DNA of 44,326 bases from Chlorobiota bacterium. Lineage in GTDB: Bacteria > Bacteroidota > Bacteroidia > Bacteroidales > JAADGE01. The first letter of the stretch is position 1; each line of letters starts with the position of its first letter. Where the stretch lies: the NCBI GenBank assembly GCA_013152535.1, contig JAADGE010000063.1, positions 1 through 44,326 of the forward strand, written 5' to 3'. Made by a program: the position numbers and the translations under genes. The notes below the pieces were generated by a model. It had not been told where the DNA came from, did no database searches, and saw only the letters and a list, made by a program, of their open reading frames with translations. Positions 1-44,326 of this stretch are shown here, piece by piece.

Positions 1-333
1 CGCATTTTATGCCAATTTCGGGGTATATTTCTTAAAAAGTTATTAACTATTTATCTTAGTTTTAAACAGTTAGATATTTACTGAATGTCCCCAAATATTT
101 TGGTTAGGGATTTTTTTATAGAAATTTACAACAATATTCTCAGTCAAATACCTCGAAAATTGATATTTTCATACAAAAACAGGATAATATGCAACAATAA
201 AATCACATAACATACTGTTTTCGAATGTATTTAAATTTGCTGAAATTCCCTGATTATCTAAATCACACAGTTGATTAACGGAACTTATGCAAATCTGATA
301 TTTTCTTGAGTAATGCGGTAAACTGTTAATTTG
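1..333. other. Non-coding left edge, nothing recognised
   Basis: No convincing coding frame, RNA gene or strong hairpin was seen here. The stretch is AT-rich and has stops in all frames. It lies downstream of the minus-strand lipoprotein gene that ends at 334. It could be the 3' flank of a gene outside the window. Confidence 0.5.
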
Positions 334-1041
334 TTATTGTAATATACCGTCTTCCATTAATACTTTGTATGAGTAGCCGTACCCAAAGTCTTTATCTAAA
401 GCAATTTTTCCTTTAAAAACAACTGTTTCACCTACTTTAACAACTGCTTGTGTTGTTACTGTCAAATCGAAATTACCGTTGAATTCAGTGCCGTCTTGGA
501 TATGAACCCAATTTTTATTCATTATTGCTTCATTAAACTTAGTAACTTTTCCTTTGATAATAACTACTTTATTCGCATATTCTGTTTTATTTTTGTATAA
601 GTCTTCAATAGAAATACTGCCGGAAATAGGTTTAATGTTAATTTTTTCTTTATTAATTTTCGGTATTCTGCTTTGAGACATTTTTGTTCCGTGTGCATTT
701 GAAACAACTGCAGTTTCGGGTTTTAAAGTTTTTCTTACACCGTCCAGAAAAAGGACTTTGTCAAAATCTCGATTTAATTCTTTACTGTGAAAATTTGTCA
801 TTAACATACCGCCGTCATAATAGAGAACATCATTTCTTTGAGCTGTAGTTTTAGGTACTGCAAGCCATAAATCAACACCGTTTTCTTTTACATAAAGATA
901 AGTATAATTAAGCGTTTGCAGAACATCTAATACTGTTACTTTGTGTGTATTGCCGAGATTTTCTGCCGGTTGTTTCGTATTGTTATTTTGGCATGACATT
1001 AAAGTTAACATTATTACAATACTTCCTATAATTTGTTTCAT
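334..1041 (-). CDS. Lipoprotein with C-terminal OB-fold-like domain
   Basis: The 235-residue product starts with a short hydrophobic stretch ending in a lipobox (LMSC, Cys17), so it is probably a lipid-anchored envelope protein. Residues about 40-100 form a small beta-rich region. Residues about 140-235 contain the pattern NKVVIIKGKVTKF, then WVHIQDGT, then GETVVFKGKI, which resembles the OB-fold domain of bacterial nucleic-acid-binding-like lipoproteins. The ligand is unknown. It is divergent from the cytochrome c synthase gene across about 210 bp and is probably a single-gene transcript. The lipoprotein call is firm, the OB-fold assignment is from motif recognition, and no function is claimed. 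Confidence 0.7.
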   Translation of the reverse strand: MKQIIGSIVIMLTLMSCQNNNTKQPAENLGNTHKVTVLDVLQTLNYTYLYVKENGVDLWLAVPKTTAQRNDVLYYDGGMLMTNFHSKELNRDFDKVLFLDGVRKTLKPETAVVSNAHGTKMSQSRIPKINKEKINIKPISGSISIEDLYKNKTEYANKVVIIKGKVTKFNEAIMNKNWVHIQDGTEFNGNFDLTVTTQAVVKVGETVVFKGKIALDKDFGYGYSYKVLMEDGILQ

Positions 1042-1216
1042 TTTGGGTTGGTTTACAGGGATTAATAAAATAAAAATATTGGCGCAAGTTATATAAAAAA
1101 TTTATATTAATCTTATTAAAATTTATGATATTTATCATATACAAAAATAAATAATAATTGTAATATTGTATTCAAAAAATAATTTTACTGTGATTTTTAA
1201 TTACAGCTTATTTATA

Positions 1217-1224
1217 TATTTTTG
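1217..1224 (+). promoter_or_regulatory. Candidate promoter -7 element for ccsBA
   Basis: TATTTTTG fits the Bacteroidota -7 consensus TAnnTTTG and lies 29 bp before the ccsBA start. No clear -33 element is visible, so this is a moderate call. Confidence 0.4.
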
Positions 1225-1253
1225 TCTGTTTTATTTAATTAAAAAATAAATTT

Positions 1254-4200
1254 ATGAAAAAATTTCTGGAAAGTTTTATATCATCAAAATTTACTTTAAT
1301 TCTGCTTTTTATTACGGCTTTTGCACTTGGTGCCGCTACATTTATAGAGAATTCATATGATACATCTGCCGCTAAAGTATTAATATACAATGCACATTGG
1401 TTTGAATTTATACTTCTGTTAATCGTTATTAATATGATAGGAAGTATTGTTGTATTTAAATTGTACAAAATTGAACGTATCGGCGGCTTTCTTTTTCATG
1501 TAGGATTTATTGTTATGATTATCGGAGCTGCCGCAACAAGATATATCGGATTTGAGGGCACAATGCATATCCGTGAAGGAAGCACATCTTCTGAAGTTTA
1601 TACGAATGAGCCGTATTTTTTAATATCATCTCCCGCAGATGATTATAATTACGATTTTCGTATTAATAATAAATCATTCAAAAAACATCCGTTCAAATTT
1701 CATTTTTCTTCAAAACTAAAGGGGGATGTAAAAATAACACTTAAAGATTATATTCCGAATGCACAAGAACAAGTTCAGGAAAATCAAAGTGACGGCACTG
1801 ACATGATTACTGTTAGATATTCTCTTAATAATCAAGTGCATAACACATATATTTTTGACGGAGAAATAAAAAATATTGAAGGTTACAAAATTGCATTTAA
1901 TAATGCGACCGACACAACGGCAATTAATATTTCAGGTTCAAATGCTCAGGAGCTTAGGATTATTTCAAATAAAGAATTATTTACAAGCACCGGACAAGGA
2001 AATAATCCGGATTCGATTCAAAGTAATAATTCGGTTAATTTTTTGACTAATACGGTATATCAAAGCGGTAATCTTCTGTTTCTGTTAACGCATTTTTATA
2101 AAAAAGCAAAAATAGTTTATGTCCCCGGAAATTCAAATACGCAAACAGTTGATGCTATTATTGCAGATGTCGAATTTAACGGAAAAAAACACGAAATTCC
2201 GATTTTTGGAGGCAAAGGATACACTGCTGATTTAAAGACCTATGATATTGACGGTTTACCTTTAAAACTTGCTTTCGGAAGCAAACAAATTACATTACCT
2301 TTTTCGTTGTATCTCAATGATTTTGTTCTTGACAGATATCCCGGTTCAATGAGTCCTTCATCTTATGAAAGTGATGTTACACTAATTGATAAACAACATA
2401 ATATTAATAAAAAATACAGAATTTATATGAATCATATTTTGGATTACAGAGGATACCGATTTTTTCAGTCTTCTTATGACAGAGACGAAAAAGGGACCAT
2501 ATTATCCGTAAGCCGCGACAGTGTAGGAACATTTATTACATATTTTTCATACATTCTTTTATTAGCGGGTTTTATAATCGTTTTCTTTTCAAAAAAATCC
2601 AGATTTACAGCTCTCAAAAATGAAGTGAAAAACTCAAAAAAAGGAAGAAAAATAATTACATCGGTTATTATTCTTTTATTTGCCGTAAGCAATACTGCAT
2701 TTTCTCAACAACCTGTTAATAAGCAGCATGCCGATAAATTCGGACATTTGATTGTTCAAACTTTCGACGGTCGTTTTGAACCTGTGCATACAATGGCTTT
2801 AGATGTTGTTCATAAGATTTCGAAAAAAAATTCAATTAAAATTGACGGAACAGGCTCACTAAATGCAATGCAAGTATTTTTGGATATGATGGTTGAACCT
2901 CAGTATTGGGAAAATCAAAAAATTATTTATATAAAAAATGAAGCCCTCAGGAATATAATTGGTGTTACGGGAAAATATGCGTCGTATAACGATTTTTTTA
3001 ATGAACAACATCAATATAAATTGTCAGATTTATCCGGAAAGGCATACCGAACCGATGTATCAGAAAGAACAGGTTTTGACAAAGAAATAATAAATGTAGA
3101 GGAAAGGCTGAATATTTTTATGATGACTGTAAGAGGTTCTATGCTTAAAATATTTCCGGAGCAGAACTCTGAAAATCATAAATGGCTTAGCATTGATGAT
3201 TCTTTATCTCTTATGCCTTTAACCGGAAGTTTACAAATTATTAATGACGATTTGAATTTAAATGTTTTGAATTACAGCAATATACTTCAATCATATTTTC
3301 AAAGTGTAAAACAAGCGAAAATTAACGATAATTATGCACAACCGAATAAATTATTAGGTTATATAAGTACAATTCAGAGACAATTGACTTCTCACGAAAG
3401 TTTACCCTCTAAACAGAAAGTTAATGTTGAAATTTTTTATAACAAAGCAAATATTTTTTCAATGTTAATTTATATTTATATGATTTTGAGTTTAGTTCTT
3501 ATAGTATTAGCATTTTTTAATCACTTTGTTGAGAATCCGGCTAAACTTTTACGGTTTTCGCTTAATTTCTTTATTGTACTTCTGGCAGCAGCCTTTCTGT
3601 ACCATACTTTCGGCTTAGGTTTAAGATGGTATTTGTCGGGACATGCACCTTGGAGCAACGGCTACGGAGCCCTTATATTTGTGGCTTGGGGCGGACTTAT
3701 GGCCGGTTTTATTTTTATGAAATATTCTAAAATTACACTGGCTGCAACCGCTCTTTTAGCTTTTTTTGTAATGCTTACAGCAGGCTTCAGTAGTTATGAT
3801 CCGCAACTGACAAACCTTCAGCCTGTATTAAAATCCTATTGGCTCATTATTCATGTTGCCGTTATTGTAATAAGTTACGGCTTTTTGGGGCTGGGATTTG
3901 TTCTCGGATTATTAAATCTGTTTATGTATGTGTTGAAAAATAAAAAAAATGCAATACGCTTAGATTATACGATTAAGGAGCTGACCAATATTAACGAAAT
4001 GAACCTTACAATCGGTATTGTATTGGCAACCATAGGAACATTTCTCGGAGCAGTATGGGCAAATGAATCTTGGGGTAAATATTGGGGTTGGGATGCCAAA
4101 GAAACATGGGCACTTATTATTATTATTGTTTATGCAATTGTATTACATTTAAGACTTGTTCCCGGACTTAAAGGACGCTTACTTTTTAATATAAGTTCAG

Positions 4201-4397
4201 TGATTGCTTTCGGGAGTGTGATTATGACATTCGTAGGTGTAAATTTTTATTTCTCAAAAGGACTGCATAGTTATGCACAAGGAGGATCTGTTGTATTTCC
4301 GATTTGGGCGTGGATTACAATCGGTTTATTTATTCTTTTATTTATCTTTGCAAGTATTAAGCACCGAAAGTTAAGAGATATAACGGAAAGCAAATAA
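1254..4397 (+). CDS. ccsBA: Fused ResB-CcsA cytochrome c synthase (system II)
   Basis: This 1047-residue membrane protein would attach heme covalently to CXXCH apocytochromes on the outer face of the inner membrane. The N-terminal part is ResB-like: three membrane helices within about residues 13-95, a large periplasmic domain, and another helix near 430-446. A second signal-like helix (about 468-485) leads to a second periplasmic segment. The C-terminal third is CcsA-like, with multiple helices and the tryptophan-rich heme-handling (WWD) motif at about 936-950, WGKYWGWDAKETW. Conserved histidines flank it (for example in GLHSY near 1005). Fused CcsBA of this kind is common in Bacteroidota. 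The convergent neighbour is a c-type cytochrome, a plausible client. The length and both halves are complete. Confidence 0.93.
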   Translation: MKKFLESFISSKFTLILLFITAFALGAATFIENSYDTSAAKVLIYNAHWFEFILLLIVINMIGSIVVFKLYKIERIGGFLFHVGFIVMIIGAAATRYIGFEGTMHIREGSTSSEVYTNEPYFLISSPADDYNYDFRINNKSFKKHPFKFHFSSKLKGDVKITLKDYIPNAQEQVQENQSDGTDMITVRYSLNNQVHNTYIFDGEIKNIEGYKIAFNNATDTTAINISGSNAQELRIISNKELFTSTGQGNNPDSIQSNNSVNFLTNTVYQSGNLLFLLTHFYKKAKIVYVPGNSNTQTVDAIIADVEFNGKKHEIPIFGGKGYTADLKTYDIDGLPLKLAFGSKQITLPFSLYLNDFVLDRYPGSMSPSSYESDVTLIDKQHNINKKYRIYMNHILDYRGYRFFQSSYDRDEKGTILSVSRDSVGTFITYFSYILLLAGFIIVFFSKKSRFTALKNEVKNSKKGRKIITSVIILLFAVSNTAFSQQPVNKQHADKFGHLIVQTFDGRFEPVHTMALDVVHKISKKNSIKIDGTGSLNAMQVFLDMMVEPQYWENQKIIYIKNEALRNIIGVTGKYASYNDFFNEQHQYKLSDLSGKAYRTDVSERTGFDKEIINVEERLNIFMMTVRGSMLKIFPEQNSENHKWLSIDDSLSLMPLTGSLQIINDDLNLNVLNYSNILQSYFQSVKQAKINDNYAQPNKLLGYISTIQRQLTSHESLPSKQKVNVEIFYNKANIFSMLIYIYMILSLVLIVLAFFNHFVENPAKLLRFSLNFFIVLLAAAFLYHTFGLGLRWYLSGHAPWSNGYGALIFVAWGGLMAGFIFMKYSKITLAATALLAFFVMLTAGFSSYDPQLTNLQPVLKSYWLIIHVAVIVISYGFLGLGFVLGLLNLFMYVLKNKKNAIRLDYTIKELTNINEMNLTIGIVLATIGTFLGAVWANESWGKYWGWDAKETWALIIIIVYAIVLHLRLVPGLKGRLLFNISSVIAFGSVIMTFVGVNFYFSKGLHSYAQGGSVVFPIWAWITIGLFILLFIFASIKHRKLRDITESK

Positions 4398-4443
4398 ATA
4401 TTAACTTGAATAGTTATAACTGTTACAGGTTTTTATCAAAATT

Positions 4444-4480
4444 AATACCACAGGAAGAAATTTTTTTCTGTGGTATTTTT
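4444..4480. terminator. Hairpin terminator between convergent genes
   Basis: AATACCACAG (4444-4453) pairs with CTGTGGTATT (4468-4477), followed by a T run. With G-T wobbles the stem can extend almost to the loop. It sits between the ends of ccsBA and the cytochrome gene and probably terminates the plus-strand transcript. Confidence 0.75.
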
Positions 4481-4484
4481 AGAT

Positions 4485-5375
4485 TTATTTCCCTGCTTTT
4501 TTTATTTGAGTAATTTGGAAAACTACATAAAAAATAGTGAGCCATACACTGCCGGTTACAATAAGAAATGATAACAGGAGCCATAAGGGTACACGGTTAT
4601 TGGGTCCCCAGAGAGTTCTTTCCAAAACAGGATTCACAAAATGTAAATGTGTTCCCCAATTCAGTTCGGCAGATTTCATTGCTGTTCCGTATGCATCAGA
4701 ATCCTTAAATTTTGCAATTATTTTTATTTTTCCGTTTTCATCACCGGGAATATTATCCGGGAATTTAAAAACAGCTGTTCCGTTTTGGTCGGTAATAACT
4801 GTTTCGCCAATAGGGAGATTTCCGAAAATTCGTTTTACAAAGAAATTGATTTCAACACCTTCTGCCGGTTTTGAAATGCCGTTTTTATCAATAATATTTG
4901 CAGTTGCAATTAAAGTTCTGGCAGAATCTTCTGTTTTAAAATCAATAACGCAGTTTTCGGCTTTAATTTTCTCACCTGTAATTTTAAACCCTTTATCAAA
5001 ACTTTTTACATAAAATGTTATGCTCCATTTATCATCCTTATTTAATTTATCTTTAAAAGACGGCATAAATCCCATTCCTTCATTAAACTGATAATAAAAT
5101 TGTCCGGCATTATGTTTTGATTGGTAATCAGCAGTACCCAAATCGGGTGCATTTATTGCTGTATTATTTTTTCCTTCTCCCGGCAAACCGTGGCACTGAA
5201 TACAATTTTTTATAAAAAGTTGTTTCCCTGTTTCTGTCAACTTATAGGTCGGTTCTGTCGGAAGTTTTGTGTTTTTTGCATAATCAGGAATATTCCATTG
5301 TGCATTTACTGAAAAAGAAAGTATCAGCAGAATAAAAATGAATGTCGTTTTTCGAGGTTTTAAAATATGCTTCAT
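4485..5375 (-). CDS. Membrane-anchored monoheme cytochrome c
   Basis: The 296-residue protein has a signal peptide (residues 1-25, ending VNAQ) and a single heme c site, CIQCH (Cys58, Cys61, His62). A likely axial Met lies in GMGFMPSF (Met101 or Met104). A beta-rich domain of about 110 residues follows, with a pattern like carboxypeptidase-regulatory or Ig-like folds (TDQNGTAVFKFP). A C-terminal membrane helix lies at about 265-287. The heme would sit outside the inner membrane, as an electron acceptor or donor for the NrfD and FeS subunits encoded upstream in the same operon (30-bp gap). The exact partner reaction is not visible. Confidence 0.85.
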   Translation of the reverse strand: MKHILKPRKTTFIFILLILSFSVNAQWNIPDYAKNTKLPTEPTYKLTETGKQLFIKNCIQCHGLPGEGKNNTAINAPDLGTADYQSKHNAGQFYYQFNEGMGFMPSFKDKLNKDDKWSITFYVKSFDKGFKITGEKIKAENCVIDFKTEDSARTLIATANIIDKNGISKPAEGVEINFFVKRIFGNLPIGETVITDQNGTAVFKFPDNIPGDENGKIKIIAKFKDSDAYGTAMKSAELNWGTHLHFVNPVLERTLWGPNNRVPLWLLLSFLIVTGSVWLTIFYVVFQITQIKKAGK

Positions 5376-5405
5376 TGTAATATTTTTATCAATTAAACAG
5401 AATAT

Positions 5406-6767
5406 TTAGTTGTTTTTTTCTTCAACAAATTTGTTTATTTCTTCATTAGTAATTCCCTCTTCATGAGCAATTTCCCAAATCGGCATTATCGGAAATAATT
5501 TTGCCAATATTGTAATAATCAAAACAGCTCCGGCAACAGCCATCATCGTAATTGACCATTCAAAAGCGGTGGGCCAATATGTTGAAAATTCAGCCGGTAC
5601 GTTTTGAATCGGTAAATGCGGATGTAATAATGTGGGAATTGTTATTAAATAACGTTTAAAGAAAGCACCTGTAACTACAGCAATTCCGATTATTAATGAA
5701 GGTGTCGGTCGTCTCATTTTTTTGAACAGCATCAAAATAATCGGGATTATTAATCCGCCCAACTGAACGGTCCAAAACATTAATGCAAACTTGCCAGTAA
5801 ATAAGCCGAATAAATGATGTTCGTCAAGTGTTTTCATTTTATATGCCGGTACCAAATATTCATTGATGTTAAAATATAAATAAACAAGCATTAAAAGTAC
5901 CAATAATTTGCCCATTTTGTCAAAATGAAAATCAGTAATGTATTCTTTTAACCGAAAGTCTCTGCTGAAAATAAACATTGCAATTAATACGGCAGCACCG
6001 CCGGTAACAAATGCCCCGGTAACATAATACGGACCGAAGATGGTCGAATCCCAGCCGACTCTTAAAGTTAAAGCAAACAACCAAGATGTAACCGTATGAA
6101 TAGCAAGTGCAACAGGAATAATAAGTATAGCCATTATTCTTGTTAATCGCTTAATTAGTTTGTATTGTTCCGTATGCCCTTTAAATCCGAATGATAAAAC
6201 AGCATATATTTTTTGTTTCCATTTGGGTTGATCCGTCATTGTTTTTTTTAAGAAAGGAATATCAGGAATCAACGGCAGTAAATAAAGTATGAGACTTATT
6301 GCAACATAAGTTGTTACTACCGTAATATCCCACACAATCGGAGATTGAATACGTCCGTGTAAGAATATATTTAATACTCTGTCAGGGCGACCCATATCAA
6401 AAATAATAATCAAACCTGCCCACATTGCAAAACCTATTGCGATCATTTCCGCAATTCTGGCAATGGGAGTTATCCATTTAATTCCGATTAAACCCAAAAC
6501 CGCACTTATTAACATTCCTATTAAAGCTGTAGCAATAAAGAAAATAAAACTTGCAATATACAAACCCCAAGAAACATAGTCTCTCATAGCGGTAACGCCC
6601 AATCCGTCTCTGATTTGAATGATGTATGCCCATATTCCGAGAGCCATAATTGCTGTAAGAAACAGTATCCAGGGAGTGAATCCGTAATGTCTTTTTAGTG
6701 GTTTTGTAAGATCATCAACAATTTTGCTTAAAGACTTTTTGTTGTCTTTATGTATTACTTCAGACAT
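5406..6767 (-). CDS. nrfD: NrfD/PsrC/HybB-type quinol-interacting membrane subunit
   Basis: This 453-residue polytopic protein has about nine or ten hydrophobic helices and the layout of the NrfD/PsrC family. That family exchanges electrons and protons between the (mena)quinone pool and a periplasmic FeS subunit. It starts with a cytoplasmic stretch of about 30 residues. The gene follows the FeS protein gene by 31 bp and precedes the cytochrome c gene by 30 bp, so the three are probably co-transcribed. The family assignment is good. The symbol is used in the family sense only, because no nitrite reductase genes are present. Confidence 0.82.
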   Translation of the reverse strand: MSEVIHKDNKKSLSKIVDDLTKPLKRHYGFTPWILFLTAIMALGIWAYIIQIRDGLGVTAMRDYVSWGLYIASFIFFIATALIGMLISAVLGLIGIKWITPIARIAEMIAIGFAMWAGLIIIFDMGRPDRVLNIFLHGRIQSPIVWDITVVTTYVAISLILYLLPLIPDIPFLKKTMTDQPKWKQKIYAVLSFGFKGHTEQYKLIKRLTRIMAILIIPVALAIHTVTSWLFALTLRVGWDSTIFGPYYVTGAFVTGGAAVLIAMFIFSRDFRLKEYITDFHFDKMGKLLVLLMLVYLYFNINEYLVPAYKMKTLDEHHLFGLFTGKFALMFWTVQLGGLIIPIILMLFKKMRRPTPSLIIGIAVVTGAFFKRYLITIPTLLHPHLPIQNVPAEFSTYWPTAFEWSITMMAVAGAVLIITILAKLFPIMPIWEIAHEEGITNEEINKFVEEKNN

Positions 6768-6798
6768 AATTTTTTAATTTAGTATTGTTATATTGTAT

Positions 6799-7758
6799 TT
6801 ATGAATTATGTTCTTTTTTTAGTTCTGTACTTCCGTTATATTTATAGGGAAACAATCTGTTCTTTTCAGGAAGATAGTAAACCCTTGGTTTTGTTCCTAA
6901 TTCCGGCAATAATACATAAGCAGCATTATCTTTTAAAAGTTTTTTAAAATTAACAGTTTCCTTTGTTGTTCCGTTAGTTACTGCATTCTCGTTTTCGTCC
7001 CCGAACCAATAAACTCCGTTAGGGCAGGCAGTTACACAATAAGGCATTTTCTCTTCTCTTAAAAGATCGGCACTAAATAAGCACTTTGAGACCGTTCCTT
7101 TTTTTTGCGGAACATTCAATTCAACATCATATTCAACATCTTTATATTTTTCAGCATCCCGGGGTTCTGTCCAGTTGAATATTCTGGCAGAGTAGGGGCA
7201 GGCGGCAATGCAAAACCGACATCCGATACATCTTTCATTATCAATTAATACCAGACCGTCTTGTCTTTTGAATGTGGCATCAACAGGACAAACTTTTGTA
7301 CATGGCGGGTCGTCACAATGTTGACACGGTTTGGGCATAAAAAAAGGTGCTGTTTCCCCTTCTCTGTCCATACGCAGTACATTCACATGATATTGTTCCG
7401 GTTTTAACTGATGTGCATGTTGGCATGCTGCCACACACATTCGAGCATTTCTGCATTTGCCTAAATCAATTACTTTAATCCATCTTCTTCCCGGAATACC
7501 TGTTCTGCCTTCTGTTTGCATTTGAGCTTCGGTTCGTGCTCCTATTTCTTTAAGATGGGATTTGTCAACGGTTAATATTTTTCCGTCAGGACCTAAAACC
7601 TTTATTGAGTCTCCGCCTTCGGCAAAGGCATCAAAAGATCCGACAACTCCGGCACCCAAAACAGTTCCGGCACCGGCTAATAATCCTTTTTTTAGAAAAT
7701 TTCTGCGTGATGTTGATTTTTTGTTATTTTTTTCGGCGTGAGTATTTTTACTTTTCAT
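6799..7758 (-). CDS. Tat-exported ferredoxin-like FeS subunit with two altered cluster motifs
   Basis: The 319-residue protein carries a twin-arginine signal (SRRNFLKK at 17-24, then a hydrophobic stretch ending AFAEGG), so it folds before export. It resembles HybA/NrfC/PsrB-type four-cluster subunits. Motif 2 (C145, C148, C153, C157) and motif 3 (C177, C180, C183, C187) are complete. Motif 1 reads C102-RNA-RM-C108-VAA-C112, with Ala105 where the second Cys is usual. Motif 4 reads C226-LFS...C241-VTA-C245, with Ser229 where the second Cys is usual. In this fold motifs 1 and 4 pair, so both paired clusters lack a ligand. It probably passes electrons between NrfD and the cytochrome c. No molybdopterin or hydrogenase subunit lies next to it. 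Confidence 0.85.
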   Translation of the reverse strand: MKSKNTHAEKNNKKSTSRRNFLKKGLLAGAGTVLGAGVVGSFDAFAEGGDSIKVLGPDGKILTVDKSHLKEIGARTEAQMQTEGRTGIPGRRWIKVIDLGKCRNARMCVAACQHAHQLKPEQYHVNVLRMDREGETAPFFMPKPCQHCDDPPCTKVCPVDATFKRQDGLVLIDNERCIGCRFCIAACPYSARIFNWTEPRDAEKYKDVEYDVELNVPQKKGTVSKCLFSADLLREEKMPYCVTACPNGVYWFGDENENAVTNGTTKETVNFKKLLKDNAAYVLLPELGTKPRVYYLPEKNRLFPYKYNGSTELKKEHNS

Positions 7759-7871
7759 CAGGTATTAATTTTTATAAAAAGATATAAATATATTTTATTG
7801 AGATTTCCCAAAATTATAAAATTTGAAAAAATAACTGTAAATTTTACATTTAGAATGATTATAAATTATTA

Positions 7872-7879
7872 TACCTTTG
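7872..7879 (+). promoter_or_regulatory. Candidate -7 element of the pfk-mnmE operon
   Basis: TACCTTTG matches TAnnTTTG exactly and lies 56 bp before the first gene of the operon. No clear -33 TTG at the usual distance was found. Confidence 0.5.
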
Positions 7880-7934
7880 CATTTTTTAATGTAAAATGTT
7901 ATTTTCGAGAGTTGAATTATTATGAATTAAATTA

Positions 7935-8705
7935 ATGAGAATGAACAAATATATATTAATTATAAGTGTTGTTTTATTTTTAGCTTGTAATAATAAAATT
8001 AAGAAAAGAGACATATTAAAAGATGAAGATTTTATTAATATTTTGATTGATATTCATAAAGCAGACGGGATAATAGAATTTAAAAACTTGCAAGCTAAAA
8101 AACAAAAGACAGATTCTGTAAGTTTATATAATTATATTTTGAAGAAACATAAAGTTTCTCGAGAGAAATTTCGTAAAACTATTGATTATTATGCTGTGCA
8201 TAATGAAAAATATCTTGAAATTTATAATTCCGTACAATCCTATTTTAAAGAAAAAGAAAAAAAATTGCAGGTCTTGGCCGATACAGACAAACAGAAAGAG
8301 CTGGAAAAAAGAAAAATGCGAGATACATCTGAATTATGGACTTTAAAAACAAATTGGAACTTACCTGAAGACGGTAAAAAAAATCCTATTCCTTTTAAAA
8401 TTACTGCTCGAAAACAGGGGACATATATTTTGAAGGCAAAAATAAAAATTTTCCCTGATGATCATTCCGTAAACCAAAGAATGACTATTATTGCAAATTA
8501 TTTTGACGGAACTAAGGATGTAAATTCTAACGGTACAATGGTAAAAGACGGAAAATTTGAAGATTTTGACGTTAAAATCAGAACAAATCCGAATAAAAAA
8601 TTAAAATATATTTCCGGTTGGATTTTAGACCATAGTAACGGAACAGTAAGCAAACACGCACAAATAAGAAATATTTCATTAAAAAGAGTAAAAATAAAAT
8701 TATAG
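7935..8705 (+). CDS. DUF4296-type lipoprotein
   Basis: The 256-residue product begins with a lipoprotein signal (lipobox FLAC; the start may be the second ATG, at 7941). Residues about 25-110 match the DUF4296 pattern typical of Bacteroidota: LKDEDFINILIDIHKADG, then YNYILKKHKVSREKFRKTIDYY. After a charged helical linker, the C-terminal half (about 135-256) looks beta-rich. The function is unknown. It is the first gene of a run with gaps of 4, 3 and 1 bp to two phosphofructokinase genes and mnmE, so it is co-transcribed with central metabolism and tRNA modification genes. Confidence 0.75.
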   Translation: MRMNKYILIISVVLFLACNNKIKKRDILKDEDFINILIDIHKADGIIEFKNLQAKKQKTDSVSLYNYILKKHKVSREKFRKTIDYYAVHNEKYLEIYNSVQSYFKEKEKKLQVLADTDKQKELEKRKMRDTSELWTLKTNWNLPEDGKKNPIPFKITARKQGTYILKAKIKIFPDDHSVNQRMTIIANYFDGTKDVNSNGTMVKDGKFEDFDVKIRTNPNKKLKYISGWILDHSNGTVSKHAQIRNISLKRVKIKL

Positions 8706-8709
8706 TAAA

Positions 8710-9906
8710 ATGACTAAGAAAACAAAAGGTATAATTGCCATTCTTACCGGAGGGGGCGATGTTCCCGGATTAAACCCGGCAATACGTGCAATTACAATAC
8801 GTGCAATCAGAGAAGGTTATAAAGTAATCGGATTAAGAAGAGGATGGGCCGGTATTGTGGAATTGAAACAAGATAAACAAGCAGATAACAGTAATAATTT
8901 TATTGAGCTTACCGAAAAAATTGTAAATCGAGCAGGAAGAACCGGAGGTACATTTTTACACAGTTCAAGAACAAAACCGAGTCATTTGCCTAAAGGACGT
9001 GTTCCCGAACATCTTCGGTCAAGGTATTCTGATGAAATTAATGATGTGACGGAAGTAGTTTTAGAGAACTTAGCTTGGTTGGGTATTGATTATTTAATTC
9101 CTATCGGCGGAGATGATACTTTAAGTTATGCTGTTCGACTGTATAAAGAAGGATTTAAAGTTGTTGCCATGCCCAAAACAATGGATAATGATGTTCCGGG
9201 TACCGATTATTGTATCGGTTTCAGTACTTGTGTTACTCGAACAATTAATATGACAAATACTTTAAGAACTTCGGCAGGTTCCCACGAACGTTTCTTAGTT
9301 ATAGAAGTTTTCGGCAGATATGCAGGATTTACGGCTATGATACCGACAATGGCAGGGGCGGCAAATCGATGTGTTATTCCCGAACATAAATTTGATATTG
9401 ACAATTTAACTCAATTATTAATTGAGGACAGGTACAAAAACCCGAGTAAATATTCGGTTGTTTTAGTTTCTGAGGGTGCAATGTTTAAAGGCGGAGAAAT
9501 GATTTTTAAAGATGCAGAAAAAGATCAATACGGACATGCAAAACTCGGAGGTATCGGAGAAATAGTCTCTGCTAAGTTAAAAGAATTATCCCCTCAATTG
9601 AACAAAGGAAAACAGATTAATGTTATTAATCAGAAATTAGGTTATTTGGTGCGGGGCGGTGATCCGGATGCTATTGACTCAATTGTTCCGATGGCATACG
9701 GTAATCTTGCATTAGATCTTATTTTAAAAGGAGTTCACGGAAGATTAGTCGTTCTTAAAAACGGGAGATATGATAATGTACCTATAGATGTTGTTACAAG
9801 CAAATCAAAAATAATACAAATTGATAAATTTTATAATACCAAAAGATTAAGACCTTATTATAAGAGTTTTGAAATGAACCCTTTATTTATAATGACAAGT
9901 GATTAG
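8710..9906 (+). CDS. Phosphofructokinase, PPi-dependent type by signature
   Basis: A 398-residue PFK-family enzyme that phosphorylates fructose 6-phosphate to fructose 1,6-bisphosphate. The nucleotide or PPi loop ILTGGGDVPGLN is near the N-terminus. The donor-determining motifs read GGDDT (133-137) and PKTMDND (155-161). In the family, Asp at the GGDD position and Lys in PKT go with pyrophosphate as donor, whereas ATP enzymes have GGDG and PGT. The sugar-phosphate region is intact (GSHERFLVIEVFGRYAGF). It has an insert at about 85-110 compared with its downstream paralogue. PPi use would make the step reversible and save ATP. This is inferred from the motifs and not tested. Confidence 0.88.
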   Translation: MTKKTKGIIAILTGGGDVPGLNPAIRAITIRAIREGYKVIGLRRGWAGIVELKQDKQADNSNNFIELTEKIVNRAGRTGGTFLHSSRTKPSHLPKGRVPEHLRSRYSDEINDVTEVVLENLAWLGIDYLIPIGGDDTLSYAVRLYKEGFKVVAMPKTMDNDVPGTDYCIGFSTCVTRTINMTNTLRTSAGSHERFLVIEVFGRYAGFTAMIPTMAGAANRCVIPEHKFDIDNLTQLLIEDRYKNPSKYSVVLVSEGAMFKGGEMIFKDAEKDQYGHAKLGGIGEIVSAKLKELSPQLNKGKQINVINQKLGYLVRGGDPDAIDSIVPMAYGNLALDLILKGVHGRLVVLKNGRYDNVPIDVVTSKSKIIQIDKFYNTKRLRPYYKSFEMNPLFIMTSD

Positions 9907-9909
9907 ACT

Positions 9910-10881
9910 ATGAATAAAATTAAAAAAATAGCTGTTTTTACATCCGGAGGAGATTCCCCCGGAATGAATGCTGCAATCAGGGCAGTTGTTCGAACCGCCC
10001 TTGCCCATAATTTGGAAATTATGGGAATTAACAGAGGATATCAGGGAATGATTGAAAATGATTTTATTAAATTGAAGTCAAAATCAGTCAGGAATATTAT
10101 TCAACGAGGCGGTACAATTCTTCGAACGGCAAGAAGCGAAGAATTTAAAACTGCGAAAGGAAGGCAAAAAGCATACGATAATTTAAAAAAACACGAAATA
10201 AATGCTGTTGTTGTAATAGGCGGAGACGGGAGTTTTAAAGGTGCAGGAATTTTTTCGCAGGAATACGATATTCCTTTTGTAGGAATGCCAGGTACCATTG
10301 ATAATGATATGTTCGGAACAGATTATACGATTGGTTTTGATACAGCTTTGAATACGGTTACTGAAGCTATTGATAAAATTAAAGATACGGCATTTTCTCA
10401 TGACAGAACTTTTTTTGTTGAAGTAATGGGGCGTGATGCAGGATTTATTGCTTTAAAAGCAGGTATTGCCACCGGAGCCGAAATGGTTTTAATTCCTGAA
10501 GTTGAGGGACAGGAAAAAAAATTAGAAGAACTTCTGAAAAATACTGAAAAAAGCTCTAATATTATTATTGTTGCCGAAGGAAATAATATCGGCGGTGCTA
10601 ATGAAGTGGCTAAAAAATTCGGAAGAAAATATAAAAACCATGGTATCAGGGTAAATATACTGGGGCACATGCAAAGAGGCGGTTCTCCTTCTGCTTTTGA
10701 CAGGTATCTTTCCAGCAGATTGGGCGTTGCTGCTGTTGATGCTTTGATTGATAATCAAAGAAGCGTTATGGTCGGTTATACTAATCATGAAGTTACTCTT
10801 GTTCCTTTTAATAAAACAATAAAAGGAAAACGTAATGTCGGAGAGGAATTACTTCGAGTAAATGACATTCTTGCAAAATAA
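9910..10881 (+). CDS. pfkA: ATP-dependent 6-phosphofructokinase
   Basis: This 323-residue protein has the length and motifs of bacterial PfkA. TSGGDSPGMN forms the ATP loop, GGDGS (104-108) carries the Gly typical of ATP donors, PGTIDND (127-133) holds the catalytic Asp, and FVEVMGRDAGFIAL and GHMQRGGSPSAFDR complete the active site. It catalyses the committed glycolytic step. It begins 3 bp after the PPi-type paralogue and ends 1 bp before mnmE. Having both types in tandem suggests conditional use of PPi or ATP. Confidence 0.92.
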   Translation: MNKIKKIAVFTSGGDSPGMNAAIRAVVRTALAHNLEIMGINRGYQGMIENDFIKLKSKSVRNIIQRGGTILRTARSEEFKTAKGRQKAYDNLKKHEINAVVVIGGDGSFKGAGIFSQEYDIPFVGMPGTIDNDMFGTDYTIGFDTALNTVTEAIDKIKDTAFSHDRTFFVEVMGRDAGFIALKAGIATGAEMVLIPEVEGQEKKLEELLKNTEKSSNIIIVAEGNNIGGANEVAKKFGRKYKNHGIRVNILGHMQRGGSPSAFDRYLSSRLGVAAVDALIDNQRSVMVGYTNHEVTLVPFNKTIKGKRNVGEELLRVNDILAK

Positions 10882-10882
10882 A

Positions 10883-12250
10883 ATGTTTGATGATACCATA
10901 GCAGCTGTTGCAACACCACCCGGAAGCGGTGCTGTTGCCGTTATAAGATTATCCGGCAGAGAAAGTTTTGAGATTATTACAAAAGTTTTCAGACCGAAAA
11001 AAGCAAGTTTAGAATTTAACCCATATTCAATTCGTTTCGGAACAATAAATGATAACAAGGAAATAATCGATGAAGTTTTAATAAGTATTTTTAAAGCTCC
11101 GCATTCATATACCGGAGAAGACTCTGTTGAAATTTCCTGTCACGGTTCTCTTTTCATTCAACAGAAAATTTTGAATTTGCTGATAAAAAACGGTGCACGC
11201 TTTGCCGGTCCGGGAGAATATACCCAAAGAGCATATCTTAACGGAAAGATGGACTTGTCGCAGGCAGAAGCAGTTGCAGATTTGATAGCTTCAGAGTCTG
11301 CTTCGGCTCATAAAGTTGCAATGCAACAGATGCGCGGTGGTTTCTCTTCCGATTTGCAGCAATTAAGAAGCCGACTTTTGAAATTTATTACGCTTATTGA
11401 ATTAGAACTTGACTTTAGTGAAGAAGATGTTGAATTTGCCGACAGAAAAGCCCTGAAAAAACTTATCGGTGATATTCAGAAACATATTTCCGATTTAATA
11501 CATTCTTTTGAACTCGGGAATGTTATAAAAAAAGGTATTCCGGTTGCAATTGTCGGTGAACCGAATGTCGGAAAATCTACTCTGCTGAACGTTCTTTTGA
11601 ACGAAGATAAAGCAATTGTGTCGGATATTGCGGGAACTACGCGTGATGCCGTAGAAGATATAATTTCAATAAAAGGAATATTATTTCGCCTTATTGATAC
11701 CGCAGGTATCAGAAAAACCGAAGACAAAGTGGAATCTCTCGGTATTGAGCGAACAATGGATAAAATTAAAAAATCGGACATTGTATTATTTATGATTAAT
11801 GCCGGAGATCCTGATGCTGAAAAAAAGATTTCCGAAATACAAAAAAAATCAAAAAACAAGCAATTAATTGTAGTTATAAATAAAATCGATAAAAATAAAT
11901 CTGAAAACTCACTGCATAAAATTTCAGGAAAAAATATTCAATACATTAAAATTTCCGCAAAGCATAAAACAAATATTGATAAGTTAAATGAACTTCTGAT
12001 TGAAACGGTAAACTATTCAGCTTTAAACAGCAGTGATACCATTATAACAAACATCCGCCACCTTAATGCTTTGCAAAATGCGTATCAATCATCATTACGA
12101 GTTTCGGAAGGCCTGGGAAATAATATATCCGGAGAATTTTTGGCACAGGACATACGCGAAATTCTGCAATATATCGGAGAAATTACCGGAGAGTTTACCA
12201 CAGATGAGGTTTTGGGCAACGTATTTGCCAACTTCTGTATCGGAAAGTAA
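10883..12250 (+). CDS. mnmE: tRNA uridine-5-carboxymethylaminomethyl modification GTPase MnmE
   Basis: MnmE works with MnmG to make cmnm5U at wobble position 34 of certain tRNAs. I chose the ATG at 10883 (MFDDTIAAVATPPGSGA), which matches the family N-terminus, over an in-frame ATG 21 bp upstream inside pfkA. The product is 455 residues. Its N-terminal formyl-THF-binding domain is followed by a helical domain split by a Ras-like G domain (GEPNVGKST, DTAG, NKID). The C-terminal Phe-Cys-Ile-Gly-Lys is conserved in the family, its Cys being needed for modification. Those last codons are also the attachment site of the downstream islands, so integration leaves the protein intact. Confidence 0.96.
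   Translation: MFDDTIAAVATPPGSGAVAVIRLSGRESFEIITKVFRPKKASLEFNPYSIRFGTINDNKEIIDEVLISIFKAPHSYTGEDSVEISCHGSLFIQQKILNLLIKNGARFAGPGEYTQRAYLNGKMDLSQAEAVADLIASESASAHKVAMQQMRGGFSSDLQQLRSRLLKFITLIELELDFSEEDVEFADRKALKKLIGDIQKHISDLIHSFELGNVIKKGIPVAIVGEPNVGKSTLLNVLLNEDKAIVSDIAGTTRDAVEDIISIKGILFRLIDTAGIRKTEDKVESLGIERTMDKIKKSDIVLFMINAGDPDAEKKISEIQKKSKNKQLIVVINKIDKNKSENSLHKISGKNIQYIKISAKHKTNIDKLNELLIETVNYSALNSSDTIITNIRHLNALQNAYQSSLRVSEGLGNNISGEFLAQDIREILQYIGEITGEFTTDEVLGNVFANFCIGK
12233..12250 (+). repeat. attL: mnmE 3' end attachment site
   Basis: TTCTGTATCGGAAAGTAA encodes the last MnmE residues (Phe-Cys-Ile-Gly-Lys-stop). Its 15-bp core TGTATCGGAAAGTAA (12236-12250) recurs exactly at 19449-19463 and with one change at 31606-31620. 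The same 18-bp position of trmE (mnmE) is the known target of Salmonella genomic island 1, which supports reading it as attB/attL. Confidence 0.85.
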
Positions 12251-12296
12251 CCACCACAAAATAAATAAATATAAAACATATTATAAACTTATAAAC

Positions 12297-12319
12297 AGCC
12301 CTATTTTAAGGGCTTTTTT
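12297..12319 (+). terminator. Rho-independent terminator after mnmE
   Basis: AGCCCT (12297-12302) pairs with AGGGCT (12309-12314) around a 6-nt loop and is followed by a run of T. It closes the DUF4296-pfk-pfkA-mnmE operon. It lies on the island side of the attachment site, so the element supplies it. Confidence 0.75.
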
Positions 12320-12355
12320 AATGTTTTAAAATTAATATTTATTTTGTAATAATCA

Positions 12356-12385
12356 TTGTTTGTTATGATATATTTTGTACCTTTG
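12356..12385 (+). promoter_or_regulatory. Promoter of the excisionase-integrase genes
   Basis: TTG (12356-12358), 19 bp, then TACCTTTG (12378-12385) is a good Bacteroidota-type promoter. The -7 element overlaps the first GTACCTT repeat, so a protein bound to those repeats could block transcription. Confidence 0.55.
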
Positions 12386-12409
12386 TTGTACCTTGAAGGT
12401 AAGGTACAA
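12377..12409. repeat. GTACCTT repeat cluster at left end of island 1
   Basis: GTACCTT occurs at 12377-12383 and 12388-12394 and inverted (AAGGTAC) at 12401-12407. TTGTACCTT (12386-12394) and AAGGTACAA (12401-12409) form a perfect 9-bp inverted repeat with a 6-nt spacer. The same word recurs near the right end of the island (19393-19408). These are candidate arm-type sites for the recombinase or excisionase. Confidence 0.6.
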
Positions 12410-12484
12410 ATATGTTTCCTTTTTAGGCGAAATTATGGCACTTAAAGACACTTATTGCAACTTAATAACATTTAATGATATTTA

Positions 12485-12835
12485 ATGAGTTCTAATATAA
12501 AGATAAAAAGAGTATGTGTGTATTGTAATAAGGAGTTTACAGCCCGAACAACTAAAACAAAATACTGTTCACTGGATTGTAACCGAAAAGATTACAAGAA
12601 AAGGATGAAAGAAAAAAAGATACAAGCATCTAATAAAGAAACATCACTTAAAATTAACAAACCTTTATTTGACATTCAAGAAAAAGAGTTTTTAAATGTA
12701 AAAGAAGCATCTATTTTATTAGGTTGTTCAGTCCGTACAATGTATAGATTAATAGAAAAGGGGCAAATCAAATCGGTTAATTTAGGACAAAGAATTACAA
12801 GAATTAAACGTTCTGAATTAAATAAACTGTTTTAA
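12485..12835 (+). CDS. Zinc-finger plus HTH_17 excisionase-like protein
   Basis: The 116-residue product has an N-terminal treble-clef-like zinc site, CVYC (CxxC) followed by CSLDC (CxxxC), within residues 11-35. After a basic linker comes an excisionase-family helix-turn-helix at about 68-116 (FLNVKEASILLGCSVRTMYR, then the wing VNLGQRITRIKRSEL). Proteins of this type often sit just before tyrosine recombinases in Bacteroidota elements and act as recombination directionality factors. The recombinase gene starts 10 bp downstream. Confidence 0.8.
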   Translation: MSSNIKIKRVCVYCNKEFTARTTKTKYCSLDCNRKDYKKRMKEKKIQASNKETSLKINKPLFDIQEKEFLNVKEASILLGCSVRTMYRLIEKGQIKSVNLGQRITRIKRSELNKLF

Positions 12836-12845
12836 ACCATAAGCT

Positions 12846-14075
12846 ATGGCAATAAAAGTATCACTTCGCAAAAAGAGAATAACAGAATACAGAGAAAGTT
12901 TGTATTTAGATTTTTACCCTGCAATACCACACCCGAAAACCGGCAAGCCGACACGTAGGGAATTTTTAGGAATGTATGTATTTATTGATAAGGATGAAAT
13001 AAGAAAAGAGATTAAAGAAAAAAAGAAGCAAGGTAAGAATACTGAAAAATTAAAATTACTTATAAAAGAATTGCCTGTTTTATCTGAAAGCGAAAAAAAA
13101 CACAATACAGATACTTTAAATATTGCCAAAGAAATAAAACGAAAAAGACAGAATTTTTTAAACAAGCCTGAAATTTATACTGAATACGAAAAAGAACTAA
13201 AGAGAAAAAAAGAACTTGGCGAAGCAAGTTTTTTAAAATATTTTGAAACAGTAATGAATAAACGGCATGGCTCAAATTATGACAGTTGGCTTTCTGCTTA
13301 TAATTATATTATTTCTTTCAGCAACGGAAATTTAAAATTTGCAGACCTTAATGAAAGTTTTTTTGAGGATTTTAAAGACTATTTATTAAGTACAAAAAGT
13401 AAGCGAAGCAATAAATCAAAACTTTCTGTTAATACAGCCGTTTCATATTTCAATAAAGTAAAAGCAGTATTAAGACAGGCATACAAAGACGGGAAATTAG
13501 AAAAAGATATAAACGCAAAGATACAACCGATAAAACAAGAAGACACAAAAAAAGAATACCTTACACTTGATGAGTTAAACCGACTTGTGAAAACTGAATG
13601 CAATAATGATTTATTAAAACGTGCTTCTTTATTTTCTGCATTAACAGGTCTTAGATTTTCGGATATAAAAAAGCTGACTTGGAAAGAAATAATTTATGAA
13701 GCCGAACAAGGATATTCAATTGATTACAGGCAACAAAAAACTAAAAATATTGAACTTTTACCGATTTCGGAACAAGCCGTTTCATTGCTTGAAGAAAGGG
13801 GCGAACCGGAACAGCAAGTTTTTGAGGGCTTAACATATTCCGCTTTTCAAAATAAACATTTATACCAATGGTTAGGAAATGCCGGAATAACAAAAAACAT
13901 TACATTCCACAGTTTCAGACATACGTTTGCAACTTTGCAATTATTCAGCGGTACAGATATTACAACCGTTTCAAAGATGTTAGGACATAAAAGCCTTAAA
14001 ACAACTATGATTTACGCTAAAATCGTGGATGAGGCTAAACGTAAGGCAGCTAATAAGATTAAATTAGATATGTAA
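12846..14075 (+). CDS. Tyrosine recombinase/integrase
   Basis: A 409-residue phage-type integrase with an N-terminal arm-binding region (strands at about 4-50), a highly charged helical insert (50-125), a SAM-like core-binding domain (about 128-220) and a catalytic domain. Catalytic residues are visible: Arg270 (LTGLRFSDI), a Lys at 298 or 300, His355 and Arg358 (HSFRHTFAT), His381 (LGHKSLKTT) and nucleophile Tyr390 (MIYAKI). It is full length. Placement next to the left attachment site indicates that it drives integration at the mnmE 3' end. It is the only integrase found across both islands. Confidence 0.93.
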   Translation: MAIKVSLRKKRITEYRESLYLDFYPAIPHPKTGKPTRREFLGMYVFIDKDEIRKEIKEKKKQGKNTEKLKLLIKELPVLSESEKKHNTDTLNIAKEIKRKRQNFLNKPEIYTEYEKELKRKKELGEASFLKYFETVMNKRHGSNYDSWLSAYNYIISFSNGNLKFADLNESFFEDFKDYLLSTKSKRSNKSKLSVNTAVSYFNKVKAVLRQAYKDGKLEKDINAKIQPIKQEDTKKEYLTLDELNRLVKTECNNDLLKRASLFSALTGLRFSDIKKLTWKEIIYEAEQGYSIDYRQQKTKNIELLPISEQAVSLLEERGEPEQQVFEGLTYSAFQNKHLYQWLGNAGITKNITFHSFRHTFATLQLFSGTDITTVSKMLGHKSLKTTMIYAKIVDEAKRKAANKIKLDM

Positions 14076-14088
14076 AAACACTATAAAA

Positions 14089-15651
14089 ATGGCATTAATA
14101 ATTCATAATTCAGATAATAACGGAAAGAATTTCAAACATGAAATTGAAGAAAATATTCATAATAACTTTGAAGTTGCAAAAATAATTTCAAAGTTTCAAG
14201 ATTACGCAAAAGTAATTGATGAGTTTCAAAATATAGATACTGCACAAAAATATATTTTAAAAGAAATAAAACGTTTATCCGGTGGTAATTTAGTTCTTTC
14301 AGAAAGTGAAACAAAAGAATTAAAATCTATTTTCAGTAATCAATTAGAATTATCTAATAAAGCATATTCAGAATTAGGATTAGATAATATACCAATAGCA
14401 GAATATGAAAAAAGAAATGAGTTTGAAAAAAAGTTTAATACAAGTCTAAAGATTTCTTACAACACTCATAAATCAATATTAGAATTGTTGAATAAATACA
14501 ATTTTAAAGAAAATATTATAAGTTATCTTGAAAGACAATTGCCTATGAGTGAACATGAAAATTCAGAAAGAAGTTTAACAAAAATTGATAATAAATTTAT
14601 AGAAGATATTAGAACACATTTTTATGGAATAACAAGAATAATTTCTAGCAATGAAGATGAAAACTATAAAATTGTACCAAACGAATTTACACATGAATAT
14701 TTACTTAGTAATTTAATTATAAATAGAAATATTATTGAATATTATTATAAACCGTGTATTTGTTTAATTAAAGACAAAGAGTATGAAAAAGCAGTTGAAA
14801 AAGGATTTATCGGAAAAAAAGAAACAATGTTAATACCATATCCATTTATTTTTTATGGTGCTTATTTTAATCGAAATTCGTTACTTGAAAAATTATTTGA
14901 TTTAAAATATAGAAAAGAACTTTTATTAAATGGTAAGAAAGTAAAATATTTTGAAGACTTAACACCCTATTTTAAGGAATATGCAAAAGGCTTTGCAAAA
15001 GGATATAATGAGTTTGAAGCCGAATGTATTAATAAATATCTTAATGAGTATTCAGATAAAAATGATTTTTCAAAAAAAGTATTTGAATATGTTAATAAAA
15101 AAATTCTATTTGAACATGATTGGTTTAATAATGATAATTCAGGTTTTACTATAAGCAGTAAATCAAATTCTGATATTGAAACGATTACAGGTGCATACGA
15201 ACACGGAGAAAAACAAGGTTATTTTTACAGAGCTTGGAGTATTATTTTATCAAATAATGATTTGTATAAACCGTATTTTGATAAATTACAAGCCTCATCA
15301 ATTGAAAGAACACAGACCGAACAAAAAGAAATTAAATTTTCAGATTTTTTCGATTTGAATAAAATTGAATTATTAAAAATTGAAGAAATTCATAATACTT
15401 TTAAAAATGACAGAGGTAAAAAAATTGCAGCATTAATCCACCTACTTAAATCAATTCATGAGTTTATTGAAATAATCCCAAGTTCAAAGACAAAAAGTCT
15501 TAAAAGGTTTTATGAATTATTAACCGGAGAGTCTAAAAAATATGAAGCAGTAAGAAAATGTTTTGATGAAAAGAATAAATGGAATTATACAGATAAAGAT
15601 GAGGTACTACAATCCATTAAGAAAAAACTACATAAAATCATACAAAAATAA
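14089..15651 (+). CDS. Unknown 520-residue cargo protein
   Basis: I do not recognise this family with confidence. The protein is Lys/Glu/Asn-rich, mostly helical, without signal peptide or membrane helices, so it is probably cytoplasmic. It has three parts: a helical N-terminus (1-170), a middle region with LIPYPFIFYGAYF, and a C-terminal part (about 440-520). That last part has a DRGKKIAALIHLLK helix and then KYEAVRKCFDEKNKWNYTDK, resembling small C-terminal modules seen in regulatory proteins of Bacteroidota mobile elements. It starts 13 bp after the integrase stop and is probably co-transcribed with it. A hairpin at 15668-15683 (GGTTGT/ACAACC) follows. It may be cargo or an element regulator. 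Confidence 0.7.
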   Translation: MALIIHNSDNNGKNFKHEIEENIHNNFEVAKIISKFQDYAKVIDEFQNIDTAQKYILKEIKRLSGGNLVLSESETKELKSIFSNQLELSNKAYSELGLDNIPIAEYEKRNEFEKKFNTSLKISYNTHKSILELLNKYNFKENIISYLERQLPMSEHENSERSLTKIDNKFIEDIRTHFYGITRIISSNEDENYKIVPNEFTHEYLLSNLIINRNIIEYYYKPCICLIKDKEYEKAVEKGFIGKKETMLIPYPFIFYGAYFNRNSLLEKLFDLKYRKELLLNGKKVKYFEDLTPYFKEYAKGFAKGYNEFEAECINKYLNEYSDKNDFSKKVFEYVNKKILFEHDWFNNDNSGFTISSKSNSDIETITGAYEHGEKQGYFYRAWSIILSNNDLYKPYFDKLQASSIERTQTEQKEIKFSDFFDLNKIELLKIEEIHNTFKNDRGKKIAALIHLLKSIHEFIEIIPSSKTKSLKRFYELLTGESKKYEAVRKCFDEKNKWNYTDKDEVLQSIKKKLHKIIQK

Positions 15652-15724
15652 GTTGTAAGTTGTTTTTGGTTGTCTAAACAACCTTATCAAACTGAATAAC
15701 AGCACATTAAACACATATCATTAA

Positions 15725-15732
15725 TAAATTTG
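15725..15732 (+). promoter_or_regulatory. Candidate promoter of the TV-Pol operon
   Basis: TAAATTTG matches TAnnTTTG and lies 26 bp upstream of the first HTH gene of the replication module. No clear -33 element was seen. Confidence 0.4.
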
Positions 15733-15758
15733 TACTTTAATTAAAAAAATATTTTAGT

Positions 15759-16103
15759 ATGGATTTATTATTTGAAAACTTACCTACACAGGTAAATCAG
15801 TTATCTATAAAAATGGATAACATCGAAAAATTGTTGTTAGAAAAAAACGAACAACAAAAAACCGAACCCGAAGACCAACTTTTTTCAGTTGAACAAACTG
15901 CAAAATTCCTAAACTTAACAATTCCAACAATATATTCGAAGACAAGTAGAAAGGAATTGCCTGTAATGAAGCAAGGCAAACGCTTGTATTTTTCAAAATT
16001 TGAGTTAATCGAATATGTGAAGCGTGGGAAAAAACTATCTAATTATGAGATAGAACATGAAGCAAGTAATTATCTTAAAAAAAAAGGAGGCGATAATGAA
16101 TAA
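15759..16103 (+). CDS. HTH_17 excisionase-family DNA-binding protein
   Basis: The 114-residue protein starts with a coiled-coil-like helix (about 10-40) and then has a MerR/excisionase-type HTH at about 42-92: FSVEQTAKFLNLTIPTIYSK, then the wing PVMKQGKRLYFSKFEL. It is the second such protein in the island, and the first gene of a tightly overlapping operon leading to the polymerase. It may control replication or excision. Its end overlaps the next start by 8 bp. Confidence 0.8.
   Translation: MDLLFENLPTQVNQLSIKMDNIEKLLLEKNEQQKTEPEDQLFSVEQTAKFLNLTIPTIYSKTSRKELPVMKQGKRLYFSKFELIEYVKRGKKLSNYEIEHEASNYLKKKGGDNE
16083..16090 (+). promoter_or_regulatory. Strong Shine-Dalgarno site deciding the next start
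   Basis: AAAGGAGG, preceded by an A run, ends 5 bp before the ATG at 16096. Such a strong site is unusual in Bacteroidota, and it supports this ATG over an in-frame one 39 bp upstream. Confidence 0.65.
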
Positions 16104-16389
16104 CTCATCAAACACCCCTTTTAGTCAAGGCAAAGATAATCAAATTAATATTGTTTACAAAGTATTTCAGACCGGAACACCTAAAACAATGTTACAAGTA
16201 AGTAAAGAAACAGGCATTGAACGTGCAAATATTTGTAGGTATGTTGCTGAATTTAGAAAGCAAGATAACATACAAGTAGTAAGAAAAGGTATTTGTAGTA
16301 TATCAAAACACCGTGCAGGTTACTATACAACAAATAAAGATTTATTCAAAAAGAATAATCAGTTAAGCCTGTTTAGTGATGAGAGTTAG
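16096..16389 (+). CDS. Winged-helix-like DNA-binding protein of the element
   Basis: From the ATG at 16096 the product is 97 residues. The central part (about 20-80) reads as a winged helix: TPKTMLQVSKETGIERANIC as helix-turn-helix, then a second helix and a short wing (NIQVVRKGICSISKHRAGYY). Small proteins of this kind often precede TV-Pol genes and probably act in replication initiation or regulation. It overlaps the genes on both sides (8 and 11 bp), suggesting translational coupling. Confidence 0.75.
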   Translation: MNNSSNTPFSQGKDNQINIVYKVFQTGTPKTMLQVSKETGIERANICRYVAEFRKQDNIQVVRKGICSISKHRAGYYTTNKDLFKKNNQLSLFSDES

Positions 16390-17668
16390 TAAGCCGTTTA
16401 TTCTGCATTTGCCGACTTGTTTTGTAAGTGATTTGAAAGCATACTTAAAAGAGCATCCGCCCAACTTTAATTATAGTGAAGTGTATTTTTATTATATCAT
16501 TTATTATTTGTCTTATAAGATGCTTACAGTAAAAGAAAATAACGCTTTTATTGATATTAATATGCAATTCTTCAAGTCTGCAACTGTCAGTAATATAGAT
16601 AAATACATAATAATATTGAAAAATGGTTATTTTTTAGAAACTGATAAATTTTATTTGAAAGGTAAAAAGTCAATAGGATATAAAATTAATGAGAAATATA
16701 CAAACGTAGATGAGATAACTGAAATTAAGATTTTGCCTAAAATGAACCTTTATAAAAAGATGCAAAAAAGAATTATAAATAAAAAAGCACATTACAGCAG
16801 GTCGCCTTTTTACTTGCAGGAAATGAGAAAGGAATTTTTTGATTTGGAACTTGACTATAAAAAAGCGTTTCAATTTATTACTGATAATAAAGAAAACTAT
16901 AAAAATGCTTTAATTCATTATGCGGCAATTCAAAACTTACAAGATAAAAGGTTAAGATACTTCTTTAAAAGTAAAAGCAACAACCGATTAAACACTAATA
17001 TAACGAGCTTATGGAAAGAGTTAAGACAATTTTTTAAAGGCGACTATGTTAGTATTGATTTGGCAAATTCTCAACCTTTTTTTTTATCAATTCTAATTAA
17101 TACAATAATTAATTATGATAATATACACAGTACAGGTATTATGTATGATATGATATTAGATAAATCATTTAAAACCTTTGGTATTATTAGCTTAAAGAAA
17201 ATTTCAAAACTTAACCAAAAATCAAAAAAATCAAATTTGGTTAATTTATCATTGCTTATTGAAACAACAAAGAACGGTCTTTTTTATGAATATTTGCAAG
17301 AAGTTATTAAAGACAAAACCAGAGATGAGATAAAAAAAATCACATTTGAAATTTATTATTCTCAAAACTCATCTTACATAAAAAATAAACTTCTTTTCAA
17401 AAAAGCATTTCCGTACATACTTGAAGTTGTTGAAATTCTTAAAAGAAAAAATTATAAATCACTTTCAATATTTATGCAACAAATCGAAAGCTATATTTTT
17501 ATTGATTGTATTGCAAAGAAACTTGTTGAGGCTCAAATTATACCTTTAACAATACATGACAGCATAATAATAAAAAAACAGCACCATAAGAAAGTACTTG
17601 AAATAATGAAGCAAGTTTTTTCTGAACAAATCGGAATTATACCAACTTTTAAAACCGAAACATTATGA
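16379..17668 (+). CDS. TV-Pol-like family A polymerase
   Basis: This roughly 429-residue protein carries the core palm motifs of superfamily A polymerases (numbering from the GTG at 16376). Motif A is YVSIDLANSQP (catalytic Asp228). A motif B-like helix has R316, K320, F324 and Y328 at the usual spacing. Motif C is LTIHDSIII (His394-Asp395). Upstream, NRLNTNITSLWKELR resembles the conserved lead-in of TV-Pols, a family described in bacterial mobile elements and some DNA viruses and proposed to act as primase-polymerases. It has no 3'-5' exonuclease domain, so it is a minimal polymerase. I prefer the ATG at 16379, overlapping the previous gene. It probably replicates the excised element. Confidence 0.8.
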   Translation: MRVSKPFILHLPTCFVSDLKAYLKEHPPNFNYSEVYFYYIIYYLSYKMLTVKENNAFIDINMQFFKSATVSNIDKYIIILKNGYFLETDKFYLKGKKSIGYKINEKYTNVDEITEIKILPKMNLYKKMQKRIINKKAHYSRSPFYLQEMRKEFFDLELDYKKAFQFITDNKENYKNALIHYAAIQNLQDKRLRYFFKSKSNNRLNTNITSLWKELRQFFKGDYVSIDLANSQPFFLSILINTIINYDNIHSTGIMYDMILDKSFKTFGIISLKKISKLNQKSKKSNLVNLSLLIETTKNGLFYEYLQEVIKDKTRDEIKKITFEIYYSQNSSYIKNKLLFKKAFPYILEVVEILKRKNYKSLSIFMQQIESYIFIDCIAKKLVEAQIIPLTIHDSIIIKKQHHKKVLEIMKQVFSEQIGIIPTFKTETL

Positions 17669-18180
17669 AAGAACATCATTTTAAAAGAAGCAAATTAGCG
17701 GAACTGATTGAATATAAAGATTTTATTATAATGTATGCAGCTTATAATGAAAGTCAAACATTATTAAATAAATATAAGGCAGGAATACCTTTAAATAAAA
17801 GACTTTCAAACTCAAAAGGTGCAAACTTATTAACTCGTTTAGTGATACTGAAATTAAGGCAATTAGGACACTTTGCAGAACGTACAGGAAATACCGGTAC
17901 ATACCGGCAAGGCAAACAATATACAGCCTTAAACGGATATAGAACACATGAAAAAGGTATGTTTGTAAAAGGGCAAGGAACAAACGGAACAAGCGACATA
18001 AAAGCAATTATCAAAGGTCGCTTTGTTGCAATAGAAATTAAGTATAAAAAAGACCGAATGAGTAAAACACAAATAAAATATAAAAATGAAGTTGAACGAG
18101 CCGGCGGAACTTATTTAATAGTTTCACACATGAACGACTTATTAAGTTATTTGAAAAGTAATTATTCCTTAATAATTTAG
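17665..18180 (+). CDS. VRR-NUC-type PD-(D/E)XK nuclease
   Basis: The 171-residue protein starts in an ATGA overlap with the polymerase stop. Its C-terminal half is a VRR-NUC-like nuclease: GTSDIKAII (Asp111), VAIEIKYKKD (Glu124, Lys126) and KTQIKYKNEVERAGGTYLIV (Gln136). This gives D-x12-E-x-K plus the family Gln. The N-terminal half (1-90) is helical and basic, with GTYRQGKQYTALNGYR. Iyer and colleagues reported nucleases near TV-Pols, and the coupling here suggests it processes replication or integration intermediates of the element. The substrate is unknown. Confidence 0.8.
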   Translation: MKEHHFKRSKLAELIEYKDFIIMYAAYNESQTLLNKYKAGIPLNKRLSNSKGANLLTRLVILKLRQLGHFAERTGNTGTYRQGKQYTALNGYRTHEKGMFVKGQGTNGTSDIKAIIKGRFVAIEIKYKKDRMSKTQIKYKNEVERAGGTYLIVSHMNDLLSYLKSNYSLII

Positions 18181-18186
18181 GTTTGT

Positions 18187-18792
18187 ATGGCAAAATTTCC
18201 GACATATCCGACTTTGTACGATAGTGTAAATCAAATAAGTATTACAAAACTAAAAGAATGGAATTACTTAAAACCTCATCAAATATCAAAGGGTATTATT
18301 ACTTGGAGTATAAACGGCAAGGAAACTGCAAGTATTTCATTTCTAATAAATACTTTTGTAGAGCAGCATTTTATTATTTTAGATTATAAATACAGAGATA
18401 AACCTATAAAATATAAGGTTTTTCTTAAAGTTCAATATTCTAATTTAGGTAAAGGATATTTTTATTACTTTATTTGCCCTGTAACCGGAAAACAAGCCCG
18501 AAAACTTTATTTATCCGGTGGTTATTTTTTGCATCGTACAGCTTTTAACGGTTGTATGTATGAATGTCAAATAAAAAGTAAGTACATGCGAAAACTTGAT
18601 AAGCTGTTCGGTGCACATTTTGATTATGATAAACTTTATGATGAACTATACAGAAAATATTTTAAAAAGTTTTATGCTGGAAAGCCGACTAAAAGATATA
18701 AACGAATAATAAACCAATTAAAAAAAACATCACAGATCAATTATTCAGATTTTAATACGTTGCTTATAAATAGTAAGTCAAAAATTTTATAA
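18187..18792 (+). CDS. Conserved-looking unknown protein of the replication module
   Basis: A 201-residue basic protein, 6 bp after the VRR-NUC gene and surely in the same operon. It has beta-rich N-terminal strands (GIITWSINGKETASISFLIN), a possible metal-binding segment with FICPVTGKQARKLYLSGGYF and NGCMYECQ, and a helical basic C-terminus. I recognise the CPxTGK...RKLYL pattern as recurring in Bacteroidota mobile regions but cannot assign a function. Position suggests a DNA-handling role. No signal peptide is present. Confidence 0.72.
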   Translation: MAKFPTYPTLYDSVNQISITKLKEWNYLKPHQISKGIITWSINGKETASISFLINTFVEQHFIILDYKYRDKPIKYKVFLKVQYSNLGKGYFYYFICPVTGKQARKLYLSGGYFLHRTAFNGCMYECQIKSKYMRKLDKLFGAHFDYDKLYDELYRKYFKKFYAGKPTKRYKRIINQLKKTSQINYSDFNTLLINSKSKIL

Positions 18793-18847
18793 AAAGAAAA
18801 ACATAACATACCTTTACAATAATATTTTTAACTAAAAGAATATAATT

Positions 18848-19324
18848 ATGAAACATCTTTTTTCAAATTTATTGTTAATAGTTTTTTTTGTTAGTGTTTT
18901 TAGTTCTTGTTACGTATATCCGCATTTAGAACATTCTGAATATACTTATGCAGTTGATTTAAATAAGTATTCAAATGAAGATTTTCTTTTTACAAGTGAA
19001 GGGTATAACGGAAAATATAAATCTTGTGGTTTTGTCAAAGCCGAATTATTTCCGGAAGTAAAATATTTATTAAGAACGGAAACCTTTGATGAAACTAAAT
19101 ATCAAAGAGAAGGTAATTTTATAATTGAAAAGATTTCGATTGATGAAATTATTAATAATTTTTACAAAAAAGCAATCAATATTAATGCAAATGCAGTTAT
19201 AAGGTTAAAAATTGTGAAAAAACGAAACCCCAAATTAAAACAGTATCCTCAATATGAAAGTAAATTAAATGATGTTAGTGAAGGATATTTTATTTCAGGT
19301 TTTGCTATTAAACGTATTGATTAA
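18848..19324 (+). CDS. Small lipoprotein, probable island cargo
   Basis: The 158-residue product has a lipoprotein signal (hydrophobic stretch and lipobox SSC, Cys21). The mature part mixes strands and helices: ISIDEIINNFYKKAININAN, then AVIRLKIVKK. That resembles small envelope proteins that build a conserved heavy-metal-binding-like or YbjQ-like beta fold, but I do not assign a family. A possible -7 element TACCTTTA lies about 30 bp upstream. It is the last gene before the right attachment site. Confidence 0.7.
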   Translation: MKHLFSNLLLIVFFVSVFSSCYVYPHLEHSEYTYAVDLNKYSNEDFLFTSEGYNGKYKSCGFVKAELFPEVKYLLRTETFDETKYQREGNFIIEKISIDEIINNFYKKAININANAVIRLKIVKKRNPKLKQYPQYESKLNDVSEGYFISGFAIKRID

Positions 19325-19392
19325 AAGACCTAAAATTATGCAAATTCATAAAATTATCAATTGTTGTTTTTTGGCTAAAAAGCACTTTAAAA

Positions 19393-19408
19393 GTACCTTA
19401 TTTGTACC
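19393..19408. repeat. GTACCTT repeat near right end of island 1
   Basis: GTACCTT (19393-19399) and GTACC (19404-19408) repeat the words seen at the left end (12377-12409), 41 bp inside the right attachment core. Symmetric placement fits arm-type recombinase sites. Confidence 0.5.
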
Positions 19409-19448
19409 GATTTTTTAGAAACCCTTAAATAATAAGGTTATTACTTTT

Positions 19449-19463
19449 TGTATCGGAAAGTAA
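19449..19463 (+). repeat. Internal att site between islands 1 and 2
   Basis: TGTATCGGAAAGTAA is identical to the mnmE end. In the MnmE frame, ACTTTT precedes it, so the stretch would still encode Thr-Phe-Cys-Ile-Gly-Lys-stop. It shares a longer match with the site at 31606 (TACTTTyTGTATCGGAAArTAAATA), longer than either shares with mnmE. It is attR of island 1 and the left boundary of island 2. Confidence 0.82.
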
Positions 19464-19534
19464 ATAAAATTGCATCTGTCCGATAATTTATATTTCCTTT
19501 TTTAACAACATTCTCTTTTGAGAAATAAATTGTT

Positions 19535-19542
19535 TAATTTTG
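19535..19542 (+). promoter_or_regulatory. Candidate promoter for the restriction-modification gene
   Basis: TAATTTTG fits TAnnTTTG, 33 bp before the start. The nearest upstream TTG (19518-19520) is closer than usual, so the call is weak. Confidence 0.35.
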
Positions 19543-19575
19543 GTCTTATTATCTCTTAATTAAATTGAGACCTGA

Positions 19576-22500
19576 ATGAACCTCCAAGAATACATCATAA
19601 CCATAAACAAACGCTACCAATCAGGCATAGCAAGAGAACATACTTACCGAACAGATTTAGAAAGTTTAATTCGTAAACTCGTTCCCGAAGTAGAAATTAC
19701 AAACGAACCGGCAAATGTAACCGATTGCGGTAATCCTGATTATGTTATTACTCGTAAAAAAATACCTGTCGGGTTTATTGAAGCCAAAGACATAGGCAAA
19801 GACATCACAAGCAAAACCTATAAAGAACAATTCGACAGATACCGCAAAGCACTTGATAATTTAATCATTACCGATTATATGTATTTTCGGTTTTACGACC
19901 ATGGAAACCTTATACATGAAATTAAAATTGCCGAAATTGATAACAATACAATTAAACCCTTAACGGAAAATTTCGCACAATTTGAAAACCTCATAAAAAA
20001 CTTTTGTTCTTTCATCGGTCAAACTATAAAGTCAAGCAAAAAACTGGCAGAAATGATGGCAGCAAAAGCAAGACTTTTGCAAAACATTTTGGAACGTGCC
20101 GTAAGCTCCGATGAACAAACAGAAGAAAACACCTCATTGAGAGAACAATATAAAACGTTCAAAAATATTCTTATTCACGATTTAACTCCGAAAACATTTG
20201 CCGATATTTATGCACAAACACTTGCCTACGGAATGTTTGCCGCACGCCTGCACGATAAAACATTAGATGATTTCAGCCGACAAGAAGCTGCCGAACTGAT
20301 ACCGAAATCAAACCCTTTTTTACGTAAACTTTTCGGATATGTTGCCGGACCCGATATTGACGAAAGAATTGTAAGAACAGTTGATAACCTTGCAAATGTT
20401 TTTTTGGCAACCAATGTTGAAGAACTTTTAAAGAATTTTGGAAAAAGCACACAAACACACGACCCGATTATTCATTTTTACGAAACATTTTTGGCGGAAT
20501 ACGACCCGAAACTTCGTAAAAGCAGAGGTGTTTGGTACACACCCGAGCCGGTTGTAAATTTCATAGTCCGTGCCGTTGATGATATTCTGAAAACAGAATT
20601 TAATTTGCCCGACGGTTTAGCCGACACCACAAAAACAAAAATTAAAGTAAAAGAACAAGGCAACGATAAAACTGTAGAAAAGGAAGTCCATAAAGTACAA
20701 ATTCTTGACCCTGCAACCGGCACGGGAACATTTCTTGCCGAAGTTGTAAAACACATTTACAAGCATAAATTTAAAGCCATGCAAGGTGTTTGGAGTTCCT
20801 ATATTGATGAACATTTAATACCTCGCCTGAACGGTTTTGAGCTTCTGATGGCATCCTATTCAATGGCACATCTTAAACTCGATATGCTTTTAACCGAAAC
20901 CGGCTATAAAGCAACCAAAAACCAACGTTTTAATATTTACCTTACCAATTCGCTTGAAGAACATCACCCCGATACAGGAACCCTGTTCTCAAATTGGTTA
21001 AGCACAGAAGCAAACGAAGCAAATCATATAAAACGAGATACGCCTGTGATGTGTGTTATCGGGAATCCGCCTTATTCCGGTATTTCAATAAATAAAGGGA
21101 AATGGATTACTAATTTAATCGAAGATTATAAATATGTTGACGGTGTTCATTTTGGAGAACGTAAACATTGGTTGCAAGACGATTATGTGAAGTTTTTACG
21201 TTTTGGTGAACATTTTATTAATAAAAACGGAGAAGGTGTTCTAGCATTCATTAATAATCATAGTTTTATTGACAATCCTACATTCAGAGGAATGCGTTGG
21301 CATTTGCTGAATAGTTTTGATAAAATATACATCATAGATTTACATGGAAATAGTATAAAAAAAGAAGTTTGTCCGAATGGAAGTAAAGATGAAAATATAT
21401 TTGATATTACAGCAGGTGTCTCAATCAATCTATTTATTAAAATAGGGAAAAAGAAAAAAGGCAAACTTGCCGAAGTTTTTCATTTTGATGCATGGGGAAA
21501 ACGAAAGGAAAAATATGAATATCTTTGGAATAATGATATTAAATCTATTGCTTTTAATGAAGTTTCTTATCAAAAACCATTTTATTTTTTTCAACCGAAA
21601 AATTTTGAATTGGAAAAAAGATATTTAAACTTTATAAATTTATCCAAACTATTCATAAAAAATAATACAGGTGTATGTTCTCAACGTGACATTATAACCA
21701 TGCAGTATAATAAAAGTGAATTGGTAAATATTTTGAAAGATTTCTCTGAATTACAGGTAGATGAAATAAGAAAAAAATATAGATTAACCAAAGACGGCAG
21801 GGACTGGAAAATTATAACTGCAAAAGAAAATGTATTATCTTATTCAAACTTTGAGGAAAAAATAAATAAAGTTCAATATAGAATATTTGACAGTCGATTT
21901 ACTTTCTACTCAAATAAATCAAAAGGTTTTATTGCATATCCAAGATATAATGTCTTCAATCATCTCTTAAAAGATAATTTATGTTTTTTAATGAATCGAA
22001 CAGTTAAAGGGATTCCATTTAACCACGCATTTATAACAGATGAAATTCCTGATTTACATTTATTTGAAACGGCAAATGCGTCAATATATGGTAGTCCGTT
22101 ATACTTATACCCCAATAAAGAAACAGATGGAATGTTTTCCGAAGAAGGCTTATCCGAAAAAGGCAGAAAACCCAATTTAAATCCGGAAATCGTTCAAAAA
22201 ATTGCAGATAAATTGGGTTTGGAATTTGTTGCGGAGAAACCCTTCGACTCCGCTCAGGGAGGGGCATTGAGCGAAGTCGAAATGGCACCCATTGATATTT
22301 TAGATTACATTTATGCCGTATTGCATAGCCCCAATTACAGAGAAAAATACAAAGAATTTCTGAAAATAGATTTCCCGAGAGTTCCGTATCCCAAAAACAC
22401 AAAAACATTTTGGCAACTCGTAAAACTCGGCGGAGAAATTCGGCAAATACATTTATTGGAAAGCCCGAAAGTAAATGAATTTATTACATCATACCCGGTT

Positions 22501-22851
22501 GACGGCACAAACCAAATTACAACAAAAATTGCCAAAAAAGATTGGGAAATAACCGGAAATATTCAAGACCTGTCAGGTTTTGGAAACCTGACAGGTCTGC
22601 CCAAAGGCAGAATATACATCAACGAAACACAATACTTTGATAACATTCCGCTTATTGCATGGGAATTTTACATCGGCGGCTATCAACCGGCTCAAAAATG
22701 GTTAAAAGACCGAGCACCCAAAAAGGGACAAGAAGGCAGAACCCTAACATACGAAGACATCACCCACTATCAAAAAATAATAGTCGCACTTTCGGAAACG
22801 GATAGGATTATGAAGGAAATTGATGAAATTGAGATAGAATTATATAAGTGA
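19576..22851 (+). CDS. Single-chain restriction endonuclease-adenine methyltransferase (Type IIG/ISP-like)
   Basis: The 1091-residue protein combines cutting and protection. An N-terminal PD-(D/E)XK nuclease has Asp55 (NPDYVIT) and Glu69-Ala-Lys71 (GFIEAKDIG). A helical linker follows. The N6-adenine methyltransferase has WYTPEPVVNFIV (about 320-331), AdoMet motif I DPATGTGTFL (378-387) and catalytic NPPY (497-500). A C-terminal region of about 500 residues probably recognises the DNA target. It lacks the helicase of true Type ISP enzymes (usually about 1500 residues), so Type IIG-like action is likelier. Two hairpin repeats are inserted in frame in its last quarter. It probably cuts unmodified incoming DNA. 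Confidence 0.87.
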   Translation: MNLQEYIITINKRYQSGIAREHTYRTDLESLIRKLVPEVEITNEPANVTDCGNPDYVITRKKIPVGFIEAKDIGKDITSKTYKEQFDRYRKALDNLIITDYMYFRFYDHGNLIHEIKIAEIDNNTIKPLTENFAQFENLIKNFCSFIGQTIKSSKKLAEMMAAKARLLQNILERAVSSDEQTEENTSLREQYKTFKNILIHDLTPKTFADIYAQTLAYGMFAARLHDKTLDDFSRQEAAELIPKSNPFLRKLFGYVAGPDIDERIVRTVDNLANVFLATNVEELLKNFGKSTQTHDPIIHFYETFLAEYDPKLRKSRGVWYTPEPVVNFIVRAVDDILKTEFNLPDGLADTTKTKIKVKEQGNDKTVEKEVHKVQILDPATGTGTFLAEVVKHIYKHKFKAMQGVWSSYIDEHLIPRLNGFELLMASYSMAHLKLDMLLTETGYKATKNQRFNIYLTNSLEEHHPDTGTLFSNWLSTEANEANHIKRDTPVMCVIGNPPYSGISINKGKWITNLIEDYKYVDGVHFGERKHWLQDDYVKFLRFGEHFINKNGEGVLAFINNHSFIDNPTFRGMRWHLLNSFDKIYIIDLHGNSIKKEVCPNGSKDENIFDITAGVSINLFIKIGKKKKGKLAEVFHFDAWGKRKEKYEYLWNNDIKSIAFNEVSYQKPFYFFQPKNFELEKRYLNFINLSKLFIKNNTGVCSQRDIITMQYNKSELVNILKDFSELQVDEIRKKYRLTKDGRDWKIITAKENVLSYSNFEEKINKVQYRIFDSRFTFYSNKSKGFIAYPRYNVFNHLLKDNLCFLMNRTVKGIPFNHAFITDEIPDLHLFETANASIYGSPLYLYPNKETDGMFSEEGLSEKGRKPNLNPEIVQKIADKLGLEFVAEKPFDSAQGGALSEVEMAPIDILDYIYAVLHSPNYREKYKEFLKIDFPRVPYPKNTKTFWQLVKLGGEIRQIHLLESPKVNEFITSYPVDGTNQITTKIAKKDWEITGNIQDLSGFGNLTGLPKGRIYINETQYFDNIPLIAWEFYIGGYQPAQKWLKDRAPKKGQEGRTLTYEDITHYQKIIVALSETDRIMKEIDEIEIELYK
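22243..22281. repeat. Palindromic repeat inserted in frame in the RM gene
   Basis: TTCGACTCCGCTCA (22243-22256) and TGAGCGAAGTCGAA (22268-22281) form 14-bp inverted arms with one mismatch. The insertion encodes PFDSAQGGALSEVE. I recognise this word as a dispersed palindromic repeat seen inside and between genes of several Bacteroidota. It is GC-richer than its surroundings. Confidence 0.75.
22566..22598. repeat. Perfect 15-bp hairpin repeat in frame in the RM gene
   Basis: AGACCTGTCAGGTTT (22566-22580), TGG, AAACCTGACAGGTCT (22584-22598) is a perfect inverted repeat. It encodes DLSGFGNLTGL. It looks like a dispersed REP-like element common in Bacteroidota genomes, different from the repeat 300 bp upstream. 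Confidence 0.78.
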
Positions 22852-22879
22852 TTTTAATTTGAAAAGTAAAACTAAAAAC

Positions 22880-23692
22880 ATGAAATTTTCAGAAAGATAT
22901 GGGTACACATCTATCAGAGAAACAATGCAATTTGAAAGTATTGATGAAAGATTAAGGAATAGACTATGGAACGATATAACAATTTTTTATTTCAATAAGT
23001 TATCAAGAGATCCTAATGCTAATGTTGACAATATATTTGCTTATATTTGGGTTGAGTTTTTTATTAAAAGAATGGATGATTTAGATGGATATAGTATAGA
23101 AGGATATGTCAAAAAATACTTAAAAGAATGGTTTTACAAAGAATCAGATTGGTATGATAAACTTAATTTTATTGAGTTTTTACTTAAAGAGTCTTTAAAT
23201 ATAATAGATAATTTTATTTCAAGAATAAATATTTCATTAGAAAAGGAAATGTCAGCATATAGAATAGTTGATAAGAAAATAGTACAGATTACAGATAAAA
23301 CAGAAATTAATGAGATTGAAGGTGCAATTAATATTAGCTCATCTGATAAAAATGTACAAATGCATCTCAAAACTGCATTAGGATATCTGTCTGACAGGAA
23401 TAATCCGGATTACAGGAATTCAATAAAGGAATCAATATCAGCTATTGAAAGTTACAGTAAAATAATTACAGGTGATGATAAAATAAAGTTTGGTAAAGCA
23501 ATAAAAAATATTGAAATGCACCCCTCATTAAGAGAGGCATTTTCAAAACTATACGGATGGACAAGTGATGAGAGCGGTATACGTCATTCATTTAAAATTA
23601 ACGGATATGAAATAAAATTTGAAGAAGCGAAATACATGCTTGTTTCTTGTTCTGCATTTATTAATTATTTGAAAATAAAACATGCTAAATAA
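22880..23692 (+). CDS. AbiJ-NTD4-type abortive infection protein
   Basis: I start this at the ATG at 22880 (MKFSERYGYTSIRETMQFES), which matches the N-terminus of AbiJ_NTD4 proteins, rather than an upstream in-frame TTG. The product is 270 residues. The N-terminal domain covers about 1-140. The C-terminal half is helical and HEPN-like, with KESISAIESY and the family ending DESGIRHSFK then AKYMLVSCSAFINYL. Proteins with these domains are predicted abortive-infection effectors. It lies 28 bp after the restriction-modification gene, probably co-transcribed, so phage defence is likely. The trigger and target are unknown. Confidence 0.82.
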   Translation: MKFSERYGYTSIRETMQFESIDERLRNRLWNDITIFYFNKLSRDPNANVDNIFAYIWVEFFIKRMDDLDGYSIEGYVKKYLKEWFYKESDWYDKLNFIEFLLKESLNIIDNFISRINISLEKEMSAYRIVDKKIVQITDKTEINEIEGAINISSSDKNVQMHLKTALGYLSDRNNPDYRNSIKESISAIESYSKIITGDDKIKFGKAIKNIEMHPSLREAFSKLYGWTSDESGIRHSFKINGYEIKFEEAKYMLVSCSAFINYLKIKHAK

Positions 23693-23740
23693 ATAGTTTA
23701 AATATATTAATTTTACAATATATGCTTTCAATCAACTAAA

Positions 23741-24556
23741 ATGAAATTGTTAAATTCCATATCACCTGTAAATAAAGTATATGAAACATCCGGCAGTAAA
23801 CCGGTAAAAATTCAATGTGATGATTTGAATTTTTATGTTTGTAAATATAATACTGCACATGGTTCAAAAGCTAATAAATTATTCAGGGAGTATATAGGTG
23901 CTTGTTTTATTAAAGAATGGGATTTATCTGTTCCTGATTTTTCTTTTGTGAAAATACCGGAAGAACATATTTCAAATATTGATGGTCTGCAACCTTTCTA
24001 TTTTAAAAATATATGTTTTGGTTCAAAGTTTGATGCTAACTATAAAGAAGTTGACAAATTTTTATCATTTATTCAATCAAAAGATAAAAAGAAGTTTGTA
24101 AATAAGTTTGATTATTTAAAAATTGCATTATTTGATATTTGGACATCTAATGAAGACAGAAATTATAATAATTTTAATTTAATGACTGATGTTGAAAACG
24201 ATTATAACTTTATCCCGATTGACCATGAAATGATATTTAATACCGGCAATTTAGATAAAGGTTTGTATTTAATATCAATTGAAGAAAGTATTATAGGAAC
24301 ACCTTTAACAAAAAAATTATTTTCTTCAAAAGAACTGTTTGGTAACAGCAAGTTAAATGATATGGAAGAAAATTATTATCTTTGTATCAACAATTGTAAA
24401 GAAAAACTAAACGTTATACTCCAAAATACTCCCGATGACTGGCTTATAGATATAAATTCAGAAAAAGAATTACTCTTAAAAGAATTGTTTAACTCTAAAT
24501 GGTTAAAAGATGTTTTTAATGAATTCAAAGCATTTATCCATTTTCAATATAAATAA
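23741..24556 (+). CDS. HipA_2-like protein kinase
   Basis: A 271-residue cytoplasmic protein with the catalytic core of small HipA-like kinases: FDIWTSNEDRNYNN (Asp132, Asn137, Asp139, Arg140, Asn144) and IPIDHEMIF (metal-binding Asp161). It lacks the N-terminal subdomain of classical HipA, and no HipB-type antitoxin is next to it. The DUF3037 gene begins 4 bp downstream, a partner often seen with this kinase type. By family analogy it would phosphorylate a protein and arrest growth or signal, but the target is unknown. Its place in a defence cluster suggests a toxin-like or anti-phage role. Confidence 0.78.
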   Translation: MKLLNSISPVNKVYETSGSKPVKIQCDDLNFYVCKYNTAHGSKANKLFREYIGACFIKEWDLSVPDFSFVKIPEEHISNIDGLQPFYFKNICFGSKFDANYKEVDKFLSFIQSKDKKKFVNKFDYLKIALFDIWTSNEDRNYNNFNLMTDVENDYNFIPIDHEMIFNTGNLDKGLYLISIEESIIGTPLTKKLFSSKELFGNSKLNDMEENYYLCINNCKEKLNVILQNTPDDWLIDINSEKELLLKELFNSKWLKDVFNEFKAFIHFQYK

Positions 24557-24559
24557 ATT

Positions 24560-25402
24560 ATGAAACCTTTTTACAGTATTATATATGCCGTTATACGACC
24601 TGAAATAGATGAAAAAATTTCAGTGGGGATAATATTGCTTGATAAAAACCAAGTTTCACTATCAATATCTGAAAATAAGGTTTCTTTATTAAAAAAAACA
24701 GTTTCAAAAAACTACCTAAATTCAATTAAGTTTTCACTTTCTTTAATTGAAAGATCTTTTATTTTAAAACAAGGCAGTTCAAATAATCCTCAAAGAATTT
24801 TAGAATTACAAGTAAAAGATAAATCAGATGTTTTTAATTACAGTTATATTGAATATTTGAGTAGGTATAATAGTAATGTGCTTACATTCTCTGAACCGAT
24901 TGAAATAAATCTTAAAATAACAAATGATTTATTTCTTAAATTATTTCACAAATTTGTAGATAAGTATGAGAATAAACAAAAAGAAAAAAAACAAATCACA
25001 AAATTTGAAGCTTTCAAGAAAAAATTCTATCCCGAAGTAGAGCCATACTTTAATATTGAACACGAAATAGATTCTTTTATATATCCGGATTTAATTATGC
25101 CGATTAGCCTTGACTTAATGGGAAAAAATGAAAATGAAGTTTTTGCACAATCTGTTGACATGTCAAAAACCATAATTACAATTGAGAGAGGTATTGCAGA
25201 TTTATTAATAATAAAAAGAGCACTTCCGGAAGCAAAGCAATTTTTAATTTCTTCTGAACCGGATAAATTAAATCAAATTAATCATAATATTTGGGGCAAT
25301 GTTCGAAAAATGAAAGAATTTGAATATGTTGACTTATCTGAAACAGAAAAGATTTCTGAATACGCTAAGAAACATGGTGTTTTGCCTTTAATTAAAGAAT
25401 AA
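24560..25402 (+). CDS. DUF3037 protein, partner of the HipA_2-like kinase
   Basis: The 280-residue product starts with the DUF3037 pattern at about 4-120: FYSIIYAVIRPEIDEKISVG, then IILLD, with ISVGIILL replacing the common VNVGVVL. The C-terminal half (about 140-280) is longer than a minimal DUF3037 and resembles nothing I recognise. It contains EHEIDSFIYPDLIMPISLDL and ITIERGIADLLIIKRALPEA. It follows the kinase by 4 bp, so the two are translated together. It may regulate or neutralise the kinase or specify its substrate. That is inference from pairing only. Confidence 0.75.
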   Translation: MKPFYSIIYAVIRPEIDEKISVGIILLDKNQVSLSISENKVSLLKKTVSKNYLNSIKFSLSLIERSFILKQGSSNNPQRILELQVKDKSDVFNYSYIEYLSRYNSNVLTFSEPIEINLKITNDLFLKLFHKFVDKYENKQKEKKQITKFEAFKKKFYPEVEPYFNIEHEIDSFIYPDLIMPISLDLMGKNENEVFAQSVDMSKTIITIERGIADLLIIKRALPEAKQFLISSEPDKLNQINHNIWGNVRKMKEFEYVDLSETEKISEYAKKHGVLPLIKE

Positions 25403-25448
25403 GACATAAAATTTCAATATGAATTTAATATTTAAATAGAATTATATT

Positions 25449-25706
25449 ATGAAAAAAATTATTACCATTAACGAATTATTTAGTTACATGGGTCAAATAA
25501 TTACTTTTTATTTTGTTAATAAAGAAGATATAACCGGGATATTGCTTTCAGAATCTGTGGGTGAAAATCCGAATTTTTTTGTTGTCCCGACATCTCAATA
25601 CAAAGAATATACTACACATATTGATAATAAAGAATTTGAGGAAGCTAATAAAATGAGAATTTATTTTCAAGTTGATACTATAAAGGAATTTGATATTTTA
25701 CAATAA
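25449..25706 (+). CDS. Small unknown protein after the kinase pair
   Basis: An 85-residue acidic protein without signal peptide. It looks like a small beta-barrel: MGQIITFYFVNKEDITGILL, then NFFVVPTS, then a C-terminal helix and strand. That layout is similar to Sm/SH3-like folds, but the resemblance is loose and no function is claimed. It starts 46 bp after the DUF3037 gene and may belong to the same transcript. Confidence 0.6.
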   Translation: MKKIITINELFSYMGQIITFYFVNKEDITGILLSESVGENPNFFVVPTSQYKEYTTHIDNKEFEEANKMRIYFQVDTIKEFDILQ

Positions 25707-26006
25707 CATTTTATTATTGAAGATTCGATATGTTGTTCTATAGTGTGTTTTTGAAGATTATCATATTATATCCTTTCAGTTCTAGCATACCTTTTTCCGG
25801 TATCTCCGAATATTTCTCTTTGAATACACTCGAAAGAAAAGACTGGTTTATTTCTTAAAAATCAGAAAAACATATAAAAAATCCGTTTGTCCCGACAAAT
25901 CCGATTTATGTTATTCCCTTATCCCTGAAAGTGTCGGGAATTATGTTATATAACATAAAACCTATTCTGTAATCCTTCGTAAAAATATATATAAACCATA
26001 TTTGAA
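25707..26006. other. 300-bp gap with two palindromes
   Basis: No gene seen. It holds an imperfect palindrome at 25879-25907 (AAATC..TTTGT CCCG ACAAA..GATTT) and a perfect 18-bp palindrome at 25941-25958 (TTATGTTATATAACATAA), which could be a dimeric operator or part of the promoter region of the secreted endonuclease gene. The first may act as a terminator for the kinase operon, but no T run follows. Confidence 0.5.
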
Positions 26007-29000
26007 ATGAAAAATTACTACTCTTTTCTCTTTTTTCTTTTTTTCTCTGTTAATATTTTTGCACAAATACCTGCCGGGTATTATGACTCGGCGAACGGAC
26101 TTTCGGGAGCAGCACTTAAAGCGGCGCTTAATAACATTATTTCCGGACAAACGGTATACCCCTACACATCTACGGGAACAGATGTTTGGGATATTTTGAA
26201 AGAAACAGACAAGGACCCGAATAATCCTGATAATGTGATATTGCTGTATACAGGATGGTCTGTTAATGCAGCACAAGAATATAACAGCGGATCCGGATGG
26301 TCAAGAGAACACTGTTGGCCGAAATCACACGGTTTTCCGCTTGAAGAACAACCGGCTTATACAGATTGTCATCATTTAAGACCGGCTGACATCAGTGTAA
26401 ATTCAGCTCGAAACAGCCGATGGTATGCCGAATGCAATGAACAATATTTTGATGCGGGAGGAACCATTCCTACGGATTCCTGGACAAGTTCTACGGAATG
26501 GGTATGGAAACCGCGAGATGCAGTCAAAGGCGATTGTGCTCGTATGATATTTTATATGGCTACAAGATATGAAGGTGCATATAATACAACTGCGGGAGTA
26601 ACGGAGCCGGATTTGGAAATCCTTGATTTTTTACCGGCAGACGATAACTCCCCTTTACCTGAAATGGCTAAATTATCCGATTTATTGGCATGGACATGGA
26701 ACGAACAAGACCCCGTTGATGATTTTGAAAGAAACAGAAATGAAGTCGTTTATAGTTTTCAAGGTAACAGAAATCCGTATATTGATCATCCTGAATATGT
26801 TTGTTTAGTTTTCGGGTCGAATTGTCCTGGAACAGTTTCAAATCCGGATCCGTTTACTGCAGCAGGCGTTTCACCTACACAAATTGACTTAAATTGGGGA
26901 TTAAATGCCAACTCTGACAATATTGTCGTTGCATGGAATACGACAAATACTTTTGGAACGCCGTCAGGATTATATAACACAGGAGATTTGATTTCCGGAG
27001 GCGGGACAGTATTATATGTCGGAAATGCAACAAATTTCAGTCATACAGGCTTAGCACAACAAACATATTATTACAAGATTTGGTCTTATGATGTTACACC
27101 GGAATATTCTTCCGGCGTTGAAGCAAGTGCAACGCCTCTACTTCCTGAACCCGCAAATGATCCGACTAATTTTACGGTAACCGGTACAACATTCAGCACA
27201 ATTGATTTATCATGGATTGATGCAAGTTCAGGAACCTTACCTGCCGGATATCTTATTAAAGCAAGTACAAGTACTATCTCGGATCCCGTTGACGGTATTC
27301 CGGAAGCAGACGGAACGCTGATAAAAAATATTTCACAAGGTGTTCAAGCTGTTTCATTTACAGGCTTGTCAGCTTCTACAACTTATAATTTTAAAATTTA
27401 TCCGTATACGAACTCCGGAGCAAATATTGATTACAAAACAGATACACCTCTGTCAACATCCGGAACAACGGATGCAATTCCTTTAACAAAAGATATTATT
27501 TATATTCAAGATTTTGACCTGAACACAAGTTGGACTTATACACACGATATTCCCTTTTGGGATAATACATGGGGAACTGACGGGTATTACGGAATAATTG
27601 ATATTTCTGCGGCATCACCGCTTAATTACATTAATTTCTCTCAAAACATATTAGGAGAGAATGATATGAATGATGAAGGATTAGGAACAGGCGGTATTGC
27701 AACGGTAGATTTTACGGATGCGGATATTTCATTATACACTAATGTTGAATTATCTTTTGATTGGGATATTTCAGGATATAATGCTTCTGCCGATAATGCT
27801 GAATATGAAATCTTTTATGACGGCGTTAGTCAAGGACGAACTTATCTTGTTGACGGCGGGGTTACCGGTCCTGACGGGGAGGGAACCGTAAGTGTATTAA
27901 TTCCGGATAATGTCAGTGTTGCGGATCTTCGTATTTATATTGAAGATGACGGGGTTACCGGATTTTCAGGATTTGATAATTTTAAACTTGAAGGTTATCC
28001 TGTTTCTGTTACATATACTTGGCAAGGAGACGATCCTACGAACCCGAATGACTGGCAAACTGCAGAAAATTGGGATAAAGGAAGTATTCCGGGAAGTTCG
28101 GATAATGTTATAATTCCGACTGTAACTAACTATCCTGTAATTGATGACGGAACTGCAACTGCATTGTGTAAAAACTTAACTATTAATGACGGAAGTATAA
28201 CAATTGCATATAACGGACAATTGACGGTTTTCGGTCAATTAACGAATAATGTCGGAAATTCGGGTATAGTTATTCAATCAAATGCAACAGGAGAAGGTTC
28301 TTTAATTATAAACACAGCAGGAATATCTGCAACTGTTGAAAAATTTGTAACAGGCAATAATTGGCATTTATTGTATCCTTCTTTAAGTGCTGTACCGACT
28401 TCAATATTTACAAATGAAGGAATCAATACAAATTATAATTTATATTCTTATAATGAAGCGAAGGAAGATTATTGGGATGTCACTGATATTTACGGTACAA
28501 CCGGTTGGACATCTGAAGTATTGTCTTCAAACCTAAGAACGGACAAAGGTTTTTTATTTAACCGATATAACTCTTCGGATAAGATTTTTGTTGAAACAGG
28601 AGGATCTCTTAATGCTTCTGATGTATCGTTTGACTTAACTTATACAGTCAGTACAATACCGATAGAAAACGGAGTAACGGAACCGAGATCGTATTTTGAC
28701 GGTTGGAATTTAATCGGTAATCCTTATACAAGTTCCGTTGACTGGGATTTGGTTACACTTAGCGGTATTGAAAGCGGTATTTATTATTTGGACGGGGGTA
28801 ATTATAAATATTATATCCAAAGTGGTGACGGATCTCAGAACCCTCCGTATAATGTCGGAATATCCGTAAACGGCGGATCAAGATATATACCTGCATCACA
28901 AGGCTTTATGGTAAAAGTTAATAATACGGGAGTTTTACATTCAGCAAGTTTAATAATTCCTAAATCAGCAAGAATTCATCAAAGTCAAACATTATATAAA

Positions 29001-29690
29001 AACAATGTAACAATACCGAATTTATTAAGGATAGAGCTTGAAAAGGACGGATATTCTGATGAATCGGTATTAAGAACATTACCTTATGAAGTATCTGATG
29101 AATTCGATAAAAAATACGATCTTTATAAGATGTTTTCGTTTAATAACAGTTTCCCGCAGATATACACTTTAAATAATGGTAAAACAATAAGCTATGCTTT
29201 AAATTCTATACCTGAAATTACGGGAGAAAGGATAATTCCGATTGGTATTTATACAGGAAAAGCGGGTAATTATACCATCAGAATTACTGAAAATAATTTT
29301 AATGAAATGAATGTTGTATTATATGATAAACTGCTTAATCAAAGAGTTATATCATCCGAAAACAATAGTTACGGTTTCAAAAGTGAACAAGGAAAAAATA
29401 ATGACAGATTTGAATTAGTCATCAGTAAAAAGGCAAGTAATATTTCTGATCTTAATACAGATATTACGGTTTTTCCTAACCCGGTTACCGATAACTTATT
29501 TATTCATTTTTCAGATGATTTTCCGAAAGAATATCAAATAACAGATATTACCGGCAGACTTATTTCAAAAGGCATATTCTTTTCAAAAATAAATCGTATA
29601 AAATTTGAACCGAATCTTAAAGGAGTATTCTTGTTGCAAATAAAAATGTCAAATGATAAAGTCGTTTATAAAAAGATAATTGCGGAATAG
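26007..29690 (+). CDS. Secreted T9SS endonuclease I with fibronectin III domains
   Basis: The 1227-residue protein has a signal peptide (1-20, ending FAQ). Residues about 21-270 are an endonuclease I domain: GWSREHCWPKSHGF (His102, His108) and CHHLRPADISVNSARNSRWY form the metal-dependent active site. Two FN3-like domains (about 275-375 and 385-490) follow, then a jelly-roll-like region (about 495-670), a segment starting YTWQGDDPTNPNDW, and more beta-rich sequence. A type IX sorting domain (FPNPVTDNLF to KKIIAE) closes the protein. It would be released or surface-attached and degrade extracellular nucleic acids for nutrition, biofilm dispersal or defence. It lies inside the second att interval. 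Confidence 0.9.
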   Translation: MKNYYSFLFFLFFSVNIFAQIPAGYYDSANGLSGAALKAALNNIISGQTVYPYTSTGTDVWDILKETDKDPNNPDNVILLYTGWSVNAAQEYNSGSGWSREHCWPKSHGFPLEEQPAYTDCHHLRPADISVNSARNSRWYAECNEQYFDAGGTIPTDSWTSSTEWVWKPRDAVKGDCARMIFYMATRYEGAYNTTAGVTEPDLEILDFLPADDNSPLPEMAKLSDLLAWTWNEQDPVDDFERNRNEVVYSFQGNRNPYIDHPEYVCLVFGSNCPGTVSNPDPFTAAGVSPTQIDLNWGLNANSDNIVVAWNTTNTFGTPSGLYNTGDLISGGGTVLYVGNATNFSHTGLAQQTYYYKIWSYDVTPEYSSGVEASATPLLPEPANDPTNFTVTGTTFSTIDLSWIDASSGTLPAGYLIKASTSTISDPVDGIPEADGTLIKNISQGVQAVSFTGLSASTTYNFKIYPYTNSGANIDYKTDTPLSTSGTTDAIPLTKDIIYIQDFDLNTSWTYTHDIPFWDNTWGTDGYYGIIDISAASPLNYINFSQNILGENDMNDEGLGTGGIATVDFTDADISLYTNVELSFDWDISGYNASADNAEYEIFYDGVSQGRTYLVDGGVTGPDGEGTVSVLIPDNVSVADLRIYIEDDGVTGFSGFDNFKLEGYPVSVTYTWQGDDPTNPNDWQTAENWDKGSIPGSSDNVIIPTVTNYPVIDDGTATALCKNLTINDGSITIAYNGQLTVFGQLTNNVGNSGIVIQSNATGEGSLIINTAGISATVEKFVTGNNWHLLYPSLSAVPTSIFTNEGINTNYNLYSYNEAKEDYWDVTDIYGTTGWTSEVLSSNLRTDKGFLFNRYNSSDKIFVETGGSLNASDVSFDLTYTVSTIPIENGVTEPRSYFDGWNLIGNPYTSSVDWDLVTLSGIESGIYYLDGGNYKYYIQSGDGSQNPPYNVGISVNGGSRYIPASQGFMVKVNNTGVLHSASLIIPKSARIHQSQTLYKNNVTIPNLLRIELEKDGYSDESVLRTLPYEVSDEFDKKYDLYKMFSFNNSFPQIYTLNNGKTISYALNSIPEITGERIIPIGIYTGKAGNYTIRITENNFNEMNVVLYDKLLNQRVISSENNSYGFKSEQGKNNDRFELVISKKASNISDLNTDITVFPNPVTDNLFIHFSDDFPKEYQITDITGRLISKGIFFSKINRIKFEPNLKGVFLLQIKMSNDKVVYKKIIAE

Positions 29691-29755
29691 CCTTCTATAC
29701 AGGAAGAGAAATTTGATTATTTAGTGATTTTTGTGTTATTATTATTCTTAATTGA

Positions 29756-29786
29756 TTGAGATAACCCTTTTTAAATTATATATTTG
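29756..29786 (+). promoter_or_regulatory. Promoter of the HNH nuclease gene
   Basis: TTG (29756-29758), 20 bp, then TATATTTG (29779-29786) is a good Bacteroidota-type promoter, 21 bp before the start. Confidence 0.55.
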
Positions 29787-29807
29787 TCATAAATTAAAAA
29801 TGTAATT

Positions 29808-30119
29808 ATGGGTTTTTTCGATATTTTCAGTGATACATATACCGATAATAACGGATACAAAAGGTATAAAAAATCAAACAAACTTGAACATCGTAAAGTG
29901 GTTGAAAAAAAGCTTGGCAGAAAGTTAAAGAAAGGTGAAGTTGTTCATCATAAAGACAGAAATAAAAAAAACAATTCTGCAGATAATTTATGGGTTTTCA
30001 GAAATCAGGAAGAGCATGATAGAACGCATAAAACAGATGCAAAAAAATACGGGAAGAAATACAGTTATAAAGGTTCTCAAAAAAAGAAAAAGAATGGATT
30101 TTGGGATGATATCTTTTAA
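29808..30119 (+). CDS. Small HNH nuclease
   Basis: A 103-residue very basic protein with an HNH_3-like core: EVVHHKDRNKKNNSADNLWV (His47, His48, Asn56, Asn60) and EEHDRTH (His70, His74). The Lys-rich tail (about 75-103) probably binds DNA. It has its own promoter and terminator and stands alone between the secreted endonuclease and the CoiA-like gene. It may be a homing-type or defence nuclease. Confidence 0.82.
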   Translation: MGFFDIFSDTYTDNNGYKRYKKSNKLEHRKVVEKKLGRKLKKGEVVHHKDRNKKNNSADNLWVFRNQEEHDRTHKTDAKKYGKKYSYKGSQKKKKNGFWDDIF

Positions 30120-30150
30120 TGTATTTAAATTTTAGAGATTGACTATTTTT

Positions 30151-30182
30151 AAGAGTTTGATTATTTTTAAACTCTTTTTTTA
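30151..30182 (+). terminator. Rho-independent terminator after the HNH gene
   Basis: AAGAGTTT (30151-30158) pairs with AAACTCTT (30169-30176), followed by a T run. Confidence 0.75.
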
Positions 30183-30256
30183 GTTTAATATCAGCTTTTA
30201 AATCGTATTAATTTGTTTATTTTCTTTTCTATTTTTATACTGTAAAATATAAAAAC

Positions 30257-31312
30257 ATGGTATATAAATTACCTTTCGGATTAAAAAACGGACAGCTTGT
30301 TGAAGTCAAAGATGTTGAGAGAGGTTTAGAATGTGATTGTTACTGCCCGGCTTGTAACAGCAGATTAATAGCAAGAAAAGGAAGTGAAAGAATTGAACAT
30401 TTTGCTCATTATAAAAATCCTGAATGTGAATATGCTTTTGAAACTGCATTACATTTAGCAGCAAAAGAGATATTTTTAAAAAATAAAAAAATAAAACTTC
30501 CGGAATTCCGGAGTGAAATACCCGGTTTTGGCGAACAAAAAATAAGAGATAGCATAGATTTTGAATATCTGAATGTTTTTTCTGAAAAAAAAACAAATGA
30601 TATTATTCCTGATTTAATTTTGGAGATTGAAAAAAAAGGTAAAAGAAGAAGAATTTTTATTGAAATTGCCGTAACACATTTTATAGATGAAATTAAATTA
30701 GAGAAAATACGAAAAATCGGTATTTCAACAATAGAAATTGATTTAAGTAAGGAATTTAAAAGATATGTAGATTTTAAATTTTTAGAAGAATTACTAATTA
30801 ACCAAACCGAAAATAAAAAATGGATATTTAATGCAAAGAAAACACAACTAATTAATAAGAAAAAAACAGAATTACAACGGGAAAAAGAAGAAAAAATAGC
30901 ATCCGAAAAAGAACAGCAGAAAAGTTTAGAAAAGGCTATGCAAAAACTCCTTGAAGAAAGAAAAAGAACAGAAATCACACAAAAAAATGATGAAAAAGAA
31001 AATCAATTTCAATATGATAAATTCGAAATTTTAGCGGAAGAAAAAAGAAAAAATGAAGAAAGAAAACAACAAGAAGAATATGAAAAAGGATTAAAAGAAT
31101 TTGAAAAAGAATTTGGTCCGTTAGCAAATAGTTTAAAGACAATTAAGCAGGTTAAGAATTTACAATTTGTATTAGATTGTCCTTTACATAAAAAAGAGCC
31201 AAATCTTGAACTTGGGATAAACGTTCCTTTTGCAAACTTTATGTTTGATTGTCCAAATTGTCCTAATTTATATGCGAGGTTTGATACTAATCATATAATT
31301 TGTACGAAATGA
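30257..31312 (+). CDS. CoiA-like nuclease with coiled coil and C-terminal zinc site
   Basis: The 351-residue protein has the layout of competence CoiA-like proteins. An N-terminal zinc-finger region (CYCPACNSRLIARKGSER, then HFAH and CEYAFET, about 28-66) is followed by a PD-(D/E)XK-like core with IIPDLILEIE and IFIEIAVTH (about 115-145). A long Lys/Glu-rich coiled coil (about 195-285) is not part of the usual CoiA core. The C-terminus has a second Cys-rich site (CPLH and CPNCPN). Proteins like this are found widely in Bacteroidota, often outside competence loci. Its stop overlaps the ATG of the RM remnant (ATGA). Confidence 0.78.
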   Translation: MVYKLPFGLKNGQLVEVKDVERGLECDCYCPACNSRLIARKGSERIEHFAHYKNPECEYAFETALHLAAKEIFLKNKKIKLPEFRSEIPGFGEQKIRDSIDFEYLNVFSEKKTNDIIPDLILEIEKKGKRRRIFIEIAVTHFIDEIKLEKIRKIGISTIEIDLSKEFKRYVDFKFLEELLINQTENKKWIFNAKKTQLINKKKTELQREKEEKIASEKEQQKSLEKAMQKLLEERKRTEITQKNDEKENQFQYDKFEILAEEKRKNEERKQQEEYEKGLKEFEKEFGPLANSLKTIKQVKNLQFVLDCPLHKKEPNLELGINVPFANFMFDCPNCPNLYARFDTNHIICTK

Positions 31313-31350
31313 ATATCCGAGAATACATCACAATAATAAACAAATGCTTT
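31309..31350 (+). pseudogene. 5' remnant of a second restriction-modification gene
   Basis: The first 42 bp starting at ATG 31309 match the start of the RM gene at 19576 closely (MNIREYITIINK against MNLQEYIITINK; about 35 of 42 bases by eye). Beyond this the frame loses similarity and soon stops. It overlaps the CoiA-like stop as ATGA, a coupling typical of intact operons, so a full RM gene probably once followed here. Confidence 0.7.
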
Positions 31351-31474
31351 AACTGTTTTATCGTTATCAAGATTTTTGAGATATTTGTTTGTTACGGTTT
31401 TTTTGGAATAAAGGCATGATTTGGACTTGAGTTTTTTATTATATGAGTCAAGTTCAAAAATAAATATTATTATT

Positions 31475-31537
31475 ATGAAAAATTACTATTCAGTGATTTT
31501 TTTAATATTTTTACTTATGAAAGAAATTAACAGATAA
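31475..31537 (+). pseudogene. Possible 5' remnant resembling the secreted endonuclease gene
   Basis: A 20-codon frame beginning MKNYYSVIFLIFLL matches the signal peptide start of the endonuclease at 26007 (MKNYYSFLFFLFF), with its first 14 bases identical. It then stops. Being short and hydrophobic, the match could be chance, but its order after the RM remnant mirrors the order of the intact genes. Confidence 0.35.
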
Positions 31538-31605
31538 TAAAAGTTCTCATCTATATTTCACTTCCATTGCAGAAATGCCCTGTATTTGCTGACAGCAATA
31601 CTTTC

Positions 31606-31620
31606 TGTATCGGAAAATAA
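31606..31620 (+). repeat. Right-hand att site of island 2
   Basis: TGTATCGGAAAATAA differs from the mnmE end by one base and shares 23 of 25 surrounding bases with the internal site. In the MnmE frame the bases before it read VFADSNTFCIGK-stop, so the Phe-Cys-Ile-Gly-Lys end is again preserved. It marks the probable right boundary of the islands. Confidence 0.78.
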
Positions 31621-31694
31621 ATATTAAAATAAAATACCTAAAATCCGTTTATCAAATAATTTTAGATTTGATAAAACAAACAAAAAATTAGTTG

Positions 31695-31702
31695 TATCTT
31701 TG
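31695..31702 (+). promoter_or_regulatory. Candidate promoter for the small T9SS protein
   Basis: TATCTTTG fits TAnnTTTG, 45 bp before the start at 31748. A TTTG at 31667-31670 lies somewhat farther upstream than usual. Confidence 0.45.
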
Positions 31703-31747
31703 TACAGACTGTTACCTATTCAATAATTATTGTTTAAAGATATTCAG

Positions 31748-32215
31748 ATGAAAAAAGTTTATTTATTTATTGGTTTAGTAAGTGTGTGTTTTTTTAATGT
31801 TAATGCACAAGAAATTATTTCAACTTCGGGAGACTATTTCGAAAACACAACCGGTTCTATAAGTTGGACTGTCGGAGAATCAATGATTGAGACCTATACC
31901 AACGGGTCTGAGATTCTTACGCAAGGTTTTCAACAAAGTAGATTAACAGAAGTTTCTGTCTTTGAACTCGAAAACATTGATATTTCCGTAAAAATTGCTC
32001 CTAATCCGACAATGGATTTTATCAATTTATATACAGATAATTTTAAAGACCTTACTTATCAGTTATATGATTTTAACGGGAAACTAATTAAACAAGCCGA
32101 TGTAATATCTTATGAAACAAAAATTTCTTTCTCACAACTTTCTTATGCCGCTTATTTTCTGAAAATAATGAAAGGTGCACAAATCATCAAAATTTTTCAA
32201 ATTATAAAACAATAA
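31748..32215 (+). CDS. Small secreted protein with T9SS sorting domain
   Basis: I chose the ATG at 31748 (MKKVYLFIGL), which begins a signal peptide ending NVNAQ. The product is 155 residues. The mature N-terminal region (about 20-75: SWTVGESMIETYTNGSEILT, then QGF) is a pattern common in Bacteroidota proteins that are mostly sorting domain. Residues about 80-155 are the type A T9SS domain (APNPTMDFINLY to FLKIMKGAQIIKIFQI). It carries almost no cargo domain, so it may be a small surface protein. The following adhesin-like gene lies 52 bp downstream. Confidence 0.82.
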   Translation: MKKVYLFIGLVSVCFFNVNAQEIISTSGDYFENTTGSISWTVGESMIETYTNGSEILTQGFQQSRLTEVSVFELENIDISVKIAPNPTMDFINLYTDNFKDLTYQLYDFNGKLIKQADVISYETKISFSQLSYAAYFLKIMKGAQIIKIFQIIKQ

Positions 32216-32267
32216 TACAATAGTTAATATATGAAAATAATATTTTAATAATATAATACTATAAATT

Positions 32268-33701
32268 ATGAAAAAGACTCTGTTTATTTTGTTTATTATA
32301 CTTTTTATCGGAACTGCAATTTTTGCACAAACACATCAAGGGCTTAAGTATCAGGCTGTTGTCAGGGATGCAAGCGGAGCAATTTTGCAAAATAAAACGG
32401 TAGGATTGCAAATCAGTATTTTGAAAGGCAGTGAAACCGGACTTTCAGTTTATACTGAAACTTGGACCGTACCAACGAATAATTTCGGTTTGGTAAATTT
32501 GAATATAGGTGTGGGTGAAGGCAGTACTACTGATGACTTTTCAGTAATCCCCTGGGGATCTGATAATTATTGGTTGCAAGTTGGATTGGATAAAAACGGC
32601 GGAACCGATTATACCGTAATGGGTACAAGTAAATTACTTTCGGTACCTTATGCTCTGTATTCGGAAAAAACGCCTTGGACTTCGTCAGGAGATACTCTTT
32701 TCTGTGTAAAAGATGCTCAAGACAGACCGGTTTTTATAGTTTTTTCAGACGGAGTACAGGTAATTGTTGATACAACAGCTACAAAAAGTGGTGCGAGCGG
32801 CAGATTTTTAGTAAGTGGGAGAGGTCTTAATAAAAAAGATAAAGGTACTGAAATGAACTTTATGGATATGACTAAAAAAAATTATTTAATCGGTAATAAT
32901 GTTGCACCCGGATTAGTTCCGACATCTACTACGGGTATTAAAAACTCAATCTTGGGTTATGAAGCCGGAAATAAGTTAACAACAGGTTATGAACATACTT
33001 TTATTGGTTATCAAGCCGGATACAGTTCTGTCGGAGGAAATTCTAATATATTTATCGGAAATAAAGCCGGCTACAGTTCTCAATACGGGGTAGGAAATAT
33101 AAACATCGGTTTTAGTGCCGGTTATTCTAATAATAATGATCCGGGAAGTAATATTTTTGTGGGTCAAGCATCAGGATATGCTAATGCAAACGGTTTTGAG
33201 AATGTATATATCGGATACAGAGCAGGACAAGCCGGCTCAATCGGAGAAAATAATGTTTATTTGGGAGCTTATGCCGGAAGAATGAATTCGGGAACAGGGA
33301 ATGTATTTATAGGTTCTAATGTCGGGAATACTTATCCCTCAAATTCTATTGTGTCGAATATGCTTTATATTGATAATTCGAGCACAACCACACCTCTTAT
33401 CAGCGGAAATTTTGATGACGGAAATGAAGAAGTTCATATTAACGGACATTTTACTTTTAATCAGGGTGTAAATTCTGTTACTTTACCTTCTGACAGAGGA
33501 ACAAGCGGACAAGTATTAACTACAGACGGAAACGGAAATACAAGTTGGGGGGCAAATAAATCTGCTGAAAATCCGAAAAAAACAGAATTGCTGGAATCTG
33601 AAATACAAAATCAAAAATTACAAATCGAAAAACTTTTAAAAGAAAATAAAAACTTAGAAGCAAGATTAACAGTTTTAGAAAAAGTAATTAATAAAAAATA
33701 A
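32268..33701 (+). CDS. Adhesin/tail-fibre-like secreted repeat protein
   Basis: The 477-residue protein has a signal peptide (1-20, ending FAQ) and an N-terminal domain (20-130) starting HQGLKYQAVVRDASG, common at the start of Bacteroidota fibre-like surface proteins. Residues about 215-365 hold repeats of about 22 residues built on N-x-F/V-I-G-x-x-A-G-Y, resembling heads of trimeric adhesins. An intermediate region (NQGVNSVTLPSDRGTSGQVL) and a C-terminal coiled coil (about 435-477, heptads of Leu/Ile) follow. No T9SS sorting domain is visible. It probably forms a trimer at the surface. How it is anchored is unclear. Confidence 0.75.
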   Translation: MKKTLFILFIILFIGTAIFAQTHQGLKYQAVVRDASGAILQNKTVGLQISILKGSETGLSVYTETWTVPTNNFGLVNLNIGVGEGSTTDDFSVIPWGSDNYWLQVGLDKNGGTDYTVMGTSKLLSVPYALYSEKTPWTSSGDTLFCVKDAQDRPVFIVFSDGVQVIVDTTATKSGASGRFLVSGRGLNKKDKGTEMNFMDMTKKNYLIGNNVAPGLVPTSTTGIKNSILGYEAGNKLTTGYEHTFIGYQAGYSSVGGNSNIFIGNKAGYSSQYGVGNINIGFSAGYSNNNDPGSNIFVGQASGYANANGFENVYIGYRAGQAGSIGENNVYLGAYAGRMNSGTGNVFIGSNVGNTYPSNSIVSNMLYIDNSSTTTPLISGNFDDGNEEVHINGHFTFNQGVNSVTLPSDRGTSGQVLTTDGNGNTSWGANKSAENPKKTELLESEIQNQKLQIEKLLKENKNLEARLTVLEKVINKK

Positions 33702-33746
33702 AAAACTGTAAAACTTTTTATATCGCATTCAAAGTTTTGTGATTTT

Positions 33747-33782
33747 CAACAAAAAGCCTTCTTTTAAGAAGGCTTTTTGTTG
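33747..33782. terminator. Strong bidirectional hairpin terminator
   Basis: A perfect 17-bp stem (33747-33763 with 33766-33782) closed by a 2-nt loop, with T runs in the stem on both strands. It ends the adhesin transcript. Confidence 0.85.
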
Positions 33783-33853
33783 AAATATATTAATAATATT
33801 TACAGTTTGATGAATACAGATATCATTTTTTTAATAAAGTAATATAAAATATA

Positions 33854-33884
33854 TTGTAATTTTCTTAACAAAGGATTATATTTG
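33854..33884 (+). promoter_or_regulatory. Promoter of the sensor-phosphatase gene
   Basis: TTG (33854-33856), 20 bp, TATATTTG (33877-33884) is a good Bacteroidota-type promoter, 27 bp before the start at 33912. Confidence 0.6.
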
Positions 33885-33911
33885 TGTTCTAATAATCTTA
33901 AACCGAATAAC

Positions 33912-36900
33912 ATGAGAAGAATAATCCTTTCCCTTTCGTTATTACTCCTATTATCTGATTTCAGTAATGCACAAATATATTCGTTTGGCTCTCCGTTTAT
34001 TAAAAATAACAATATTAAAGAGTATAAAGCTGCCGGTCCGAATTGGGCTATAATTAAGGACAAAAGAGGTGTCATGTATTTTGCTAATGATGAGGGGGTA
34101 CTTGAATATGACGGTGTAAATTGGAGATTAATTAAACTGAAAACACTTGCAAGGTCTTTGGCTATAGATTCTGCAGGCATTATTTATGTCGGCGGAGATA
34201 ATGAATTCGGATATATTCAACCGGACTCAAAAGGTAATTTATATTATACTTGTTTATCTGACAGTTTGGATGAGAACTTGAAAGATTTTGCAGAAATTAA
34301 CAGTGTTTTTGCTACGAATAACGGAATTTACTTTTGTTCAAAAAAGAAAATTTATAAATATTCAGATAAGAAAATTTCAGTCATTGAACTTACTAAAGGC
34401 GGATTTGTAAGTTTTTACGTGAATAATATTTTATATTACGGAGATTATTATAACGGTTTATATAAAATTGAAAATGATAAACCTGTTATTTGTAAAGGTG
34501 GCGGATTCTACTCAAAATCTGACATTTTAAGTATTATTCCTTATGCTGATAATGAATTACTTATTGCTACCAGTAACAATAAAGGTTTTATTTATAACAC
34601 TCAAACAGGAATTTCTAAGAATATTGAGACTGAAGACATAAAAGTTTTAGAATCTTATCTTAAAGATGCACAAATGTATGTTAACGGTGTAAAGAATATA
34701 AAATCCGGTTATATTATTAATACTTTATACAGCGGAGTTTTTTATGTGGATAAGAAATTCCGGATTATCGGACATTACAATAAAAGTACCGGAATGCAAG
34801 ATGAAACAGTTATCAGCAGTTATTTTGAAAATACAGGATATATTGAACCTGTATGGTTTGGATTATATAACGGAATTGCAAGAATAGAACTCAATACGCC
34901 CATACGTAAAATACCTGATAATATGGGCTTATCCGATGAGGTTAATGGAATTACCCGATTTGATAATGACCTTTATTTTGCTTCTATTTCCGGTGTTTAT
35001 AAATTGGACTATGATAAGTTAAAAAATGATTATAAATTCAAAATTATCGATAAAACAAATCAACAACAATGTTGGTCATTTTATAAAACGGATCATAAAT
35101 TAGTAGCTACAAGTTTCGGTTTGTATGATATTATAAAAGATAAATTGGTCAGTAAAGCCGATAATCATACCTATAAGCTGATTCCTTATAAGAATTCTGT
35201 TTTTGCGGCAAAAGTTGAAGGTTTGGTCGAATACACTTATGACGGAAATTTTTTCAAGTATAAAAATAAAATAAATGCAATTAAAACCGAAATAAGAGAT
35301 TTAGATACAGATTCATATGGTAATTTGTGGATTAAATCAAGTAAAAATGAATTGATAAGATTAACGATAAATCAGAATGACACCATTGTTAAATATATGA
35401 CTGAAAAAGACGGTTTCCCGAAGACAGAAAAGATTTATTTTTTTAAATATTCGGGTAAATTATACTTTTCAACAGATACTAAACTCTTGGTTTATAACAA
35501 TGAAAAGAAACAATTGGTTGAAGAAACAGAATTGAAAGAAAAATTTCATAATGCATTAATAAATATTATGGATTTTGCATCCGACAATAAGGGTTCTTTT
35601 TATATCAGCAAAAATGTCAATAATTTTAATGAAATTATCAAAATTAAAAAACAAAAAAACGGAAATTTTAATATTGACAGTACAACATTTAAACGTTTGC
35701 CTCAAATGAAAACTAAATCTCTTTTTCCGGATAAAAACGGTTTGGTTTGGATTTCGACTTCTGAAGGTTTATATGTTTATGACCCTAAATCAGATATTCT
35801 TTCGCAACATTCATTTAAAACCTTAATCAGAAAGGTCATTAATAACGATTCCGTAATTTTCGGCGGAACCTATTTTGAAAACGGAAAAGTCAGTATCACA
35901 CAACCTGATTCATTTATTCCTTATTTTGATTATAAAAATAACTCTGTTTCATTTCATTATTCATCAACTTATTATATTGAAGAGAAAGAGACCGAATATT
36001 ATACATACCTTGAGGGTTATGACAAAAGTTGGTCAAAACCGACGAAAATTACTTTTAAGGATTATACAAATTTGTATGAAGGTGATTATATTTTCAAAGT
36101 TAAAGCAAAAAATATTTACGGTACAGAAGGTGAAGTCGCAGAGTATGCTTTTACTATATATCCTCCGTGGTATCGAACACTGTGGGCATACATTGCCTAT
36201 ATAGTATTGTTTGTTGTTTTTGTTTGGTTGTTGGTTAAGTTTAACATCAGACGCTTACAAAAAGATAAAGAGCATTTGGAAGGTATTGTAAGAGAAAGAA
36301 CAGCTGAAATTACGCATCAAAAGGAGGAAATTGAAGAAAAAAACCATCACATTACATCCAGTATTGAATACGCAAGCAGAATACAACAAGCATTGCTTCC
36401 GCCCGAAGAATTGATAACTGAATATCTTCCGGATCACTTTATTTTATATAAACCGAGAGATATTGTAAGCGGAGACTTTTATTGGTTGAAACAGATTGAT
36501 AACTATACAGTTTATGCAGCAGCAGATTGTACCGGGCATGGTGTTCCCGGTGCATTTATGAGTATGTTAGGTATTTCTTTCCTTAATGAAATAGTAAGTA
36601 AGAGTCAGGTTAACAAGCCTTCAGAGATATTGAACGAACTTCGAAAAAAAATTAAAAGCTCATTGAGACAAACCGGAAAAGATAATGAATCAAAAGACGG
36701 AATGGATATAGCAGTGTGCGTTATTGATAATAAACGTATGATTCTAAATTATGCCGGTGCTTATAATCCTCTTTTTATTATCAGAAAAGGAGAATTGAAA
36801 GAAATAAAAGCAACCAGAAACCCAATCGGTATATATTTAAGGGAAGTGCCTTTTGAGAACCATGAATTAGAACTTGAAAAAGGAGATGTTTTATATACTT

Positions 36901-37097
36901 TCTCAGACGGATTTGTTGATCAATTCGGCGGAGAAAAGCAAAGTAAGTTCAAAGCTCAGAATTTTAAAAAAATTCTTCTTGAAATTTATGATAAATCAAT
37001 GAAAGAACAAAAAACAATTCTTGATAAAACAATTCTTCAATGGCAAGGAGATGCTGAACAAACAGATGATATTGTAATTTTCGGGGTAAGAATATAA
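33912..37097 (+). CDS. Beta-propeller sensor with SpoIIE-type PP2C phosphatase
   Basis: The ATG at 33912 (MRRIILSLSLLLLL) starts a signal peptide; the frame is also open upstream, but the promoter overlaps that part. The 1061-residue product has a large periplasmic sensor of propeller-type repeats (about 20-660) and a Y_Y_Y domain (about 670-760). One membrane helix (about 765-785), a coiled coil (about 790-835) and a cytoplasmic SpoIIE phosphatase follow (IVSGDFYW, DCTGHGVPGAFMS, FSDGFVDQFGGE, TDDIVIFGV). It probably dephosphorylates an anti-sigma-factor antagonist or similar in response to an external signal. It uses the periplasmic arrangement of hybrid sensors, with a phosphatase in place of a kinase. 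No partner gene is adjacent. Confidence 0.88.
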   Translation: MRRIILSLSLLLLLSDFSNAQIYSFGSPFIKNNNIKEYKAAGPNWAIIKDKRGVMYFANDEGVLEYDGVNWRLIKLKTLARSLAIDSAGIIYVGGDNEFGYIQPDSKGNLYYTCLSDSLDENLKDFAEINSVFATNNGIYFCSKKKIYKYSDKKISVIELTKGGFVSFYVNNILYYGDYYNGLYKIENDKPVICKGGGFYSKSDILSIIPYADNELLIATSNNKGFIYNTQTGISKNIETEDIKVLESYLKDAQMYVNGVKNIKSGYIINTLYSGVFYVDKKFRIIGHYNKSTGMQDETVISSYFENTGYIEPVWFGLYNGIARIELNTPIRKIPDNMGLSDEVNGITRFDNDLYFASISGVYKLDYDKLKNDYKFKIIDKTNQQQCWSFYKTDHKLVATSFGLYDIIKDKLVSKADNHTYKLIPYKNSVFAAKVEGLVEYTYDGNFFKYKNKINAIKTEIRDLDTDSYGNLWIKSSKNELIRLTINQNDTIVKYMTEKDGFPKTEKIYFFKYSGKLYFSTDTKLLVYNNEKKQLVEETELKEKFHNALINIMDFASDNKGSFYISKNVNNFNEIIKIKKQKNGNFNIDSTTFKRLPQMKTKSLFPDKNGLVWISTSEGLYVYDPKSDILSQHSFKTLIRKVINNDSVIFGGTYFENGKVSITQPDSFIPYFDYKNNSVSFHYSSTYYIEEKETEYYTYLEGYDKSWSKPTKITFKDYTNLYEGDYIFKVKAKNIYGTEGEVAEYAFTIYPPWYRTLWAYIAYIVLFVVFVWLLVKFNIRRLQKDKEHLEGIVRERTAEITHQKEEIEEKNHHITSSIEYASRIQQALLPPEELITEYLPDHFILYKPRDIVSGDFYWLKQIDNYTVYAAADCTGHGVPGAFMSMLGISFLNEIVSKSQVNKPSEILNELRKKIKSSLRQTGKDNESKDGMDIAVCVIDNKRMILNYAGAYNPLFIIRKGELKEIKATRNPIGIYLREVPFENHELELEKGDVLYTFSDGFVDQFGGEKQSKFKAQNFKKILLEIYDKSMKEQKTILDKTILQWQGDAEQTDDIVIFGVRI

Positions 37098-37138
37098 AAC
37101 AAAGAGAAGTAAATCATCTGAGTTTACTTCTCTTTGTT
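37098..37138 (+). terminator. Hairpin terminator after the phosphatase gene
   Basis: A perfect 16-bp stem (37098-37113 with 37123-37138) around a 9-nt loop starts directly after the stop codon. Confidence 0.8.
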
Positions 37139-37346
37139 ACTTTTGTGTCAAGATAATTCCGAAGAACTTGTGCAAAGCTAAAAGCTTGAGTTCGATATAA
37201 GCAAAAAAGCATTAAAACGAGGTGATTACTTCAATAATAAATTTATAATTTACTGAAAAACAATTCTTCTTTGTTTACTGAAACTCTCCGGTTATTTTTC
37301 TGAAAATTACCAATTGTTTTTGGCAACATTACCAAAATAAGTATAT

Positions 37347-37385
37347 AAAAAACACGTTGACGTAATTTTTGCCAACGTGTTTTTT
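37347..37385. terminator. Hairpin terminator before the large T9SS gene end
   Basis: AAAAAACACGTTG (37347-37359) pairs with CAACGTGTTTTTT (37373-37385). T runs occur on both strands, so it can end the minus-strand secreted-protein transcript and block read-through from the plus strand. The roughly 200 bp between the two terminators hold nothing I recognise. Confidence 0.78.
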
Positions 37386-37404
37386 GTTAAACAATTATAG
37401 TCTG

Positions 37405-40299
37405 TTATTTTTTTATAAATTTACGTATGTAAACTTTATTATTTGTGTTAATTTTTGCAAAATAAATACCCGGATTTAAATTTGACAGACTAAGTTCCGA
37501 ATGTTTAGAATTCAAGATTTTTTGAACTATCGTTTTTCCCGTTATATCAATAATTTGTATTTGTGAATTATCCGAATTTGTAATAATTGTAAGAAAGTTA
37601 TTTACAGGGTTCGGGTAAATATCAACATTATTTGAAATATTATTTATTCCGACGTAAGCATTTACCGTAACATCAAAGTTGCAATCTGTTGTATTTCCGG
37701 CATTGTCAGTTACTGTCCAAGTTACGGTTGTTGTTCCTGCTGGAAACTTAGCTCCGTCAAGTGTATTTGCAGAATTAAAATCGTTAATTACACTTGCAAC
37801 GCCGCAATTATCATCAGTCGCATCCGGGTCAAATTCGGTTCCCGAAACGGTATATGTATTTGAAGTATCAGCCGTAACATTTTGGTTTGCGACACAAGAT
37901 ATGGTCGGCGGTGTATTGTCGCTGATTATAACATTTTGTGTTTGCGTTGCAATATGTCCGTTTCCGTCGTCATAAGTCCATAAAATTTGAGAGGAATGTG
38001 TAATCGGTAACGTAACATCATAAGTTCCGGCAAGTGTTCCCGAACAGTTCTCGGTTGCTGTAGGTGCCGTTAAGTTTGCAATTTCACATTCACCGGTTAA
38101 ATCGGGCAAATCGGCAACATCCGGAACCGGATTTTTAAAATCTAAAGGACAAGAACTGACAAAATTTGAGTTTGATCCGGTAAGGGTAAAATTGTTCAGC
38201 ATTCCGTGATAATTATTATTTGTCATATCGGGAACATAAGTAATTGATGTATTATCTCCGGTAGCAATTCCTCTGTTAAAATTGTAATAAGCAATAAGAC
38301 CGGCTGACTGCGGATCAATTTCAACATTCATATCATTCGAAATATCCCCACTGCTTCTGGCAAAATTCCATATACGAACTTCATCAATCATTCCGTAAAA
38401 ATAATTGTCGTAAAACTGAGAAGCTCCGATATATAAATCTTGATTATTCGACAAGATATTATCTGTAAAAGTGACGGAATTTATAGGATTCTCGTCCACA
38501 TATAAATATAATTGATTACCTCCTACTTTTGAATTATTTTCATAAACCATTGCTACATGATGCCATTGTTCATTTGTAACGGCTCTGCTCACCGTTTGCC
38601 AACTTGCTCCCGTTCCTGCTACCGCTGTTATACTTGTCCCGTTATATTCCAGAGCATAACCTGTTCTGCCTCCTGAATTTGCGTGTTTTGAAATAATGTC
38701 TTGATTTCCTTTTTTGAGAGGCGGATAAGCATAAAACCAACATTCTACGGTAAAGCTTCCGGAAAGCTTAAGAGCCGAATTATTCGGAACGGAAACAAAA
38801 TCATCTGTTCCGTCAAAAGACAGGGTATTATCACCGGTGTAGGAATTTATTTGTGTCGAATATTCGTCATCAAGCGTATTTTCATCGTTTGCCAGTGCTG
38901 TTTTTACGGAAAAATCATAAATTCCCTCCGTTGAAAGATCAATTGTCTGAGTAAAAGTATAATTTACCGAAGCCCCCGATGCCAATGTCCCGGGATAAGT
39001 TTTATTAATTGTGTTTCCGTTGAATGTATAGCTTACGGGAAAATTCGTTTGATCGTTTGTACCGCTGTTTTTTATTGTAATTTCTACCGGCATTTTATCG
39101 TTGAAATTTTTAACCGGTTTATTAACAGAGACAAGAGTTAAATCATTAGCATTTGCAGCAGGTTGCCACGAAAGGAAAGGATAACCGCTGTTTGTTACCG
39201 CATCAATTGTCCAATAATCGTTTGTTCCGTTTGCTGTTTCTCCGACAAAATCCCAAGAATTATCGGTAAATGTTGTTTCGGTTTTCATTTCTGCGGTTGT
39301 TTTGCTTGTAGCACCTATTGCCGTTGCTTGCTGCGTTACTTCGGAATCGAAAAAGTTATCCGTATAAGTATTCGGATCATATTCATCACCTACAAAACCT
39401 TTATCGGTTGCATCGCCGCAATAAACTGTTCCGGTACTGAAACAATAGCTTATTGTTCCGCCGGATGAACGACCTGCAAAACTTCCGATACCGGCATTTG
39501 TTCCGCTTGTTCGTGTAACAGATGCCATACTGTATGAATTTGATATTGTTCCGTGATTATAACCGATTAATCCGCCAACATCAGAGACACCTGAAACCTC
39601 TCCCAAGGTGTATGAGTAACTGACTTCAGCATATCCTCCGCTGGATACAGGAATATCTCCGACAAGCCCGCCAATCCAGCTGGTTCCCGATACGGTACAA
39701 TTTGCATAAGAATTAGTTAATTTTGAATAGTAATTTGATCCTTCGGAATATAACCGACCAATAATACCGCCGACACAACCGTAACCTCCGGTAACTTTTC
39801 CCGTAACGATGATACTATCAAGCAAAGCATTAGAAACAGAACCGGATAAAGCACCGACATCTTGATTTCCTACAATTGTTACATTTTCCAAAATCATATT
39901 TTTAATTACGGATAACGAACTTGAACTTACGCCTTTTACATATCCGAAAAACCCGATGTATTGATCAGCACTTTTGTCTATGTTTAAATTCAGCAACTTA
40001 AAGTTTTGACCGTCATAATTGCCGGAAAAACCTAAAGTGTAATCACCCATAGGTTCCCAATTTGCTATTGAGCTCATATCAATATCGGCAGTTTGTATGT
40101 AGGTTTTATCCCATTCGGAAGAATTAGCATTCAACCATATTAAATTGTCAACCGTTGCAATTTGATACGGGTCGGAAGTTGTGCCGCTGCCTGCAGGTTG
40201 TGTTTGAGCAAACAAATTGCCGACTGTTATCATTCTCAATATCAGCAAACTAACAAGCAGTACTTGTGCTGTTTTACGAAATAGTTTTTGTCTTTCCAT
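37405..40299 (-). CDS. Large T9SS surface protein with GLUG, LamG and HYR domains
   Basis: The 964-residue protein has a signal peptide (about 10-32). Residues about 45-330 contain GLUG-type repeats (GGLIGYNHGTISNSYS and similar), as in some surface peptidase and adhesin proteins. A CARDB-like domain is at about 388-480. A LamG/concanavalin-type domain lies at about 495-680 (LSFDGTDDFVSVPNNSALKL to MIDEVRIWNFARS). An HYR-type domain (about 790-885, TPPTISCVANQNVTADTSN) precedes the sorting domain (IYPNPVNNFLTI to YIRKFIKK). It is probably exported to the cell surface for binding glycans or neighbours. It is the last gene of a minus-strand run behind the two-component genes. Confidence 0.88.
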   Translation of the reverse strand: MERQKLFRKTAQVLLVSLLILRMITVGNLFAQTQPAGSGTTSDPYQIATVDNLIWLNANSSEWDKTYIQTADIDMSSIANWEPMGDYTLGFSGNYDGQNFKLLNLNIDKSADQYIGFFGYVKGVSSSSLSVIKNMILENVTIVGNQDVGALSGSVSNALLDSIIVTGKVTGGYGCVGGIIGRLYSEGSNYYSKLTNSYANCTVSGTSWIGGLVGDIPVSSGGYAEVSYSYTLGEVSGVSDVGGLIGYNHGTISNSYSMASVTRTSGTNAGIGSFAGRSSGGTISYCFSTGTVYCGDATDKGFVGDEYDPNTYTDNFFDSEVTQQATAIGATSKTTAEMKTETTFTDNSWDFVGETANGTNDYWTIDAVTNSGYPFLSWQPAANANDLTLVSVNKPVKNFNDKMPVEITIKNSGTNDQTNFPVSYTFNGNTINKTYPGTLASGASVNYTFTQTIDLSTEGIYDFSVKTALANDENTLDDEYSTQINSYTGDNTLSFDGTDDFVSVPNNSALKLSGSFTVECWFYAYPPLKKGNQDIISKHANSGGRTGYALEYNGTSITAVAGTGASWQTVSRAVTNEQWHHVAMVYENNSKVGGNQLYLYVDENPINSVTFTDNILSNNQDLYIGASQFYDNYFYGMIDEVRIWNFARSSGDISNDMNVEIDPQSAGLIAYYNFNRGIATGDNTSITYVPDMTNNNYHGMLNNFTLTGSNSNFVSSCPLDFKNPVPDVADLPDLTGECEIANLTAPTATENCSGTLAGTYDVTLPITHSSQILWTYDDGNGHIATQTQNVIISDNTPPTISCVANQNVTADTSNTYTVSGTEFDPDATDDNCGVASVINDFNSANTLDGAKFPAGTTTVTWTVTDNAGNTTDCNFDVTVNAYVGINNISNNVDIYPNPVNNFLTIITNSDNSQIQIIDITGKTIVQKILNSKHSELSLSNLNPGIYFAKINTNNKVYIRKFIKK

Positions 40300-40351
40300 T
40301 TTTCTTCTATTTAAAGGTTTAATAAATTTTTAATTTTATTGTTGTTATAAA

Positions 40352-40735
40352 TTATTCTGAAAATGCCGTAAATTGTCTTATTTTTTTTTCAAATATCGAT
40401 TTATCCGAACTTTTAAAAATAACACCTTCCGCACCTGCACGGACTGCTGCTTCCGAATAAATTAATTCTTTAAAATCGGAAAGCAGAATAATTTTAATAT
40501 CCTGAGAATATTCTTTCATTTTTTTAATAAATTCGACACATTTATAAGTTCCGATGTTTAAATCCAAAAGGATACTGTTAAATTTTAGTTTGTCTTTAAA
40601 AATAAAACTGTCAAAATCATCAAAATCCGCAACGACTTCGAAATACTCAATTTGATTCAGAATTGTTTTTAAACTTAAGCGAAAATCTTTATTCTTTTCA
40701 AGAATAATAAAACGCAGTATTTTAGGAAACATCAA
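40352..40735 (-). CDS. Solitary receiver-domain protein with altered acidic pocket
   Basis: The 127-residue protein is a lone response-regulator receiver domain. The phosphoacceptor Asp58 (SILLDLNIG), Ser86 (LLSDFK) and Lys108 (VIFKSS) are present, but the usual Asp-Asp metal pair near the N-terminus is replaced by LEKNKD (Glu13, Lys14). It could be a weakly phosphorylated or phosphorylation-independent regulator. It lies 120 bp downstream of the NarL-type regulator and 52 bp before the large T9SS gene, so it may modulate the same pathway. A TATCTTTG element on the minus strand (40747-40754) lies very near the start and would give an almost leaderless mRNA if used. Confidence 0.8.
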   Translation of the reverse strand: MMFPKILRFIILEKNKDFRLSLKTILNQIEYFEVVADFDDFDSFIFKDKLKFNSILLDLNIGTYKCVEFIKKMKEYSQDIKIILLSDFKELIYSEAAVRAGAEGVIFKSSDKSIFEKKIRQFTAFSE

Positions 40736-40855
40736 TTATTTTTCGACAAAGATAAGGCACAAAAAAAGATTGAGTAAGAGGGAAAAGTCTTATTTAAATT
40801 AAGTATTTACCGGTATTTTTCGTCAGAGTTTTCCCTTAGCGAAGGGATAATTCGG

Positions 40856-41494
40856 TTATTTTATTGAGAAGAAATTATTTTTTACAGCCCAAATTAATAA
40901 TTCTGCCGTATTTCTGACTTGTGCTTTCTGAAAAATATTTGTTCGATGCGTTTCAACAGTTTTAATACTGATGAACAACTTTTCGGCAATTTCATGTGAA
41001 GTTAAACCGCTGCATACTAAATTTAAAATTTCGATTTCTCGTATGGTAAGGCTTTCATTTTTACCGCCGGGCAGAAGGGAATTAAATGCTAATTTTTGTA
41101 AAATTTCCTGACTGAAATAGTTTCCCCCGGAATACACTTTATTTATAGCTTGCTGCAGCTCTGTTTTATTTGCTTTTTTTAAAACAAAACCTTTGACACC
41201 GGCACTAATCATTTGTGTATAATTAATTGTGTCAGAGAACATTGAAAGTGATATTATATTCAAAGAAGGGTATAAATCAAGTGCTTTTTTTGTTGTTTCA
41301 AAACCGTTTATTTCGGGCATGTCGATGTCCATTAAAACAATATCGGGCTTGCGGGTTTTCAGAAAATCAAGAAATAAAAAACCGGAATCGGTATCAAATA
41401 TAACGTTGAAATTTTCAATTTGGCTCAACACAAGTTTAAGTCCGTCTCTGAATAAATCGTGATCATCAACTATTACAATATTAATCTTTTTCAT
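40856..41494 (-). CDS. NarL/LuxR-type response regulator
   Basis: A 212-residue two-domain regulator. The receiver domain has Asp10-Asp11, phosphoacceptor Asp56 (VLMDIDMP) and Lys106. The LuxR-type HTH occupies about 145-205 (LTIREIEILNLVCSGLTSHE, then KTVETHRTNIFQKAQVRN). It starts inside the last 14 bp of the histidine kinase gene, so the two form a translationally coupled pair. The targets are not visible; the large T9SS gene downstream is one possibility. Confidence 0.92.
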   Translation of the reverse strand: MKKINIVIVDDHDLFRDGLKLVLSQIENFNVIFDTDSGFLFLDFLKTRKPDIVLMDIDMPEINGFETTKKALDLYPSLNIISLSMFSDTINYTQMISAGVKGFVLKKANKTELQQAINKVYSGGNYFSQEILQKLAFNSLLPGGKNESLTIREIEILNLVCSGLTSHEIAEKLFISIKTVETHRTNIFQKAQVRNTAELLIWAVKNNFFSIK

Positions 41495-42770
41495 TTTTTT
41501 TAATTTCTATATACGGAATTTTAATTTCTGCATACATTCCTTTTTTAAGATATTTTTCGAATTTAATTTTTCCGTCCAGAGAGGTAATTCTGTTTTTAAT
41601 ATTTTTCAGACCCAAACCGCTGTTTTCTTTTGTTTTTTCATCAAAATCAAAGCCAATGCCGTTATCAGAGTATTGTATTATTAAATGATTATTTTTTTTC
41701 ATAATTTTAATTTCCGCAACGGATGCTTCGGCATGTTTGATGGTATTATTAATAAGCTCTGTTACAGCCCTGTAAACTGACATTTCGTATTTTAAATCAA
41801 AACGATTCAGGACATCAAAATTCAAATCAAATTTTATGTGTCCGCTTATATTTATTTGATTGATAAATGCTTTTAGTGCCGGAATAAGTCCGTAAGTTTC
41901 AAGAATTTGAGGGCTGATATTGTGTGAAATTCGAGAGATATCTTCAACAGCGTTTTTTATTATTTCTTTTAATGTTTTTTCAATGGAGCTTTTATCTTCT
42001 TGCGGTGCATCAATATATGCCTGAAAATAGAGATTAATTGCTGAAAGGACGGGACCCAAACCGTCATGCAAATCGCTTGCAATGCGTTTTCGTTCTTTTT
42101 CTTCAGTCAGGATTACGGTTTCAACTAATTTTTGTTTTATTTTTTTCTTCTCCTGTATTCTTAATTGAAGCTCGGTATTTATTTCGGACAAATCCTGTGT
42201 TTTTTGTTTCAGTTCATAATTATTCTTTTTTAGTTGTATTAATATTGTATGAATGATGTAAAAAATAATTGTACTTAAAAGCAAAAAGTGTAAAATACGT
42301 GCTGTGATACACGCAAATTCGCATTCTGTAAAGTTGTAATTTAACGGAATAAAACTGTTTTTTGTAACAATTAAAAATCCGCCGGTGCTTATAAGTATGA
42401 TTGTAACGAACAAAACAATTAAGGCATCCCTTTTTCCGGACACAAGCAAAACGTAAATAACGGCAAGCAAGAACCACAATCCGGACATATCAATTAATCC
42501 GAGCATTAAGGTAAATATGCCTCCGAAAAAAAGCAGAATAATAAAACTTATCATTTTAAACGGAAAACTTATACGTTTTCTGAAAAATGCCAATATTCCG
42601 ACCAATATACTTAATGCCGGAGGAATAAAACGTACAATTGTATATTCGCTTTCTTTAAGAGCAAAAAAAATAACAATATTTAACGGAATTGCCAATACTG
42701 CAACCAATACAAGACTTGTGTCGGTGAGATTTTCAGTTATTTGAACGGATATTTTATTTTTTCCGGGCAT
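41481..42770 (-). CDS. NarX/DesK-type membrane histidine kinase
   Basis: The 429-residue kinase has an N-terminal membrane region of six or so helices (about 18-180) with only short loops, then a coiled coil (182-225). The HisKA_3 phosphorylation site is at ERKRIASDLHDGLGP (His235). An HATPase domain has ELINNTIKHAEAS, YSDNGIGFD and GLGLKNIKNRI. It lacks a large periplasmic sensor, so it may sense the membrane or a signal inside the bilayer. It is the cognate kinase of the overlapping NarL-type regulator. Confidence 0.92.
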   Translation of the reverse strand: MPGKNKISVQITENLTDTSLVLVAVLAIPLNIVIFFALKESEYTIVRFIPPALSILVGILAFFRKRISFPFKMISFIILLFFGGIFTLMLGLIDMSGLWFLLAVIYVLLVSGKRDALIVLFVTIILISTGGFLIVTKNSFIPLNYNFTECEFACITARILHFLLLSTIIFYIIHTILIQLKKNNYELKQKTQDLSEINTELQLRIQEKKKIKQKLVETVILTEEKERKRIASDLHDGLGPVLSAINLYFQAYIDAPQEDKSSIEKTLKEIIKNAVEDISRISHNISPQILETYGLIPALKAFINQINISGHIKFDLNFDVLNRFDLKYEMSVYRAVTELINNTIKHAEASVAEIKIMKKNNHLIIQYSDNGIGFDFDEKTKENSGLGLKNIKNRITSLDGKIKFEKYLKKGMYAEIKIPYIEIKKNEKD

Positions 42771-43131
42771 TTTTTATTTTAATTAAATCAGAAATCAAAG
42801 ATAAAATTTTCTGAGAAAAACACTTGTGAGAAAAACACTTGTGTTTGGTTGAATATTTAACCAAATCGCTATGGATTAAAAATTTATAGATTTGGTAAAA
42901 AGAAAAATGAAATTTTTCATTCTACTATCCAATTATATTTATGTGAATTCGGTTTGTCTCTGTGAAGAGTTTGATTGTCTTTTGAACTTATTTCAGAATC
43001 TTAATATGTTGATTTGCTTATGATTATGGAGATGCTGAACCGCGAAGTATCTCAGCGAAGCTAAATAAATTCAGCATAAACTGTGTTAAAAACCAAAAAA
43101 AGATTATAATTACTTTTTAAATATTTTCTTT
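42771..43131. other. 361-bp gap with small repeats
   Basis: No gene seen. It holds an exact 15-bp tandem duplication (TGAGAAAAACACTTG at 42812-42826 and 42827-42841), an inverted repeat TTTGGTT/AACCAAA (42844-42865) in the upstream region of the kinase gene, and a hairpin with arms ATGCTGAA and TTCAGCAT (43032-43077). The inverted repeat could be an operator; the last hairpin looks like a dispersed intergenic repeat. Confidence 0.5.
42812..42841. repeat. 15-bp perfect tandem duplication
   Basis: Two identical copies of TGAGAAAAACACTTG lie head to tail, 42-71 bp upstream of the kinase start. This looks like a recent slippage event, or a doubled binding site. Confidence 0.7.
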
Positions 43132-44326
43132 TTATTTTTTTATAATCTTAAATTCTGTCCTTCTGTTTTTTTGCTGCTCTTCTTCTGAACAATCGGATAT
43201 TTTATTTCCTTCGCAATTGCAGTTATTAACTAAAAATTTTTCTCCGAAACCTTTTCCGTATATTCTGCCGGGATTTGTAATTCTGTTTTTAATATATTCA
43301 ACAGTAACATTTGCTCTTTTTTCAGATAATTTAAGATTATATGTATCGGTTCCTCTGCAATCTGTGTATGAAGATAATTCAATAACCATATTCGGAAATT
43401 TATTCATAATTTTAACTATTTTATCCAATTCAATTTTGGCATCGGTCCTTAAAACAGATTTTCCGAAATCGAAATATATTGGTTTAATTTCAAGAATTTT
43501 ACCAAGATCTTTGCCGATTTCAATTTTTTGCATTTCAATATTAAAAATATAATTTCCGTTTGTATTAAGATCGGTATTATAATTTACAGTCTTTTTTATG
43601 TAAGTTTCTTTTTCGGATACAATTTCAAATTTCAGCTTATCATTTAATTTATATTTATCAAGTTCCAAGGAAACAGCTCCTTTTTTATCGGTATATAAAG
43701 TATATTTTTTGCCTTTAGATAAATCATTGATATTTATTTTTGCATTTGCAATCGGATTTTGTGTTTTTTTATCAATTACATAACAAATAAGATTAAACTC
43801 AGGAAGTGAAGTCAATACAAGATTTTGAGTAACCGGATTTTTGTCAGTACCGGAATTTATAACTAAAGAAACAGTTTTATACTTTAATTTTTTACCTTCT
43901 AATTTATATTCAGAATCAGGTTTAATCGTAAACATAAATTCTCCGTTTTTATCTGTTTTGACAGTATTAATTTTATTTCCGTTGCTGTCAAATATGCTTA
44001 CTTCGGTATTTGCCAATACACTGACTGCTTTTCCTTTTAAAATAATATTTACAGGCTTCTTAATTTTCACAATTTCAGCAGAATCAATTTTTGCAATACT
44101 GTCAGGTTTTTCAATAATTTTCACTTTTTGCATTCCGACATTCAGCTTGTAATTTCCTTCTGTATAAAGAATTGTATCATAATTTATTGTTTTGTCGGAA
44201 TAATTTTTCTTTTGGAATGTAATTTTGAAGTTTACCGTATCATTTAATTTGTATTTATCAAGTTTCAGTGAAACAGCACCTTTATTATTTGTAAAAAGAA
44301 TATTTTCTTTACTTGTACTCAGATTA
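43132..44326 (-). CDS. OmpA-like protein with repeated beta domains, 5' truncated by window
   Basis: The frame stays open to the window edge, so the Met at 44133 is internal and the gene starts outside. The visible 398 residues have an OmpA-type peptidoglycan-binding domain at the C-terminus (IYFDFGKSVLRTDAKIELDK to LSEKRANVTVEYI). Before it come at least two copies of a beta-sandwich module. Each contains K-x-T/L-Y/F-T-D/N-x-K-GAVSL-x-LDKYKLND, then NYN/D and a closing GNY strand followed by MQK. A prealbumin-like segment (GEFMFTIKPDSEYKLEGKKL) lies between them. It is probably an outer-membrane or periplasmic protein linking surface structures to the cell wall. A signal peptide would be outside the window. 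Confidence 0.85.
   Translation of the reverse strand, partial: NLSTSKENILFTNNKGAVSLKLDKYKLNDTVNFKITFQKKNYSDKTINYDTILYTEGNYKLNVGMQKVKIIEKPDSIAKIDSAEIVKIKKPVNIILKGKAVSVLANTEVSIFDSNGNKINTVKTDKNGEFMFTIKPDSEYKLEGKKLKYKTVSLVINSGTDKNPVTQNLVLTSLPEFNLICYVIDKKTQNPIANAKININDLSKGKKYTLYTDKKGAVSLELDKYKLNDKLKFEIVSEKETYIKKTVNYNTDLNTNGNYIFNIEMQKIEIGKDLGKILEIKPIYFDFGKSVLRTDAKIELDKIVKIMNKFPNMVIELSSYTDCRGTDTYNLKLSEKRANVTVEYIKNRITNPGRIYGKGFGEKFLVNNCNCEGNKISDCSEEEQQKNRRTEFKIIKK

Follow-up and report, generated by a model that had tools for sequence, protein, structure and literature searches.

A TV-Pol and a PD-(D/E)xK nuclease gene in the replication slot of a predicted 7.2-kb integrative element at mnmE in Bacteroidota

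Gene content and boundaries of the element

The window, meaning the whole stretch of 44,326 nucleotides analysed here (contig JAADGE010000063.1, assembly GCA_013152535.1), contains a host mnmE (trmE) gene followed by closely spaced plus-strand genes (Table 1). An initial annotation had singled out five tightly packed genes at 15759–18792 as a module. Their coordinates were confirmed, with overlaps of 47 nt between genes 1 and 2 (smaller with an internal ATG as the start of gene 2), 14 nt between genes 2 and 3 (11 nt from the ATG start of gene 3), and 4 nt between genes 3 and 4, and a 6-nt gap before gene 5. As a module boundary, this interval proved too narrow, and we interpret the natural unit as a 7.2-kb integrative element (12236–19448) within the 3' end of mnmE; the placement of the polymerase in a compact mobile element was borne out. 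Copies of TTYTGTATCGGAAAGTAA bound this predicted element. The 18-bp mnmE tail occurs three times in the window compared with 0.01 expected copies, for a pattern drawn from the copies themselves. Behind the element lies a second island (19449–31605), closed by the third copy, that carries restriction and candidate defence genes (PADLOC analysis). We considered a tRNA as integration target and rejected it, as the window has no tRNA and the repeat coincides with the mnmE stop codon.

Table 1. Features of the integrative element and its flanks (window positions)
Feature	Position	Strand	Basis or remark
Host mnmE (trmE)	10862..12250	+	Integration target, 3' end; Pfam MnmE_helical, TrmE_N, MMR_HSR1
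attL copy TTCTGTATCGGAAAGTAA, last codons of mnmE	12233..12250	+	One of three window copies
HTH_17/excisionase-like protein, candidate recombination directionality factor	12485..12835	+	HTH_17 43.5 bits; TIGR01764 'excise' 40.8 bits (cut-off 28.8)
Tyrosine integrase, mnmE-targeting type	12846..14075	+	Phage_integrase 2.4e-20; Phage_int_SAM_5 7.6e-18
Variable gene, 520 aa, between integrase and HTH_17	14089..15651	+	No family match
Gene 1, HTH_17 (AlpA/excisionase-like) regulator, 114 aa, chassis gene	15759..16103	+	HTH_17 39 bits, cut-off 27
Gene 2, small HTH/winged-helix-like protein, 110 aa, chassis gene	16057..16389	+	Own-profile matches; no family above cut-off
Gene 3, predicted TV-Pol, family A-like, no exonuclease domain seen; replication slot	16376..17668	+	Fold and motifs
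Gene 4, predicted small PD-(D/E)xK nuclease, VRR-NUC/Hjc-like, 171 aa; replication slot	17665..18180	+	Profile matches and motif residues
Gene 5, U201, 201 aa, constant last chassis gene	18187..18792	+	Kin in other elements
Lipoprotein-like gene (by eye), 158 aa, between U201 and right att copy	18848..19324	+	ORF; no family match
att copy TTTTGTATCGGAAAGTAA	19446..19463	+	Right end of element, left end of next island
Third att copy TTCTGTATCGGAAAATAA	31603..31620	+	Right end of second island (19449–31605)

The integrase shares 43%–64% identity with those of 12 elements located at mnmE. Following it is a variable gene whose product returned only itself in a phmmer search of the collected locus ORFs; other elements have different proteins in this position. 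Gene 1 has kin in other elements, and its initial naming as HTH_17 held (Table 1). The winged helix proposed for gene 2 stands as a reading rather than a family match. The small HTH protein it encodes was found alongside TV-Pols and alongside other replication proteins, with 20 profile matches, four of which built the profile and two of which (L076 and L132) are one region. Counts for HTH_17 are lower bounds, since in L036 and L337 its profile overlooked short ORFs that look HTH-like.

Rfam detected no RNA in 12200–31700, and the element contained no iterons (its repeats are short) and no replication origin that we could find. Family-library searches recognised no helicase in the 7.2 kb, unlike TV-Pols linked to D5 or Cch helicases. 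Across 10 congeneric mnmE regions, several of them cut short within a few kb by the contig end, we found neither an empty nor an excised site, and mnmE was never joined to the right flank of the window. One right-flank gene had weak (30%–33%) matches in L273. A decayed U201 gene (67% identity, two stops) directly follows mnmE in genome G012, and genome G010 has two U201 fragments elsewhere than mnmE.

The polymerase

Gene 3 is predicted to encode a TV-Pol, a family proposed from gene context to act as primase-polymerases (Iyer, Abhiman, Aravind 2008, PMC2579912). Its product has 430 aa from a GTG at 16376, and an ATG at 16379 is also a possible start. Of the checks suggested for this gene, the search of family libraries (Pfam, PHROGs, NCBIfam, and PADLOC) gave no significant match, whereas structure prediction matched family A. 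The AlphaFold model (pLDDT 86.7, pTM 0.84) shows a thumb-palm-fingers fold with no exonuclease domain, as initially annotated. All 50 matches listed align residues about 139–429 of the model with family A polymerases, including Klenow (1kfd; Z 13.4, rmsd 3.4, 236 residues), and Foldseek agrees. A profile–profile comparison with the host PolA aligned motif C alone (E 0.0066, probability 5.8%; E 0.025, 2.0%), and the assignment therefore rests on fold and motifs. A PDB sequence search with the TV-Pol profile returned nothing up to E 1, and one TV-Pol protein on its own matched nothing in pattern searches of the genome contigs and viral contigs; relatives were recovered by whole-genome and alignment searches.

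Residues R204, R217, D228, S232-Q233-P234, Y304, K320, P346, E371, H394, and D395 are invariant in the window protein and 19 relatives. These include the palm aspartates of motifs A and C, D228 and D395 (20/20 rows, and 53/53 rows as D227/D394), which both lie inside the region that matches Klenow, as well as the hairpin R204 and the fingers K320 (20/20 rows each). The fingers R316 was present in 6/6 rows of one alignment but replaced in three relatives (L035, L041, and L043) in the 20-row alignment. The closest relative found, L337, is 65%–66% identical. In L342, a TV-Pol core is fused to a RepA-like AAA_25 helicase.

Our set of 27 cellular TV-Pol loci comprises the window, 20 regions (out of 31 other match rows), and six of seven regions from nine other genomes. 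Matches in genomes G450 and G607 lie outside this set, as does L342, where the best profile was RepA25. The genome of the window is itself included wherever genomes with a match are counted.

A predicted nuclease that recurs near TV-Pols

The product of gene 4 had been labelled VRR-NUC. The label itself falls below the family cut-off (PF08774; 16.1 bits versus 23.8), and none of the eight rows of the gene-4 family matched VRR_NUC at E ≤ 0.01. Its prediction as a nuclease is supported by a better match to the phrog_93 endonuclease (2.4e-8) and by the D...ExK catalytic residues D111, E124, and K126, which are invariant in all eight rows; one row matches Hjc (0.0018).

Coupling of the polymerase to this nuclease extends beyond the window. 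Nucleases of the gene-4 family occur near TV-Pol in 4 of the 27 cellular loci (the window, L044, L338, and L339), and three of these four also have the small HTH protein. The nuclease adjoins the TV-Pol or is one gene off in the window, L338, and L339, and is separated from it in L044 by a 171-aa ORF and three short ORFs. The remaining 23 loci, among them L337, have no nuclease of this type. Genes neighbouring TV-Pols formed 76 clusters, and a scan of 67 representatives, which omitted four genes of the window and five others, gave matches to 31 Pfam families; the 25 families listed of these 31 include none named as a nuclease. Read from gene neighbourhoods and motif residues, this recurrence is at odds with the claim made in 2008 that no TV-Pol is linked to a nuclease (PMC2579912), which we note was a remark on gene context and not on a property of the enzyme.

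A conserved chassis with an exchangeable replication slot

The predicted element shares a gene order, which we call the chassis, with elements in other Bacteroidota: integrase, variable gene, HTH_17, small HTH protein, replication slot, U201, and att. In the window, direct repeats of the mnmE 3' end surround the integrase, HTH_17, slot, and U201, and the slot holds the TV-Pol and the PD-(D/E)xK nuclease. The same chassis recurs with different slot enzymes, namely filamentous-phage-type Rep (CRI-type; L079 and L082) or RepA-like (L121, L122, L129, L130, and L136), D5-like (L125 and L165), and DUF3987 (L124 and L131) proteins, all but the Rep type with DUF6371. These sister elements have integrases 52%–64% and U201 proteins 35%–58% identical to those of the window. 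Neither mnmE nor the att motif was found within the 20 kb of L082.

Of 50 U201 loci, 13 carry the att motif at the 3' end of mnmE. A second, downstream copy followed in nine of these 13, with a full-length U201 gene in between in seven of the nine. L079 has two copies of the motif and L087 has one, and it was absent from 80 viral TV-Pol loci, 20 class TV-Pol regions, and 7 order regions. Less favourably for this picture, slot types require nine changes on the integrase tree (least possible four), and shuffles average 8.9. Of the 13 inner branches of this tree only four are firm, and L128 and L137 are long branches.

U201, the last chassis gene, had been proposed as an overlooked component. It does appear to be a component of the chassis, and not of a TV-Pol apparatus, because the chassis recurs with other slot enzymes and the window alone among the 27 cellular TV-Pol loci has U201. 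The neighbourhood association expected between this family and TV-Pols failed for every TV-Pol examined except the window's, which was the sole locus with both among 107 TV-Pol-match loci and 72 U201-match loci. A replication-protein match lies within five ORFs upstream of 27 of 39 full-length U201 genes and within 9.5 kb of 30 of 39, and in none is it a TV-Pol. The difference between the two counts is due to L142, L153, and L156, where the match is only far upstream, and four of the 12 genes without a match in five ORFs (L132, L133, L145, and L155) have less than 1 kb of upstream sequence. Ten shorter U201 ORFs are excluded from both counts, and L076–L095, which partly duplicate L119–L168, were not added.

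U201 had no match in Pfam, PHROGs, NCBIfam, or PADLOC, its profile matched nothing in the PDB up to E 1, and its model gave no Foldseek match at E ≤ 0.001. Residues 33–115 are strand-rich. Whirly-like single-stranded DNA binding was considered and set aside, with Whirly folds at Z 3.2–4.4, equal to background. A zinc-ribbon-like family from small alphaproteobacterial plasmids is distantly related to U201; its members L097 and L098 have CP..GC and CRHC motifs. We withheld the zinc-ribbon label from the window protein because the Bacteroidota form keeps just the first part of the motif.

Proposed life cycle and alternatives

Taken as a whole, the locus is probably an mnmE element of this chassis family with a cycle of excision, replication, and reintegration. 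The sequences themselves show the ends of the element, its chassis, the exchange of what the slot holds, the fold and motifs of the TV-Pol, and the repeated occurrence of the nuclease. We infer that the element most likely excises and replicates transiently with the TV-Pol as primase-polymerase. Excision between the mnmE repeats would be carried out by the integrase and the excisionase-like protein, and HTH_17 and the small HTH protein may switch on or mark an origin. The TV-Pol would prime, and perhaps extend, on single-stranded DNA opened by a host helicase, with the bulk of synthesis left to the host replisome. The nuclease may resolve joint molecules or multimers, or trim ends, and U201 could act as a general nucleic-acid-binding helper compatible with any replication enzyme. 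The circle would then go back into mnmE. There is precedent in SGI1, which is located in trmE (PMC5397120) and for which plasmid-like replication is described (PMC7826253). More tentatively, the mnmE elements may have a plug-in slot in which HTH_17, the small HTH protein, and U201 stay fixed while at least five replication machineries alternate, here a helicase-less TV-Pol and a dedicated nuclease, with U201, a new protein family, as universal replicon adaptor.

A PICMI-type phage satellite is a possible but doubtful alternative, in which the element would lie dormant in mnmE until a helper phage triggers excision, TV-Pol amplification, and packaging in helper particles. PICMI115 has an integrase, an AlpA regulator, and a primase in 6,110 bp, and the PICMI search model, as described, counts HTH_17 (PF12728) as one of the AlpA families and represents the primase by DUF3987/DUF5906 (PMC10803314). 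The window element similarly holds an integrase, HTH_17, and a replication enzyme within 7.2 kb, DUF3987 occurs in two sister elements, L125 and L165 match the profile of a DUF5906 protein, and the neighbouring island carries defence genes. However, the target is mnmE and not fis, the hosts are Bacteroidota and not Vibrionaceae, and neither a packaging gene nor a helper phage was identified for the window element. A plasmid-like life is also suggested by U201 relatives that sit beside Rep-like genes in small plasmids classed as non-mobilizable.

It is unlikely that U201 is a true TV-Pol partner, a single-stranded DNA-binding subunit that makes the polymerase a primase as MP does in SCCmec. CcPol is described as depending for de novo priming on the small protein MP, with a predicted OB fold (PMC7581432; PMC10061031), and U201 is partly strand-rich and shares an operon with the TV-Pol. 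This reading is opposed by the other 26 cellular TV-Pol loci, which are without U201, by the other replication enzymes that U201 follows, and by the Foldseek and Whirly comparisons above. Polymerase- and reverse transcriptase-based anti-phage systems exist, and the next island has restriction and candidate defence genes, so the polymerase and nuclease could be defence cargo instead of a replication module. We consider this very improbable, as PADLOC gave no match at E ≤ 0.01 for the TV-Pol, nuclease, or U201, sister slots are filled by Phage_CRI-type, AAA_25, D5-like, or DUF3987 proteins, and L342 fuses a TV-Pol core to a RepA-like helicase.

The element offers a minimal, testable TV-Pol setting without a recognised helicase, and its nuclease is a recurrent TV-Pol neighbour whose occurrence the founding paper denied (PMC2579912). 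The 2020 SCCmec paper, by its own account, knew of no TV-Pol member but CcPol as studied biochemically (PMC7581432). The sister elements amount to a natural swap experiment, in which closely related integrases accompany a slot with HUH-type Rep, RepA-, D5-, or DUF3987-type proteins. If U201 works with all slot enzymes, it would assist mobile replicons in general, and its distant kin occur in small plasmids.

Comparison with known systems

The window polymerase resembles the TV-Pol family (PMC2579912) in its family A fold without exonuclease, conserved arginine, motif A and C aspartates, and fingers residues. Members of that family also reside in integrative elements, some with a lambda-type integrase, and are proposed primase-polymerases. 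In contrast, the window TV-Pol is coupled to a PD-(D/E)xK nuclease gene and has no linked D5 helicase, and its relative L342 has a RepA-like helicase fusion instead of D5. The CcPol-MP and PolA-SSB primases (PMC7581432, PMC10061031) likewise pair a mobile-element family A polymerase with small neighbours, and in these accounts DNA priming is shown for CcPol-MP and proposed for PolA-SSB. SCC elements, as described there, use large serine recombinases and rlmH and encode the Cch2 helicase and MP, whereas the element in the window carries a tyrosine integrase, lies at mnmE, and has neither a recognised helicase nor a shown MP.

SGI1-type islands insert in the 3' end of the same mnmE/trmE gene (PMC5397120), but are described as depending on IncA/IncC plasmids for mobilization and on an IncN2/N3-related RepA for replication (PMC5397120, PMC7826253). 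The described PICMI (PMC10803314) are similarly minimal islands with an integrase, an AlpA/HTH_17 regulator, one replication protein, and a few genes of unknown function, and DUF3987 links them to sister elements of the window. PICMI differ in lying beside fis in Vibrionaceae and in being packaged by virulent phages, and where they have a primase the window element carries a TV-Pol.

The mnmE repeats and the elements they bound

The window is the complete contig C40 (44,326 bases) of a 3.3-Mb genome in 92 contigs. The 3′ end of the host gene mnmE, TTCTGTATCGGAAAGTAA, recurs twice downstream with one difference in each copy. These copies are the two longest repeats of the mnmE-end region in the window, where 0.01 matches are expected for a pattern that was itself drawn from the copies. 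The first and second repeats delimit a 7.2-kb element with nine genes, ordered as excisionase-like HTH, integrase, a 520-aa gene of no family, HTH_17, small HTH, TV-Pol, nuclease, U201 (a 201-aa protein) and a 158-aa lipoprotein-like gene. The second and third repeats delimit a 12.2-kb island containing a type ISP restriction-modification enzyme and two more candidate defence genes. A fourth match, to a looser 14-bp att motif (TGTATTGGCAAATA), stands alone near the contig end.

Features of the window around the mnmE repeats
Feature	Position	Remark
mnmE (trmE)	10862..12250	plus strand
First mnmE repeat	12233-12250	mnmE end
520-aa gene	14089-15651	between integrase and HTH_17
HTH_17 to U201	15759-18792	five genes, plus strand
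U201	18187-18792	
Second mnmE repeat	19446	one difference
Second island	19449-31605	directly behind TV-Pol element; closed by third mnmE repeat
Type ISP R-M	19576-22851	second island
AbiJ_NTD4/PDC-S32	22859-23692	second island
HipA-like/PDC-M66A	23741-24556	second island
Endonuclease_1 with secretion tail	26007-29690	second island
HNH_3	29808-30119	second island
CoiA_N	30257-31312	second island
Third mnmE repeat	31603	one difference
Looser att motif	44007-44020	minus strand

The initial annotation described five plus-strand genes that overlap or nearly touch, and this arrangement was confirmed, with overlaps of 47, 14 and 4 nt followed by a gap of 6 nt. Its HTH_17 assignment for the first gene was borne out. 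The second gene encodes a small HTH-like protein that matched no family; winged helix is a reading of it rather than a family match. Neither TV-Pol nor U201 matched a family in Pfam, PHROGs, NCBIfam or PADLOC. The fourth gene encodes a small nuclease-like protein with an intact D...ExK motif.

In most elements, the position of the 520-aa gene holds differing genes and may be a second cargo slot; the variable genes of L082 and L136, two of the compared loci, look similar across their 70 N-terminal residues. In one congener (G012, locus L273), a decayed U201 (67% identity, two stops) adjoins mnmE at about 2700-3086, a remnant of an element that once occupied this site. Another congener, G010, carries two fragments of U201, both on its contig C23.

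Identity and distribution of the TV-Pol

The third gene, proposed to be a TV-Pol, proved to have motifs as described for these proteins (PMC2579912) and a fold matching family A polymerases. R204, R217, D228, S232, Q233, P234, Y304, K320, P346, E371, H394 and D395 (counted from the GTG start) are common to it and 19 relatives. A second alignment, with 52 viral relatives, kept R204, D228, SQP, Y304, K320, E371, H394 and D395, numbered one lower there. From this alignment, an AlphaFold model reached a pLDDT of 86.7 and a pTM of 0.84. Foldseek matched the model to 120 PDB chains at E≤0.001, and family A DNA polymerases made up all 50 matches listed, as they did all 50 listed by VIA-align. The latter aligned residues 142-429 with 530-924 of the Klenow chain 1kfd (Z 13.4, rmsd 3.4, 236 residues), and D228 and D395, the predicted palm aspartates, both lie inside the matching region. 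Two profile comparisons with host-type PolA aligned only motif C (E 0.0066, probability 5.8%; E 0.025, 2.0%), so the polymerase identity follows from fold and motifs and not from sequence profiles by themselves. The first 136 residues fall outside the family A match and look like a winged-helix pattern in sequence. The host genome's own PolA sits on a different contig.

With the window's own genome included, a protein query detected TV-Pol in 24 of 395 class genomes and a profile query in 30; the order gave 10 of 334 genomes and the family 1 of 21. Six huge records of uncultured phages and a Hymenobacter plasmid also encode TV-Pols. Relatives occur in very large uncultured-phage records (L032-L035; 595-735 kb) and further viral loci (L169-L248). 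In many of these loci, TV-Pol is followed by a conserved ~190-aa gene and preceded by a ~470-aa gene (clusters of 37 and 33).

Partners of the TV-Pol

The tight coupling of polymerase, nuclease and unknown protein in the initial annotation held in part. Among 27 cellular TV-Pol ORFs with neighbourhoods (the window, 20 class regions and 6 order regions), the gene-4-family nuclease recurs near four (window, L044, L338, L339), as does the small HTH protein (window, L337, L338, L339), but U201 is near the window's only, so its role as a TV-Pol partner is not supported. HTH_17 is near at least 9 of the 27 and an integrase near 11. L338 reads integrase, 306 aa, HTH_17, small HTH, nuclease, TV-Pol, and L339 reads integrase, 337 aa, HTH_17, nuclease, small HTH, TV-Pol. 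L337 has a TV-Pol 65-66% identical to the window's with the small HTH beside it; nuclease and U201 are absent. At L044, the nuclease lies downstream of TV-Pol, beyond an ORF of 171 aa and three short ones, and its motif region is partly changed; by eye, some of the intervening ORFs resemble insertion-sequence pieces. Members of the nuclease family are also found at loci that lack TV-Pol, where integrase, HTH_17 and a different set of replication genes are close by (RepA-like and DUF6371 in L111, BT4734-like in L114). Since nuclease and small HTH recur with and without TV-Pol, we regard both as modular parts and U201 as belonging to the mnmE chassis, the recurring set of element genes.

In L342, from the same order, a 584-aa fusion (1691-3445) combines a TV-Pol core, matched by profile at 59-115 and 125-255, with a RepA-like AAA_25 part (275-566). 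The fusion supports a replication role for TV-Pol and suggests that it can work with a RepA-like helicase. In the ORF downstream, residues 32-80 resemble the first 57 residues of the window nuclease (32%, E 7e-6).

The U201 chassis and exchange of its replication slot

An alignment search with U201 found 50 loci in named genomes, with Bacteroidota hosts going by record titles. Of the 39 full-length U201 ORFs, 27 have a same-strand replication-protein match no more than five ORFs upstream. A wider scan of these 39 (9.5 kb, bounded by an integrase or the preceding U201) found such a match in 30 and none in 9, namely DUF6371 (19), CRI-type Rep (10), RepA-like (6), D5-like (6) and BT4734-like (2); TV-Pol was near none of the 39 other U201 genes. 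HTH_17 was present in 21, integrase in 19 and the small HTH protein in 13. In Pfam terms, the slot profiles correspond to Phage_CRI (L089, L137), AAA_25, DUF6371, D5_N/DUF5906, BT4734-like_N and DUF3987 (L123, L124, L131). Seven loci (L079, L082, L085, L086, L128, L147, L096) are CRI-type by profile only, without their own Phage_CRI match, and their alignment has a YxK stretch in common. The five slot types differ but are not all unrelated, since AAA_25, D5 and DUF3987 proteins are each P-loop helicase-like.

In 13 of the 50 loci, the 3′ end of mnmE carries the att motif; nine of the 13 have a second copy downstream, with a full-length U201 in between in seven. In L121, L124 and L136, the second copy begins about 150-165 bp past U201, and L136 has three copies, as in the window. 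The motif was absent from 80 viral TV-Pol loci, 20 class TV-Pol regions and 7 order regions. Relative to the window's proteins, most integrases in mnmE elements show 53-64% identity (L087 43%, L119 45%) and the U201 proteins 33-60%. L082 combines the same integrase type (52%) with a CRI-type Rep, and has neither mnmE nor the att motif within its 20 kb. Like L136 and the window, L249 shows tandem elements: behind an att copy come the HTH_17 and integrase genes of a next element.

The gene content of close relatives shows that slot contents have been exchanged among elements. An integrase tree (16 rows) needs 9 slot-type changes (minimum possible 4; mean with shuffled labels 8.9), and its firm branches require a minimum of 3 changes each for the RepA-like and DUF6371-only classes and 2 for the D5-like class. 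The tree is mostly unresolved, two rows are long branches, and labels are placed no differently from shuffles, so the evidence for slot exchange comes from gene content and not from the tree. Between DUF6371 and U201, L121 has a ~200-aa gene without a clear family (9351-9953; Pfam scan of L087 and L121 only), with similar ORFs in L087, L122, L125, L136 and L249; perhaps this is another slot gene.

Proposed mechanism and known systems

We infer that the element most likely excises between the mnmE repeats, persists for a while as a replicating circle and then integrates again. TV-Pol would prime DNA and perhaps extend it. No helicase was recognised among the genes of the 7.2-kb element, so a host helicase or replisome would be required unless the 520-aa gene supplies the activity. 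The nuclease could resolve joint molecules or multimers, or trim ends, and U201 may bind nucleic acid in a way compatible with any replication enzyme. A general helper role for U201 is suggested by relatives that adjoin Rep-like genes on plasmids, following a CRI-profile protein in L096 and, in L097, a protein whose REP_ORF2-G2P match falls slightly short of the cut-off; in L098, the preceding gene had no Rep match. A helper phage might drive the element.

Each enzyme in the element is of a known kind. In the open-licence literature, mostly titles and abstracts, we found no description of the mnmE element family or of the TV-Pol and nuclease pair, and the enzyme combination, replication slot and U201 family appear undescribed so far. 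SGI1 is integrated in the same gene (mnmE/trmE) as the window element and is reported to replicate in a plasmid-like manner (PMC7826253). PICMI satellites, 6 kb in size, depend on three core proteins to excise and replicate (PMC10803314).
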